Below, piece by piece: positions 1 to 54,369 of a DNA stretch of 54,369 nucleotides. Numbering within the stretch: the stretch's first letter is position 1; the number at the start of each line of letters is the position of its first letter. The notes beneath the pieces were generated by a model. That model was not told the DNA's origin. It saw nothing but the letters and a program-made list of their open reading frames with translations, and ran no database searches. Location of the stretch: contig NZ_JALVAO010000056.1 in the NCBI RefSeq assembly GCF_027011145.1, positions 1 to 54,369 of the forward strand, written 5' to 3'. Origin of the DNA: Thermococcus sp. (GTDB lineage: Archaea > Methanobacteriota_B > Thermococci > Thermococcales > Thermococcaceae). Made by a program: the position numbers and the translations under genes.

Positions 1-333
1 CCAGAAGGATACACCCTCCTCATGCTCCACCACGCCCTTCAGTCAAGGAACGTTAAGGCCGAACGGAAGAAGGGGATTGAGGATATCTACAAAATCTTCC
101 CGAACCTTGACGAGGAGGGCGAAATACTCTTAATCCAGACGTATCTCGATGGGAACCCGGTAAACAGGGTTGCAAGCGGACAGACCGTTGAAGACTTTCC
201 GGTTCAGGACGTCTACATCGTTGGCGACGCCTACAAGCCCCCCGGCGGAATAGAAGTTGAGGGAATAGCTCTCGGCGTCATGAGGACTCTTGAGCGACTC
301 AACCTTGGAAGCTTTTCGGAGTGGTATTTGTGA
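1..333 (+). CDS. FAD-dependent oxidoreductase, phytoene dehydrogenase-like, C-terminal part
   Basis: The reading frame is open from the first base, so only the last 110 codons are inside the window. Near the end it reads GDAYKPPGG followed by IEVEGIALGVMRTLERL. This resembles the C-terminal FAD-contacting strand and helix (GDA...GG...GIALG) of phytoene desaturase-like or amine oxidase-like flavoproteins. The dinucleotide-binding N-terminus that would prove the family is missing, so substrate and pathway are unknown. The gene ends 140 bases before carbamate kinase, with T-rich stretches around 342-368 that could terminate its transcript. The family call is moderate; a specific function is not supported. 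Confidence 0.6.
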   Translation, partial: PEGYTLLMLHHALQSRNVKAERKKGIEDIYKIFPNLDEEGEILLIQTYLDGNPVNRVASGQTVEDFPVQDVYIVGDAYKPPGGIEVEGIALGVMRTLERLNLGSFSEWYL

Positions 334-473
334 AGGAAAGTTTTTGAGCATCTTTTCTTTACGTTTTCCAATTAAGTTTACCACCCACCGAACCTTTTTC
401 AAATGAACATCGTTGGCACCTAACGAACGTTTTTATTCTCAGGTTCAGACTTATTCATCCCGGGGTGATGCTC

Positions 474-1415
474 ATGAAGAGAGTCGTCATAGCCCTTGGC
501 GGTAACGCAATCCTCCAGCGCGGTCAAAAGGGAACCTACGAGGAGCAGATGGAGAATGTGAGAAAGACTGCCGGGCAGATAGCCGATATAATCGAAAGGG
601 GTTATGAGGTCGTCATAACCCATGGCAACGGTCCTCAGGTGGGAGCCTTACTCCTTCAGATGGATGCCGGCCAGCAGGTTTATGGCATTCCTGCCCAGCC
701 GATGGACGTGGCTGGAGCGATGACCCAGGGACAGATTGGCTACATGATTCAGCAGGCGCTCCTCAACGAGCTCCGCGCGAGGGGAATAGATAAGCCTGTC
801 GCCACGATAGTCACACAGACGATAGTTGACAAGAACGACCCGGCATTTCAGAACCCCAGCAAGCCAGTTGGGCCTTTCTACGACGAGGAAACGGCAAAAA
901 AGCTCGCGAAGGAGAAGGGCTGGGTTGTTGTGGAAGATTCTGGTAGGGGCTGGAGACGCGTTGTTCCGAGCCCGGACCCCAAGGGCCACGTTGAGGCACC
1001 TGTGATAGTTAACCTTGTTGAGAAGGGTTTCATCGTCATAGCCAGCGGTGGCGGTGGAGTTCCTGTGATAGAGGAGGACGGTCAGCTTAAGGGTGTTGAG
1101 GCCGTCATAGACAAGGATTTGGCCGGTGAAAAGCTCGCCGAAGAGGTAAACGCGGACATCTTCATGATTCTGACCGATGTAAACGGTGCGGCGATTAACT
1201 ATGGAAAGGAAAACGAGCGCTGGCTCGGAAAGGTTACGGTCGAGGAGCTCAGGAGATACTACAACGAGGGGCACTTCAAGAAGGGTAGCATGGGGCCCAA
1301 GGTTCTAGCAGTCATAAGATTCGTTGAATGGGGTGGCGAGCGGGGAATCATAGCTTCCCTCGACAGAGCTGTTGAAGCCCTTGAAGGGAAAACCGGAACG
1401 CAGGTCGTGAAATGA
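474..1415 (+). CDS. arcC: Carbamate kinase (carbamoyl phosphate-forming)
   Basis: This 313-residue protein has the amino acid kinase fold. It interconverts carbamoyl phosphate plus ADP with carbamate plus ATP; in Pyrococcus the homologous enzyme has been described as a carbamoyl phosphate synthetase-like carbamate kinase. The N-terminal [24 protein letters not shown] and SGGGGVPV segments are family signatures, and the length matches. In-frame GTG and ATG codons lie at 465 and 468, but the ATG at 474 is preferred because GGGGTGATG at 462-470 then acts as the ribosome binding site. A TTTTTATTC promoter element sits at about 430-438. It stands alone, with no arginine deiminase gene beside it. 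Confidence is high. Confidence 0.95.
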
Positions 1416-1461
1416 CCAAAGTATATAAATACTCTTTCTCCCTTCTTTCTTAGGTGATGAC

Positions 1462-2316
1462 ATGGCTGACGCTTCGAGCGCGGTGAGCGGGTTCTTTGGC
1501 TCCCTGCTATGGTGGCTGTTCTTCCTCTACCTGCTCCTCTGGCCCCAGATGCAGTACAAGAGTCTTCAGATGGCCAGGGCTAGGATTCTCCAGCAACTCT
1601 CAAGGAAGAGGGGCTCAACAGTGATAACAATGATTCACAGACAGGAGAGCATAGGCCTCTTCGGGATTCCCTTCTATCGTTTCATAAGCATGGAGGACAG
1701 CGAGGAAATACTCAGGGCTATCAGAATGGCACCAAAAGACAAGCCCATTGACCTGATAATCCACACGCCCGGCGGTTTAGTCCTAGCGGCGACACAAATA
1801 GCCAAGGCCCTCAAGGACCACCCAGCTGAGACGAGGGTTATTGTTCCCCACTACGCGATGAGCGGTGGAACGCTTATAGCCCTGGCGGCGGACAAGATAA
1901 TAATGGACCCCCACGCCGTCCTCGGCCCGGTTGACCCACAGCTGGGACAGTACCCGGGACCGAGCATAGTGAGGGCGGTGGAGAAAAAGGGCGTTGAAAA
2001 GGTGGACGACCAGACGCTAATCCTTGCTGATGTCGCCGAAAAGGCCATCAAGCAGGTGAGGGACTTCGTTTACAGTCTCCTCAAGGACCGCTACGGCGAG
2101 GAGAAGGCGAGGGAACTCGCTCAGATACTCACCGAGGGCAGGTGGACACACGACTACCCGATTACCTACGAGCACGCCAAGGAGCTCGGCCTTCACGTGA
2201 GCACAGACGTTCCTGAGGAAGTTTATGCCCTCATGGAGCTCTACAAACAGCCAATGAGACAAAGGGGAACAGTGGAGTTCATGCCCTATCCTCAGAAGGC
2301 TGAGAACTCGAAGTGA
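1462..2316 (+). CDS. Membrane-anchored ClpP-class serine protease (SDH type)
   Basis: A 284-residue protein with one hydrophobic segment at about residues 11-29, followed by a Clp/crotonase-fold domain of the archaeal SppA-like (DUF114/SDH) class. HTPGG at 101-105 and AMSGGT at 132-137 mark the oxyanion and nucleophile region, with Ser134 the likely nucleophile. The nearby GPVDPQ and conserved His residues fit a Ser-Asp-His arrangement. It is expected to cleave membrane or membrane-proximal polypeptides. The start follows GGTGATGA, and a TATATAAATAC box lies at about 1423-1433. It is monocistronic by spacing. Substrates are unknown; the family call is good. Confidence 0.85.
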   Translation: MADASSAVSGFFGSLLWWLFFLYLLLWPQMQYKSLQMARARILQQLSRKRGSTVITMIHRQESIGLFGIPFYRFISMEDSEEILRAIRMAPKDKPIDLIIHTPGGLVLAATQIAKALKDHPAETRVIVPHYAMSGGTLIALAADKIIMDPHAVLGPVDPQLGQYPGPSIVRAVEKKGVEKVDDQTLILADVAEKAIKQVRDFVYSLLKDRYGEEKARELAQILTEGRWTHDYPITYEHAKELGLHVSTDVPEEVYALMELYKQPMRQRGTVEFMPYPQKAENSK

Positions 2317-2438
2317 TTTGTTTTCAATTTTACTTCCTTTTGATTTTGGCCAAAAAGTTTTTATTTGCTTTCTCCTTTTTCAGTCCAGATGTTTGGAGTA
2401 AACAGAGCTGTTCTAAAAATGGGAGAGGGGTTAGAGAG

Positions 2439-3344
2439 ATGCCAACGGTTAAAGTAGACCCAGAGGAAATTAAGAGAATCAAGAGAGAATTGGAGGCCCT
2501 TGAGAAGGAGAGAAACGAGATTAGGGCCAAACTTGATGAGCTCGAAAAGGAGCTCCAAATCTGGATTCAAAAGAGGGATGAGAAGAACAAAGAAGTTCAG
2601 CAGCTCCGTCAGAAGGGCAGGGAGTACAAGGCCAAGCGCGATGAAATCAACCAGAAGATAAAGGAGCTCAAGAAGAACCGCGAGGAGATAAACGCGAAGC
2701 TCGACCTCCTCTACCAAGAGATACTCGAGTACAGGACCAAGAGGGACGAATACAACCAGCTCAGAAGGCTCAAGATGTCTCCGGAGAAGATACAGGAGAG
2801 GATTGAGAAGCTTGAATGGGAGCTCCAGACCAACCCGAACATAACCCCCGAGAGGGAGAAGCAGATAGTTGACCAGATACAGGTTCTCGCGACGGAGCTT
2901 GAGATAATCCAGCAGGCTGACAGGTTCCACAAGAAGCTCGTGGAGACGAGGAAGAAGGTCGACCAGCTCAAGAAGGCCAGGAAGGCGATAAGCCTTGAGA
3001 TACAGAAGCTGGCAAACCAGAGCCAGCAGTACCACGAGCAGATGATTCAGGCCTTCAACAAGGCAGATGAAGTCAAGAAAGAGGCAGACGAGTACCACCA
3101 GAAGGTCGTCGAGCTCCGCGAGAAGGTCAGGGAGGTAAGGAGACAGCTTAGAGAAATCGAGAGGAAGATTAGGGAGTACGACGAGAAGCACAAGGAGCTT
3201 ATTGCCTACCGTCTCGTTGCCAAGATGCGCGCCAAGAAGGACGCGAGCTTCGAGAGAGCAGTTGAGGCCCTTGAAAAGTTCAAGCGCGGTGAGAAGCTCA
3301 CCCTCGACGAGCTACTACTCCTCCAGCGCTACAACCTCGTGTGA
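2439..3344 (+). CDS. Archaeal coiled-coil protein (COG1340-like)
   Basis: The 301-residue product is almost entirely charged heptad sequence rich in Glu, Lys, Arg and Gln, so it is a long coiled coil, with a short C-terminal tail ending LDELLLLQRYNLV. No enzymatic motif is visible. The frame is open back to 2313, but those 42 codons are hydrophobic and AT-rich and hold the likely promoter (TTTTTATTT near 2356). The start at 2439 behind GAGAGGGGTTAGAGAG is therefore preferred. Its stop overlaps the beginning of the ArcS reading frame, so the two are probably co-transcribed. Archaeal homologues are widespread but uncharacterised; structural or chromosome-associated roles are only guesses. Confidence 0.75.
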   Translation: MPTVKVDPEEIKRIKRELEALEKERNEIRAKLDELEKELQIWIQKRDEKNKEVQQLRQKGREYKAKRDEINQKIKELKKNREEINAKLDLLYQEILEYRTKRDEYNQLRRLKMSPEKIQERIEKLEWELQTNPNITPEREKQIVDQIQVLATELEIIQQADRFHKKLVETRKKVDQLKKARKAISLEIQKLANQSQQYHEQMIQAFNKADEVKKEADEYHQKVVELREKVREVRRQLREIERKIREYDEKHKELIAYRLVAKMRAKKDASFERAVEALEKFKRGEKLTLDELLLLQRYNLV

Positions 3345-3349
3345 TGCCC

Positions 3350-5056
3350 ATGGAAGTGCTCAAACACGAAGGTCCCGGAAGGCTTGGGTTAGTTCGCCTG
3401 GGGGATTACTCCTTCAGAACCCCCGCTTTAGCAGGGGTAGACTTCACGCTTTCGCCCTTCAACTCCTTCTTCCACCCTGAGAAACCGGGTGACTACGACT
3501 TTAACCTTGCTCCTGCTATACCGCTCGGCTTTTACACGCCAAGTGAAGTCATTGAGAAGGCCATCGGAAGGCTCTGGAGTGTAAACTATGACGGCTTCAA
3601 CGCCTTCTACCTGCCAGCTTTGAGGAGAACCGAGTATCTGGAGGAGTTCTTTAAGATAATCGAGCGGTACAGCTTTGACGCCGTCTACCTCGGTAACTCG
3701 AAGATTCTCGTCAAGGAGTACCGCTATTTCGTTAAAATCCTCCGCGAGCTTCGCGAGAGGTTCCCCAACATCATGATAATAGCCGATTTGGAGCCCTTCT
3801 TCTATCCGCTCGCCGTTTACCTCGGCATTGATGCCTTTGAAACGCGCTCGCTGAAGCTCTACGACTTTGAGGGGAAGGGCTTCACCCAGTACAGCCCCTT
3901 CCTCTGGGGTAAAGAGCCGAACTCACTGAACTTCGCAAGGGAGACGATTTTGCTCGTTAGAAAGGCCCTGGAGGAAGGAAAGCTCCGTTACCTTGTTGAG
4001 AACCTCTTCTACACTCAATACCATGCCGGAATCCTTCGCATAGCGGATTTGGAGCACTTTGATTACCTGGAAAAATACACGCCCATACAAAAGGACACGG
4101 TCTACTTTATAAGCGACGCCTCTATAAGAAGGCCAGAGGTTAAGAGGTGGCACGAGCGTGTTATCGAGCGCTTTACTCCACCGAAGAACACCGAGTTAGT
4201 GCTTCTCTTCCCCTGTTCGGCCAAAAAGCCCTATTCCTTCTCCCGCTCCCACACCCTCTACAGGAAGGCGGTTAAAGAGGCTTTAGGCTCCGGCGTTTCC
4301 AAAGTCCACGAGCTTATACTAACTTCCCCCTTCGGCGTCGTTCCGCGCGAGTGGGAGTGGTTAGCTAAGTACGATATAGTGGTTACTGGCCACTGGAGCG
4401 AGGAGGAGATAAAGCCCGCGGCGGAGCTTCTGGCAAAAACCCTTGAGAAGTATCCGAAGGACGTTCCGATAATAGCGCACCTCGATGAAGCCTATGTTGA
4501 GATAGCGAAGCTTGCAAGTGAACTGAGCGGAAGGGAGATAACCTTCACGGAAGTGAAGAACGGAACTACAAGCAAGGAGAGCCTAAAATCGCTCACCGAG
4601 ACGCTTAAGGAGTTCGAGCTTGAGGGGACCAAGGAGGACAGGACCTACCGCTACTTTGAGAACATAAGAAAGGTCTTCGACTTCTACTTTGGCGCGGGAG
4701 CAGGAGAGGCCGTCCTTCCCGACAACGGCCACGTCAAGGGTTCTAAAATGCTCCGCCTCTTTGTGGACAACCAGCAGACAGGAACCTTCAGGGAGGGGGT
4801 TATAAGCGTCACCCCCTTCGGCATGCAGAGGATTTACGACTCGCTCAAAGCCTACTGGGTGAGGATTGATTTCGACCTTCGCGGTGACGTCTTTGCCGTC
4901 GGTGTCAACGAGGCCGACGAGAAAATAAGGCCTGACGACATAGTCGGCGTCGTGAGGGACGAGAAGGTCGTCGGTGTTGGAAAGGCCGTCTTGAGTGGAG
5001 AAGAGATGGTTAAAGCCAAGAAGGGCGTTGCCGTCAAGGTGAGGAAGAGGGCTTAA
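3350..5056 (+). CDS. arcS: Archaeosine synthase alpha subunit ArcS (TGT-like)
   Basis: ArcS acts on 7-cyano-7-deazaguanine at position 15 of tRNA in the pathway to archaeosine; in many archaea it joins lysine and a radical SAM partner completes the reaction. The 568-residue protein has an N-terminal tRNA-guanine transglycosylase-like barrel, a central domain with the ArcS signature PCSAKKPYS (Cys about residue 289), and a C-terminal PUA domain from about residue 495. ATG at 3344 and GTG at 3341 are also in frame. The 3350 ATG is preferred because GTGATG at 3341-3346 then forms the ribosome binding site. It is coupled to the upstream coiled-coil gene. No radical SAM partner gene is adjacent. 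Confidence 0.9.
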   Translation: MEVLKHEGPGRLGLVRLGDYSFRTPALAGVDFTLSPFNSFFHPEKPGDYDFNLAPAIPLGFYTPSEVIEKAIGRLWSVNYDGFNAFYLPALRRTEYLEEFFKIIERYSFDAVYLGNSKILVKEYRYFVKILRELRERFPNIMIIADLEPFFYPLAVYLGIDAFETRSLKLYDFEGKGFTQYSPFLWGKEPNSLNFARETILLVRKALEEGKLRYLVENLFYTQYHAGILRIADLEHFDYLEKYTPIQKDTVYFISDASIRRPEVKRWHERVIERFTPPKNTELVLLFPCSAKKPYSFSRSHTLYRKAVKEALGSGVSKVHELILTSPFGVVPREWEWLAKYDIVVTGHWSEEEIKPAAELLAKTLEKYPKDVPIIAHLDEAYVEIAKLASELSGREITFTEVKNGTTSKESLKSLTETLKEFELEGTKEDRTYRYFENIRKVFDFYFGAGAGEAVLPDNGHVKGSKMLRLFVDNQQTGTFREGVISVTPFGMQRIYDSLKAYWVRIDFDLRGDVFAVGVNEADEKIRPDDIVGVVRDEKVVGVGKAVLSGEEMVKAKKGVAVKVRKRA

Positions 5057-5085
5057 CTTTTAAACTCTCCCTCCGACTTTTCTTC

Positions 5086-5379
5086 ATGCCGAAGCATTTC
5101 AAGAAAGGCGTCAAGCGGGAGCACCACTTCCTCAAGGGACTCGAGAAACCGCTCGAGGAGATAGCCCAGATTCCGGGTGTTAAGAAGGTAATCCCGGGAA
5201 GGATATACGCGAGCGATTCGAGGGGCTTCGAGATTAAGGTAACGCGGGAAACCCAAACGGGTTTAAAGCTCGTCGCCAAGAGTGACGGCTCCGTTCAGGA
5301 GGTTTTTCTCGTCGTGGATAAAAAGGACAGGGCTTGGGTTAAAGGGAGAATAGAGATGCTTTTCCGAAAGGGTGACTAG
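5086..5379 (+). CDS. DUF2103-like small predicted metal-binding protein
   Basis: A 97-residue protein beginning MPKHFKKGVKREHHFLKG, with a conserved-looking VKKVIPGRIY segment. This matches my recollection of the archaeal DUF2103 family, for which metal binding is only predicted. His4, His13 and His14 are candidate ligands. The C-terminal half looks like an alpha/beta domain, and the many Lys and Arg residues would also suit nucleic acid binding. A TTTTAAAC element lies about 25 bases before the ATG and there is no ribosome binding site, so it is probably a leaderless transcript. Its TAG stop overlaps the TAG of the next gene on the other strand (CTAG at 5376-5379). Confidence 0.6.
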   Translation: MPKHFKKGVKREHHFLKGLEKPLEEIAQIPGVKKVIPGRIYASDSRGFEIKVTRETQTGLKLVAKSDGSVQEVFLVVDKKDRAWVKGRIEMLFRKGD

Positions 5380-6005
5380 AGCTCCCTCTTGCCCTCGAAG
5401 AACTCGACTAACTCCTCGTCACTGATTTCCTCCTCGGTGTAGCCGAGCTCCCGCTTCTGGAGGTCTATCAGTCCCGGCGTTAGCAAAAGCTTTCCGTCAA
5501 GCTTCGGCACGGCGTAGTGGAGCGTTATCTCGCTGAACTCGTCCAGCTTAATCGTCGGGTTCTCCTCGTAGTCAATCTCCTCCAGCCTCCTTCCGTCCGC
5601 TATTAGCTTCGCCACTATGCTTGCACCATCTATCGAGAACTGGGGCTTTCCGATGTGCCTTACCTTGACCCCTTCCATCTTCGAGGTTATGAACTCCTTG
5701 GTTCTGCCCCTTGGGATAGCGTCGCCGAGGATTCCGCCGACGACTATTATCGTGTCCTCCTCGATGTCCTCGGGCCTGAGCTCCTCCTCCGCCTGGAGGT
5801 CGAGGACTATTATCTTCGAGCGGTCGAAGGGAAAGCGCGTGACGCTTTCACCTATGACGCTCCCAAGCTTCGCGAGCCTCTCCCTTTCCTCCGGCAGAAC
5901 GTTCGTGAAAATAAGCCTATCCCCCCACCACTCGCTCACGTGCTTGTACTCCAGCCAGAGCCAGTCGCTTATCTCCTCGAGGTGCTCGATTACCAGGTAC
6001 GGCAT
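5376..6005 (-). CDS. SFM1/DUF431-type SPOUT methyltransferase
   Basis: A 209-residue protein with the hallmark GGILGD...PRGRTKE segment of the DUF431 SPOUT methyltransferases. It opens with YLVIEHLEEISDWLWLEY, which resembles the start of yeast Sfm1, the arginine methyltransferase of ribosomal protein uS3. A SAM-dependent protein (or RNA) methyltransferase of the knotted fold is therefore the best call; the substrate in archaea is inferred only by analogy. The start ATG follows GGTGGGAGC. It is divergent from the methyltransferase gene at 6061, and both may use the symmetric TTTTTAAAA element in the 55-base gap. Confidence 0.75.
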   Translation of the reverse strand: MPYLVIEHLEEISDWLWLEYKHVSEWWGDRLIFTNVLPEERERLAKLGSVIGESVTRFPFDRSKIIVLDLQAEEELRPEDIEEDTIIVVGGILGDAIPRGRTKEFITSKMEGVKVRHIGKPQFSIDGASIVAKLIADGRRLEEIDYEENPTIKLDEFSEITLHYAVPKLDGKLLLTPGLIDLQKRELGYTEEEISDEELVEFFEGKREL

Positions 6006-6032
6006 GCTCCCACCGTCGGGCGTTGGGTGAGG

Positions 6033-6042
6033 TTTTTAAAAG
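6033..6042. promoter_or_regulatory. Symmetric TATA element shared by divergent genes
   Basis: The 55-base gap between the SPOUT methyltransferase gene (start 6005, leftward) and the class I methyltransferase gene (start 6061, rightward) contains one AT-rich element, TTTTTAAAAG. Read from either strand it is a good archaeal TATA box. It lies roughly 22-28 bases from both start codons, so one box could serve both directions with leaderless or very short-leader transcripts. This is an inference from position and symmetry. Confidence 0.5.
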
Positions 6043-6060
6043 CCCTGCGGTAGTTCCTCC

Positions 6061-6672
6061 ATGTCGTTCCGCGAGAAGTACGCGAGGCTCGCCAGATACT
6101 ACGATGTCTTAGAAAGGCCCCTCGACAGGTTCTTCTGCCCGCTCAGGAGGAAGGCCATCTCCTTCATCGAGGGGAAGAGAATCCTTGAGGTTGGCGTCGG
6201 CGTTGGCAAGACGCTGAAATACTACCCGGGGGACGTTGAGCTCTGCGGGATTGATGCTGTTCCAGAGGCCCTTGTGATAGCTGAAAAGAAGGCCAAAGCG
6301 CTGGGTCTGAACGCATGTTTCATGGAGGCCGACGTTGAGGAGCTTCCCTTTCCAGATAAAAGCTTTGACACCGTTGTTTCTTCCTTCGTCTTCTGCACGG
6401 TTCCCAATCCCGAGAGGGGAATGATGGAAATCCTCCGCGTCCTGAAACCCGGCGGAAGGGCGATTTTCCTCGAGCACACGAGGAGTGACTCAAGGCTTAT
6501 CAACTACCTCTTCCTCTGGCCGATGAAACTGATACTCAAGCCCCTCCTGGGGGACGACCCCCTCCGCGAGACCCACAGACTTGTTGCCAGATACTTTGAA
6601 ATTGAGAGGGAAGAAAGCCATTACAGGGGAATCGTGCGTTTGATTGTCGCAAGGAAGTCCTTCGGAGAGTAA
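6061..6672 (+). CDS. Class I SAM-dependent methyltransferase (UbiE/Methyltransf_11 type)
   Basis: A 203-residue Rossmann-fold methyltransferase. Motif I is ILEVGVGVGKTLKYY, the acidic loop is CGIDAVPEAL, the post-I segment is EADVEELPFPDKSFDTVVSSFVFC, and LKPGGRAIFLEHTR follows. The C-terminal part contains hydrophobic residues (NYLFLWPMKLILKPLL) that may contact a lipid-like substrate or a membrane. The substrate cannot be assigned; lipid or quinone-like acceptors and small molecules are all possible. There is no clear ribosome binding site, and the TATA-like element about 22-25 bases upstream suggests a leaderless message. It ends just before tRNA-Gly. Confidence 0.8.
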   Translation: MSFREKYARLARYYDVLERPLDRFFCPLRRKAISFIEGKRILEVGVGVGKTLKYYPGDVELCGIDAVPEALVIAEKKAKALGLNACFMEADVEELPFPDKSFDTVVSSFVFCTVPNPERGMMEILRVLKPGGRAIFLEHTRSDSRLINYLFLWPMKLILKPLLGDDPLRETHRLVARYFEIEREESHYRGIVRLIVARKSFGE

Positions 6673-6710
6673 AACTTTTAAAGTGCTCTCCCCCTAAGAT
6701 TAACGGGTGT

Positions 6711-6788
6711 GCGGTGGTAGTCTAGCCTGGTCTAGGACACCGGCCTCCCAAGCCGGTGACCCGGGTTCAAATCCCGGCCACCGCACCA
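6711..6788 (+). tRNA. tRNA-Gly (anticodon CCC), CCA encoded
   Basis: The sequence folds as a cloverleaf. The acceptor stem GCGGTGG pairs with CCACCGC, followed by A73 and an encoded CCA. The anticodon stem CCGGC/GCCGG encloses the loop CTCCCAA with anticodon CCC at 6747-6749. The T arm contains GGTTCAAATCC. A CTTTTAAAG promoter element lies about 25-40 bases upstream. The gene sits at the left edge of the AT-rich sugar block, but I saw no duplicate of its 3' end at the block's other edge. Confidence 0.97.
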
Positions 6789-6907
6789 GTTCTTGCCTGC
6801 AAAAAACTCGTTGTTCTTCTAATCTCTGCAAACTTCAAAGTTAAGTTGTTTGTTTGAGACCTAAAAACTTTTAACCTTCTTTGCTATGTTAAGCTATGGT
6901 GTTTACA

Positions 6908-7396
6908 ATGAAGAGTTTTCTCACAGAACAACAAATTAAGATTCTCAGTCTCCGCGCGAAGGGTCTCAAACAGAGTGAGATCGCTGAACTTCTTGGCACG
7001 AGCAGGGCTAACATAAGCATACTAGAAAGAAGGGCTCTCGAGAAGATAGAAAAAGCCAAGAATACTCTCTTGATCTGGGAGCAGATCAATTCGAAAGTAA
7101 GCATAAGCGTCAAGAGGGGGGACGACATATTTGAAATACCTAAACGACTCTTTGAAAAAGCTGATAGACTCGGTGTTAAGGTTCCTTATAGTACTGCGGA
7201 GATAATAGCTTTTCTCGTTGAACATGCACCTGTGGAGGACAGACTTGTGAAGAGGAACTTTACTCTATTTCTCGATACCAATGACCGCCTTAGGGTAAGT
7301 GAGTGTATCTTAGATGATTTTGAGGAAATAAGGAAGAACAAGAGCAGTGTAGATGCCGTTAAGAGCCATAGCAAGCCCACTTACCGCTCCAGCTAG
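6908..7396 (+). CDS. Tfx-family DNA-binding transcriptional regulator
   Basis: The N-terminal helix-turn-helix reads LTEQQIKILSLRAKGLKQ, then SEIAELLGTSRANISILERRA, typical of archaeal Tfx regulators. A C-terminal domain of unknown ligand follows; the protein is 162 residues long. ATG at 6896 is also in frame. The 6908 ATG is preferred because GGTGTT precedes it and family members usually begin near MKSFL. CTTTTAACC at 6868-6876 is the promoter and predicts a very short leader. The last 29 codons overlap the lrgB coding region on the opposite strand, so the tail (SSVDAVKSHSKPTYRSS) may not be native to the family. The target genes are unknown. Confidence 0.8.
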   Translation: MKSFLTEQQIKILSLRAKGLKQSEIAELLGTSRANISILERRALEKIEKAKNTLLIWEQINSKVSISVKRGDDIFEIPKRLFEKADRLGVKVPYSTAEIIAFLVEHAPVEDRLVKRNFTLFLDTNDRLRVSECILDDFEEIRKNKSSVDAVKSHSKPTYRSS

Positions 7397-7981
7397 CTCG
7401 TCCTCTGCTATTATCCTCGCTGTTCCAAGACCGTGGGAGCTTACACCTGTTGCTAAGCCCCTTGCAATTCGGTCCTTTATTCCAAAAAAGCTCAAAAGTT
7501 CTGGCGCAAAAGCGTTGCCAAGCAGACCCGTTGTTATTACGAGAACTGCAGTCAAAGAGGGTATCCCACCAACCTTGGCGCTTATCCCTATTGCTATGGC
7601 AGTAGTAACGCTTTTTGGAGCTATGCTTTTTAAGACAACGTCACTAGCGCCGAGAAGTTTTGCTATCCAATATGCGCTCAATATGGCTACGGTTCCTCCG
7701 AAGATTATTCCCAAGGTTATTTCCTTTGAGTATTGGAATATAAGCTCTCTGTTTTTGTACACTGGGACGGCTAAGCTCACCACAGCAGGTCCTAGTAAAA
7801 GTTTCAGGAAGACTGCACTTTCCATATATGAGTCGTATGAAAAGTCAAAAATCTTGAGGACTAATGCTATTACAACTATCGACAGCAGGACGGGGTTGGT
7901 GTAGAACACTTTCCTTCTTTCGTGAACTTCTGAGAATATGTAGAAGGTTATTATGGTTAGAGCTATCCCATATGGATTCAT
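7310..7981 (-). CDS. lrgB: LrgB/CidB-family membrane protein
   Basis: A 223-residue hydrophobic protein with about six to seven membrane segments and the LrgB signature region SVTTAIAIGISAKVGG...LTAVLVITTGLLGN, plus GVSSHGLGTARI near the C-terminus. It forms a unit with LrgA, whose stop it overlaps by 4 bases (ATGA). In bacteria LrgAB was first linked to autolysis, but Bacillus and plastid homologues transport pyruvate or glycolate/glycerate. A small-carboxylate transporter is therefore the more plausible role in an archaeon without murein. It is the last leftward gene of the sugar block, and its 3' end overlaps the Tfx gene by 87 bases. Confidence 0.88.
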   Translation of the reverse strand: MNPYGIALTIITFYIFSEVHERRKVFYTNPVLLSIVVIALVLKIFDFSYDSYMESAVFLKLLLGPAVVSLAVPVYKNRELIFQYSKEITLGIIFGGTVAILSAYWIAKLLGASDVVLKSIAPKSVTTAIAIGISAKVGGIPSLTAVLVITTGLLGNAFAPELLSFFGIKDRIARGLATGVSSHGLGTARIIAEDELAGAVSGLAMALNGIYTALVLPYFLKII

Positions 7982-8325
7982 TTCCTAGCGACCTCCACAA
8001 TCTTTGCTGTGATGAGAAGTGTGACTGTGAAGCTAACAACAAGTGCTATGGATATTGGCAAGAGTTGGGATTCTATGAGGGTTAGATAAGTTACTATCCC
8101 AACTCCGGGGGGAACGAAGAAAATACTCATGTTCTTTACAAAGAGCTCGGCTTCGCTCTCAACCCACTCAATCTGTATTCCACCATTGAACAGAGCAAGG
8201 AGCAAAAGTAACATTCCAACAACACTTCCGGGAATGGGTAGTCTAAGGGTCGAGCTAATGAATTCTCCTAGGGCATAGAACCCAAATATTATTGCCATTC
8301 CTCTGTATGGTTTCAAGGACGTCAT
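7978..8325 (-). CDS. lrgA: LrgA/CidA-family holin-like membrane protein
   Basis: A 115-residue protein with four predicted membrane segments and the family segment LPIPGSVVGMLLLLLAL, followed by FFVPPGVGIVTY. It is the small partner of LrgB. A second in-frame ATG at 8298 (MAIIFG) is possible. The ATG at 8325 lies about 26 bases below a TATAT element at 8347-8355 and lacks a ribosome binding site, so a separate leaderless lrgAB transcript is likely in addition to any readthrough from the isomerase gene. LrgA and LrgB probably act as one transporter; the substrate is unknown. Confidence 0.85.
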   Translation of the reverse strand: MTSLKPYRGMAIIFGFYALGEFISSTLRLPIPGSVVGMLLLLLALFNGGIQIEWVESEAELFVKNMSIFFVPPGVGIVTYLTLIESQLLPISIALVVSFTVTLLITAKIVEVARK

Positions 8326-8346
8326 AGAAAGAACTAGGTGTTTGAA

Positions 8347-8355
8347 ATATAAAAA
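8347..8355 (-). promoter_or_regulatory. Candidate lrgAB promoter (TATA box)
   Basis: On the minus strand the sequence reads TTTTTATAT directly after the stop codon of the isomerase-like gene. Its centre is about 26 bases before the lrgA start codon, the distance expected for an archaeal leaderless promoter. This would let lrgAB be expressed apart from the upstream sugar genes. Confidence 0.45.
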
Positions 8356-9816
8356 TCATAGTTCCTCGAGGAACGTCTTAACATCTATCCTGTCATTAAG
8401 GTTTACTGCTTTAATTCCCCATAGTCTTGCTATAAACTTAATCTCTTCCCTGTAGTCCCCCGGCACTGCCGAGAGATGGTTTGCTCCCATGACTGTTATG
8501 AACAATTCTTTGTTGAGAGGATTCTTGATAGCGGTATGAGGCCACTGTTTTCCCCAGAGAAGCTTGTTTTCTATATCCTCTCCAATTTCAACACCTTCTC
8601 CGAGAAAGTAGAGTAAGTAGTACCTACCGCCTCTCCGGATAAGTCTTGCGATGGTGAAAGTTGCAGGGGGTGTGCGATAGCCTAAAGCCGCTCCGCTCTT
8701 ACCCTGACATTGCCCCCTTAGAGTTGTTGCACGTAGGTTTTCCTCGGGGTCTTCACTAAGCTTTGCGTAGTAGAGGGAAGATGCGCCACAGTTTGCTATA
8801 ATTACGATATTGTCATCTACGTATTTAATATCTCCAAAGAGTGGTGGCTTTCCACTGAGGAGGTAGAGTACTGACGAACTTATCGTGCCTTTGATATCCC
8901 CCTCACATGTCGCTGGGATTACTGGTTTTTCACCTTCACCATCTAATGGGAACGGAAGGAAAGCTGGGATAAAACAGGCTGTTGTCCCGTAAACTTCGCT
9001 CAGTTCTGGTTGACACTTTATTGAAACACCGACAATGTTCTCGTTGATCAGCCTCTTTGTAGCGAGATAGAGTCTTATCTGTCTCTTTAAGCTCTCTGGA
9101 GTTAACATTTTCCCATCGAATTCGACATTCGTTTTTGAAATCAGCCATGAATAAAAACTTTCCACGATATCGTCCTCAATGTTTTCAGCGTTCTTAATGA
9201 TAAGGTATTGATCCAGCATAAGGAAGTCTCCGATCAGTCTTTTTATCCTTGGAATATCGTCCATGAGATGTTCCATTCCAAGGGTGTATGGTGATCCGAA
9301 CAGAACAATCTTGGATCTTGACAGCTTTTTAACAGCTTCAACAGCCCTGGCCCAAGATTTCACTTTCTCTGTGTCCCCCTTTAATCTAGAATGTCTCAGA
9401 GCGTATTCGTTTACGGCACTTTCCCACAGCGACGCCCCCACAGATGTTATGCATGTACTCCCAGCCCAAGCGGGATCATCGTCTGCATACAGGAGAATTG
9501 GCATATTGGCTTCCCTTACAAAGGCCGTTATGAGGTTGCTCTCCGTCCAGTGCCAGAGGCCAAATATTACCCCGGAGGCGCCTTTAGATGATGCTATGCT
9601 TGCAGCCTTTATGCTTTCTTCCATCGAGTCTATTCCGAAGTTCCCTCCTTTTTCGAGTATCTCGTACTTTCCTAGTTCTTTGTTTATATCCAAAACTTCA
9701 AAACCTGAGTCCTGTAGAGTGCGGATCAACTGCAAGTGCTTGTTTTTTAGTGCTTTTTCTCTCTCGATGGCAAGCGATGTTGGTCTGGGGTCTGTATAAG
9801 TTGCAACCGCGAGCAT
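8356..9816 (-). CDS. L-fucose/L-arabinose isomerase-family protein
   Basis: The 486-residue protein belongs to the COG2407-type group of fucose/arabinose isomerases. It has an N-terminal alpha/beta region (GVIFGLWHWTESNL; LLYADDDPAWAGSTC) and a C-terminal FucI-like barrel (GQCQGKSGAALGYRTPP...FTIARLIRRGG...YYLLYFLGEG). Such enzymes convert an aldose to a ketose using a divalent metal. The exact sugar cannot be read from sequence, and catalysis is not certain because this group contains non-canonical members. It follows the MalK-like gene by 10 bases, with GAGGTGG before the ATG. Paired with the PfkB kinase on the other arm of the cluster, an isomerise-then-phosphorylate route is a reasonable inference. 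Confidence 0.75.
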   Translation of the reverse strand: MLAVATYTDPRPTSLAIEREKALKNKHLQLIRTLQDSGFEVLDINKELGKYEILEKGGNFGIDSMEESIKAASIASSKGASGVIFGLWHWTESNLITAFVREANMPILLYADDDPAWAGSTCITSVGASLWESAVNEYALRHSRLKGDTEKVKSWARAVEAVKKLSRSKIVLFGSPYTLGMEHLMDDIPRIKRLIGDFLMLDQYLIIKNAENIEDDIVESFYSWLISKTNVEFDGKMLTPESLKRQIRLYLATKRLINENIVGVSIKCQPELSEVYGTTACFIPAFLPFPLDGEGEKPVIPATCEGDIKGTISSSVLYLLSGKPPLFGDIKYVDDNIVIIANCGASSLYYAKLSEDPEENLRATTLRGQCQGKSGAALGYRTPPATFTIARLIRRGGRYYLLYFLGEGVEIGEDIENKLLWGKQWPHTAIKNPLNKELFITVMGANHLSAVPGDYREEIKFIARLWGIKAVNLNDRIDVKTFLEEL

Positions 9817-9826
9817 TCATGCCACC

Positions 9827-10933
9827 TCAAAATATTGCATCTCCACTTTCCCTAAATAAGTGTGCCTTCCTGATGTTGAGAACCAGCTTTATTTTAGAGC
9901 CCTCCCTTGCTTTCGATTCTGGTGGAAGTGAAGCTGTGAGGGAATGCTCACCTATTGAAACGTGAACTATCTTTTCGTTTCCTAGGTTTTCAAGTATTTC
10001 GACACGGCCAACTACTGTGTTTTCCTCGTCTTGAATTGGCGACAATTCAGCGTCATAAATATCTTCGGGGCGGATACCCAAGGTCAGTGTTTTTCCCACG
10101 TAATCCTTTGAAATTTCAAACTGATCAGGAGTTAATCGGAGTAAAAACTCTCCAAAGTCCATTCTACCGTCTTCAAGAAGGGTTCCCTTAAGGAAATTCA
10201 TTGGAGGTGTTCCTATAAAACCTGCAACAAACGTGTTTGAAGGCTTGTTGTAGACTTCTTCCGGCGTTCCGACTTGTTGAAGGACACCAATGTTTATAAC
10301 TGCAATTCTGTCTCCCATTGTCATGGCCTCAACTTGGTCATGTGTAACATAGATTGTAGTTACTCCCAGTTGTTTTTGAAGTTTCTTCAATTCAGCGCGC
10401 ATTTTTACTCTAAGTTTTGCATCTAAGTTGCTTAGAGGTTCATCCATTAGAAAGACTTGGGGTTTCCTTATTATTGCCCTCCCAAGCGCAACTCTTTGTC
10501 TCTGTCCCCCGCTTAACTCCCTCGGTTTTCTCTTAAGGAGTTCGGTTAGTCCAAGGAGTTCCGCAACCTCTCTGACCCTCCTGTCTATTTCATTCTTTGG
10601 AACCTTCCTAAGTTTGAGGGGGAAGGCTATGTTGTCATAAACTGTCATGTGAGGATAAAGGGCATAGCTCTGAAAGACCATGGCGATGTCCCTATCTTTG
10701 GGTGGAACGAATACATCTTTTTCTGGATCGGCTACAAGTCGATCTCCTATGTATATTTGGCCTCGGGTTGGTTCCTCTAGACCTGCAATCATTCTCAGGG
10801 TTGTTGTTTTTCCGCACCCACTTGGTCCTAGGAGAATCATAAATTCCCCATCTTTGACCTCCAATGTCATGTTTTTAACAGCTACAACATTATCAAACTC
10901 TTTCCAAACGTTTATAAGGCGAACACCGGCCAT
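9827..10933 (-). CDS. Sugar ABC transporter ATP-binding protein (MalK/UgpC type)
   Basis: A 368-residue CUT1-family ATPase. Visible motifs are Walker A GPSGCGKTT, signature LSGGQRQRVALGRA, Walker B VFLMDEPLSNLDA and the switch YVTHDQVEAM. A C-terminal OB-type regulatory domain of about 130 residues follows (LGIRPEDIYDAEL). The frame is open further upstream to 11008, but ATG at 10933 after GAGGTGTTTATC gives the standard MAGVRLINVWKEF start. It energises the two permeases encoded on the opposite arm of the cluster. It lies 10 bases after trmB, the same trmB-malK order as in the trehalose/maltose operon of Thermococcus litoralis. Confidence 0.93.
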   Translation of the reverse strand: MAGVRLINVWKEFDNVVAVKNMTLEVKDGEFMILLGPSGCGKTTTLRMIAGLEEPTRGQIYIGDRLVADPEKDVFVPPKDRDIAMVFQSYALYPHMTVYDNIAFPLKLRKVPKNEIDRRVREVAELLGLTELLKRKPRELSGGQRQRVALGRAIIRKPQVFLMDEPLSNLDAKLRVKMRAELKKLQKQLGVTTIYVTHDQVEAMTMGDRIAVINIGVLQQVGTPEEVYNKPSNTFVAGFIGTPPMNFLKGTLLEDGRMDFGEFLLRLTPDQFEISKDYVGKTLTLGIRPEDIYDAELSPIQDEENTVVGRVEILENLGNEKIVHVSIGEHSLTASLPPESKAREGSKIKLVLNIRKAHLFRESGDAIF

Positions 10934-10943
10934 GATAAACACC

Positions 10944-11963
10944 TCAGTCCAATATAAGCCGAATTTTTGTTGTTTCGTAATCCTCAAGAACTGCAAACAT
11001 GCCCCCAACTTTCACTATTTTGCCGTTGGTTTTTAAATCAAAATTATCAACGCCCTCCTCAAGTAATACGGTGTAGCCAACTACTTCCCCTGCAAGGGTC
11101 TCTATTTCGTTTGTTGCAAGGTTTCTTCCAATTACCTCAGCGTATATTCTCTTTTTGGGAAGGTATCTCTTTATGATATCAACAGCATGAAACGTTGTAA
11201 AAAACCTAATGTCGTTCTTTCTTTTTATGTCCTCTAAAATGAGTTCCGATTCCTTAAACGCTTCCCTTACAAAGGCGTATTGAGCAAAGATTATTTCGGG
11301 ATACGTTGCTTTAAAACTAGGGGGATTCCGAGGTCTTAAACCGATATTCTGGATATCTATAACTTCTTTTCCATCGAACATCCCTATAAAATGGTTGAGT
11401 TTGTGGAAACGCCGTATGAATAGGTTACCTTTTTTTCGCAATCCATTTAGAGATGTATCTCCTCCGGTATAGAGGGATAACGTAACTCCTCTTAACAGAG
11501 CTTTTTCTAAGTCTCTTTGTATCTTTTCTAAAAACTTCTCAGGGGCTACAAGAATTATCTCGTACTTGCTGTTTTCTATGGACTCTTTAACCATCTCAAT
11601 GGCTTCTTCTATATCTGTCGTACGCCATATAGCCGGTCTTTCTTGATCTTTTCTTTTTGACTTTGAGAGTTCTTCTTCGAATAATTTCTGGAGATCATCT
11701 ATTTCATTTTTTAAGCGCATAAATGATATAGCTGGAGAAAACGCTGCATAAACCCTTGGTGTTCCCTCAACTTCTGTAACAAAACCTCTCGCTTTGAGTG
11801 TAGTTACCGTATCGTAAACTCTATTGTATGGAATTCCACTTTCCTCTGAAATTTCCCTGGCTGTACTTGGTCCATTTACAAGAAGGGTCCAATAAGTTAA
11901 AACTTCATATTTAGTAAAGCCGAGCCTTGCCATTGCCCTCATGATTTTGTCGCTTGGTCCCAC
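10944..11963 (-). CDS. trmB: TrmB-family sugar-responsive transcriptional regulator
   Basis: This 339-residue protein has an N-terminal winged helix (FTKYEVLTYWTLL, NGPSTAREISEESGIPYNRVYDTV). A coiled linker, the RPAIWR segment and a C-terminal sugar-binding domain follow (KLNHFIGMFDGKEVIDIQN, PPSFKATYPEIIFAQY, VKVGGMFAVLEDYE). Length and motifs fit TrmB of T. litoralis and Pyrococcus closely, where it represses maltose/trehalose transporter operons and is released by sugar. It starts with GTG after GAGGAGGGTG. ATG at 11942 is an alternative. As the first leftward gene, facing the transporter operon across a shared control region, it probably regulates both arms. Whether it is TrmB itself or a paralogue needs phylogeny. 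Confidence 0.9.
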   Translation of the reverse strand: MGPSDKIMRAMARLGFTKYEVLTYWTLLVNGPSTAREISEESGIPYNRVYDTVTTLKARGFVTEVEGTPRVYAAFSPAISFMRLKNEIDDLQKLFEEELSKSKRKDQERPAIWRTTDIEEAIEMVKESIENSKYEIILVAPEKFLEKIQRDLEKALLRGVTLSLYTGGDTSLNGLRKKGNLFIRRFHKLNHFIGMFDGKEVIDIQNIGLRPRNPPSFKATYPEIIFAQYAFVREAFKESELILEDIKRKNDIRFFTTFHAVDIIKRYLPKKRIYAEVIGRNLATNEIETLAGEVVGYTVLLEEGVDNFDLKTNGKIVKVGGMFAVLEDYETTKIRLILD

Positions 11964-12205
11964 TTGTAAACACCCTCCTCATTTTGGAATGTCTCCCTAC
12001 ATTAGGTTTACTTTCTTGTTTGCTTTTGTATATACTTTTAGTAAACAATATGGGAAAATAATATATAAACATTTCTTTTTTGGTCTCCTCTTATTGATAC
12101 GCTAATGTTCTATTATGTCTTTTAAACATCGACTTTTGCCGGAATCCAAAAACTATATATATACCAAAAGTAAATACAGCATGAAAATTATTTGGGGGCT
12201 TCCTC
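11964..12205. promoter_or_regulatory. Divergent control region of the sugar regulon
   Basis: This 242-base AT-rich gap separates trmB (leftward) from the sugar-binding protein gene (rightward). Rightward, ACTATATATATACC at 12152-12165 is a strong TATA box about 45 bases before the ATG at 12206. Leftward, TATATAC-like boxes lie near 12026-12036 and 12058-12071. A perfect 11-base palindrome, TACTTTTAGTA, sits at 12033-12043. The pattern TATAC-N4-AGTAAAYA occurs at 12031-12047 and again at 12160-12176, each over or next to a TATA box, and GTTTACT at 12006-12012 is an inverted half-site. These are candidate TrmB operators; the TACT/AGTA half-sites recall the operator described for T. litoralis TrmB. 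No gene was found in the gap. Confidence 0.6.
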
Positions 12206-13537
12206 ATGGGTAGGAAAACCTTGAGTATTGCAATGGCTTTTGTTGTTTTACTTGCCGTTGTTGCGGCTGGGTGTATCACAGGTTCAACAACATCTAGTTC
12301 TTCAGCGAGTTCCACAGGTTCTCCGACAACAACAGTTTCCCCCACAACTTCCCAGCAAAAACAGGTTACCGTTGTTATATACGGCCAGTGGGGTGGCGTT
12401 GAGGGCCAGAACTTCGAGAGTGCCCTAAAGGTATATGAGCAGGAGCATCCTAACGTCAAGATAAAGTACGTTGTTCAGTCCAAGCTTAGGGACGCTGTTC
12501 TTACTGAACTTGCTACTGGCTCACCGTCCTTTGACATTGCGATTCTCCCGTGGCCCGCCCTTATAAAGGAATTAGGTCAAAAGGGTCAGCTTGAGCCTCT
12601 AAACAGTATCGTTAGTTACTACAACGGAGAAATTCAAAAAGATCTTCTTAACATGGTTAAGGTCGGGGACACTTACTATGCAATTCCCATAAAAGCTTGG
12701 GCAAAACCAGGAATATGGTATAACGTTCACGATTTTGAGAAGTATAATTTGACACCACCAAAGACCCTCGATCAACTTAAGCAGGACTGTAAGGTGTTTG
12801 AAGAACACGGAATACAGCCTATGGCTAGTGGCGCAGCCGATAAGTGGCCACTCTCAGACATCTTTGAAGCGGTTCTCATCAGAATAGGAGGTCCACAACT
12901 CCACAACGATTTAATGCTCCACAAGGTTAAATGGACTGATCCTCGTGTTCTTGAGGCCTTTAAGATACTTCGCGACCTTATAAAGGAAGGCTGCTACGGT
13001 AACCCCCAGACGGCCATAGGTGAAAAATGGGAAGCCCAAGTTCCAAGGCTCGCCAACGGCCAGGTGGCCATGTACTTTATGGGCAACTGGATTGTTCTCA
13101 TGCTTGAGAAAGAAGGAGCCAAACCGGGAACCGACTTTGGACTGATACCGTTCCCAGTCATAAATCAGAGCGCCAAGTTCGCCATTGTTGCAGGTGGAGA
13201 CTGGGTGGTTATTCCAAAGAACGCCCCACACAAAGAAGCTGCCATGGAGCTCGCTAAGTGGCTCGCCGGACCGCAGTATCAAGAGATCATGGTCAAAAAG
13301 AAAGGCTACCTCGCCCCTAACCTCAAGGTTCCTCTTAGTGCCTACGATCCGATGGACGCTAAGGTAGTTGAATGGATGAAGGAGTATGGTATTGTACCTG
13401 ATCTCGATGACAACGCACCACCGGGGTTCCAGCCCATAATCTGGAACAAGCTCTTTGAGTTCTGGGCTAATCCTGACAATTACAAGCAGATAGCCGAACA
13501 GCTTGAGCAGTATGCTGAGCAGTACTACAAATCATGA
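12206..13537 (+). CDS. Sugar ABC transporter substrate-binding lipoprotein
   Basis: A 443-residue extracellular binding protein of the CUT1 (MalE-like) class. A signal peptide ends in a lipobox AAGC with Cys23. A Ser/Thr-rich linker of about 25 residues follows, as is common and often glycosylated in Thermococcales. The bilobed domain has VTVVIYGQWGG at its start and GQVAMYFMGNWIV in the second lobe. It should capture an oligosaccharide outside the cell for the permeases that follow. ATG 12206 is preceded by TTGGGGGC, about 23 bases downstream of the predicted transcription start. It is the first gene of the rightward arm; ligand identity is unknown. Confidence 0.92.
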   Translation: MGRKTLSIAMAFVVLLAVVAAGCITGSTTSSSSASSTGSPTTTVSPTTSQQKQVTVVIYGQWGGVEGQNFESALKVYEQEHPNVKIKYVVQSKLRDAVLTELATGSPSFDIAILPWPALIKELGQKGQLEPLNSIVSYYNGEIQKDLLNMVKVGDTYYAIPIKAWAKPGIWYNVHDFEKYNLTPPKTLDQLKQDCKVFEEHGIQPMASGAADKWPLSDIFEAVLIRIGGPQLHNDLMLHKVKWTDPRVLEAFKILRDLIKEGCYGNPQTAIGEKWEAQVPRLANGQVAMYFMGNWIVLMLEKEGAKPGTDFGLIPFPVINQSAKFAIVAGGDWVVIPKNAPHKEAAMELAKWLAGPQYQEIMVKKKGYLAPNLKVPLSAYDPMDAKVVEWMKEYGIVPDLDDNAPPGFQPIIWNKLFEFWANPDNYKQIAEQLEQYAEQYYKS

Positions 13538-13548
13538 GGTGAAAAGGA

Positions 13549-14436
13549 ATGGGCGGAAGGAGATGGTTGACTAAAGATTTCTTTATCCTGATGACGCCCG
13601 CTTTTGTACTTCTTTTAGTTTTTATCATATATCCTCTGTTTAACACATTTTATCTCAGCTTTACACATTGGGATGGAATGACGTCTCCAAAATTCGTTGG
13701 GCTCGCAAACTACCGAGAGATGATTCATGATCAGCTATTTTGGACGTCTGTTAAAAACAACTTCTTTATCTTCATAGTGTTTCTCCCCCTTGTTACTATC
13801 ATAGGGTTGGGTTTTGCAGTTCTTCTTCATAATAAAGCTGTAGTTGGGAGAAACGTTCTTAGAGGTCTTGTAATGCTTGGCATGGTTATGCCTATGACCG
13901 TTGTTGGTATTGTCTGGATGCTACTTCTTGATCCTCATGCTGGAATCGTGAATAAGATTCTTGAAATGGTTGGTGTTGCTCCTAGGGCATGGATACAAGA
14001 TCCTTCAACTGCTATTTACTTTGTCATAATAGGTTCTCTCTGGGCGTGGCAAGGCTTCACAACAACGGTTTTTCTTGCAGGACTTGAGGGATTGGACGTT
14101 GAAGTTCTCGAAGCCGCGTGGATTGATGGGGCTAACGCTTGGCAGAGATTTAGATATGTTATTCTGCCTCTATTGAAGCCCGCTCTAATAGTTGTTGTCA
14201 CGATGAGTGCAATCTATATTCTTAAGGTATTTGATCTTATCTACGTGCTCTCGGGCGGAGAGTCCGTTCCAATGTATTTGTTTGTGCTGGCGTACATAGT
14301 TTACTACGAGATCTTCTACAACTTCCGGTGGGGTTATGCTGCTGCCATAGCGACACTGCTCACAGTCTCGGTCTTTGTGTTCTCACTGGGAATGTTGAAA
14401 AGAATGATAAGTGAGAGGGGTGTTGAGAGTGGTTAA
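13549..14436 (+). CDS. Sugar ABC transporter permease (MalF type)
   Basis: A 295-residue integral membrane protein with six predicted segments. The cytoplasmic EAA loop EAAWIDGANAWQRFRYVILP contacts the ATPase. It follows the binding protein gene by 11 bases with GAGGTGAAAAGGA before the ATG, and overlaps the next permease gene. Together with the second permease and the MalK-like ATPase encoded at 9827-10933 it forms a CUT1 importer for oligosaccharides or glycosides. Confidence 0.93.
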   Translation: MGGRRWLTKDFFILMTPAFVLLLVFIIYPLFNTFYLSFTHWDGMTSPKFVGLANYREMIHDQLFWTSVKNNFFIFIVFLPLVTIIGLGFAVLLHNKAVVGRNVLRGLVMLGMVMPMTVVGIVWMLLLDPHAGIVNKILEMVGVAPRAWIQDPSTAIYFVIIGSLWAWQGFTTTVFLAGLEGLDVEVLEAAWIDGANAWQRFRYVILPLLKPALIVVVTMSAIYILKVFDLIYVLSGGESVPMYLFVLAYIVYYEIFYNFRWGYAAAIATLLTVSVFVFSLGMLKRMISERGVESG

Positions 14437-15253
14437 GGTTAGCACAAGGTACAAGGTCTCTATAAACCTAGTAGCTTGGTTGATCGGAGTAATCCTTTTT
14501 ATACCTCTCCTTGCGTTGATTATGGCATCGGTCAGACCATTCGCGGAGATTGTCAATGGATGGTGGAATCTTCACAATGCCCATTTCACGCTCGTGAATT
14601 ACAAACAGGTTTGGGATGCTGGTTTCTGGAGGTATATTCTTAATTCTCTTCTTATTGCAACCTTTGCAACGATCTTACCAATTCTTATAGCGGGCATGGC
14701 TGCATATGGTTTTACGTCCTTCAGTTTTCCAGTTAAGACTTTACTCTTTCTAACGCTTGTTGCTATTCAGGTCGTTCCTCAGCAGGCAGTTATAGTCCCC
14801 CTTCTTAAGCTCTTCAGGGATCTCCATATGTACAACCAATACTATGGGATAATCCTCGTTCATTCAACTTTCGCACTTCCATGGACGATCTTTTTCCTCC
14901 GTAATTTCTTCAAAGCGATTCCTAAGGACTATGAGGAAGCTGCAAGAATAGATGGTCTTGGCGACGTTGGAATATATTTTAGAATCATACTTCCTATCGC
15001 ACTTCCTGCAGTGATAAGCGTGGCAGTTGTTCAGTTTATCTTTGTCTGGCAAGACCTGTTCTTTGCACTAACTCTGCTTCGTCCAGACAAGTGGCCGGTC
15101 TCAGCTGGAGTCACGACTTTTATAAGTCGCTATAATCCCAACTGGGGTCAGTTAACAGCTGCAGGGACTCTCTCAATAATAGTCCCAATACTTGTGTACG
15201 TGTTGCTTCAGAAATATTACATGAAAGGTGTTACTGGGGGAATCAAAGGATGA
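14411..15253 (+). CDS. Sugar ABC transporter permease (MalG type)
   Basis: A protein of up to 280 residues with six membrane segments and the EAA loop EEAARIDGLGDVGIYFRIILP. It is the second half of the CUT1 translocation pore. The start is ambiguous: GTG codons at 14411, 14420 and 14429 are all in frame. The last has GAGGGGTG as a well-placed ribosome binding site, so the true N-terminus may be six residues shorter. The gene overlaps the upstream permease gene, and its stop overlaps the ATG of the glycosidase gene (ATGA), a sign of translational coupling. Confidence 0.92.
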   Translation: MRGVLRVVKVSTRYKVSINLVAWLIGVILFIPLLALIMASVRPFAEIVNGWWNLHNAHFTLVNYKQVWDAGFWRYILNSLLIATFATILPILIAGMAAYGFTSFSFPVKTLLFLTLVAIQVVPQQAVIVPLLKLFRDLHMYNQYYGIILVHSTFALPWTIFFLRNFFKAIPKDYEEAARIDGLGDVGIYFRIILPIALPAVISVAVVQFIFVWQDLFFALTLLRPDKWPVSAGVTTFISRYNPNWGQLTAAGTLSIIVPILVYVLLQKYYMKGVTGGIKG

Positions 15254-16449
15254 GTGAGGATTTTTTATTAGGCGTGAACTACTGGCCGAGGACGAAGGCT
15301 ATGTACTGGTGGAAGGCCTTTGACAAAAATGAAGTTTATGAGGATTTCACTAGTATAAGGGATATTGGACTCAAGCTTGTTAGGATTTTTCTTCTCTGGG
15401 AAGATTTTCAGCCAAAACCGGAAATTGTTTCTGATTCTGCTCTCTCAAATCTCGGTACCGTTCTTGACATAGCAGACGAGCTTGGACTTAAAGTGATCCC
15501 CACGTTCTTTGTGGGACATATGAGTGGAGTTAACTGGCTTCCTCCGTGGTTGCTTTCGGACAAGCCCCATGAAAGGTTCCTGACGTATTCCAATGGAAGG
15601 CTTGTTGATCTAGGGGCAACCAACATATATGAAGATCCAGCCGTACTAGAAGCTGAAAAACTTCTAGTTGAGACTGTTGGGCGAGAGTTCTCCTCCCACA
15701 AAGCCATTCATAGCTGGGATATTTCAAATGAGATTGATAACGTTTTAATCCCAAGAACACCCGAAGTTGCCCTGAAGTGGCTTTCATTCATCTATGAAAC
15801 TCTTAAAGAGGTTTCCTCCAAGCCGATAACGTTTGGAGTACACCAAGAAGACATTGAGGGGGATAAACATTTTCGCATTCCGGATATAGCGCCATGGAAC
15901 GACTATCTCTGTATGCACGCTTACTCGGTCTACTCTGGATTTACCAATCCCCTAGATCCATATTTTGTTCCTTTTGCATGTGTGCTCACTAGGGAACTTG
16001 GAAATAAAGAAGTGCTTATGGAAGAGTTTGGGATGCCAACAACACAGGAGAAAACAAAAAGAATTCGCTCAGCAACGGGAAAAGAAATAAGATTTCACTA
16101 TCTAATAAACGAGAGAGAGGCCTCCACATGGCTCGAAAAGACAGTAAGACTTTTGCAAATCTTTGGATGCATGGGGGCAGTTTATTGGAACTTTTCTGAC
16201 TACCATCCAAGTCTGTGGCAGAAGCCTCCTTTTGATCGAGCAATTCACGAGAGGTTCTTTGGTCTTTTCAGAAGTGACGGAACACCAAAATCTCTAGTGT
16301 TCGTTCTTAAAAGGCTAAGCGAGGATCCAGACCCTCCCCAAAGAATTGAACCCAATCTTAATGTCCCAGAGAACTATTATTCAAATCCAAAGGAAAACTT
16401 AAAGCTACTTTACGCCCAGTTCAGGGAGGCAGTAGGTGATGACATATGA
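15250..16449 (+). CDS. Intracellular clan GH-A glycoside hydrolase (endo-mannanase/GH5-like)
   Basis: The 399-residue protein has no signal peptide, so it acts inside the cell on imported sugar. Features of the (beta/alpha)8 clan GH-A retaining glycosidases are visible. VRIFLLWEDFQP is an early strand, WDISNEID carries the Asn-Glu pair expected for the acid/base, HAYSVY is an active-site strand, and VLMEEFGMPT carries the expected nucleophile Glu. The overall style resembles COG3934 beta-mannanase-like enzymes, but linkage and sugar cannot be assigned. It overlaps the permease stop (ATGA) and the kinase start (ATGA), so hydrolysis is translationally tied to uptake and phosphorylation. Confidence 0.78.
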   Translation: MSEDFLLGVNYWPRTKAMYWWKAFDKNEVYEDFTSIRDIGLKLVRIFLLWEDFQPKPEIVSDSALSNLGTVLDIADELGLKVIPTFFVGHMSGVNWLPPWLLSDKPHERFLTYSNGRLVDLGATNIYEDPAVLEAEKLLVETVGREFSSHKAIHSWDISNEIDNVLIPRTPEVALKWLSFIYETLKEVSSKPITFGVHQEDIEGDKHFRIPDIAPWNDYLCMHAYSVYSGFTNPLDPYFVPFACVLTRELGNKEVLMEEFGMPTTQEKTKRIRSATGKEIRFHYLINEREASTWLEKTVRLLQIFGCMGAVYWNFSDYHPSLWQKPPFDRAIHERFFGLFRSDGTPKSLVFVLKRLSEDPDPPQRIEPNLNVPENYYSNPKENLKLLYAQFREAVGDDI

Positions 16450-17390
16450 TAGTGAGCGTAGGTGAAGTCTTAATCGATATGATAGCGCTTGAAGACAAGC
16501 CGCTGGCCATGGTTGAGAGATTTGAGAGACATCCAGGAGGGGCCCCCGCAAACGTTGCGGTGGGCCTCTCTAGACTTAACGTTGAGAGCGTTCTCATAAG
16601 TAAGGTCGGAAGAGACCCATTCGGTGAGTTTCTCGCTAGATCATTGGAAAAAGAAGGTGTAAAGGCCGTCCTTTCTGTAGATGAACAAAGACATACTGGG
16701 GTCGTTTTTGTTCAGCTTATCGGGGCAAAACCCGAGTTTATTCTCTATGACGGTGTTGCTTACTTCAACCTCAGGGAAGATGAGATCCCCCTTGAGATCC
16801 TCATGAATTCAGGGGCAGTTCACTTTGGAACAGTCATGTTTGCCCGGGAACCCTCTAGGAGTGCTGTCTTCAAAGTCATTGAGAATCTCAAAGGGAAGAC
16901 TACCCTCAGCTATGACGTTAACATAAGGCTAGATCTCTGGAAGGGTCGTGAGGAGGAGATGCTTAAGGACATAAAGAGGGCCTTGGGGCTAGCGGACATA
17001 GTTAAACTCGGTTGGGAAGAATACAGATACCTTGCGGAGAAAGGAATAAACGTCGAGGATTTCAGCGCGAAGCTTATAGCCATAACACTAGGCTCAAAGG
17101 GTTCCATGCTGATTTCTATGGAAGAGAGAGTGGAAGTTCCTCCTTTAAAGGTTGAGGCCGTGGACACCACGGGGGCGGGCGATGCATTTATGGCAGGTCT
17201 TCTGGCAGCACTTTATTATTCTGGATCCCTGAAAGCTGGAAAATTCGAGAAGGATCTTCTCTGGAAGATTGGAAAATTTGCTAACCTCGTGGCTGGACTG
17301 TCTGTCACTAGAAGGGGTGCATGGAGCGTTCCAAGACTTGATGATATAAAAACGACTCCTGAATTCAAGGCCCTTAGGGGGAGGATCTGA
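16446..17390 (+). CDS. PfkB-family sugar kinase
   Basis: A 314-residue ribokinase/fructokinase-type enzyme. The N-terminal GGAPANVAVGLSRL is PfkB signature 1, and VDTTGAGDAFMAGLL is signature 2 with the catalytic Asp and anion hole. YDVNIRLDLW matches the fructokinase-like middle segment. It should phosphorylate a monosaccharide with ATP (or ADP). Given the isomerase-like gene in the same cluster, a ketose substrate is likely, but this is inference. The start ATG overlaps the glycosidase stop by four bases and has GGTGATGACAT upstream. The next gene follows after 3 bases. Confidence 0.9.
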   Translation: MIVSVGEVLIDMIALEDKPLAMVERFERHPGGAPANVAVGLSRLNVESVLISKVGRDPFGEFLARSLEKEGVKAVLSVDEQRHTGVVFVQLIGAKPEFILYDGVAYFNLREDEIPLEILMNSGAVHFGTVMFAREPSRSAVFKVIENLKGKTTLSYDVNIRLDLWKGREEEMLKDIKRALGLADIVKLGWEEYRYLAEKGINVEDFSAKLIAITLGSKGSMLISMEERVEVPPLKVEAVDTTGAGDAFMAGLLAALYYSGSLKAGKFEKDLLWKIGKFANLVAGLSVTRRGAWSVPRLDDIKTTPEFKALRGRI

Positions 17391-17393
17391 CTA

Positions 17394-18818
17394 ATGCACC
17401 TCCCGAATTGGTCTTTTCCAGGGCGATACGGGCCAGAATGGGGAAGCGGAGGTATATTTGGACTTAAGTACCACAATGGGGTTCTATATTTTACTCTAGC
17501 TTTTGAAGCTGAATCTCACTTTATCGAACTAAAAAGTGGGGACGAAAACGTTTACTCGTTTACTATGATAGGACAAGCTCCCAGAAGTGGTGGTGACACC
17601 TACAACGCCGTTGAGACTGTTGATGAATTTATATACTTCGGTGGCTGGGTTCATGCTCCCGCTAGATACCTCAAAGGCAGAATCAGTTTTGTGAATAAAT
17701 ATTCCCACGTTCACGTTTATGATACCGAGAACCAAGAAGTGAAGCTCATATGGAAGGACTCCATACATCAAACAACCCAATGGGCAGGAGAAGTTGGTGA
17801 TATCCTGTATGATCCCTATAATGACAGGCTTCTACTAGCTAGAGAGGACGGACATGCTAATCTTGGAGTTTACTCCCTAGACAGGCACAGCGGAAAAACG
17901 AAAAGACTCTTAGAGGAGCCCTCACCAAAGGGAACTTTAGTTCATGATGTGGCGGTTTTCGGCATTGGAAGTAATTTTTCCGGGGGAGTTGAAGAATTCG
18001 GGGTATTAGACCTTGAAACCCACAAATGGGAGTTTTTAAAGCCCGGTAAAAGCCTCGATTCGAGACCTGTGGAGAGGCCCGAACTGGGTTGCATGGCCAG
18101 CGCTTATAACAGGGTATTTGCTTTTGTTAGGGGAGGATTTTTTGTTGGAAGCCCCTTTTTAGAGGAGGAATTCACCTTTTACCGCCTCTTTGATTTTCCT
18201 ACATTCTACGCGCCCTTTAGGGTTAATGCGCTTAACGTCGGTGGGGGAATCTTAACTGCCTACAACTCTTATCATGACGTTTCGTTCGAAAACGTTAGAT
18301 GGGGCAAGTTCACTCATCTCGTTGCCGGACCGAGCGTTCTCCTATACATAATCCCTCCGATGGTGAAGATAGTGGGAACCTTCGGAGCGAGGGTGACCAG
18401 TATCGAGAAAGTGGGTGGGAAGCTACTCATCGCGACTAACAATGCCTCAAACACAGGAGCAACTGAGGCAACGCCCTTTGATACCGGAAACAGGGACATA
18501 GTATTGCTTGATGAAAAAATCCTGGAGGAGAAACCGCCTGTGGTTAGCTTCTCCTCTCCCCTCCCCAATGGCAGACCCTTTGGAGGAATCCCCCTTGATG
18601 GTTATCGTAGACCCAGAATAATCTTCTACCTCAAGGGGGACAACCGGCTGACTGTCTACGAATACGATGTCTCAACGTCCCCATTAGAACCATCAGTTGA
18701 GCATATTGAGCTCGTGGAAGGTAAAAATGTTATTCCTCTCGATTCTTTTTCTGGAATAGTGAGTTTTGAATTGGAAAAAAGCGATTCAGAGGGAAAGTTC
18801 AAAATCGACCTGCGCTGA
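17394..18818 (+). CDS. DUF2139-like predicted beta-propeller protein of the sugar cluster
   Basis: A 474-residue protein that I do not recognise as a known enzyme. It begins with RYGPEWGSGGIFGLKYHNG, resembling the archaeal DUF2139 family. It is made of repeated short beta-strand blocks ending in W, Y or F, such as GVLYFTLAF, FIYFGGWVHAP, DRLLLAREDGHANL, KLLIATNNASNTG. That suggests a beta-propeller. There is no signal peptide and no membrane segment, so it is cytoplasmic. It starts 3 bases after the kinase stop, behind GGGGGAGGATC, so it belongs to the sugar operon. A glycosidase, phosphorylase, lactonase or epimerase-like role would fit, but none is shown. It ends one base before the convergent gene at 18820. 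Confidence 0.65.
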   Translation: MHLPNWSFPGRYGPEWGSGGIFGLKYHNGVLYFTLAFEAESHFIELKSGDENVYSFTMIGQAPRSGGDTYNAVETVDEFIYFGGWVHAPARYLKGRISFVNKYSHVHVYDTENQEVKLIWKDSIHQTTQWAGEVGDILYDPYNDRLLLAREDGHANLGVYSLDRHSGKTKRLLEEPSPKGTLVHDVAVFGIGSNFSGGVEEFGVLDLETHKWEFLKPGKSLDSRPVERPELGCMASAYNRVFAFVRGGFFVGSPFLEEEFTFYRLFDFPTFYAPFRVNALNVGGGILTAYNSYHDVSFENVRWGKFTHLVAGPSVLLYIIPPMVKIVGTFGARVTSIEKVGGKLLIATNNASNTGATEATPFDTGNRDIVLLDEKILEEKPPVVSFSSPLPNGRPFGGIPLDGYRRPRIIFYLKGDNRLTVYEYDVSTSPLEPSVEHIELVEGKNVIPLDSFSGIVSFELEKSDSEGKFKIDLR

Positions 18819-18819
18819 A

Positions 18820-19119
18820 TCACTGTTTCCCAATAATGTTGTTCCAGCTCATGCTTTTTTCAATGAGTTCCTCAACGGTTAAGTTCTCTATTCCGAGGAC
18901 TTCAGGCTCCAAATCCTTAAGCATTTCAAGAACTTTCTCTCTCGGCATGGTCTCCTCATCAAAAATTACAAAGCCGTTTTTAGCGTAGCCATTGATAAAA
19001 ACTCTCCAGACACCGAGCTCCTTACTGAGTTCATACTGTTTAATTGTACCCTTCTCCCAGTTAATGTTCCCGAATTTTAGGTTGAGCCTAACGAGCTCTT
19101 TCTCGGGTTTAACTGCCAT
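18820..19119 (-). CDS. Small uncharacterised protein coupled to the tetraether synthase-like gene
   Basis: A 99-residue protein (MAVKPEKELVRLNLKFG...) of mixed alpha/beta character, without Cys, membrane segments or a recognised motif. In-frame starts exist at 19128 (GTG) and 19125 (ATG). The ATG at 19119 is preferred, with GAGGTGATG as the ribosome binding site. That site overlaps the stop of the upstream radical SAM gene, so the two are translationally coupled. The coupling suggests an accessory or regulatory subunit of that enzyme, but nothing in the sequence proves it. Confidence 0.7.
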   Translation of the reverse strand: MAVKPEKELVRLNLKFGNINWEKGTIKQYELSKELGVWRVFINGYAKNGFVIFDEETMPREKVLEMLKDLEPEVLGIENLTVEELIEKSMSWNNIIGKQ

Positions 19120-19129
19120 TTTCATCACC

Positions 19130-20905
19130 TCACACCTTCGTCTTTATCGTCCCAAAGTAGTCCTCGATGTCAATGTAAGTCTTCCTGTAGAGCTCGCTCT
19201 TCTTCATCTTCTCGACGAACTCCTTCGAGCGGAAGTACTTGTCGCTCCAGTAGTCCCAGTCAGGGTGGAGTTTCTTCCACTCCTCCCAGCTGTAGCTGAA
19301 CTGGGCCTGGACCTTGTCCCTGTAGAGCTCTGGAATCACGTTGAAGGTACAGAATGGCACCACCCTTCCGTCGGGCATCGCGTAGTGAATTACACAGCGC
19401 TCCACCCTTTCCACATCGTAGTTGTACTCGTCCATGAAGTGCATCATTCCGATGAAGAGTGCGTTCTCGTGGAACTTGCCGAGGGCGTCGTAGTTGCCGT
19501 GCATGAAGGCGTTCTTTATGAGGTCAAGGACCTTGAGACCCTTTGGAGCGTACCTGTCGTCGTAGAAGCTCCTGAACTTGAGGAATATCTCAGCTCCCAA
19601 TTTGAGCTTCTGGAGCTTGCCGAGCTTCTTCCACTGCTCTATCTCCTCGGCCTTCTCCTCGAGGTACTCAACGAAGCCCTCAACGTCAAGGAACCGGCTT
19701 ATCGGAATGACCCTCTTGTGTTCCCTGTCGAGGAAGATGTACGTTGCCGCGCCACAGCAGTAGTGGCTCGTCATGTAGTAGCGCGAACCAGTGAATGCCT
19801 CGAAGAAGCGCGCTATGTGGCCCGCTATCGGAATCGGGTACCAGTCGTTCATCTCTATGACGCCGTTGGTCTGTTCTTCAATCCTCTTTATGGCTCCCGG
19901 AATCGTTATCCTGAAGCGCTGGCGCTCCTTTTTCGGAACCCTTCCGACGAGGGAAATCGGCTGGAAGTTAACGCCCCTGACGATATCGAGGTGGTTCAGA
20001 CCGAAGTTGATTATCGCCCCAAGCTCGTGGTCGTTGATATTTCTTATGGTGGTTGGAACCAGAACTATTCCCGGCCCACCGGCCTTCCTCACGTTCTCGA
20101 AGATAAGTGGAATCTCCCAGTGGTTTTTCCAGTTGGTCTGTGGCGTCATTCCATCATAACTCAGGTAGAGAGTATTCGTTCCGGCCTCTCGGATTTTCTT
20201 TACAAGTTCGGGCTCAAAGGCGAGCTTTATCCCGTCCGTGTTGAGCTGAACGTGGTCGTAACCCTCTTCCTTGGCCATCTTAAGTATTTCAATGAGGTCA
20301 TCTCTGAGGGTCGGCTCACCGCCGGTGAACTGAACGGCGTTGGCTCCAATTGGATACTGCTTCTTGGCGTTGCGGAGCATCATCCTAATCTGCTCAAGCG
20401 TCGGCTCGTAAATCGGCTGGCCCTCCTTTGCGTAGAAGAAGCAGTACCAGCAAGAGAGATTACAGCGGTTGGTGAGAACTATATTGAGCAGGTTTGTATG
20501 GGAGCGATGCCTGGCACAGAGACCACAGTCAAAGGGACAGTTAACACCGGTGTTTTCAACGTTCACGCTCTTGAGCTTAAAATCGTACTTCCAGCGCTGG
20601 AAGCGGTAGTATTGCTCAACGCTCTCGTAGTAGAGGTCTGTTATCATTCCCTCGGGACAGCGTTTGGTTATCCAGACCTTACCGTCACTCTCCCATACCA
20701 AGGCGGGAACGACACGCCTCGTCTCGGGACAGAGTGAGTAGGTCCTGTGGGGAAGGGGCCCACCGTAAACCCTGCTCGCGTTTTTGAGCATGTTTTCAAA
20801 TTCTTCTTCACTTATTTCAGGGAACTCAACAATGTCCCTAAGCCTTCTCGTGAGCTGTTCAAACTCCTTTTCCCCGCTTGGTATCTCACCAACGTGCTCA
20901 GCCAT
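19130..20905 (-). CDS. tes: Radical SAM tetraether lipid synthase (Tes-like)
   Basis: A 591-residue radical SAM protein. The SAM-cluster motif CNLSCWYC uses Cys148, Cys152 and Cys155. Upstream are further cysteines, CPFDCGLC (123-130) and two near residues 59 and 83, which could bind extra iron centres. CC in HYCCGAA and a late Cys pair lie towards the C-terminus. FTGGEPTLRDDL follows the SAM motif. Domain order and length fit the tetraether synthase family (MJ0619-type), which joins two archaeol chains through their phytanyl ends to make GDGT membrane lipids. The start at 20905 follows GCGGTGAT; the open frame to 20980 runs into the promoter (CTTTTATACC near 20942-20952). A small gene is coupled downstream. 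Confidence 0.8.
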   Translation of the reverse strand: MAEHVGEIPSGEKEFEQLTRRLRDIVEFPEISEEEFENMLKNASRVYGGPLPHRTYSLCPETRRVVPALVWESDGKVWITKRCPEGMITDLYYESVEQYYRFQRWKYDFKLKSVNVENTGVNCPFDCGLCARHRSHTNLLNIVLTNRCNLSCWYCFFYAKEGQPIYEPTLEQIRMMLRNAKKQYPIGANAVQFTGGEPTLRDDLIEILKMAKEEGYDHVQLNTDGIKLAFEPELVKKIREAGTNTLYLSYDGMTPQTNWKNHWEIPLIFENVRKAGGPGIVLVPTTIRNINDHELGAIINFGLNHLDIVRGVNFQPISLVGRVPKKERQRFRITIPGAIKRIEEQTNGVIEMNDWYPIPIAGHIARFFEAFTGSRYYMTSHYCCGAATYIFLDREHKRVIPISRFLDVEGFVEYLEEKAEEIEQWKKLGKLQKLKLGAEIFLKFRSFYDDRYAPKGLKVLDLIKNAFMHGNYDALGKFHENALFIGMMHFMDEYNYDVERVERCVIHYAMPDGRVVPFCTFNVIPELYRDKVQAQFSYSWEEWKKLHPDWDYWSDKYFRSKEFVEKMKKSELYRKTYIDIEDYFGTIKTKV

Positions 20906-21051
20906 TTTTTCATCACCGCTACCCTTAATCCAACGGGAAGGTATAAAAGCTTTTGCGTAAATATGAAGATTTTCCTTCATAAGTATGACACAAATTTGGG
21001 CAATCGGGCTAAGGTTAAAAGCACTTCTTCGGAAGAGAAGGGGGTGGTTGA

Positions 21052-21402
21052 ATGCCGGCTCGCGAGATGAGGATGGAAATGTTCGTCAGGGCCTTACTTA
21101 GGAGGGACTTCAGCAGAGCAAAGGGTCATCTGGAAAAGTTAATCAAAATAGCTGGCAACGACGAGTGGGGTAGGGGCTACGCAAAGGCCGTTGAGGGCAT
21201 AATGAACGCTCTCAAGGATAACGATACGGATTCTCTCATTGTCCAGCTGTTCTCCGGCAAAGACAGGGAAAAGGCCAAAGAGTTGCTCGATACATACTCG
21301 AAGCTTGCCGAACAGGAATTCAGAGACGACTACGAGAGAGGCTATTACACGGCTTGGAGTGAGTTCCTCAAAGCTTACCTCAGCCAGAAAACTCTTGTGT
21401 GA
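21052..21402 (+). CDS. Small helical protein co-translated with uracil-DNA glycosylase
   Basis: A 116-residue, strongly charged, apparently all-helical protein; no known family is recognised. Two helix-rich stretches (MFVRALLRRDFSRAKGHLEKL; GRGYAKAVEGIMNAL) and the tail YERGYYTAWSEFLKAYLSQ suggest a small helical bundle. It begins with ATG after GGGGGTGGTTGA. Its stop overlaps the first in-frame ATG of the UDG reading frame (TGATG). The pair is therefore one operon, and a link to DNA repair is only contextual. Confidence 0.75.
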   Translation: MPAREMRMEMFVRALLRRDFSRAKGHLEKLIKIAGNDEWGRGYAKAVEGIMNALKDNDTDSLIVQLFSGKDREKAKELLDTYSKLAEQEFRDDYERGYYTAWSEFLKAYLSQKTLV

Positions 21403-21407
21403 TGCCT

Positions 21408-21995
21408 ATGAGCAAGGAAGAGCTTATGCGTAAGCTCGAAGAGAAGATTCGCAACTGCCAGAAATGTCCCCTTGGCAAGTTAAGAACCAACGCCGTCCCC
21501 GGGGCTGGAAGCTACGACGCCAAGGTAATGTTCGTTGGGGAGGCTCCTGGGTATTGGGAAGACAAAAAGGGGTTGCCTTTCGTTGGTAGAGCCGGTAAGG
21601 TTCTTGACGAGCTTTTGGAGATGATAGGCCTCAGCAGGGAAGAGGTTTACATAACCAATGTAGTCAAATGCCGTCCCCCAGAAAACCGCGACCCAACAGA
21701 GGAAGAAATTAAGGCCTGCGCTCCCTACCTCGACAGACAGATTGACATAATTCAGCCAAGGGTAATCGTCCCCCTCGGGAGATACTCAATGAGATACATA
21801 CTGGAGAAGTTTGGCTTCAAGCCAGAACCGATAAGCAAAATCCACGGGAGAGCCTTTGAAGCAAGAACCCTCTTCGGGAAGATAATCATAATGCCAATGT
21901 ATCATCCGGCAGCTGCCCTCTACAGGCCCCAGATAAGGGAAGAGCTCGAGAAGGATTTCGTCAAACTGGCAAAAGTTCTTGAAAATGCTAAGTAA
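21408..21995 (+). CDS. Family 4 uracil-DNA glycosylase (iron-sulfur)
   Basis: A 195-residue enzyme that removes uracil arising from cytosine deamination, important at high temperature. Cys17, Cys20, Cys88 and Cys104 are positioned as the 4Fe-4S ligands of family 4. Motif GEAPGYWED (from residue 44) forms the water-activating and uracil pocket, and MYHPAAALYRP is the DNA-intercalating loop. The ATG at 21402 is also in frame. The 21408 ATG is preferred because GTGATG just before it is the ribosome binding site. It is coupled to the small helical gene upstream. Confidence 0.95.
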   Translation: MSKEELMRKLEEKIRNCQKCPLGKLRTNAVPGAGSYDAKVMFVGEAPGYWEDKKGLPFVGRAGKVLDELLEMIGLSREEVYITNVVKCRPPENRDPTEEEIKACAPYLDRQIDIIQPRVIVPLGRYSMRYILEKFGFKPEPISKIHGRAFEARTLFGKIIIMPMYHPAAALYRPQIREELEKDFVKLAKVLENAK

Positions 21996-22183
21996 ATATC
22001 CGACTCTTTTTGAAGAGTCTTAACAACAATGTGTTCTAATTTCTGATTTTTGTTCTCATCTTTGTTCCATAATGTTCCATATTTTGCCCAGACATTTGAC
22101 ATCTCGGTACTTTGTTCTGTACTTAAGGGTTCCTATCTGCCCTGTGTAGCCGAGTAATGCTCAGCAATGTTCATCGTTTTTTC

Positions 22184-22252
22184 AAGTTATTCGAAATATC
22201 TCCAGTTATTGACAAAAAAGTTCGAGAAAAGTTTATATATATCGAATAACTT
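22184..22252. promoter_or_regulatory. Promoter and inverted-repeat operator before nhaC
   Basis: The 286-base gap between UDG and nhaC holds no gene. AAGTTATTCGA at 22184-22194 is repeated perfectly in inverse orientation as TCGAATAACTT at 22242-22252. The second copy starts right at the end of the TATA box GTTTATATATAT (22231-22242). A looping or cooperative repressor site is plausible. Further upstream, TGTTC occurs six times between 22032 and 22172. A strong GGGAGGTGA ribosome binding site lies at 22268-22276. Confidence 0.55.
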
Positions 22253-22281
22253 TCGATTCTGAATCTCGGGAGGTGAAGATT

Positions 22282-23877
22282 ATGGCAGACTTTGGTGTGT
22301 TGTCCCTACTTCCACCGCTGGTGGCAATTATCCTTGCGATATGGACAAAGAGGGTTATCTTGGCACTGTTTGCAGGAGTTTGGATTGGAGGCGTTATGGT
22401 TTCAGGGTGGAACCCAATAACCGGGACTACTCAGACCATAGATTGGCTCGTTAAAAACGCCAGTGACAGTTGGAACGTCAAAATATTGCTCTTCGACTTC
22501 CTGATTGGAGCTGGAGTTGGGCTAATATATAAATCTGGAGGGGCCTTTGCCGTTGGTCGGGTCCTGGCAAGTAGGGTTCGTTCCAGCAGGGGCGCCTCCG
22601 TAATGGGCTGGCTTTTAGGAGTTCTTATATTCTTCGATGACTATGCCAACACTATAATAGTCGGAAACACCATGAGGCCGATAACCGACAGGACGAGGGT
22701 TTCTAGGGAAATGCTTGCTTACATAGACGATTCTACCGCTGCACCGGTTGCAGGTATAGCCATGGTCTCAACATGGATCGGATATGAGGTTGGCCTTATT
22801 GGAGACGCATTCAAAAGTCTCAACGTAAGCTATGGTCCTTACGCTGCATGGGCGCACAGTGTTCCCTTCAGGTTCTACTCGATTCTCGCAATACTCCTCG
22901 TGTTTCTTGTTGCATACTTCCACAGGCACTACGGCCCAATGCTCCACGCTGAGATGCGCGCCAGGACAACTGGAAAAGTTCTCCGTGATGGTGCGAAACC
23001 CCTAATGACAACCGAGGTTGACCTTGGTGTGCCGAAAGAAGGGGGCAGTGTTCACCTCTTCGTCTGGCCCATACTGACGCTGATATTTGTAACCTTTTAC
23101 GGAATGTGGTATACTGGAGGTGGAAGTGAGGCCTTCGCTAAAGGAGGTCTAAGGGAAGTTCTTGGAAACGCTGATTCTGCACTAGCGCTCCTCTGGGGAA
23201 GTTTTGCCATGGTCATCGTTGCATTCGCATTGGTTCTCGCCACAAAACAGATGACAATTGAGGAAGCGGAGGAGGCCATGGTCAGGGGCATGAAACAGAT
23301 GGTAATAGCTAACACGATCCTGTTGCTAGCATGGAGCATTAAAAGCGCCACCGATGCCGTTGGAACCGCTCCCTATGTAGTTGAGCTTGCAAAAAGCGCA
23401 GGAATAAGCGGTGGCTGGGTTCCCCTGATAATATTCCTAATCTCAATGTTCATATCCTTTACAACGGGAACCAGCTGGGGAACCTTTAGCATAATGCTGC
23501 CGATAGCCATACCCTTAGCCTACGGAATCAGCGGTCAAATCGGTCCAGAAGTGTTTGCAAGCATTGGAGCCGTCTTTGCCGGGGGTATCTTCGGAGACCA
23601 CTGCTCTCCGATAAGTGATACAACTATCATGAGCTCGATGTTCAGCGGTTCGGATCATATAGACCACGTTACGACCCAGATACCCTACGCGGTAACGGCA
23701 TCGAGCGTTGGCCTTGTCCTTTACCTGCTCTTTGCTCTTGGTCTCAGGAACGGGGTTGTTCTCCTGTTAATTGGAGGGGTTCTACTTGTAATTGCTTGGT
23801 ACCTACTCAGCGAGTGGTACGGCAAAAAGCACGGCATTCCCCACGGAAAAGTGCCCATCTACGTGGTTGAGGATTGA
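22282..23877 (+). CDS. NhaC-family Na+/H+ antiporter
   Basis: A 531-residue membrane protein with about twelve hydrophobic segments. Family features include FFDDYANTIIVGNTMRPITD with paired Asp residues in a membrane segment, SFTTGTSWGTFSIMLPIAIP, and GGIFGDHCSPISDTT near the C-terminus. It should exchange sodium for protons across the membrane, in salt or pH homeostasis or in support of sodium-driven energetics; some NhaC relatives exchange organic acids or amino acids. The start ATG follows GGGAGGTGA. It has its own promoter with a striking inverted repeat, and is followed by pantoate kinase after 59 bases. Confidence 0.88.
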   Translation: MADFGVLSLLPPLVAIILAIWTKRVILALFAGVWIGGVMVSGWNPITGTTQTIDWLVKNASDSWNVKILLFDFLIGAGVGLIYKSGGAFAVGRVLASRVRSSRGASVMGWLLGVLIFFDDYANTIIVGNTMRPITDRTRVSREMLAYIDDSTAAPVAGIAMVSTWIGYEVGLIGDAFKSLNVSYGPYAAWAHSVPFRFYSILAILLVFLVAYFHRHYGPMLHAEMRARTTGKVLRDGAKPLMTTEVDLGVPKEGGSVHLFVWPILTLIFVTFYGMWYTGGGSEAFAKGGLREVLGNADSALALLWGSFAMVIVAFALVLATKQMTIEEAEEAMVRGMKQMVIANTILLLAWSIKSATDAVGTAPYVVELAKSAGISGGWVPLIIFLISMFISFTTGTSWGTFSIMLPIAIPLAYGISGQIGPEVFASIGAVFAGGIFGDHCSPISDTTIMSSMFSGSDHIDHVTTQIPYAVTASSVGLVLYLLFALGLRNGVVLLLIGGVLLVIAWYLLSEWYGKKHGIPHGKVPIYVVED

Positions 23878-23936
23878 CTCTTTCATTTTTTCTAAACTCT
23901 TTTAAGAGTCCTCCCGTACTCTTTCTGGTGGTTCAG

Positions 23937-24839
23937 ATGCTCATTAGGTCATTTATCCCAGCCCACATAACGGCGTTCTTCCTTCCAGTCTTCAAAGAAG
24001 ACCCCCTCAAATCCGGCTCTCTTGGTGCTGGAATCAACCTCGACAAGGGAACCAACGTTTTTGTCAGCATCGAAACCGGAACCCTTGAGAGGCACGTTCA
24101 TATAGCTTTCAATGGCGAGCCCGTAAAGAGAGAAAACGCAGTAATCAGCTATTCCGTTGTCGAAAAGCTCGTCCCTGAAGATTTTATCGGCGAGGTTGAG
24201 GTGTGGCAGTATTTTGATTACCCAAACGGCTACGGCTTTGGTAACAGCGCCGGTGGGGCATTGGGAACTGCTTTAGCATTGAGCTACGCCTTCGGTGGGA
24301 CGTGGCTCAAGGCTTCTCAGATAGCGCACGAAGCCGAGGTGAAATACAAAGGTGGCCTCGGTGACGTTGTGGGCCAGCTCGCGGGAGGAATAGAGGTCCG
24401 GGTCAAAGCCGGCGGTCCGGGAATAGGCGTTACCGATAACCTCTTCTTTGAGGATTACAAGGTTCTCGTCGTTCCTCTTGGGAGACTCTCAACCAAGGAA
24501 ATCCTCGATGGAGATGTTGTGAAGGCAATAGAGGCCGAGGGAAGGAAAGCCCTTGAAAGCCTTCTCCGGGAACCGAGAGCGGAGCATATGATGGTTCTTG
24601 CAAGGGAGTTCTCTGAAAGAACGGGTCTGTTAAGCGGTGAACTCCTCGAGCTGGCGAGGGAACTGGACAGGGTCTTAAAACTTCCGAGCTCGATGATAAT
24701 GCTTGGAAAGGGGCTCTTCGCCCTGGTCAAAGAGAAGGAACTCGAAAGTGCCAAAGTCCTCCTGTCGGACCTTGAAGTTCCATACGACGTCGCGGAAATC
24801 CACGAGGGAAAGCCGAAGGTTGGAAGGTGGCTGGGCTAA
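23937..24839 (+). CDS. Pantoate kinase (archaeal coenzyme A pathway)
   Basis: A 300-residue GHMP-fold kinase that phosphorylates pantoate to 4-phosphopantoate, the archaeal replacement for pantothenate kinase chemistry. GYGFGNSAGGALGTALALSYA is the ATP-binding GHMP motif, and GGLGDVVGQLAGGIEVR the C-terminal GHMP segment. The N-terminus (LIRSFIPAHITAFF) matches the characterised Thermococcus kodakarensis enzyme as I remember it. The frame is open to 23874, but ATG at 23937 after GGTGGTTCAG is the evident start. Its TAA overlaps the TAG of the converging MNT gene (CTAA at 24836-24839). Confidence 0.93.
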   Translation: MLIRSFIPAHITAFFLPVFKEDPLKSGSLGAGINLDKGTNVFVSIETGTLERHVHIAFNGEPVKRENAVISYSVVEKLVPEDFIGEVEVWQYFDYPNGYGFGNSAGGALGTALALSYAFGGTWLKASQIAHEAEVKYKGGLGDVVGQLAGGIEVRVKAGGPGIGVTDNLFFEDYKVLVVPLGRLSTKEILDGDVVKAIEAEGRKALESLLREPRAEHMMVLAREFSERTGLLSGELLELARELDRVLKLPSSMIMLGKGLFALVKEKELESAKVLLSDLEVPYDVAEIHEGKPKVGRWLG

Positions 24840-25117
24840 TAGACCCGGATTCCTTCTGATAGAACCGTCCTGTGGAAGGAAGTGTCCTTCCAGCGTTCGA
24901 ATTCCTCTGGTTTTTCTATTATTACGTTGAGGAGGACGCCGTGCTTCATTAGAATTCTGAACACCTCATCAAGGATGTCATCAAGGGACAAATCACCGAT
25001 TATCAAAACATCAACGTCGCTTTCATCAGTGTAGTCCCCACTAACATAGGAACCGAAGAGATAGATCCCTTTAATCCTGTCTCCAAAGTTCCTCTTGAGA
25101 TACTCGATGAATTCCAT
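24836..25117 (-). CDS. MNT-type nucleotidyltransferase (antitoxin of HEPN/MNT pair)
   Basis: A 93-residue minimal nucleotidyltransferase with the GSX10DXD motif (GS YVSGDYTDES DVD), followed by a further acidic region. In HEPN/MNT modules (type VII toxin-antitoxin) this protein AMPylates and silences the HEPN toxin. An in-frame ATG at 25138 exists. The ATG at 25117 is preferred because it overlaps the HEPN stop in TGATG with GGGGAG ahead of it. The two genes are translationally coupled. Confidence 0.88.
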   Translation of the reverse strand: MEFIEYLKRNFGDRIKGIYLFGSYVSGDYTDESDVDVLIIGDLSLDDILDEVFRILMKHGVLLNVIIEKPEEFERWKDTSFHRTVLSEGIRVY

Positions 25118-25512
25118 CACTCCCCTTTTCGCTTCCACTCTACCATCAGCCTCCTTGCTCTTTCAACGAAATCCTCCGCTAGTTCAAGCGCTTCCTCAGC
25201 TTCCTCCCGCTCGGGCCTATACATCACGTTGTAGTCAGCCTTGCTCCTCATCTGAAAGGCCTTGGTAAGGGCCTTCCCGTAGTACTCCTCAACAAGGCCC
25301 TCCTTCACGTAGTGCTTCCCGAACATCGAAACCGTGCCCGCGTGCTTCTTAGGGGAGAGCCCTTTGAGCAGGAGGAGTGCCCTTGCGGCGTGAAACATTG
25401 AATAGTATGCCCTGCTTATTGCATCTCTGTATTTTCCGTGCTCGAAGAGTATGTAAGCTGAGGAGAGTTCTTCCTCTGCCACTTCCATTTCCCTCTCGAT
25501 TTCCTCCAGCAT
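25117..25512 (-). CDS. HEPN-domain protein (toxin of HEPN/MNT pair)
   Basis: A 131-residue all-helical HEPN protein. The RX4-6H ribonuclease motif is present as Arg34-AYYSMF-His41, so the RNase site looks intact. Long amphipathic helices at both ends fit dimer formation. It is first in the pair, with a TTTAAATATT promoter about 25 bases before the ATG. It probably cleaves RNA unless modified by the MNT partner. Other HEPN/MNT pairs are common in Thermococcales; whether this one is active is unknown. Confidence 0.87.
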
Positions 25513-25596
25513 CGAGTTATTTACGATGTCAGAATATTTAAACGTCTCCCCACTAGGCTTTTATCCCCCATCGCCGTATTTTTCTTGGTGGTGGGA

Positions 25597-27285
25597 GTGA
25601 GTGACATGAGGTATTCCGAGCTGGCCGAACTCTACAGGAGGCTTGAGAAGACCACCCTCAAAACGCTGAAGACCAGGTTTGTCGCAGATTTCCTCAAGAA
25701 AACACCGGACGAGTTGCTTGAGATAGTGCCCTACCTCATTCTCGGAAAGGTCTTTCCTGACTGGGACGAAAGGGAACTCGGCGTTGGGGAGAAACTGCTC
25801 ATAAGGGCCGTTTCCATGGCAACGGGTGTTCCGGAGAAAGAGATAGAGAACTCCATCAAAGACACCGGTGATTTGGGCGAGAGCGTTGCCCTTGCAATCA
25901 AAAAGAAGAGGCAGAAGAGTTTCTTCAGCCAGCCTCTAACGATAAAGCGTGTTTATAACACCTTTGTAAAGATTGCAGAAGCACAGGGAGAGGGGAGTCA
26001 GGAAAGAAAGATGAAGTATCTGGCGAACCTTTTCATGGACGCCCAGCCCGAGGAGGGCAAGTACATAGCGAGAACCGTCCTTGGAACGATGAGAACAGGT
26101 GTTGCCGAGGGCATTCTAAGGGACGCCATAGCGGAGGCCTTCAAAGTCAAACCAGAACTCGTAGAGAGGGCCTACATGCTCACGAGCGACTTCGGTTACG
26201 TGGCGAAAGTTGCAAAGCTCGAAGGAAACGAGGGACTGGCGAAGGTTACGATACAGATAGGAAAACCCATAAGGCCGATGCTGGCCCAAAACGCGGCCAG
26301 CGTAAAGGATGCGCTCATCGAAATGGGGGGTGAGGCGGCCTTCGAGATTAAGTACGACGGGGCGAGGGTTCAAGTTCACCGGGACGGTGACAACGTGATA
26401 ATTTATTCAAGGAGGCTTGAAAACGTTACCCGCTCGATACCGGAGATAGTCGAGGCTGTGAAAGCTTCACTGAAGCCGTCGAGGGTCATAGTTGAAGGGG
26501 AGCTGGTCGCGGTAGGCGAGAACGGTAGACCTAGACCCTTCCAGTACGTCCTGAGAAGGTTCAGAAGGAAGTACAACATCGAGGAGATGATTGAGAAGAT
26601 TCCCCTTGAGCTGAACCTCTTTGACATCCTCTACATTGAAGGCGAGAGCCTCATAGACACGCCCTTCAGGGAGAGAAGAAAGAGGCTTGAAGAGAGCGTC
26701 AACGAAAGCGAGAAAATAAAACTCGCTGAGCAACTCGTGACGAAGAAGGTTGAAGAGGCCGAGAAGTTCTACAAGAGGGCTTTGGAGCTTGGCCACGAGG
26801 GACTGATGGCAAAGAAACTTGATGCAGTTTACGAGCCCGGAAACAGGGGCAAGAAGTGGCTGAAGATTAAGCCGACGATGGAGAACCTTGACCTTGTCAT
26901 CATCGGCGCTGAATGGGGCGAAGGAAGAAGGGCACATCTTCTTGGATCTTTCTTGGTTGCTGTTTATGATCCGCAGAGTGGAGAATTTCTGCCCGTTGGA
27001 AAAGTCGGAAGTGGATTCACAGATGAGGACCTAATAGAGTTCACAAAGATGCTTAAGCCCTTGATAAAGAGGGAAGAGGGCAAGTTCGTTGAGATTGAGC
27101 CCAAGGTGGTTATCGAGGTCACATATCAGGAGATACAGAAGAGCCCCAAATACAAGAGCGGTTTCGCGCTTCGCTTCCCGCGCTTCGTGGCTTTAAGGGA
27201 AGATAAAAGTCCGGAGGAGGCCGATACAATAGACAGAATTGCCCAGCTCTACGAGCTACAGGAAAAGTTCAAGGCGAAGAAGTAA
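25597..27285 (+). CDS. lig: ATP-dependent DNA ligase
   Basis: A 562-residue archaeal DNA ligase I homologue that seals nicks in replication and repair. It has an N-terminal DNA-binding domain (residues 1 to about 215), an adenylation domain with EIKYDGAR and the adenylated Lys252, later motifs GEGLMAKK-like ([16 protein letters not shown]) and KWLKIKP, and a C-terminal OB domain. Length and start match the T. kodakarensis enzyme when GTG 25597 (MSDMRYSEL) is used. The ATG at 25606 with GGGAGTGAG before it is a close alternative. The 3' end overlaps the converging prsW-like gene by 17 bases. Confidence 0.95.
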
Positions 27286-28051
27286 GGTTTTCCCAGCTTT
27301 CCTCTTGGGTTTCTTTCTCGGTTTTATCCCCACTAACTTCTTGAGAGCTTGAATTGAGTGTTCCCACAGTTGCTCTTCTCCGCTCGAGGAGTCTCCTTTC
27401 GTAATCCATAGCGAACCTAAATGCTCCATCAAGGGAGTTGTAGAGGTTAAAGATTGCCCACATCCCACCTAGGGCAACTATGCCAGCGATTCCCCAACCA
27501 AAGTAAAGTAAGAGGACCGGTGCATCGTAGAGGCTGTGGAGAAGGGAAGCCCGAAGGTATCCTTCAAGAAGAGAACCTCTGAGGGCACTTTCAAGGGCTA
27601 CTGCCGTCCATGCAACATGGAACATCAAGATTATTATCCTAAAGAAACCAGCGAGCACGTTACCGCGAGAAATGAGAAATATGAAGTACATGAGTGCCTC
27701 TATAATTCCAAAAAAGAGGGCCACCTTTAGGGTGAGTCTCCACCGCGTCATCGTGTCCTTTTCCCGGCTAAAAAGAAAGGGGAGGAGCTTTGCCCCCTCC
27801 TCTATTGGACCGACGAAGAGCGCTAGAGCTAGAAACATGGCCGAGCTCCCCCAGAGGGGATACATCACGGCAAACTCTAAGAGAAGTGCTGTAATGAAGG
27901 CAACGACACCCCAACCGATTACCGAAAGGTTTGAGAAAGGAAAAACTGTCCTATCCGTCTCGGCCAGCCATGAGAGAGTTTTTGCAAATATCTTAACTCC
28001 GAAGATAATGGCCATGAATGCATAAATCATTACCAAAAGTTCTCCAACCAT
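27269..28051 (-). CDS. PrsW-family intramembrane protease homologue
   Basis: A 260-residue membrane protein with about seven hydrophobic segments and the three PrsW/CAAX-protease-like motifs: EEGAK (Glu84, Glu85, Lys88), FFGIIEAL (Glu118) and HSLYD (His172 to Asp176), with His145 between them. In Bacillus PrsW cleaves an anti-sigma factor; archaea have no such factor, so the substrate is unknown. The C-terminal 45 residues are charged and cytoplasmic. It is divergent from pyrE across a gap with two inverted repeats, and its 3' end overlaps the ligase gene. Confidence 0.82.
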
Positions 28052-28173
28052 GTTACCACCGACTAACTTTGGCCGATGGTAACTTAAGTCTTTCGGTTTA
28101 ACTAGATTGTGTTAAACTGAAACTCCCACGTCACCTTTTTAAACATGCCCATGAACCTCAGCCGGTGGTGTAG
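28052..28173. promoter_or_regulatory. Divergent prsW/pyrE promoter region with two inverted repeats
   Basis: GTTACCA (28052-28058) and TGGTAAC (28077-28083) form one inverted repeat, beginning directly after the prsW-like start codon. GTTTAAC (28096-28102) and GTTAAAC (28111-28117) form a second with an 8-base spacer, the shape of a dimeric regulator site. CTTTTTAAAC at about 28135-28144 is the pyrE TATA box, about 18 bases downstream of the second repeat, and GGTGGTG precedes the pyrE start. Confidence 0.5.
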
Positions 28174-28722
28174 ATGGACAAGAGAGACGAGCTAATCGAG
28201 GCCTTTTTCAGGGAGAAGGCTATACTCTTCGGCCGCTTCGTGCTGACGTCGGGGAAGGAGAGCGACTACTACATCAACGTCAAGAAGCTCATAACCAACC
28301 CGGGGGTTCTAAAGCTGATTGCAGAGCTGATGAAAGAGAAGGCTGAGGAGCTTGGAGTTGAGTTCGACAGAGTTGCGGGTCCCGAGCTCGGAGCTGTCCC
28401 TATAGCGACGGCGCTTTCCCTCGAAACGGGCAAACCCCTCGTAATCGTCAGGAAGAAGCCCAAAGGCCACGGAACCGGGAGTCAGATTGAAGGTGAGGTA
28501 AGGCCCGGAGACAGGGTTCTCCTCGTCGAGGACGTGACAACGACGGGTGGAAGCGTCCTCCGTTCGGCGAAAGTCCTTGAAAAGGAAGGGGCAAAGGTAT
28601 CGGCTATCCTCGTCGTCGTTGATAGGGAGGAAGGCGCAGGGGAAAACCTGAGGGACTACACCTTTGCACCCCTAGTTACCGTCTCAGAGCTTTTCGCCAG
28701 AAGAGACTCCGTGAATGACTGA
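28174..28722 (+). CDS. pyrE: Orotate phosphoribosyltransferase
   Basis: A 182-residue enzyme joining orotate to PRPP to give OMP in pyrimidine synthesis. [13 protein letters not shown] at residues 115-127 is the PRPP-binding motif, and [10 protein letters not shown] is the flexible catalytic loop. The N-terminal [16 protein letters not shown] contacts orotate. It starts at ATG after GCCGGTGGTG. No other pyrimidine gene is adjacent. Its 3' end overlaps the converging MinD-like gene by 39 bases. Confidence 0.95.
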
Positions 28723-29511
28723 CAGAAAGACCTCCTTTATCCTCTCCCAGAGGCCCTTCTTTTTTCTCCTCCCGAACACCCACTCGCTCAGAACCCTTCC
28801 CGCTGTGGTTATGTCCTTCGATGCCCTCGCGTGTGGGGAGAAGGCTATGACAGGAATTCCCTCGTTCTGGCTCGCTGGAACCGCCGGGTCGTGGGCGATA
28901 ATCCCAACGACCGGGACGTTGAAGCTCCCTTCGAGGAAGTTCACTATACCTTCAATTGCCGGTTCAGCTTCGCGAACCTTGTTTATGATGACCCCAACCT
29001 TTAGGCCATAAGCCTCGCCAAGAGCCTTCAGTTTCTCGACCTCGTTCTCAACCATCCTGTGGAAGGAATGAATCGGTCCCCTCTCAACCTCGATTATGAT
29101 TAGCTGATACTGAGCAAGCCTGAAGGTCGAGATTGTGTCGAAGGGTATCCCCACCGGGGAGTCTATCAGCGTAACGTCGTATTTGGCCTGGACGTCCATC
29201 ACAATCTTCCTTAGCCTTCTCTGGTCTATGTTGAGAACATCGTAAAGCTTTGAACTCCCGGGAAGAATATCAACGCCGGTCCTTACGTCCCGGTAGAGGG
29301 AATCCTTAAGGCTTGACTCCTCGTTCTTAAGGAGGGTGTGGAGGTTTGTCACGGGGTTGTATATCCCGAAGTGGAAGGCGAGTTTTGGAAGGTAAAGGTC
29401 ACCGTCTATCGCGAGGGTTCTGAGGCCGATTCCAGAGAGGTAAGTCGAGAGATTGGCCGTCATCGTCGTCTTCCCGGCACCACCCCTGCCAGTAATCACT
29501 ATCGACACCAT
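28684..29511 (-). CDS. MinD/ParA-like P-loop ATPase
   Basis: A 275-residue SIMIBI-class ATPase. The deviant Walker A reads GRGGAGKTT, with Arg where most MinD/ParA proteins have the signature Lys. [12 protein letters not shown] is the switch region, and [13 protein letters not shown] corresponds to Walker B. A C-terminal region rich in Arg and Lys with [15 protein letters not shown] could be an amphipathic membrane-targeting helix. Proteins of this group position or load partner complexes; the partner here is unknown. It starts at ATG after GGAGACGAG, 43 bases downstream from the small winged-helix gene's stop on the same strand. Confidence 0.82.
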
Positions 29512-29554
29512 AAGCTCGTCTCCGATTTCCGTTGATTAAAGAAAATGATTGAAG

Positions 29555-29770
29555 TCAAATGTAGTCCTCAAGCGTCTTGGCCTTCACCATGATTGAGGCC
29601 TTCTCACGGCCGTAGAAGACCTCAACGAGACCTTCAGACTCCAGCTCCCTAACGGTTTTGAGCAGGGCCGGAGCGGGTGTCTCGAGCTCGGCACTGAGAT
29701 TCTGGAGGGCAACGGCCCTCTTCTTGGTTGCCAAAACCTTATAGACTATATCCTTACGGCGCCCAAACAT
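29555..29770 (-). CDS. Small winged-helix DNA-binding protein
   Basis: A 71-residue protein, MFGRRKDIVYKVLA..., with a helix-turn-helix-like core (AVALQNLSAELETPAPALLKTVRELESEGLVEV) and a beta-wing ending. It is probably a transcriptional regulator or a DNA-binding adaptor. The frame extends to 29842, but a GTTTATTTAG promoter element at about 29803-29812 lies inside that extension, so ATG 29770 is the start. It lies just upstream of the MinD-like gene on the same strand, suggesting a two-gene unit. Confidence 0.72.
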   Translation of the reverse strand: MFGRRKDIVYKVLATKKRAVALQNLSAELETPAPALLKTVRELESEGLVEVFYGREKASIMVKAKTLEDYI

Positions 29771-29879
29771 GAACCCGGCACCGATAATAGTACGCTCTCG
29801 AACTAAATAAACTTTCCGTGGACAGTTTTGGCGAACGTTCAAAGGGCAGGTTTATAAGCACTCACGAGCACCGCCGGCC

Positions 29880-31136
29880 ATGAGGGGAGTTATTGAGAGG
29901 CTAAGCGACGAGGGACTCGGAGTCCTCAGGGATGGAAGGAAAGAAATACTCGTCCCATACACGGCGCCAGGGGACGTTGTTGAAGTCAGGAAATGGAGGA
30001 GAAAGAAAAAAAAGTTGATAGCGACCGATTTTAAAGTCGTTGAGCCCTCTGAGCTTAGGGTTGAGCCTAAATGCCCCCATTTCGGTAGGTGCGGTGGTTG
30101 TCTGCTCCAGCATGTTCCCTATAGGGAACAGCTCCGCTTTAAATCATCAAAACTTTCCAGATATCTCCGCATGAATGTCGAGGTTATGCCCTCTCCAGTA
30201 ATATACGGCCATAGGAACAGGATTGATGCTGTCATTTCGACAAAAGGTGTTGGGTTCAGGCGCTACGGAACGTGGTGGGACGTCGTTGACATAGGGGAAT
30301 GTCCCGTCTTTGGGGAGACCAGCGGAAGGGCTTTGAAAGCCCTGAGAGAGTTTATCGAGGACGAGGGCCTTACGACCTACGACATAAGAAAAAACGAGGG
30401 TTTCCTCAGGTACGTCGTGATTCGCGAGGGGAAGTTCACAGGCGAAGTCATGGTCAATCTCGTAACAAAGGAAGGAAAGTTACCGGAGTCGTTTCCGGAC
30501 TACTTTCCCTTCGCTACTTCCCTCTACTGGAGCGTCAACAGGAGCGAGAGCGACGTTTCCTATGGCGATGTAGAACGCTTCTGGGGGGAGCCTTTCATAA
30601 GGGAAAGACTGGACGACGTTGTTTATCTGATTCACCCGAACAGCTTTTTCCAGACCAACAGCTATCAGGCGGTCAACCTGGTTAGGAAGGTTGCCGAGCT
30701 CGCCAACGGTGAAAGGATTCTTGACCTTTACTCTGGCGTTGGGACGTTTGGGGTTTATTTGGCAAGGAGGGGTTTTATAGTTGAGGGTGTGGAAATCAAC
30801 CCCTTCGCCGTTGAGATGGCCAACCAAAACGCCCGAATAAACGACGTCGAGGCGACCTTCAGGGTTGGAAGCGATAAAGACGTGGAAAGCCTCTCAGACT
30901 ACGACACCGTGATTGTTGACCCGCCCAGAGCGGGCCTTCATCCAAAACTAATTCGGAAAATACTGAGAGACAAACCCGAAAGGCTTATTTACGTCTCCTG
31001 CAACCCCAAAACGCTCGCCGAGAACATATCCCACCTGAAGGATAAGTACAGAATCGAGAGTGCCGTTGGTCTTGATATGTTTCCGCATACGCCACACGTT
31101 GAGGCAGTGGTTGAATTAAAGAGGTTCGAGACCTAA
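29880..31136 (+). CDS. RNA m5U methyltransferase (TrmA/RlmD family)
   Basis: A 418-residue SAM-dependent RNA uracil-5-methyltransferase. An N-terminal TRAM domain covers about residues 1-60. A 4Fe-4S-type cysteine set follows (CPHFGRCGGCLLQH, plus a later Cys). The catalytic domain has DLYSGVGTFGVYLARRG (SAM site), VDPPRAGLHPK and the nucleophile Cys in YVSCNPKTLAEN. Thermococcales have two paralogues, one for U54 of tRNA and one for 23S rRNA; I cannot say which this is. A TTTATAAGC element about 25 bases before the ATG with no ribosome binding site implies a leaderless transcript. Confidence 0.88.
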   Translation: MRGVIERLSDEGLGVLRDGRKEILVPYTAPGDVVEVRKWRRKKKKLIATDFKVVEPSELRVEPKCPHFGRCGGCLLQHVPYREQLRFKSSKLSRYLRMNVEVMPSPVIYGHRNRIDAVISTKGVGFRRYGTWWDVVDIGECPVFGETSGRALKALREFIEDEGLTTYDIRKNEGFLRYVVIREGKFTGEVMVNLVTKEGKLPESFPDYFPFATSLYWSVNRSESDVSYGDVERFWGEPFIRERLDDVVYLIHPNSFFQTNSYQAVNLVRKVAELANGERILDLYSGVGTFGVYLARRGFIVEGVEINPFAVEMANQNARINDVEATFRVGSDKDVESLSDYDTVIVDPPRAGLHPKLIRKILRDKPERLIYVSCNPKTLAENISHLKDKYRIESAVGLDMFPHTPHVEAVVELKRFET

Positions 31137-31197
31137 ACCGAAAAGACCGATACCTTAATAAATGGTGGGTGCGTAATTAGAACTTAGGTGGTGGATT

Positions 31198-31623
31198 ATG
31201 CTTGATGAAAGGGATAGGATTATACTTGACATGCTCACCAAGGACGCTAGAACGCCCTTTACGGAGATAGCCAAAGTCCTCGGTATCAGCGAGACTGCAG
31301 TGAGGAAACGAGTTAAGGCCCTGGAAGAGGCAGGGGTAATAAAGCAGTACACGATAGTCGTTGACCCGGCAAAGCTCGGCTACAACCTCGTGAGCATTAC
31401 CGGAATAGACACCAAACCGGAGAAGATTTTTGAGGTGGCAAGCAAGCTTAAGGAGTTTGACTTCGTGAGGCACGTCTACCTCACGAGCGGTGACCACATG
31501 ATAATGGCCGAGGTCTGGGCAAAGGACGGCGAGGACCTCTCGGACATAATCTCAAACAAAATCGGAAGGATTGACGGCGTCCTCAAGGTATGCCCGGCGA
31601 TTATTCTTGAGAGAATGAAGTGA
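31198..31623 (+). CDS. lrpA: Lrp/AsnC-family regulator, LrpA-like
   Basis: A 141-residue regulator with N-terminal helix-turn-helix ([22 protein letters not shown]) and a C-terminal RAM/ligand domain ([17 protein letters not shown]). Length and sequence closely resemble Pyrococcus furiosus LrpA, which represses its own gene. TTAATAAATG at about 31154-31163 is its likely TATA box, and GGTGGTGG precedes the ATG. The downstream T-rich stretch at 31632-31648 probably terminates the transcript before tRNA-Tyr. Confidence 0.88.
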
Positions 31624-31760
31624 GCCGGAGCTTTTTTACTTCTTCTTGAGGCTCTAAATCGGTTTAGAACACCGTTGCTTCTCTGGAGATAAAACCGTAA
31701 GAGTATGAGCACAGGGGATAATTTCGTTCAAAAGACTTCGAGAAGCGCTCAAAATTCTGG

Positions 31761-31838
31761 TGGTCCCGCGGCCCGGATTTGAACCGGGGACCTGCGGATC
31801 TACAGTCCGCCGCCACTCCCAGGCTAGGCTACCGCGGG
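31761..31838 (-). tRNA. tRNA-Tyr (anticodon GTA), CCA encoded
   Basis: On the minus strand the acceptor stem CCCGCGG pairs with CCGCGGG, followed by A and CCA. The anticodon stem GCGGA/TCCGC encloses CTGTAGA, giving anticodon GTA (31801-31803 on the plus strand). The long D arm and first base pair C1-G72 agree with archaeal tRNA-Tyr. No intron is present. The TTATAAA of the next rightward gene's promoter lies just beyond. Confidence 0.97.
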
Positions 31839-31917
31839 ACCCTACTGGGTGGCCCGAACCATTATCCCCGGGACAGGTTTATAAATTTTTCTCCTTGAAT
31901 ACCTGCGGTGGGAAAGA

Positions 31918-32490
31918 ATGGGCGAGCCTATAACAGTCGCAATATCTCTAGCGAGAAGAATGGCGAGAGTTATGGTAAATGACAAGAGGCTACCCACGGG
32001 CGAGGAAGTCAGGAACCTCCTGAAGGAACTCGGCCTCGAGGAGCTTTATCTAGGTAAGGGACTGGCACTGTTCAGGAGCAGGGACGTGATAGCTCTGCTC
32101 TTCCCCCGGGAAAACATTGTGGTTGACATTATCCCAGCGAGCGGTGAAGTAAGCGATGCCCTTGAGGTCATGGCCTATCACGACAGGAAGCTCAACTCGC
32201 TAATCCTTGAAATCCTCCCGGCGAACGATTTGGAGTATGAGGGGAACATAGGAGTTGAGCCTGTTATAGTTAACCTGGAAACCGGCGAACTGGAGAGCAA
32301 TCCCATTCTCGGGGACTTCGAGGAGGATAAGGACGGTATTTACCTCGTTATCGACGAGGAGACCTTCGAGCGCTGGAAGGAGAGCGGAAACTTGGACACG
32401 TGCCCGATATGTGGAGGCGAACTGATGTGGCGCGGAAAGAGGGCAATCTGCCTCGACTGTGGTTACGGGGTTAAGGTTAAGGGTGATTAA
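31918..32490 (+). CDS. Uncharacterised protein with C-terminal zinc ribbon
   Basis: A 190-residue protein I do not recognise. Residues 1-155 are mixed alpha/beta without a known motif. The C-terminus has CPICGGELMW and CLDCG, four cysteines of a zinc ribbon. Acidic stretches (LGDFEEDKDG; LVIDEETFERW) precede it. A GGTTTATAAATT promoter and GGTGGGAAAGA lie upstream. It is followed after one base by the class II aldolase gene, whose ribosome binding site overlaps its end, so the two are co-translated. The function is unknown. Confidence 0.75.
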   Translation: MGEPITVAISLARRMARVMVNDKRLPTGEEVRNLLKELGLEELYLGKGLALFRSRDVIALLFPRENIVVDIIPASGEVSDALEVMAYHDRKLNSLILEILPANDLEYEGNIGVEPVIVNLETGELESNPILGDFEEDKDGIYLVIDEETFERWKESGNLDTCPICGGELMWRGKRAICLDCGYGVKVKGD

Positions 32491-32491
32491 C

Positions 32492-33049
32492 ATGACCAGG
32501 ATAGCCAAGCGTCAGCTCGTTCGATACTCAAGAAAGGCCCACGAGAGGGGTTTAACGGCCGCATTCGGCGGAAACCTGAGCGTTAGAGTCGGGAACCTCG
32601 TGTTTATCAAGGCAACTGGAGTTGTTATGGACGAGATGACCGAGGAGCAGGTTGCCGTTATAGACCTGAAGGGGAACCAGCTCTCAGGAGTTAAACCCTC
32701 CTCCGAATACAGGCTTCATCTGGCAGTGTATAAAGCGAGGCCCGAGGTAAAAGCGATAGCCCACCTCCATCCACCCTATTCAATTGTTGCATCAGCCCTC
32801 CTTGAAGGCGAACTTCCAATCATAACCCCGGAGGCGGAACTCTACCTCGGCAGAATCCCGATAGCTCCCTTCCGACCCGCGGGAACGGAGGAGCTGGCAG
32901 AAGTTACGGCGGAAGCTTTGAGAAACGCAGATGCCGTTTTGATGGCCAGGCACGGCATAGTAACCATTGGAAAAAGCTTAAGGGAAGCGTTTTACAAGGC
33001 GGAACTCGTCGAGGAGAGTGCAAAACTCTGGTATTTAAGCAGGAAATGA
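32492..33049 (+). CDS. Class II aldolase (fuculose-1-phosphate aldolase-like)
   Basis: A 185-residue zinc-dependent aldolase of the AraD/FucA family. AHLHPPYS supplies His91 and His93, ARHGIV supplies His154 as the third metal ligand, and Glu72 in PSSEYRLH fits the catalytic acid. GGNLSVRVG binds the substrate phosphate. Such enzymes split a ketose 1-phosphate into dihydroxyacetone phosphate and an aldehyde. The frame opens at 32459, but ATG 32492 after GGGTGATTAAC is preferred. It could act after a ketose kinase such as the one in the sugar block, but it lies 14 kb away and may have a housekeeping role. Confidence 0.88.
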   Translation: MTRIAKRQLVRYSRKAHERGLTAAFGGNLSVRVGNLVFIKATGVVMDEMTEEQVAVIDLKGNQLSGVKPSSEYRLHLAVYKARPEVKAIAHLHPPYSIVASALLEGELPIITPEAELYLGRIPIAPFRPAGTEELAEVTAEALRNADAVLMARHGIVTIGKSLREAFYKAELVEESAKLWYLSRK

Positions 33050-33066
33050 GCGGAAAAACTAAAGGC

Positions 33067-33318
33067 TCACTTAACCTGCTCCAAAGCGCCAAGGACTTCC
33101 CAGATGATCGTCCTCGTGTGCATGGGCATGTTCGGGTCCTCGCTAATCTCCTCGAGGATTGCTATCGCATCGGCCGCCCTAACGGCCGGCTCCTTGCTCT
33201 CATCGAGGAGAACCTCTATCGCCTGCTCAGCCGCTCTCCTAATGTTCCTCGGAACGACGGTATCCTGAACAACCTGCTCCTTGAGAACCTGCACAATCTG
33301 CTGGATGAGCTCGCTCAT
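33067..33318 (-). CDS. UPF0147 family small helical protein
   Basis: An 83-residue acidic helical protein matching the archaeal UPF0147 family ([46 protein letters not shown]). Helical repeats with a HEAT-like look are visible. The role is unknown. GGGGGTGATG precedes the ATG. It converges on the aldolase gene, with 17 bases between stops. Confidence 0.85.
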
Positions 33319-33553
33319 ATCATCACCCCCTTCCGATTATCCTGAAAAATTGTTACTAAAATCTTCCCGGCTTATCTTAAGTTTTTCTAACTAAAAAGCT
33401 TTTCGGTTAATGTCGAAATCTAATCGGGAATAGGCCCGAAGATCATGCCAAGTTCGTGGGATATTTTTGGAAAAATCTTTGGAACAAAAGTTCAACATGT
33501 GGATAAAGGTAAAGATTTAAAAATACTCCTGCAACTTTTGAGCGGTGGTCATC

Positions 33554-34321
33554 ATGAGGAGGACTTCCTATCTCGGACTACTGCTCGTGGCTTCCCTTCT
33601 TTTAGCGGTGGGCTCGAGCGGTTGCATTGGCAGTGGCACAACTCAGGAAAAGGTTTTAGTCGTTGGTACAAGTGCAGATTTTCCGCCCTTTGAGTATAAA
33701 AACGCAAGCAATGGTCAGATAACTGGGTTTGATATCGCCCTAATAAAGCTGATAGCAAAGAAAATGGGATACGACAAGGTTGAAATAAAGGACATGGACT
33801 TTGACTCCTTGATTCCAGCACTTCAGGCAGGAAAAGTCGACGTTGTTATAGCGGGAATGACAATAACACCGGAGCGCGAAAAAGTCGTGGACTTTAGTAT
33901 ACCCTACTGGGAAGCCGACCAAGCAGTTCTCGTTAGGAAAGGTTCAAATATCAAGGTCAATTCTCTAGATGACCTCAAAGGAAAAACGATAGGCGTTGAA
34001 AAGGGTACAACGGGTGCAATCTACGTTAAAAAGCACTTGGGCAACAGCTCGACGATAAAGGAGTATCCTACGTACGTTGCGGCGATTGAAGCCCTCCTAA
34101 ACGGTCAGGTGGATGCCGTTGTTCTCGACAGCCCAGTTGCAAAAATGTTCTCAAAGAAGTACAATGTCGAGGTCGTTTACACCATAAAGACTGGTGAAAA
34201 GTACGGTATAGCCGTTAAGAAGGGCAATACAAAACTCCTCGAGGGCATTAATACGGCCCTTAAAGAGATAATGAACTCCCCTGAGTGGGATAAACTCGTT
34301 GAGGAGTACTTTGGTAGCTGA
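33554..34321 (+). CDS. Amino acid ABC transporter substrate-binding lipoprotein
   Basis: A 255-residue family 3 solute-binding protein for polar amino acids. A signal peptide ends in SSGC with lipid-modified Cys24. VVGTSADFPPFEY opens the first lobe, and GFDIALIKLIAKKMG and VIAGMTITPEREKVVDFS are the family core. It captures an amino acid (Gln, Arg, His or similar) outside the cell. A TTTAAAAATA element at 33515-33524 and GGTGGTC at 33544-33550 give a very short leader. The 235-base gap before it contains no other gene. It heads a four-gene operon. Confidence 0.93.
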   Translation: MRRTSYLGLLLVASLLLAVGSSGCIGSGTTQEKVLVVGTSADFPPFEYKNASNGQITGFDIALIKLIAKKMGYDKVEIKDMDFDSLIPALQAGKVDVVIAGMTITPEREKVVDFSIPYWEADQAVLVRKGSNIKVNSLDDLKGKTIGVEKGTTGAIYVKKHLGNSSTIKEYPTYVAAIEALLNGQVDAVVLDSPVAKMFSKKYNVEVVYTIKTGEKYGIAVKKGNTKLLEGINTALKEIMNSPEWDKLVEEYFGS

Positions 34322-34352
34322 TTTCCTTTTATTATTTTGGGGGGATGTTGTC

Positions 34353-35039
34353 TTGATTGGAACTATGGTGTCTTTGGACACTGCAGTCAGAATGCTTTTT
34401 GAGGGTGCCAAGATAACCGTGGTGCTCTCGATTCTATCAATACTTCTTGGACTTCTGATAGGCCTTCCAATAGCCATAATTGAAACCTACGGTGGGAAAA
34501 CTTTGAGGTACGTTGCCATGGTTTATGAGGGGACCTTGAGGGGAATTCCTCTTCTTGCGATATACATGGTGATTTTCTTTTCGATGCCTCTTATAACTGG
34601 AATCGGATTGCCAGCTTTCTGGGCGGCCGTCCTTGGTTTGGGACTACGCTCTTCTGCATACCAGTCTCAGATATTTAGGAGCACAATTCAGGCGGTTGGG
34701 GAGGGACAAGTGGAAGCAGCCTATTCTCTGGGGATGTCAAAGTTAGAAGTGTTGAGATACATAGTTCTCCCCCAAGCTCTTAGGATGGCCGTTCCTGCAT
34801 GGATGAATGAATATGTAATAGTTCTCAAAGATACCTCCGTAGCCTTAGCTGTGGGGATAGTAGAACTCACACGGCAGGCTCAGTATCTGGTTTCAATAAC
34901 GGGCGAGCCATTTCACTACTACGGTTTAGCGGCTGTTTTCTATCTTATAATGGTTCTTCCGCTCACGTATCTTGCTGGGATCCTTGCAAAGAAGTATGGT
35001 ATAAAAGGAACAGGGGGTGTTTCAAACGTCAGGCTCTAA
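34353..35039 (+). CDS. Amino acid ABC transporter permease (first)
   Basis: A protein of about 228 residues of the HisM/GlnP type, with about five membrane segments and the family loop EGQVEAAYSLGMSKLEVLRYIVLPQAL. The start is uncertain. TTG at 34353 is six bases after a very strong GGGGGGAT ribosome binding site, while ATG at 34365 is 18 bases after it; TTG is preferred. The 3' end overlaps the ATPase gene by 23 bases. It forms the pore together with the second permease. Confidence 0.9.
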   Translation: MIGTMVSLDTAVRMLFEGAKITVVLSILSILLGLLIGLPIAIIETYGGKTLRYVAMVYEGTLRGIPLLAIYMVIFFSMPLITGIGLPAFWAAVLGLGLRSSAYQSQIFRSTIQAVGEGQVEAAYSLGMSKLEVLRYIVLPQALRMAVPAWMNEYVIVLKDTSVALAVGIVELTRQAQYLVSITGEPFHYYGLAAVFYLIMVLPLTYLAGILAKKYGIKGTGGVSNVRL

Positions 35040-35778
35040 CGTTCTAATCATAAGGAATCTCAAAAAGAAGTTTGGCTCAAAAACAGTTCTGGACGGAGTT
35101 TCATTTGGAGTTAGAAGGGGCGAGACAAAGGTTATAATAGGTCCAAGTGGGGCTGGGAAGAGTACCCTTCTGAGGTGCATTAATAGGCTAGTTGAGCCTG
35201 ACAGTGGAGAGATAATCTTTGATGGCATAAACGTTCTATCCAAAGACGTTGATATAAAGAAGATACGCGCGAGAATAGGGTTTGTGTTCCAGCATTTTAA
35301 TCTCTTTAAACACCTGACAGCCCTTGAAAACGTGAAAATTGGACCAAAGGTCGTTAAAGGTCTGAGTGACGATGAGGCAGAAAAGCTCGCGGTTAAATCC
35401 CTTAGAGCAGTTCATCTTGAGGAAGATGCCTTCGAGAAATATCCAGCGGAACTGAGCGGAGGACAGCAACAGAGGGTTGCAATAGCAAGGGCACTCGCAA
35501 TGGAGCCGGATATAATTCTCTTCGATGAACCAACGTCGGCACTTGATCCTCAGCTGGCAGGAGAAGTCTTGGACGTTATGAGAGAACTCGCAAAGAAAAA
35601 CGTGACGATGCTAGTTGTTACCCACGAAATAGGATTTGCCCTGAATGCAGCCGATGAAGTTCTGTTTTTCTACAACGGAAAAATCTGGGAACAGGGGAAG
35701 CCGAGGGAGTTACTTTACAGCCCTCAGAGGGAGGAAACAAAGGCCTTTCTGAAGAGAATAGCTGACCTGTCTCTGTGA
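35017..35778 (+). CDS. Amino acid ABC transporter ATP-binding protein
   Basis: A 253-residue GlnQ/HisP-type ATPase. Walker A is GPSGAGKSTLLRC, the Q-loop region FVFQHFNLFKHLT, signature LSGGQQQRVAIARAL, Walker B IILFDEPTSALDP and switch VVTHEIGFA. The GTG start lies inside the permease gene with GGGGG just ahead, so translation is coupled. The second permease follows after 10 bases. It drives the amino acid importer. Confidence 0.94.
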   Translation: MFQTSGSNVLIIRNLKKKFGSKTVLDGVSFGVRRGETKVIIGPSGAGKSTLLRCINRLVEPDSGEIIFDGINVLSKDVDIKKIRARIGFVFQHFNLFKHLTALENVKIGPKVVKGLSDDEAEKLAVKSLRAVHLEEDAFEKYPAELSGGQQQRVAIARALAMEPDIILFDEPTSALDPQLAGEVLDVMRELAKKNVTMLVVTHEIGFALNAADEVLFFYNGKIWEQGKPRELLYSPQREETKAFLKRIADLSL

Positions 35779-35788
35779 GGTGGAGATA

Positions 35789-36466
35789 ATGGACTACGGT
35801 TTCATACTACTTCAACTCCTCAAAGGGCTTAAGGTTACGCTGGAGTTAACAATTCTGGGGTTCATAGGGGGATTTGTCCTCGGCTTTCTCTTGGCCATCG
35901 CGAGAACTTACGGAAGGGGATTACCAAAGGCGCTTGCAATAGCTTACATCGAGCTTATAAGGGGCACTCCAATGCTTCTTCAGCTCTACATTATCGGGTT
36001 TGGACTTCCTCTCTTGATAAGACAGCACTTTGAAAACTTCGTAATGAGTCCAACACTCGCGGCGATGCTCGGCATAATGCTCAACAGCGCAGCATATCAG
36101 GCAGAATATATGAGGGGTGCTTTCAACTCCATAGAATCAGGTCAGATTGAAGCAGCTCTCTCCTTGGGAATGAGTAAATGGCAGATAATAAGGCATATAA
36201 TATTCCCTCAGGCGTTTAGGATAATGCTCCCCAGCTGGACCAACGAGATGGTTTACCTTCTCAAGTACTCCTCGCTGGCAATGCTCCTTGCGGTTCCAGA
36301 ACTTATGTACATGGCCAGTGTTACAGCCTCAGAAACCTTCCTCTACGCACAAATATACCTTATAGTCGCGGGTATCTACCTCGTATTTGCGACACTGATA
36401 ATACAGGTGATGCGCATAGTAGAGGTAAGGATCCATATTCCGGGGGTAACAATGATAAAGAGATAG
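35789..36466 (+). CDS. Amino acid ABC transporter permease (second)
   Basis: A 225-residue HisQ/GlnP-type permease with RTYGRGLPKALAIAYIELIRGTP early in the protein and the ATPase-contacting loop SGQIEAALSLGMSKWQIIRHIIFPQAF. GAGGTGGA lies before ATG 35789, and the in-frame GTG at 35780 is less likely. Two different permeases plus one ATPase and one binding protein make the system complete. Its TAG stop directly abuts the stop of the converging cobO-like gene. Confidence 0.92.
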   Translation: MDYGFILLQLLKGLKVTLELTILGFIGGFVLGFLLAIARTYGRGLPKALAIAYIELIRGTPMLLQLYIIGFGLPLLIRQHFENFVMSPTLAAMLGIMLNSAAYQAEYMRGAFNSIESGQIEAALSLGMSKWQIIRHIIFPQAFRIMLPSWTNEMVYLLKYSSLAMLLAVPELMYMASVTASETFLYAQIYLIVAGIYLVFATLIIQVMRIVEVRIHIPGVTMIKR

Positions 36467-36994
36467 TCAGTATTCAACGCCCCTCCTTGCAATTATTCCC
36501 TTCTGGTAGGGGTGCTTTACCTCCTTCATCTCCGTAACGTAGTCTGCAAGTTCAAACAGCTCCTCCGGACAGTAACGACCTGTAAGGACGAGTTCCGTTT
36601 TCGGTGCTTTTTTATCTATGAGCTCTTTGACTTCTTCAACGTCCAGCATTTTGAAGCCCAGGGCAACGCAGATTTCATCGAGAATCACCAGGTCCCACTC
36701 ACCGCTGGAGACTAGATCCTCCGCCCTCTTCAAGGCCCTCTTTGCGGCCTCTATATCATCTGGCTCTGGCTTCCCGTGGACGAACTTTGGCAGTCCGAAG
36801 GACTCTATGAGCGCACCGCATTCCTCGATTTTCTTCTGCTCACCGTAGACTTTTGGAGCCTTCATGAACTGGATTATCGCAACCTTCCCGCCGGAGCCGA
36901 GCATCCTCACAGCGAGGCCAAACGCGGCAGTTGTCTTCCCCTTTCCGTTTCCTGTGTAAATGTGAATTAAACCGAGTTTGTCTTTCCATGACAT
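36467..36994 (-). CDS. Corrinoid adenosyltransferase (CobO/BtuR type)
   Basis: A 175-residue P-loop protein with GNGKGKTTAAFGLAVRMLG, IIQFMKAP and WDLVILDEICVAL, all signatures of the BtuR/CobO family that transfers adenosyl from ATP to cob(I)alamin or cob(I)yrinic acid diamide. GGTGGTTGAA precedes the ATG at 36994; ATG 37006 is an upstream alternative. No other cobalamin genes are adjacent, so it may serve corrinoid salvage. It is divergent from the DUF835 gene. Confidence 0.9.
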   Translation of the reverse strand: MSWKDKLGLIHIYTGNGKGKTTAAFGLAVRMLGSGGKVAIIQFMKAPKVYGEQKKIEECGALIESFGLPKFVHGKPEPDDIEAAKRALKRAEDLVSSGEWDLVILDEICVALGFKMLDVEEVKELIDKKAPKTELVLTGRYCPEELFELADYVTEMKEVKHPYQKGIIARRGVEY

Positions 36995-37068
36995 TTCAAC
37001 CACCATTGGAGTGTAGTTCAGGGAGACTGCTCGAAATTGTTAAAAAACCTACCGCTCAAACTCAGTTC

Positions 37069-37911
37069 ATGCCCCAGATATTATCTCTGGGTTATTTCCT
37101 TCGCGACCTTGTTGTGCTACTCCTATCAATGGCTATAGTCATAATGCTCCTTACTGTTGAAAAAAGCGTTAAGAGGCATCTTAGGGTTAAGTATTTCACA
37201 AGGATCTTTAACCTCCTTCTTGGGGCGTTTCTTCTCATAGTCTTTGCGGAAGTTATCGGTGTCCTCCTGAGAACATCGCTTCTGTACGGGAATGAGAATT
37301 TTGCAATTATCCGTTCTGTTCTTCTCACTGGTGGGGCACTACTTCTGTTTCTCTCCTCTCTAATGCTGTACGTGCCCTTTGCGAAAGGTCGATACGCCAT
37401 TGTTCAGATAGCCACGGAACCGGATTATGAACTTGTTCACGGAGCTTACTGGGGAAGAAGCGAGGAAACTGAGAGGATTTTTGTTGAGCTTACTAAGCAT
37501 CGGCATTTGCCCGGTATAGCCGTCACTAGGGATCCTCCTGAGATCTTCAGGAGAAGGCTTGGGCTAAGGATTGTTCCAGTCCTTTGGGTTTCAAAGATTC
37601 ATCATGATGATGCAGTAGCTCCGACAAGACTTCCATACCTCCTTGAGAATCTAAGATCATTTCTGGAATCAACGAATCTCGACAAAGTTGTGCTAATGGA
37701 GTGTGTTGAATACCTATTACTCGAAAACAAGCCCGAGAGCGTTTTAAGGTTCATAGCTAGTCTCCGGGATTTGGCAACCCTCAATAGAGGAATTCTGCTT
37801 GTCTCTTTGGAGAAAGAAGCGCTCGAAGAGAAAATTTTTAGCCTCTTAACTTCTGAACTCAAGTCTGTGAAAGAGCTTGAGAATATCATGGAGAAGGAAT
37901 ATAGATCTTGA
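37069..37911 (+). CDS. DUF835-type membrane protein of Thermococcales
   Basis: A 280-residue protein with three hydrophobic segments in the first 105 residues (GYFLRDLVVLLLSMAIVIML; LLLGAFLLIVFAEVIGVLL; LLTGGALLLFLSSLMLYV). A soluble DUF835-like domain follows, with IAVTRDPPEIFRRRL, VLWVSK, and VVLMECVEYLLLENKPESVLRF. DUF835 domains look like degenerate ATPase or signalling modules and have no proven role. The frame is open to 36931, but the ATG at 37069 is chosen: GTTAAAAAACC lies about 25 bases ahead and suggests a leaderless transcript. It ends 3 bases before tRNA-His on the other strand. Confidence 0.75.
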   Translation: MPQILSLGYFLRDLVVLLLSMAIVIMLLTVEKSVKRHLRVKYFTRIFNLLLGAFLLIVFAEVIGVLLRTSLLYGNENFAIIRSVLLTGGALLLFLSSLMLYVPFAKGRYAIVQIATEPDYELVHGAYWGRSEETERIFVELTKHRHLPGIAVTRDPPEIFRRRLGLRIVPVLWVSKIHHDDAVAPTRLPYLLENLRSFLESTNLDKVVLMECVEYLLLENKPESVLRFIASLRDLATLNRGILLVSLEKEALEEKIFSLLTSELKSVKELENIMEKEYRS

Positions 37912-37914
37912 TTC

Positions 37915-37992
37915 TGGGGCCGGGGCCGGGATTTGAACCCGGGCTAGGGGATCCACAGTCCCCTGTGCTGACCAGGCTACACCACCCCGGCC
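37915..37992 (-). tRNA. tRNA-His (anticodon GTG), G-1 and CCA encoded
   Basis: On the minus strand the acceptor stem GCCGGGG pairs with CCCCGGC. C73 and CCA follow, and an extra G precedes position 1, giving the G-1:C73 pair typical of tRNA-His. The anticodon stem GGGGA/TCCCC encloses CTGTGGA with anticodon GTG (37954-37956 on the plus strand). No intron is present. Confidence 0.97.
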
Positions 37993-38133
37993 ATGTCCAG
38001 CTTAAGCTTTTGGGTTAGCTTTATAAAGTTTTCGTCAGATGCCGGGAAAGGCGGTGTTAAATTCCACATTCACGAGAAATTAAGGTGCAGACGCAGTCAA
38101 ACGACGATTGAAAACCCCACAGGGGGCTGAGAG

Positions 38134-38772
38134 ATGAAGGCAAAGCGCGAGGCCCTTAAAAGCCTTTTCACAGCGATGCTCGACGGGAAAGTTGATGAAG
38201 ACATCATAGACCTCCTCCTTCTCATTAACTCAATCAAGGGAATCTACACCACAAGCTCATGCTCCGGCAGGATTGGAATCATCGAGGAGCCCTCCCTCGG
38301 GGCGAAACCACTCTCAAGGTGGCTAATCAAGGTTCACAGGGAGATGACGTTTCCAGAAGCAAAGAGGGCCCTTGGACGAGCTGAAAGCGGTTTAATATTC
38401 CTGAAAAGCCAGCCACCAATCTTTCACGTGGTTGCAGAGGGCCTGGAGAAGGCGAAGAGACTCCATGAGCTCGGACTGGCGAGTGGTTTCAAGTATACAA
38501 CCTTCAAGGTCATCTCGAACCGCTATCTCGTTGAAATCAACGGGACCGAGTACCTGACCGTTCCACTCGGCAGGGACGGAAAAATAATGGTAAGCGACAA
38601 TTACCTCCGCTTTGCCCTCGAAATAGGGAACTCCATGCTGAAACGCTCAAAGGGAAGACTGCCACGGCTCTTCAAGAACTTTAAAAAACTCCGGGAAGAA
38701 CTTGGAAGAGACGAACTGTTCTACGAGCTGGCTGAGGAGTTTAAAATCAAAGAAAAGTGGGAGATGCCTTAG
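38134..38772 (+). CDS. taw3: Wyosine pathway methyltransferase Taw3
   Basis: A 212-residue enzyme of the TYW3/Taw3 family that N4-methylates the wyosine precursor at G37 of tRNA-Phe. TTSSCSGRIGI carries the conserved SxCSGR signature, and WLIKVHREM and GFKYTTFKVIS are further family segments. The ATG follows GGGGGCTGAGAG. No other wyosine gene is adjacent. Its TAG stop overlaps the TAA of the converging lipoate ligase-like gene (TTAG at 38769-38772). Confidence 0.92.
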   Translation: MKAKREALKSLFTAMLDGKVDEDIIDLLLLINSIKGIYTTSSCSGRIGIIEEPSLGAKPLSRWLIKVHREMTFPEAKRALGRAESGLIFLKSQPPIFHVVAEGLEKAKRLHELGLASGFKYTTFKVISNRYLVEINGTEYLTVPLGRDGKIMVSDNYLRFALEIGNSMLKRSKGRLPRLFKNFKKLREELGRDELFYELAEEFKIKEKWEMP

Positions 38773-39518
38773 CGCATTTCATTCCACTCTTTCCTTCCAT
38801 AGCGCTCCTCTATAAGCTTCTCCGCGAGTTCGAGCTCGTAATCCGTTAGCTCACCCTCTTCAACGTCAAAGGCCCTGGCAAAGCTCTCTCTGAGAAGCTC
38901 GTAGGCCTCCCAGCGGGTGAGCTTTATGCCCTCGCGCTCCAGCGTTGTAACGCGCTCCCAGATACTTGAGATTCCCTTATCCCTGAGCTTCTCTTTTGAT
39001 GCCCTAAGCACCTTTCCAAGTATCTCAACGCGCGTCGCGTACATGAACGTGCCGTGCTGTAAGATAACACCTCTTCTCCTCGTCTGGGCTGAGCCACTGA
39101 TTTTCTTCCCGTTGGCAACTATGTCGTTCAGACCCGAGAAGCCGGCATTAAGACCGAGGTCTTCAAGGGCATCAACGAGCGGGCCAGCTAGGTAGCGGTA
39201 GCTGGTTTCGACGTTCTTCAAGGCCGGATGAAAGTCCTCGCCGATTATTACCGAGTATGTTATCTCGCCGAACTCGTCGTGGAAGACGCTTCCACCGCCG
39301 GTAATCCTCCTCACGACCGGAATACCAAGCCTTTTAGCTTCTTCAAGGTTGACGTCGTGCCTCACGCTCTGGAACCTGCCTATCGTCACGGAGCTGGGCG
39401 AGAAGGCGTAGAGTCTGATGGTGTCAGGAACCCTGCCCTCAATTCTGGCGAGCATTATGGCCTCGTCTATTGCCATCTGAACTTCCGGTCTGGCAACGAT
39501 GAACGGGATGAACCTCAC
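38769..39518 (-). CDS. Lipoate-protein ligase family protein (LplA-like)
   Basis: A 249-residue biotin/lipoate transferase-fold protein. RRITGGGSVFHDEFGEITYSV is the lipoate-binding signature, and NDIVANGKKISGSAQTRR carries the adenylate-contacting Lys. ILQHGTFMY closes the core. It may load lipoate or octanoate onto an acceptor such as a glycine cleavage H protein; the acceptor gene is not in the window. It starts with GTG, preceded by GGTGATTTAG. Confidence 0.85.
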   Translation of the reverse strand: MRFIPFIVARPEVQMAIDEAIMLARIEGRVPDTIRLYAFSPSSVTIGRFQSVRHDVNLEEAKRLGIPVVRRITGGGSVFHDEFGEITYSVIIGEDFHPALKNVETSYRYLAGPLVDALEDLGLNAGFSGLNDIVANGKKISGSAQTRRRGVILQHGTFMYATRVEILGKVLRASKEKLRDKGISSIWERVTTLEREGIKLTRWEAYELLRESFARAFDVEEGELTDYELELAEKLIEERYGRKEWNEMR

Positions 39519-39560
39519 CTAAATCACCAGGGTTAAAAAGGTTCGCGAGTTTTTAAGCCC

Positions 39561-39618
39561 AGCGATGATGACGCCCAAGCCCTCCTGAAGGGTGATGAGA
39601 GCGGTCACCACTGAGCGA
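39561..39618 (+). ncRNA. C/D box guide sRNA (candidate)
   Basis: Between the LplA-like gene and tRNA-Ala the order of boxes is exactly that of archaeal C/D sRNAs. C box ATGATGA is at 39565-39571, D' box CTGA at 39585-39588, C' box GTGATGA at 39592-39598 and D box CTGA at 39611-39614. The D'-C' spacer is 3 bases and the guides are 13 and 12 bases, all normal sizes. By the box-plus-five rule the D guide (GAGCGGTCACCA) and the D' guide (CGCCCAAGCCCTC) would each direct 2'-O-methylation of a G in its target. Targets were not identified. Expression is not shown. Confidence 0.72.
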
Positions 39619-39663
39619 TACCAAAACTTTTTAAAATCCCGACCTTTGACTATAAACTGAAGT

Positions 39664-39741
39664 GGGCCGGTAGCTCAGCCTGGTACGAGCGCCGCCCTCG
39701 CAAGGCGGAGGCCGCGGGTTCAAATCCCGCCCGGTCCACCA
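39664..39741 (+). tRNA. tRNA-Ala (anticodon CGC), CCA encoded
   Basis: The acceptor stem GGGCCGG pairs with CCGGTCC and includes the G3-U70 wobble that identifies tRNA-Ala. A73 and CCA follow. The anticodon stem CCGCC/GGCGG encloses CTCGCAA with anticodon CGC at 39699-39701. The T arm contains GGTTCAAATCC. CTTTTTAAAA at 39628-39637 is a promoter element. Confidence 0.97.
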
Positions 39742-39787
39742 ACAAAACGTTTTTACGCATTTCCTCAAAATTCCTAAAGGTGATGCC

Positions 39788-40336
39788 ATGGATTTACTTG
39801 GAGATCTTTTTGAAGACGATTTAAGCGAAGTTCTCAGGCGTGTCTCATCGCTTCCTCCCCGTGACGTTCTCAGCTATCTAGTCTCAACCTCCCAGCGTGT
39901 TCTTGCAGTGTACCAGGTGATGATGGAGTCCCTCCCAAGGGGGTATGGGAAAATCAAGTTCTCGCGCTTTGTTGAGAAGAAAGAAAGACAAACAGAGGAG
40001 CTTTGGAAAATAGCATTACGGCTCCATCCGGAGTCCCTTTCATCGGAAGTTAAGGGGGAAGATATAGAGGTCTCGATTGAGACCGTTGGCGACTATGCGG
40101 AAGTTCTCGAGCAGACGATTAAGCTCGAGGAACTCCAGTTACGGGCCTGCAGGTATCTCTCGGGGAAAATTGAAGACTTTGATCTCTCAATGCTTCTCCA
40201 GGATTTGGCCAATGAAATCGAGGAGAACATATCTTTCCTCAGGGAAGAACTTGAAAGGGTAAAAGGAATAGAACGGAAAGTGAAGTTTTCAGAATTTGTC
40301 AGGGAGCTGGTGGGTGATAGGGATGGACGAGTTTGA
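39788..40336 (+). CDS. Uncharacterised helical protein upstream of an M20 peptidase
   Basis: A 182-residue, apparently all-helical acidic protein. I do not recognise the family. Pairs of long helices (VLSYLVSTSQRVLAVYQVMM; FVEKKERQTEELWKIALRL; LLQDLANEIEENISFLREEL) give it a rubrerythrin- or four-helix-bundle-like look, but no ExxH diiron ligand set is visible. GGTGATGCC precedes the ATG, and CGTTTTTACG upstream is the likely promoter. The last 14 bases overlap the peptidase gene, so the two are translationally linked. Confidence 0.7.
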   Translation: MDLLGDLFEDDLSEVLRRVSSLPPRDVLSYLVSTSQRVLAVYQVMMESLPRGYGKIKFSRFVEKKERQTEELWKIALRLHPESLSSEVKGEDIEVSIETVGDYAEVLEQTIKLEELQLRACRYLSGKIEDFDLSMLLQDLANEIEENISFLREELERVKGIERKVKFSEFVRELVGDRDGRV

Positions 40337-41429
40337 GCTTTTTAAAGACCTCGTTGCCATCGAGTCTCCCTTTGGAAAGGAAAACGAGATTTCAAAGTTT
40401 ATAGCTTCAATCCTTAAGGAACACGGCTTCAAGGTCGAAACGCTCCCGGTTGAGGGCTTTGGAGACGACATCATAGCTTACCTTCCCGGTAGGGGCTACA
40501 CGGTTGTCCTCAACGGGCACATGGACACCGTCAACCTTTCTCCCGGCTGGACGAGGAATCCCAAAGGCGAACTTGAAGGTGACAGTTTCTACGGCCTCGG
40601 TAGCGCCGACATGAAGGCCGGTCTCGCCGTTCTGATGAGCCTGTTCATTGAGATGGGGGAGCTTTCCAAGCGTGAAAGGCCCAACCTGATATTCACGGCA
40701 GTTAGCGACGAAGAGGGCTATTCCAGGGGGACGTGGGAACTGATTAAGAGCGGGAAGCTGAAGGATTCCGACATTGTCCTAGTTGCGGAGCCAACGAACG
40801 AGAGGCTCATGCTCGGCGCGAGGGGTCGTTTCGTTGTAAGGCTAACCGCCCGGGGGAAGAAGGCCCACGCGGCCCGGCCGGAACTTGGAATCAACGCGGT
40901 TGAGGAACTGTCAAGGCTTGTGGGGAACCTTTACCGCATCAAAACTAGGAACCACATCAAGCTCGGGAGGGGTTCCTACTGCGCGCTGTCAATCCAAGGA
41001 AATGCCGACGGCCTGAGCGTTCCGGATTACGCCGAGGCCATCGTGGACAGGCATGTAGTCATCGGCGAGGACTGGGAAAGGGTAGAGGGGGAGCTAAGGA
41101 AACTCTCGGAAAGGCTCGACGTTAAAGCGGAACTGAAAATAGAGAAGTTCCCGAGACCGACACCTGACATGCTCCCCTACGTCATTAGGGAAAACCTCCA
41201 CGAGGTCAAGCTATTCAAGCGCGCCATGGCTTTGGCTGGCATAGACCCTCAGGTGACATACGGCAGGAGCGTTGGGGACTTCAACTATTTTGCCACATAC
41301 CTTGGAAAACCGACCTTCGTTTTCGGCCCAGTTGGGGGCAACTGGCACGCCAGCGACGAATGGGTGAGCGTTTCCTCCATGAAAAGGGTAAAAGAGGCCT
41401 ACAGAAAGTTCATACTGGACTTGGTCTAG
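40323..41429 (+). CDS. M20-family metallopeptidase / deacylase (ArgE/DapE-like)
   Basis: A 368-residue di-zinc amidohydrolase. NGHMDTV carries the first metal His and catalytic Asp, GSADMKAGLA the bridging Asp, SDEEGYSRG the catalytic Glu pair, and VAEPTN the next ligand. A dimerisation domain follows, and the last His appears in GGNWHASDEW. Relatives include acetylornithine deacetylase, succinyl-diaminopimelate desuccinylase, LysK and carboxypeptidases, and the substrate cannot be fixed. The start ATG 40323 lies inside the upstream gene behind GGTGATAGG. Confidence 0.85.
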   Translation: MDEFELFKDLVAIESPFGKENEISKFIASILKEHGFKVETLPVEGFGDDIIAYLPGRGYTVVLNGHMDTVNLSPGWTRNPKGELEGDSFYGLGSADMKAGLAVLMSLFIEMGELSKRERPNLIFTAVSDEEGYSRGTWELIKSGKLKDSDIVLVAEPTNERLMLGARGRFVVRLTARGKKAHAARPELGINAVEELSRLVGNLYRIKTRNHIKLGRGSYCALSIQGNADGLSVPDYAEAIVDRHVVIGEDWERVEGELRKLSERLDVKAELKIEKFPRPTPDMLPYVIRENLHEVKLFKRAMALAGIDPQVTYGRSVGDFNYFATYLGKPTFVFGPVGGNWHASDEWVSVSSMKRVKEAYRKFILDLV

Positions 41430-41519
41430 CCTCAGGAAAGCCGGTCTCATCACGGCTCAGGGCAGGGAGTTTTCCTCATCGGCGACAAGGCTTTTAAATT
41501 TCCGCTTTTAACCCCTTCC

Positions 41520-42785
41520 ATGTTCACGCTCATAGCGCGGGCAAGGAAGGACGCAAAGGCCCTAAGCTATATCAACGAGAGAAACTACGGAGGCTTTTTA
41601 AGGGTTGAGAGCCTCGGTGGTGGAAGGAAAAAGGAGGAAGTCCTTGAAAACCTTGAGAAAGCCATTAAGGCGCCTTACATTCCGGTTCTCCTCCTCGGTG
41701 AGAAGGAAAGAGACCTCATGGAGGAACTCCTTCCGGTTCTTAGGGAGAGCGGAAAGCCGTTCTATGCGAGGCTTTTGAGGACAAAGCGTGTCAGAAACAT
41801 GCGGGTTGACGAGCTGTACTCGCACATCGAGGAGATAAAGGCCCGCTTCAGGCTTGGGATTGAATGGAGCGGTGCGTACGCTTTAAACCCTGAAAACCCG
41901 TTTGGAATCGAGCTAAATCCGGACTATGATATCTACCTGGCAGTTGGAGAGGGCTTTAGAAGGTCTATGCGGTCGATTTTGGGGGTTGAGCTCGGTGAGA
42001 ACTCCCTCGTTCTGAGGAAGACCATGAACCAGGAGGTCTATTTCTCCGGGCCGAACAAAGTTGCTGAAGTCAGTAAAAAGCTCGGTTTTCCAACAGAAGT
42101 GCTCTGGCGCTGTCCCTGCGTTGAGGACGTCTCCCTGGATTCCCTAATCGAGCTCAACAGGGAATACATTGAAGCCTTTGCAAATGCTTCACGGGCGTTC
42201 CTTGAAACCTTCCGGGATTATGATATCATCGTCCCCTGGAGCGGTGGAAAGGACTCAACCGCGACGTTAATCCTTGCCAAGGAGACCTTCGGCAGGGTAA
42301 CTGCTGTGTACGTGAGAATGGAGTACGAGATGCCCGAAACGGACGAGTACGTTGAAGGCCTCGCCAGAAGACTCGGCGTTGATTTAATTCGCGTTGACGT
42401 CCCAATGCCAATCGAGAAGTACGGCATGCCGACCCACAACAACAGGTGGTGCACGAGGAAGAAAGTAGAAGCCCTGTACTCCATAGTTTCCGAGTTTGAA
42501 AGGCCCGTTCTCCTCGTTGGAGACAGGGACGGCGAGAGCGCGAGGAGAAGATTAAAGCCACCCGTGGTGGAGAGGAAAACCGACTTCGGGAAAATTCTTG
42601 AGGTCATGCCCGTGAAGTTCTGGAGTGGGTTCATGGTCCAGCTCTTCATAATTATGAGGGGCTTCGAGTTACATCCCCTCTACTACGAGGGCTTCTACAG
42701 GCTCGGTTGTACGATATGCCCGAGTTTGGCCGAGTGGGAGGTGGAGCTGTTAAAGAAGAGAGGAGTGAAGGCCCTTCCGGGCTAA
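41520..42785 (+). CDS. PP-loop ATPase of the PAPS reductase-like family
   Basis: A 421-residue protein. Residues 1-200 form an N-terminal region of unknown fold ending in WRCPC. Residues 235-380 are an adenine nucleotide alpha-hydrolase domain with the PP-loop SGGKDS at 241-246. Cysteines at 311 (NNRWCTRKK), 397 and 400 (GCTICPSLAEW) could bind zinc or iron-sulfur. The family includes PAPS reductases and thio-transfer enzymes acting on RNA. With no sulfate reduction genes nearby, an RNA or sulfur-transfer role is a guess. CTTTTAAATT lies about 25 bases ahead of the ATG. Its stop overlaps that of the Lon-like gene (CTAA). Confidence 0.75.
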   Translation: MFTLIARARKDAKALSYINERNYGGFLRVESLGGGRKKEEVLENLEKAIKAPYIPVLLLGEKERDLMEELLPVLRESGKPFYARLLRTKRVRNMRVDELYSHIEEIKARFRLGIEWSGAYALNPENPFGIELNPDYDIYLAVGEGFRRSMRSILGVELGENSLVLRKTMNQEVYFSGPNKVAEVSKKLGFPTEVLWRCPCVEDVSLDSLIELNREYIEAFANASRAFLETFRDYDIIVPWSGGKDSTATLILAKETFGRVTAVYVRMEYEMPETDEYVEGLARRLGVDLIRVDVPMPIEKYGMPTHNNRWCTRKKVEALYSIVSEFERPVLLVGDRDGESARRRLKPPVVERKTDFGKILEVMPVKFWSGFMVQLFIIMRGFELHPLYYEGFYRLGCTICPSLAEWEVELLKKRGVKALPG

Positions 42786-44704
42786 ACCTTTCTTCCAACG
42801 GCCAGACCCACGACGAAGGCTATGACCACGAAGAGCCCTACAAGACCGTAATCGGGCTCACTAGAGGTTTTCACAGGGGTTGGCGTTGACGTTTTTGTCG
42901 CACTCGGGACGCTTATCTCCGGAACCGTGTTGGTGGTGGAGACCTTTGGAACAGGACTCAGGGGCGTTGACAGGAACAGGTTGGCTGTTTCCTTTGCGTA
43001 CATGTAGAAGGTCATGGCCGTCTCGAGGTTGTCAATGCTCTGGTTCTTCTTTGCCAGCTCCTCAAAGCTCTGGGCGAACTCGTAGTAGGCTATCGCGAGT
43101 ATCGGTGTGATGTTCTTCTCCTCGGCTATTCCTATCGCGGTTTTCGCGTCCTCCTTCACCATGTTGAGCTTGTCCATAAGGACAGTCCAGTTGGTTATGG
43201 CGAGCGTATCGAGGAAGACCTCCCCCTGAACGCGTGCCTGCATCGCCGTAAAGAGCGCCGCGGAGTACTTTCCGTCGTCGTAGTACTGCTGGGCCTTTTC
43301 TATTGTGCTTGTCAAGCTGTTCCCCAAAACGTCGCCGTACATCGACTCGATGTATGCCACTATGAGGTCGGACTCGTCTATGTAGTCCCTTGCGGTGACC
43401 TTGATTAGATCCTTCTTTATGGGCTCTCCCCTTGCAAAGCGCTTTCCGAGCTCGGCCCAGAATATTGCTGTTTTTGCCCTTTCATAGGCGTAGGCGGCCT
43501 CTCCCACAGAGTCCCAGTAGTCCCCAGAGTAGTAATACTTCCATGCGCTATCAAGGGCGCTTTTGGCGTCTTCAACCCTCTGCTCCGCGGCCGCGATGGC
43601 CTGGAGCATTGTTATGCCCCTTATGCTCTGGTTCTCAACGTAGGATTCCGCCTCCTTTATTGTTTCACTGGTATTCTTCAGTAGTTTCTCAACGTCCTGT
43701 GGGGTGTTTATCCTGAGATACCAGTCAACATGCCTTATGATTATCCTCGCCTGGAAGTCCTTGCTGAGGGCGGTGTAGTACATTCCCTTGTCTATGTAGT
43801 CCTTTGACTGGTTGAGCAACTGGCCGGCGTTGTTTAAGGCTGTTAGCAGGGTAACGTATGTGTCGTATCCAACGTTGCTACCCTTCAGCTCCTTCAGAAC
43901 TCTCTGGTAGTAATCCGTCGTGTTCTTGTAATCGCTGACGGCGTCGTTCTTCAGGAAGGAGGTATCAATCTGAACGTTCTTGGGTGGCTCCGGCCTCGGG
44001 AGTCTGTGGCCGGTGAAGTAGTAAACCGCCTGGTAGATGTCCTTCACCTCAACAACCTTGAGGCCCCAGCGCTCTTCGGCGTACTTAACAACGTCAACTG
44101 GCTTGGTCTCGGTGTTTATCTCAAGAACACCCCCGATTTCCTTTTTCTGGGTTTCTTGGACGTACTGGATTCTCTGGCCCTCCGGGATAAGGAAGAGCTT
44201 AACTCCCGCTTCGTGAGCGGCCGCGGCTTTCTCAAGGATTCCGCCGACGGGCCCGATGCTCCCGTCGGGGTTAATCATTCCCGTCATCATCACTTTGGGG
44301 TTAATCTTCCAGCCTTCCAGTGCCGCGATAATTCCAACGGTCATCGTTCCCCCAGCTGAAGGACCGCCGATGATTGAGGTGTTGGCACGAACCTGTATGA
44401 AGACGTCGTAGTGGCTCATGTTTACCCCGAGAACCCTTCCGGCCACCTGCGCCGCCAGTCTCGCGCTCGCCTGCATGTCAACCTGGGCCAAAGGCCACGT
44501 CTCTATGTAAACGTGTCCGTGGCCGGGAGCTACCGTAATTACGAACTCCGTGACGACACCCGTCAGCTCGCCCGTTGAGGTTTTTGCAACGGCTGGTGCC
44601 CTTATCACCACGGTGTGCCCCTCGCTTGGACACTGAGCCATCGCTGGCGTCGCTAAGGGGAGCAGAAGGAGTACTGCCAGTATAAGAACTATTCCCCTCC
44701 TCAT
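42782..44704 (-). CDS. Exported, membrane-anchored Lon-type (S16) serine protease
   Basis: A 640-residue protein with an N-terminal signal peptide (about residues 4-24). A Lon proteolytic domain at about 30-225 follows, with Ser116 in GGPSAGGT and Lys159 in GILEKAAAA, the usual 43-residue Ser-Lys spacing. A long helical region of about 340 residues with repeated tyrosine-rich pairs comes next, and a C-terminal membrane segment (YGLVGLFVVIAFVVGLAVG) ends the protein. No AAA+ ATPase domain is present, so it works without ATP, facing the outside. GGGTGGAAAG precedes the ATG. A role in envelope protein quality control is likely but unproven. Confidence 0.85.
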   Translation of the reverse strand: MRRGIVLILAVLLLLPLATPAMAQCPSEGHTVVIRAPAVAKTSTGELTGVVTEFVITVAPGHGHVYIETWPLAQVDMQASARLAAQVAGRVLGVNMSHYDVFIQVRANTSIIGGPSAGGTMTVGIIAALEGWKINPKVMMTGMINPDGSIGPVGGILEKAAAAHEAGVKLFLIPEGQRIQYVQETQKKEIGGVLEINTETKPVDVVKYAEERWGLKVVEVKDIYQAVYYFTGHRLPRPEPPKNVQIDTSFLKNDAVSDYKNTTDYYQRVLKELKGSNVGYDTYVTLLTALNNAGQLLNQSKDYIDKGMYYTALSKDFQARIIIRHVDWYLRINTPQDVEKLLKNTSETIKEAESYVENQSIRGITMLQAIAAAEQRVEDAKSALDSAWKYYYSGDYWDSVGEAAYAYERAKTAIFWAELGKRFARGEPIKKDLIKVTARDYIDESDLIVAYIESMYGDVLGNSLTSTIEKAQQYYDDGKYSAALFTAMQARVQGEVFLDTLAITNWTVLMDKLNMVKEDAKTAIGIAEEKNITPILAIAYYEFAQSFEELAKKNQSIDNLETAMTFYMYAKETANLFLSTPLSPVPKVSTTNTVPEISVPSATKTSTPTPVKTSSEPDYGLVGLFVVIAFVVGLAVGRKV

Positions 44705-44759
44705 CTTTCCACCCGGGAAGAATTAGAAGAGCCAAATAAAGCGTTTGTGGTTCAACGGT

Positions 44760-45014
44760 TTAACGCTTCCAGAGGGCCAGAAAGAACAGCAGAAGTACAA
44801 GCACCTCGAGGGTATCGACTATGAACCCGATGTCGTACTGGATAACCCTGCTCTCGGCGGAAATCTCGACAACCTTCTTGAAGGCGAAGAGCAGGAAGGC
44901 AAGGGTTAGGTAAAGCGTTGCCCTTAGGTGGCTCTTCCTGTAGGCCAGATAGCTAACCCCCATCAGTGCCAGTGCGAGCAGTATCGTTGCCACGTCAAGT
45001 AGCATCTCCATCAT
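44760..45014 (-). CDS. Small three-segment membrane protein paired with a winged-helix regulator
   Basis: An 84-residue hydrophobic protein with three predicted membrane segments (LLDVATILLALALMGVSYLAY; ATLYLTLAFLLFAF; VDTLEVLVLLLFFLALW). Its ATG overlaps the stop of the regulator gene (ATGA), so the two are translationally coupled. ATG codons at 45011 and 45005 are alternatives. Such pairs suggest a membrane partner that senses something for the regulator or holds it at the membrane, which is inference. The exported Lon-type gene follows 55 bases later on the same strand. Confidence 0.72.
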   Translation of the reverse strand: MMEMLLDVATILLALALMGVSYLAYRKSHLRATLYLTLAFLLFAFKKVVEISAESRVIQYDIGFIVDTLEVLVLLLFFLALWKR

Positions 45015-45520
45015 TCACCCTCACCCATTCCAGCGAGGAGGTCTATAAGGCTATCTGCCAGCCTCTCCCAGAGCCCCGGCCTGTATTCCTTAATCAACCT
45101 GACCAACGTCTCAGGGTCATAGTTTGTGGAGTAGACAACGCTCTTCCCTTCCCTACGGGCCTTAACAACGCCGAGTTTTTCCAGTTCCCTCATGTGGTAG
45201 CTTATAGTTGGCTGACTGACACCGAGCTTCTCTGCTATCTCCCCCTGGTTCATCTCCCCTTCCATGAGCAGGAGGAGTATCTTTCGCCGGGTTTCGGTTG
45301 ATATGGCCATGAGCAGTCTCTGGGCTTCCTCTTCAAAGCCCGCGGGAAATATGTAACGCCTCCTTCCGACCTTCCTTGAAAACACCTTGCCCTCTTTCTC
45401 AAGCTTTCCGAGGTGGTACTGAAGGTCTCCGATGCCCAGCTTAAGCTCCCTTGCAAGTTCTCTGAACGTCACACCCGGCCTGTTTCTGATGTAGTTGAGT
45501 ATCTCGTTCCTCCGCTCCAT
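45011..45520 (-). CDS. Two-domain winged-helix (ArsR-like) transcriptional regulator
   Basis: A 169-residue protein with two winged helices. The first, about residues 4-58, reads ILNYIRNRPGVTFRELARELKL...YHLGKL. The second, about 68-135, reads TRRKILLLLMEGEMNQGEIAEKLGVSQPTISYHMREL and ends in YSTNYD. The tail (about 30 residues) may contact a partner. No cysteines for metal sensing are seen. It lies head to head with tldD across an 82-base gap and is coupled to a small membrane protein gene downstream. The targets may include those neighbours. Confidence 0.82.
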   Translation of the reverse strand: MERRNEILNYIRNRPGVTFRELARELKLGIGDLQYHLGKLEKEGKVFSRKVGRRRYIFPAGFEEEAQRLLMAISTETRRKILLLLMEGEMNQGEIAEKLGVSQPTISYHMRELEKLGVVKARREGKSVVYSTNYDPETLVRLIKEYRPGLWERLADSLIDLLAGMGEGE

Positions 45521-45602
45521 CTTTCAACCCTTAAACTCTGTGGTTCATCCCTCTATGGCAAGGGATATAAGGCCTTTCCCTTTTATGCCCTGCGGTGAGG
45601 TT

Positions 45603-46964
45603 ATGGAGTGGCTGGTTAAAAAGGCTGAGGAACTCGCGAGAAAACACGGCGTTGATTACTATGAAATCAGGCTCGTCAAGGTAACCTCCAGGAAGCTAAT
45701 CATGACAAACGGCCAGCTGAGGGAGCTTTCCAGCAACTCGGAGCTCGGCATAGGGGCCAGGGCCTTCAACGGGGCGTGGGGGTTTTCCAGCGCAAACGAC
45801 AGGGAGCGGTTCGAGAAGGCGATAGAAACGGCTATGAAGATAGCCAAGCTGTCCCGCGGGAACGCGAGGATTTACCTTGGCGACCCCGTTAGGGACGAGG
45901 TTGAACTCGGGGTCAAAAAGCCCTTCACGGAAATAGACATCGAGGAAAAGCTCTCCCTCGTCAAGGAAATAGATAAACTGCTCAAAGGTGAGAAAATCGT
46001 CAGCAGAAGCGTTAACTACGGTGATTCAATCGTCGAAACCCTCTACTTCAACTCCCTCGGAAGCGAGGTCAGAACCGTCGTCCCAAGGATAAGGCTCGGT
46101 TTCTCCGTTACGGCGAAGGAAAACGGTGAGATGCAGAGCTTCTGGAAGAGCTTTGGAGGAACCCTCGGCTGGGAACTCGTGGAGGGGATTGACCTTCACC
46201 ACTGGACGTCCCACGTTAAGGCGAAGGCCCGAGAGCTACTTTCAGCGGGCTCACCGCCCTCCGGCGAGATGGAGGTAATAGCCGACCCCGAGCTCACAGG
46301 GGTTTTAATCCACGAGGCACTCGGTCATGCGGTTGAGGCTGATTCCGTAAAAAACGGAGACAGTATTCTGGCGGGAAAGCTGGGCGAAGAAATAGCAGTT
46401 GAAGGACTAACGGTGGTTGACGACCCCACTTTGCCCGGCAAGTTCGGGAGCTATCCCTACGACGACGAGGGAATTAAGGCCAAGCGCGTGGAGATAATTA
46501 GAGACGGCGTTCTCGTCAGCTACCTCAATGACAGGGAAACGGCTGAGTATTTTGACATTGAGCCCAATGGACACGCCCGGGCCGAGAGCTACAACCATCA
46601 GCCCCTAGTAAGGATGAGCAACACCTACGTCGAGCCCGGCGACTGGTCCTTTGAGGAAATCCTCGGGGAGGTAAGGCACGGTCTCTACATGCTCGGCGAC
46701 AAGGGCGGAGAGGTTGACACGGCAAACGGGACCTTTACCTTCGGGGCCAAGATTGGTTACATCGTTGAAAACGGGGAAATCAGGGAAACCGTCCGCGACG
46801 TTGCACTCTCCGGCAAAATCCTCGACGTTCTGAGGAACATAAGGGCGATTGGAAACGACACGCGCGTTGAGTTCCCCGGCTACTGCGGAAAGGGTCAGTG
46901 GGTTCCGGTCGACGACGGTGGTCCGCATATCCTCACAAGGGCCCTCGTGGGGGGATTGAGGTGA
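45603..46964 (+). CDS. tldD: TldD metalloprotease subunit
   Basis: A 453-residue TldD family protein, the catalytic partner of the TldD/TldE protease. The metal motif HEALGH (HExxxH) lies in LTGVLIHEALGHAVEAD. GSYPYDDEGI and the C-terminal GYCGKGQ...VPVDDGGPHILT are family segments. In bacteria TldD/E degrades unfolded peptides and processes antibiotic peptides. The frame is open to 45495, but ATG 45603 after GCGGTGAGG is the clear start. The stop overlaps the GTG start of the partner gene (GTGA). Confidence 0.93.
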   Translation: MEWLVKKAEELARKHGVDYYEIRLVKVTSRKLIMTNGQLRELSSNSELGIGARAFNGAWGFSSANDRERFEKAIETAMKIAKLSRGNARIYLGDPVRDEVELGVKKPFTEIDIEEKLSLVKEIDKLLKGEKIVSRSVNYGDSIVETLYFNSLGSEVRTVVPRIRLGFSVTAKENGEMQSFWKSFGGTLGWELVEGIDLHHWTSHVKAKARELLSAGSPPSGEMEVIADPELTGVLIHEALGHAVEADSVKNGDSILAGKLGEEIAVEGLTVVDDPTLPGKFGSYPYDDEGIKAKRVEIIRDGVLVSYLNDRETAEYFDIEPNGHARAESYNHQPLVRMSNTYVEPGDWSFEEILGEVRHGLYMLGDKGGEVDTANGTFTFGAKIGYIVENGEIRETVRDVALSGKILDVLRNIRAIGNDTRVEFPGYCGKGQWVPVDDGGPHILTRALVGGLR

Positions 46965-48244
46965 TTGAGGCAGTTGAGAGACTCGTCAGACTACTTGAAG
47001 GGGAGAATGTTGAGTGGGAGGTCTTTTACCAGTTCGGTCGCTCGGGTTCGTTCGCCATAGAGAGGGAAACCCTTGAGCGCTCCCAGAGGAAGTTCTACTC
47101 TGGAATAGGACTTAGAATCGGCCTGAAGGGAAGGCTCGGCTTCTCTTACATTACCGGCCTGCATCCAAGCGGTAATGAACTTGAGAACCTCGTGAAGAGA
47201 ACGCTAAAACTGGCGAGGATAAGCGAGGTTCCCTTCAGGGGCTTTCCAGAAAAGGAAAAAACACCGCTCGTAAAGGGTCTCTACGATAGGAGAATCGACG
47301 AGATTCCCTTTGAAGAGGCCCACTCCATGGCCCTGGAATACGCAGAGCTTATGAGCGAGAAAAAGAAAAACGAGACTATCTCCGGCTCTCTTTCCCTCGC
47401 GGTTGGAACGAGCGGGATTGTGAACTCCAACGGAATCGAACTCGAGGAGCGCTCCACTTACATGGGGGTTTCAGCATACGCCGTAATCAGCGACCCGCCG
47501 GGAACAGGTTCATACAGGCAGTCCTTTACATCACTCCAGAACTTCGGAGAACTTGAGAGGGCCGTTGAGAGCGCCATCGGAGATGCCAGGCTGAGCGCTG
47601 AAGCAAAAAAGCTTGAACCCTTCACCGGGGAGCTCGTCCTAGAACCCGAGGCGGTCTCGTCCCTTTTAGATGTCTTTCTGGGCAACCTCTACGGCGATGA
47701 GGTCTACCACGGAAGGAGCAGGTTCTCAAGGCCGGGCGAGGAAATAGGCTCGTTCACCCTCGTTGATGACTCAACGCTCGAAGGTTTTCCGGGAAGCTAC
47801 TCCTTCGACGGCGAAGGCACTCCGGGCCAGAGGGCCGTTCTCGTTGAGGAGGGGGTAATTAAAAGCTTCCTCCTCGATTACACCTACGCCTCATTTCTCG
47901 AAATGAAGAGCACGGGAAACGCGTTGAGGAGCTTCAGGAGCGTTCCCTACATCGGAACGAGCAACGTAATCCTCGAACCCGGCGAGGAGAGCCTTGAGGA
48001 CTACGAGGGAATCGTTGTCAAAAGGGTCTTCGGCGAACACACGGCAAACCCCGTGAGCGGTGACTTCTCGCTCACAGTTGAGCTCGGCTACGTCGTGAGA
48101 AACGGCGAGCTCAGGCCGTTTAAGGACAACATGCTCGTTGGCAACGTCTTCGAGCTTTTAAAAACCCTGAAACCCGGGAGGAAAGCGAGGAGGATTTCAA
48201 GCTTCCTCTCTCCAAGGGTTCTCGTCGAGGGCAGGCTAGTTTGA
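46961..48244 (+). CDS. TldE/PmbA subunit
   Basis: A 427-residue TldD/PmbA homologue without the HExxxH motif, as expected for TldE. It starts at a GTG that overlaps the tldD stop, giving MIEAVERLVRLLEGEN. The family regions FPGSYSFDGEGTPGQRAVLVEEGV and RSVPYIGTSNVILEPG are present. It forms the heterodimeric protease with TldD. Translational coupling keeps the two in balance. Confidence 0.92.
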   Translation: MIEAVERLVRLLEGENVEWEVFYQFGRSGSFAIERETLERSQRKFYSGIGLRIGLKGRLGFSYITGLHPSGNELENLVKRTLKLARISEVPFRGFPEKEKTPLVKGLYDRRIDEIPFEEAHSMALEYAELMSEKKKNETISGSLSLAVGTSGIVNSNGIELEERSTYMGVSAYAVISDPPGTGSYRQSFTSLQNFGELERAVESAIGDARLSAEAKKLEPFTGELVLEPEAVSSLLDVFLGNLYGDEVYHGRSRFSRPGEEIGSFTLVDDSTLEGFPGSYSFDGEGTPGQRAVLVEEGVIKSFLLDYTYASFLEMKSTGNALRSFRSVPYIGTSNVILEPGEESLEDYEGIVVKRVFGEHTANPVSGDFSLTVELGYVVRNGELRPFKDNMLVGNVFELLKTLKPGRKARRISSFLSPRVLVEGRLV

Positions 48245-48291
48245 TAACGTTTTTATATTTTTAGTTCCATTCCTGTTTTTGGTGATGAGCC

Positions 48292-48930
48292 ATGGGCAGT
48301 GATGGGCTCAGTAACATTATGTCCCTGTTATTACCCGGCGAAACTATTCTTGTTGAGTACACCCAGGACTCCCCCTCCGAGCTACTCTTCTGGTTGCTCG
48401 TGAAATGGGCGGAGAAAAACGGTAAACCCGTCCTGATTGACGATGTTCTCGACACGTTCCCTGAGGTTTTGGCGAGACTTAGGGTTCTTGATTTTGATAT
48501 CTCAGGCTTTGACGACCTTCCGGTTGTTAAAATCGGAGGTTCGAGAAACGTTGGCCGGGTTATAGGAACCATAGACGTAGACAGGCATTCAATTGACTTT
48601 AGATACTACGAGAGAATATACTCCAAGGTCATAGAAGGAGTCGCCATAAACCCGGTTCTCGGCTTCCACAAGCTGTTTATGGTTCTCACGGACAGGGAGC
48701 TGTTCAGGCTTATTAGGAACGTTGCCGGCTTTGTTGGTAAGAGGGACAGAATAGCCATATATCTCGTTAACTCAGACGTCCTGTCTTCCAAAGCCGGGGG
48801 ATTCGACGCCCTCCTGAGAGAAATCGCAACAACAGTGCTGGCGTTCTACCCAACGGAAAGGGGCTACGTTCTGGGTGTTGTAAAAACGCCGAGAAAGGAA
48901 CTCCTTGGAAAGGAAGCGGTAATCCTCTAG
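48292..48930 (+). CDS. DUF257 family protein (KaiC/RecA-like fold, degenerate)
   Basis: A 212-residue protein of the Thermococcales-specific DUF257 family. ETILVEYTQDSPSELLFWLLVKWA and PVLIDDVLDTF resemble the start of a RecA/KaiC-like domain in which the Walker A loop has been lost. Later strands (VVKIGGSRNVGRVIGTIDV; IAIYLVNSDVL) continue the fold. The function is unknown. CGTTTTTATATTTT upstream and GGTGATGAGCC give promoter and ribosome binding site. Its TAG overlaps the TAG of the converging gene (CTAG at 48927-48930). Confidence 0.8.
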   Translation: MGSDGLSNIMSLLLPGETILVEYTQDSPSELLFWLLVKWAEKNGKPVLIDDVLDTFPEVLARLRVLDFDISGFDDLPVVKIGGSRNVGRVIGTIDVDRHSIDFRYYERIYSKVIEGVAINPVLGFHKLFMVLTDRELFRLIRNVAGFVGKRDRIAIYLVNSDVLSSKAGGFDALLREIATTVLAFYPTERGYVLGVVKTPRKELLGKEAVIL

Positions 48931-49502
48931 AGTTCCTCAAGGAGCTTCTTCCGCTTTTCCTCGTATTCTTCCTGGCTTATTATCCCGAGGTCGTAGAGCT
49001 CCTTCAGCTTTTTGAGCTTCTCAACTGGGTCTTCCCTTTGAGGTGCTTCGGGTTGATGGGCAGGAACGGTGCGCGTTATGAACTCCTTGGGTTTCCTCAG
49101 CGTCCAGGTCTCGCTGGTCAGACCCTTTTTCACGCCGATGCTCACCGGCTCGACGGCTATAGCATTTAGGGCGTCCTTAATAGCGTTTATCGCCCTTCTC
49201 GCCTCCTCCTTGTCCATCCATCCGAGCTTGAGTGTTATGTTCTCCTCACTCTCTATCACGAACTCCGAGCTCACAAGCCCCAGCTTCACGGTGACCTGCT
49301 CCAGCTTTTGGTAGGGGATGGCCCTCAGGTCGTACCTTCCGAGCAACTTCTCATCCAGGTAGATTATCCTTCTGTCCGTAACGAGAAGCCATTTGGGCTT
49401 TTCAACGCTTATCTTTTTCCTTATCGAAAAAAGAACCTCCTCGCCGGGTTCCAGATGTCTCAAAACTGACTTCGGCAGTTCAGGATTTTCCTCATTCGCC
49501 AT
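48927..49502 (-). CDS. PH-domain protein with C-terminal SHOCT motif
   Basis: A 191-residue soluble protein. Residues 10-110 look like a bacterial-type PH domain (LEPGEEVLFSIRKKIS; LLVTDRRIIYLDEKLLGRYDLRAIPYQKLEQV). After a Pro/Gln-rich linker, the last 30 residues are a SHOCT motif (LKKLKELYDLGIISQEEYEEKRKKL), often an oligomerisation or tethering element. No catalytic site is evident. The frame extends to 49529, but ATG 49502 after GGTGGGATGC is preferred. The biological role is unknown. Confidence 0.8.
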   Translation of the reverse strand: MANEENPELPKSVLRHLEPGEEVLFSIRKKISVEKPKWLLVTDRRIIYLDEKLLGRYDLRAIPYQKLEQVTVKLGLVSSEFVIESEENITLKLGWMDKEEARRAINAIKDALNAIAVEPVSIGVKKGLTSETWTLRKPKEFITRTVPAHQPEAPQREDPVEKLKKLKELYDLGIISQEEYEEKRKKLLEEL

Positions 49503-49597
49503 GCATCCCACCATGACTAACTTATCCACAATCTATATCAGGGTTTCCCCGCAAACCTCATTAACCAGGCTGAGAAAATACTTTGGGTGCTACTACC

Positions 49598-50386
49598 ATG
49601 AACTTTGATAGAAAGCCCCTGATTGGAATGGTTCACCTGAAGCCCCTGCCGGGCTCTTACAGGTACGATGGTAATTTAGACGCAGTAATCGAGTCAGCCC
49701 TTAAAGACGCCAGAACGCTTGAGGAAGCCGGCTTCGATGCGATTATGGTTGAGAACTTCGGCGACGTGCCGTTTCCAAAATACGTTGATAAAACTACCGT
49801 TGCATCTTTTACGGCTGTGGCCAAGGCAATCCGTGACGAGGTTTCAGTTCCGGTTGGGATAAACGTTCTGAGAAACGACGGGATGGTCGCTTACTCCATA
49901 GCCTACGCCGTAAAAGCGGACTTCATAAGGGTGAACGTGCTGAGCGGTGTGGTTTACACGGACCAGGGTATCATCGAGGGCATCGCCCATGAACTTGCAA
50001 GGCTGAGAAAACTCCTCCCAAGCAAAATCAAGGTCTTCGCGGACGTTCACGTTAAGCACGCGGTTCACTTCTTCGACTTTGAGGATGCTATACGCGACAC
50101 CGTTGAGCGCGGTTTAGCCGATGCCATCGTCGTGAGTGGAAAGGCAACCGGAAAACCCGTTAACCTGGAAAAGCTCGCCCTCGCGAAGAAAATCTCCCCC
50201 GTTCCGGTGGTAGTTGGCTCGGGAACCACCTCCGAGAACCTGCCCCAACTCTGGAAGCACGCCGACGGCTTTATCGTTGGAACCTGGATAAAGCGGGACG
50301 GAATTGTCGAGAACGAAGTTTCTCCGGAGAGGGCAAGGAAACTCGTTGAGCTCGCGAAACGTCTTCGTGTTGGTGCTACACCCTGA
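49598..50386 (+). CDS. BtpA/SgcQ family TIM-barrel protein
   Basis: A 262-residue protein matching the BtpA/SgcQ family: [16 protein letters not shown] at the start, [44 protein letters not shown] and [11 protein letters not shown]...[11 protein letters not shown] near the phosphate-binding end. The phosphate grip suggests an enzyme for a phosphorylated sugar or nucleoside. Cyanobacterial BtpA affects photosystem I stability, which is irrelevant here. Start ATG 49598 follows GGGTGCTACTACC. The phosphohexomutase gene follows after 67 bases. Confidence 0.88.
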
Positions 50387-50453
50387 AAAAACTACGAAAG
50401 CGTTATATCCCTTCGTTTATACCCACCACGGATACCAGAAGGCGGTGGTTGGA

Positions 50454-51803
50454 ATGGGGAGGTACTTTGGAACCAGCGGAATCAGAGGTGTTTTCAACGA
50501 CTGCGTCACCCCCGAACTCGCTTTGCGCGTTGGGAAGGCCCTTGGAACTTACCTCGACGGGGGAAGGGTAATTGTTGGCATGGACACGAGGACGAGCAGT
50601 GAAACCCTGAAGAGAGCCCTGATAAGCGGTCTCCTGTCTACTGGAACAGAGGTTATAGACATTGGCCTGGCCCCAACACCCCTCACGGGCTTCGCCATAA
50701 AGCTCTACGGTGCCGATGCGGGTGTCACAGTAACTGCCTCCCACAATCCGCCGGAATACAACGGAATAAAGGTCTGGCAGAGTAATGGCATGGCCTATAC
50801 ACCCGAGATGGAGGCGGAACTTGAGGCCATAATAGACTCCGGGAACTTTAAAAAGGCCCCCTGGAACGAGATTGGAACGCTCAGGAGGGCAAATCCAAGG
50901 GGTGAATACATTAAGCGGGCACTTGAGATGGTCGAACTTGAGAACTCCTACACAGTTGTTTTAGATACTGGAAACGGGGCAGGCTCAGTTCTCAGTCCCT
51001 ACCTCCAGCGCGAGCTTGGGAATAAGGTCATCAGCCTTAACGCCCATCCGAGTGGCTTCTTTGTGAGAGAACTTGAGCCGAACGCGAAGAGCCTCTCAGC
51101 CTTGGCGAAGACAGTGAAGGCGATGAAGGCCGATGTAGGCATAGCGCACGACGGAGACGCGGACAGAATCGGCGTCATTGACGATGAGGGCAACTTCGTC
51201 GAGTACGAGGTCATGCTCTCGCTCATAGCGGGCTACATGCTCAGGAAGTTTGGAAAGGGCAAGATAGTTACAACGGTTGATGCGGGCTTTGCACTCGATG
51301 ACTACGTCAGGCCCCTTGGAGGAGAAGTAATCAGGACGCGCGTTGGCGATGTGGCAGTTGCCGACGAACTCGTCAGGCACGGTGGCGTTTTCGGTGGCGA
51401 GCCATCTGGAACTTGGATAATCCCGCAGTGGAACTTCACCCCGGATGGAATCTTCGCCGGTGCACTGGTTCTGGAGATGATTGACAGGCTCGGACCCATA
51501 AGCGAGCTCGCCAAAGAGGTCCCGCGCTACGTGACGCTTCGCGCCAAGATACCCTGCCCCAACGAGAAGAAGGCTAAAGCTATGGAGATAATAGCTAAGG
51601 AAGCCCTGAAGACCTTCGAATACAAGAGGTTGATAGACATAGACGGGATTAGGATAGAGAACGACGACTGGTGGATTCTCTTCAGGCCCAGCGGAACGGA
51701 GCCGATAATGAGGATAACGCTGGAGGCACACACGGAGGAAAAAGCTAAGGAGCTGATGGAGAAGGCAGAGAGGCTGGTAAGGGAGGCGATAGCAAGGAGT
51801 TGA
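50454..51803 (+). CDS. Phosphohexomutase (phosphoglucosamine/phosphomannomutase family)
   Basis: A 449-residue alpha-D-phosphohexomutase. [11 protein letters not shown] carries the phosphoserine Ser96, DGDADRIG is the metal loop, GGEPSGTWI the sugar-recognition loop, and [11 protein letters not shown] the phosphate-binding C-terminal loop. It moves phosphate between positions 1 and 6 of a hexose or hexosamine; GlmM, PMM or PGM activity cannot be separated by eye. The frame runs back to 50304, but ATG 50454 after GGCGGTGG gives the family N-terminus [23 protein letters not shown] is the likely promoter. Confidence 0.9.
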
Positions 51804-51837
51804 AAATATCTGGTTAGTCTATTATTTGGTGATCGAA

Positions 51838-52383
51838 ATGGATTGGGAAGTGTTTGCTACGGTACTTAGTGCTATCATCGGGGTTGTGAGTTTTGGATAC
51901 AATGTAATACAAGGTAGGGGCTTAAGCAGAATGTTCTTTAAATCGAACTTGCTATATCATTCTACCGTAAAGCGGGAGTATGAATCATTGAAAAAACAGG
52001 CATTGGAGTACTCTCGGGGTTGTAGTAAGAGAGATGGGCTTCTGATTGGTGCTGTTATTGTTAACATTTCTCTTTTCTGTACAATATTGGCTGGGAAATT
52101 TAACTCGGAAAATAAAGAAACAGCTTTCCTATTTTTTATTATTGGAGTTTTGTGGGTTTTCTTAAATCTCTGGTTCATTTTACTTAAAAAAGCTCTAATT
52201 TCTGAGGTGCAACTAGAACATAACAAAGTGAAAAACGCATTAAACGGATCAGCATGGATATTTTTGGGCTCTGTTTTAGCAGTTATGACTGTGGGTTTGA
52301 GGTCTTCATTTATTGGTTCTCCTACATTTTTTATTCGGCCTCTGTTATTGTTGCGGGGATTGGTGCTATATTATCCGCCTTAA
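51838..52383 (+). CDS. AT-rich membrane protein, N-terminal part of a likely frameshifted gene
   Basis: This piece encodes 181 residues with four membrane segments (VFATVLSAIIGVVSFGY; LLIGAVIVNISLFCTILAG; AFLFFIIGVLWVFLNLWFILL; AWIFLGSVLAVMTVGL) before the frame decays into RPLLLLRGLVLYYPP. GGTGATCG, a full match to the anti-Shine-Dalgarno, lies before ATG 51838. The next segment of a five-segment protein appears in the minus-one frame (52254-52817), and the two frames overlap for 130 bases. A missing T in the T6 run at 52327-52332 or near 52290 would join them. No family is recognised. The AT content is higher than in neighbouring genes, suggesting recent transfer. Confidence 0.55.
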   Translation: MDWEVFATVLSAIIGVVSFGYNVIQGRGLSRMFFKSNLLYHSTVKREYESLKKQALEYSRGCSKRDGLLIGAVIVNISLFCTILAGKFNSENKETAFLFFIIGVLWVFLNLWFILLKKALISEVQLEHNKVKNALNGSAWIFLGSVLAVMTVGLRSSFIGSPTFFIRPLLLLRGLVLYYPP

Positions 52384-52817
52384 TATTCTCTACCATAATC
52401 AACACTGGGACTGCTTTGCTATGGAAAATAAATATCTCTAATAACAGTTCATTTAGTAATAAGCTACCTCATCTTCTTGTGAAAACTAAAACAGGTAGCG
52501 TATTCTTTGGTCAGCTCTACGACCCGCTTGATAGCAAGGTTCTTGTCCTAAGAAAATCCAAGCTGATGCACGGTGGTCAGATAGTTGAAGATAAAAATGA
52601 TTTAATACTTTGGACCTCCCAAGAAAGCGCGGGGGACTATTGGATAATCCCTTGGAATGACATTGAGTCAATAAAAATAGTTGAAGAAGGATTGTATGCT
52701 CCTCCAGAGTCTTCTACTGATAACTCCATTTCCCAAAGCACAGATAATAATCCCAAAGAAGAGAATGAGAATCCAAAAAGAAAGAATACTGAAACTGATT
52801 CAAAGCCTAAAACTTGA
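52254..52817 (+). CDS. AT-rich membrane protein, C-terminal part of a likely frameshifted gene
   Basis: This reading frame supplies a membrane segment (YSASVIVAGIGAILSALIFS), then a cytoplasmic beta-rich domain (LLVKTKTGSVFFGQLYDPLDSKVLVLRKS; DYWIIPWNDIESIKIVEEGL) resembling a small SH3/Sm-like module. A low-complexity Ser/Asn/Lys tail ends it. No convincing ribosome binding site precedes the first ATG at 52254, which lies inside the upstream frame. It is best read as the continuation of the gene that starts at 51838, after a one-base deletion, a sequencing error, or programmed minus-one frameshifting. Confidence 0.5.
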   Translation: MDIFGLCFSSYDCGFEVFIYWFSYIFYSASVIVAGIGAILSALIFSTIINTGTALLWKINISNNSSFSNKLPHLLVKTKTGSVFFGQLYDPLDSKVLVLRKSKLMHGGQIVEDKNDLILWTSQESAGDYWIIPWNDIESIKIVEEGLYAPPESSTDNSISQSTDNNPKEENENPKRKNTETDSKPKT

Positions 52818-52964
52818 GTTTACTCTCCTTTTTTCCAATTTAGTCCTTCAACTTTTGAATTAGAGTTCAAAATGGCAAAGTCTTAAGTGAAAACTACCCA
52901 ACTAGAGCCTACTAATGTCTTCAAAGGCACATATCATCTAAAAGCTTGAATTCAAAACAAACAT
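52818..52964. terminator. AT-rich intergenic region with T-run and stem-loop
   Basis: The 147-base gap between the converging frameshifted gene and the DUF523-like gene contains CTCCTTTTTTCC at 52825-52836, an archaeal-type T-run terminator. A perfect inverted repeat, TTTTGAA (52853-52859) and TTCAAAA (52866-52872), has a 6-base loop. No reading frame of note is present. Confidence 0.45.
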
Positions 52965-53588
52965 TCACCTTTCTGTTTCCATATGTTTCCCCTTCAACTC
53001 ACTCAGAGTTACTCCAAGTCCAAGTGCCTCTCCTAACCTTCTCACACTATCTTCAACGTCATCTTTATCGAACTCGAGATAAACCCCATCGGGGAACCTC
53101 TTCATCAGCTCTTCAAAGAGAATCCCCGGGCCTTCTCTTATTCTAAAGCCAAAGCCTTCAACGACCTTTTTGCTCTCCTTAATTCTATCCTCCTTGTCCA
53201 TGTAGAAGAACGCCGGAATCAGGCCGTAATCATATGAATCGGGGTCGTTTGAAGTTGTGTGGAAGACGCCACAGGTGGGCGAACCCTTAACACCCAGGAA
53301 AACAACTTTCTCCGGCCTTTCCTCAGATAAAACCCTCCCAATGAAATCCGCTATAACGTTTGCTTTCTCGCGCATGCCGAGCCTTTCAAAGCTCTCCCTT
53401 CCCATCGGCGGTCTCGGCCAGCCGATTAGCTCGAACTCCGGGCAGGGGTAGGCCAGAATCTGCCACTCCTCGCCGAGTTCTCCAAGGAGCTTTCTCAGCC
53501 TCTTCGCGGTCTCGTATTCCTTCTCCTTCGCTCCCCGGTAAACGTAGAAGGGGCTCAGGAGGCAGGGGGCTATTATCAGGAGGTTCAT
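52965..53588 (-). CDS. DUF523-like uncharacterised protein
   Basis: A 207-residue alpha/beta protein beginning MNLLIIAPCLLSPFYVYRG, with GVKGSPTCGVFHTTS in the middle. The N-terminal APC(L) and the GSPTCG motif recall DUF523-type proteins, in which conserved cysteines may bind metal. Function is unknown. The ATG at 53588 follows GGGTGAGTAG and lies one base after the stop of the PIN-domain gene, so it is translated from the same message as the toxin-antitoxin pair. Confidence 0.65.
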   Translation of the reverse strand: MNLLIIAPCLLSPFYVYRGAKEKEYETAKRLRKLLGELGEEWQILAYPCPEFELIGWPRPPMGRESFERLGMREKANVIADFIGRVLSEERPEKVVFLGVKGSPTCGVFHTTSNDPDSYDYGLIPAFFYMDKEDRIKESKKVVEGFGFRIREGPGILFEELMKRFPDGVYLEFDKDDVEDSVRRLGEALGLGVTLSELKGKHMETER

Positions 53589-53589
53589 G

Positions 53590-54021
53590 CTACTCACCCA
53601 CAACTATTTCGTACAGCTCTCTAACTGTGACCACTTTAATTCCCCTCTTTGGAAGCTCCCTAATGAGCTTTTTGTCCCCTGTAACGAGTGGCACACCGAG
53701 GGCCAGAGCAAGGGCGACGTAGGGCACGTTGAGTGGGTCGGGTGAAACTCGCTTGGCATCTTCGAGTTCGTCCTTAAATAACTCCCGAGGAACCGTAACT
53801 GTCTGTTCCCTAATGATTTCAAGCATCTCCTCAAGCTCGTCTCTCTTCAACTTGCTCAGCGCCAGTACTCTATCGAAATGCTTCTCAAGCTCCTCCCAGA
53901 AAAATTCGGGGACGAGGAATCTAACTGTTCTGAACACATAATTCCAGGCGAAAATCTGGTGGGCAACTCCCCTGCTGTGGAGGGCCGAGAAAAGGACGTT
54001 GAAGTCTAGAACGACCTCCGT
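53590..54021 (-). CDS. PIN-domain ribonuclease (VapC-like), start codon apparently ACG
   Basis: The in-frame sequence gives a full PIN domain of 143 residues. VVLDFNVLFSAL carries the first catalytic Asp, PEFFWEELEKHF the following Glu, and VPLVTGDKKLI the later Asp. The only ATG, GTG or TTG in frame is a GTG at 53937, which would delete the first 28 residues including the catalytic Asp. At 54021-54019 the codon immediately after the antitoxin TAA is ACG, with GGGGTGGTC as ribosome binding site, exactly where an ATG is expected. Either ACG is used as a rare start or an ATG was mutated. In the VapBC model it cleaves tRNA or rRNA. Confidence 0.7.
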   Translation of the reverse strand, partial: TEVVLDFNVLFSALHSRGVAHQIFAWNYVFRTVRFLVPEFFWEELEKHFDRVLALSKLKRDELEEMLEIIREQTVTVPRELFKDELEDAKRVSPDPLNVPYVALALALGVPLVTGDKKLIRELPKRGIKVVTVRELYEIVVGE

Positions 54022-54246
54022 TTAGACCACCCCGTATCTCCTAGCGAGGGCTTTTTTCAGCTCCTCCGACAGAGTTTCAGCGCTTTCATCGTTCAGTTCG
54101 CTCTTTTCCGCGAGCTCAATGAACCTTCTGGCCTTTAAGAGTCTCATTTCTATCTCCTTTAATGCCTCAAGCTCTATTTTTTTCCTAAGCCCCGGCGTGA
54201 GATATCTCTCAATTTCCTCCGGGACCCGTATAACAATCTCCCCCAT
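54022..54246 (-). CDS. VapB-like antitoxin
   Basis: A 74-residue acidic helical protein starting MGEIVIRVPEEIERYL, a beta-strand and helix start typical of ribbon-helix-helix-type or short antitoxins. An amphipathic helix follows (RRFIELAEKSELNDESAETLSEEL). GGTGGAAGC precedes the ATG. It is immediately upstream of the PIN gene, so it is probably the partner that inhibits the ribonuclease and represses the operon. Confidence 0.8.
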   Translation of the reverse strand: MGEIVIRVPEEIERYLTPGLRKKIELEALKEIEMRLLKARRFIELAEKSELNDESAETLSEELKKALARRYGVV

Positions 54247-54279
54247 GCTTCCACCAGAGCTTAATTGGTAAAACTCCCT

Positions 54280-54369
54280 TTAAACCTTCTCCGCGATGTC
54301 CTTTATTATTTCCTCGACCCTCTCTTTAAGCTCCTCAAGTGTTCCTTCGTTGACTATAACGTAATCGGA
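54280..54369 (-). CDS. C-terminal end of a P-loop nucleotide kinase-like protein (UPF0200-like)
   Basis: The last 29 codons of a gene that enters from the right edge read SDYVIVNEGTLEELKERVEE and end in KDIAEKV. The DYVIVNEGTLEEL pattern is typical of the C-terminal base-recognition segment of dephospho-CoA kinase-like archaeal kinases (UPF0200). The P-loop is outside the window, so the call rests on a short segment. Confidence 0.5.
   Translation of the reverse strand, partial: SDYVIVNEGTLEELKERVEEIIKDIAEKV

Follow-up and report, generated by a model that had tools for sequence, protein, structure and literature searches.

A sugar-uptake operon with a terminal DUF2139 gene

The window, i.e. 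the whole 54,369-nucleotide stretch of Thermococcus DNA that we analysed, contains a sugar-uptake operon whose final gene codes for a DUF2139 protein. Upstream of this gene and on the same, forward strand lie genes for a sugar ABC transporter binding protein, two permeases, a glycosidase and a PfkB sugar kinase. The binding protein (12206–13537) matches SBP_bac_1, and its nearest solved structure is the glucose-binding protein 2b3b. The permeases are of the MalF (13549–14436) and MalG (14411–15253) types; the latter was assigned from its open reading frame, which adjoins the MalF-type gene in an arrangement conserved in related operons. According to a phmmer search against solved structures, the Thermococcales glycosidase (15250–16449) is a predicted cytoplasmic TIM-barrel enzyme similar to GH5_18 and beta-mannosidase proteins; its Pfam match, to GH42, is weak. 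The kinase (16446–17390) is fructokinase-like, and its nearest solved structure is the uncharacterised kinase PH1459.

Divergent genes on the reverse strand code for a TrmB-type sugar-responsive regulator (10944–11963; PF11495 and PF01978, and NF040851 with 542 bits, under the cut-off of 600), a MalK-type ABC ATPase (9827–11008; ABC_tran, OB_MalK and TOBE) and a fucose-isomerase-like protein (8356–9816; PF02952, E=2.9e-13). The last of these is probably a sugar isomerase; in an operon that also codes for a fructokinase-like kinase, it is a candidate for aldose-ketose interconversion. The gene set suggests that a glycoside is imported, and then hydrolysed, isomerised and phosphorylated. The divergent promoter region (12020–12190) is AT-rich, with repeated ACTTT/AGTAAA elements that by eye resemble TrmB-type sites. 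Beyond the DUF2139 gene, the window codes for the tetraether lipid synthase Tes (19130–20980; 616 residues), whose best match is an intein-containing model, yet the window copy has no intein.

The DUF2139 gene (17394–18818, forward strand) begins with ATG and codes for 474 residues. The stop codon of the PfkB gene (17388–17390) leaves a 3-base gap, and the terminal part of that gene contains a good ribosome-binding site, GGAGG (17380–17384, forward strand), 9 bases ahead of the DUF2139 ATG. No hydrophobic stretch is seen in the N-terminus, MHLPNWSFPGRYGPEWGSGG, and thus no signal peptide is visible; the protein is predicted to be intracellular. The product matches PF09910 (DUF2139) with an E-value of 3.7e-139 and 464 bits, for a gathering cut-off of 25.9, over positions 1–339 of the 340 of the model. 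Thus, the size, the absence of a signal peptide, the spacing and the family membership given in the first-pass annotation were all borne out.

This family is already known as archaeal and devoid of characterised members. The NCBIfam models gave no match to the window protein. Sequence searches of solved structures, with the single protein or with profiles built from 21 or 34 relatives, yielded only noise, and no homologue of known function was found by sequence. Similarly, no relatives were found in the viral collection searched. A literature search on DUF2139, PF09910 and guessed Thermococcus kodakarensis locus tags returned nothing useful, and no paper in the library searched uses the term DUF2139.

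Predicted fold and conserved residues

The repeated short beta blocks noticed in the protein are predicted to form a propeller. AlphaFold2 modelled the whole protein with 71 relatives at a pLDDT of 95 and a pTM of 0.94, and the propeller domain alone at 93.4 and 0.93, respectively. Counting the strand order in the DSSP assignments of these two models gave seven four-stranded blades over residues ~9–376 (17418–18521, forward strand), with the N-terminal strand 12–15 completing blade 7. In the whole-protein model, an eight-stranded C-terminal beta domain, a beta-sandwich, follows at residues ~384–473 (18543–18812, forward strand). This two-domain fold assignment is new for DUF2139, as a prediction. 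Foldseek retrieved many propellers, none of them close: the best TM-scores by query were ~0.54, with the seven-bladed Lp49 among these matches, and kelch and WD40 proteins predominated. A search of BFVD with the model gave only generic phage propellers, and the kelch repeat profile did not identify the family as kelch propellers, its best E-value being 0.028, in one of 34 members.

Several polar residues are conserved far beyond Thermococcus. D68, T69, W85, P89, K102, H105, H107, W130, E133, R150, D152, R276 and a GGxP motif are invariant over 34 sequences, down to 21% identity, and E15, S104, W120 and N291 are nearly so. In particular, relatives of 21–26% identity retain E15, D68, K102, H105, H107, E133, R150, D152 and R276. 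A near-invariant GGxPL motif is found in the C-terminal beta domain (residues 397–401). The 71-sequence set was collected using motifs at positions 65–72 and 76–83, and these columns are over-conserved in it; the divergent sequences come from a profile search and are free of this bias. The invariant set is a new description for the family.

Strands and loops were assigned according to standard propeller topology. Of the 29 conserved polar residues, 26 then lie on the side of the D-to-A and B-to-C loops, the top face, and 3 on the bottom (p=0.001, face size allowed for). For charged residues and histidines alone the bias is weaker (14 vs 2, p=0.06). Acidic residues of the predicted pore region, including E15, D68, E133 and D152, are assigned to top-face loops. 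The fold and the conserved carboxylates of one face, which had been proposed as checks of a propeller enzyme, are thus both predicted, and the carboxylates are kept in distant relatives.

Together with other operon-linked copies, the window copy forms a supported clade (99/92). The members of this clade share T64R, N253S, Y298F and N308H, as well as changes at positions 126, 135 and 215. Most of these changes lie in or beside top-face loops, with positions 64, 126, 298 and 308 in loops of the assigned active face. Such a pattern would fit an altered specificity, without amounting to proof of it.

Distribution and genomic context of the family

A chance open reading frame is excluded, as 79 of the 94 Thermococcaceae genomes, and many other archaea besides, code for relatives of equal length. 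None of the 21 sister-family genomes has the gene, and a second archaeal phylum has it in ~41 of the 299 genomes. Most Thermococcus carry it as a solitary gene next to those for DUF3213 and Tes. The window-type glycosidase was found at 17 loci in 16 genomes, and the DUF2139 gene adjoins it at 8 of them, after PfkB in the window clade and in the order glycosidase-DUF2139-PfkB in genus g5. The remaining nine operons, otherwise similar, do not include it; two of these occupy the same DUF3213-Tes site. Each of the 16 glycosidase genomes nevertheless has a DUF2139 gene somewhere, a co-occurrence that is only suggestive (p=0.07). Since the gene is missing from 9 of 17 operons and present elsewhere in those genomes, its role appears to be broader than the operon. 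This modular relation between gene and operon is a new finding.

Two further observations concern the operons themselves. One locus (L034, contig C5 of genome G000, positions 1–13428) holds a second copy of the entire operon and two further DUF2139 genes; the DUF2139 copy at the operon end is almost identical to that of another Thermococcus genome (L046), and the locus may thus be a stray contig in this MAG rather than a true duplication. Sister operons (L184, L185, L187–L189 and similar) have, by eye, a TreT-like glycosyltransferase gene between those of the regulator and the binding protein; this gene is absent from the window clade operons.

We also looked for a link with sugars away from the operon. 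In the second phylum, SBP_bac_1 proteins (E≤1e-20) are coded in 27 of 32 genomes with DUF2139 vs 23 of 100 without (p=7e-10), an association still confounded by kinship even though 50 of the 100 negatives were taken beside positives in the genome listing. At the level of gene neighbourhoods, the main family outside Thermococcus shows no enrichment beside sugar ABC genes (2 observed vs 1.6 expected in an unbiased sample), and such adjacency was dropped as a rule for this family.

A divergent DUF2139-like subfamily of the second phylum (L164–L173; Pfam E-values ~1e-30) carries the motifs GGDTHGA, KYSHIH and NHWYGEV. Its neighbours include genes for GH31, GH3, GH29 and GH12 proteins, glucose dehydrogenase, an MR_MLE dehydratase, an FGGY kinase and DHDPS-type aldolases. 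An SBP_bac_5 gene lies within 5 kb in 6 of its 11 genomes vs 0.6 expected, the kinship of these genomes being uncorrected. Both the association of DUF2139 with sugar importers and this subfamily are new.

Other sugar-related neighbours are a xylose-isomerase-like protein with PfkB (L176), GH1 (L070), TrmB with sugar ABC genes (L174, L175) and glycogen synthase or phosphorylase (L073; L095, L113, L114 and L129, in two lineages). Glycogen synthase was rejected as a general partner, as it is adjacent in two lineages only and is found in most Thermococcaceae regardless of DUF2139. Unrelated neighbours, such as HypD, TIP49, glutamine synthetase and aldehyde ferredoxin oxidoreductase, are common.

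Proposed function and comparison with known systems

Our preferred interpretation, to which we give about as much credence as doubt, is that DUF2139 proteins are cytoplasmic propeller enzymes of carbohydrate metabolism; the predicted fold, the conservation, the distribution and the gene order are what was observed, and the activity, the class of substrate and the roles of the residues are what we infer. This interpretation is favoured by the high-confidence propeller, the polar residues of one face with a core kept down to 21–26% identity, the lack of a signal peptide, the genome-level link with sugar ABC transporters, the sugar-related neighbours of the divergent subfamily and of some other members, and the presence of DUF2139 in all 16 glycosidase genomes. 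Against it stand the absence of a close fold or of a homologue of known function, the lack of enrichment beside sugar ABC genes in the main family outside Thermococcus and the many unrelated neighbours.

In such an enzyme, the active site would lie on the face of the D-to-A and B-to-C loops, centred on blades 2–3 with D68, K102, H105, H107, E133, R150 and D152, while blades 5–6 would contribute R276 and N291. The mouth of the pore would bind a small sugar, a glycoside or a sugar phosphate. Acid-base chemistry could be provided by invariant carboxylates, E133 together with D152 or D68, and K102, H105, R150 and R276 could hold a phosphate or another anion; hence, we would guess at a reaction of glycosides that is hydrolytic or uses phosphate. 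Such chemistry would be in keeping with a glycoside hydrolase or phosphorylase of the single-displacement type, or with some other reaction on a phosphorylated sugar. These putative roles are drawn from residue types and predicted positions. In the window lineage, the protein would have joined an operon for sugar import, hydrolysis, isomerisation and phosphorylation; several residues are altered in this lineage (T64R, H126, N308H and others), mostly within or next to loops of that face, and the core is kept.

The proposal of the first-pass annotation that operon position argues for a cytoplasmic step of sugar breakdown is thus partly supported: the observation itself was confirmed, and the cytoplasmic location and the carbohydrate link stand, but most DUF2139 genes lie outside the operon and nine of the 17 operons do without one. 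A new glycosidase or phosphorylase is possible. More tentatively, DUF2139 and its divergent branch may form a new seven-bladed carbohydrate-active family, glycoside phosphorylases or hydrolases or sugar-phosphate enzymes, that archaeal sugar catabolism as currently drawn up does not include; the operon-linked clade would then have adapted to one particular glycoside that is imported.

Alternatively, the protein might be a non-catalytic propeller that binds sugars or metabolites and serves sugar enzymes as a sensor, chaperone or scaffold. Many propellers act as binding platforms, the leading kelch and WD40 fold matches agree with this, the highly varied gene neighbours would suit a partner protein, and there is an additional beta-sandwich domain. 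However, invariant D, E, H, K and R residues in pore-facing loops that persist at such low identity are more typical of catalysis, and co-conservation of the kind expected for a partner was not found; we thus regard this role as rather unlikely.

It is more improbable that DUF2139 is a housekeeping protein without any role in sugar metabolism, placed in the operon by positional chance at the DUF3213-Tes locus. This would account for the usual solitary gene at that locus, for the operons that lack it and for the unrelated neighbours elsewhere, and a search for the TGM glycolytic-regulator motif upstream of DUF2139 gave only overlaps with ribosome-binding sites, at few loci. It agrees poorly with the excess of sugar ABC transporters in DUF2139 genomes, the sugar clusters of the divergent subfamily and, in genus g5, the gene's place between glycosidase and kinase.

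An enzyme of sugar lactones or sugar acids, acting in the manner of SMP-30 or 6-phosphogluconolactonase, appears about as improbable. SMP-30 has a six-bladed propeller. DUF2139 shares with SMP-30/gluconolactonase and Drp35 a propeller fold, Drp35 being in the fold list, and divergent members are coded close to sugar-acid genes: glucose dehydrogenase, MR_MLE dehydratase and a DHDPS-type aldolase in L164, and such aldolases in L169 and L172. In contrast, the strand count gives seven blades, the SMP-30 profile PF08450 (SGL) matched 1 of 34 members with an E-value of 0.11, at noise level, and PF10282 did not match. Moreover, a sugar dehydrogenase is lacking from the Thermococcus operon, whose isomerase and kinase suggest sugar phosphates.

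If DUF2139 is indeed an enzyme, as we favour, archaeal sugar metabolism includes an unrecognised step. Although 79 of 94 Thermococcaceae and many archaea that import sugars maintain the family, Pfam assigns it no function. The predicted fold, the invariant residues, the operon-linked clade and the sugar-linked divergent subfamily provide concrete targets for assays and knock-outs.

As for the five propeller families of glycoside hydrolases to which kinship had been suggested, GH32, GH43, GH62 and GH68 are five-bladed. The same holds for GH130 (PMC8950772, PMC4599007). True membership of DUF2139 in any of the five is contradicted by blade count and profiles, and extremely improbable: despite the shared propeller fold, conserved carboxylates and sugar context, the two AlphaFold2 models have seven blades by strand count, the Pfam profiles of these families found no match in 34 relatives with E-values up to 0.5, and the GH43 structures in the whole-protein Foldseek list have TM-scores of at most ~0.37 and rmsd values of 12–21, and are absent from the best 50 matches of the propeller alone.

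Propellers of the YncE/Lp49 type are periplasmic or surface proteins. They (3vh0, 3bws) resemble DUF2139 in having seven blades and are among the highest TM-scores (0.44–0.54), but they share only ~11–13% identity with it and have other conserved residues. In the arrangement of its genes for the binding protein, the permeases, TrmB and MalK, the operon resembles the Thermococcus trehalose/maltose cluster (malEFG-treT-trmB-malK), and the TreT-like gene of the sister operons is a further likeness; in contrast, the operon also codes for a glycosidase, a fructokinase-like kinase, an isomerase and DUF2139, and its binding protein is closer to glucose-binding proteins. Finally, the window protein has the length and motifs of the PF09910 family as a whole, and differs from it as a member of the operon-linked clade with changes specific to that clade.
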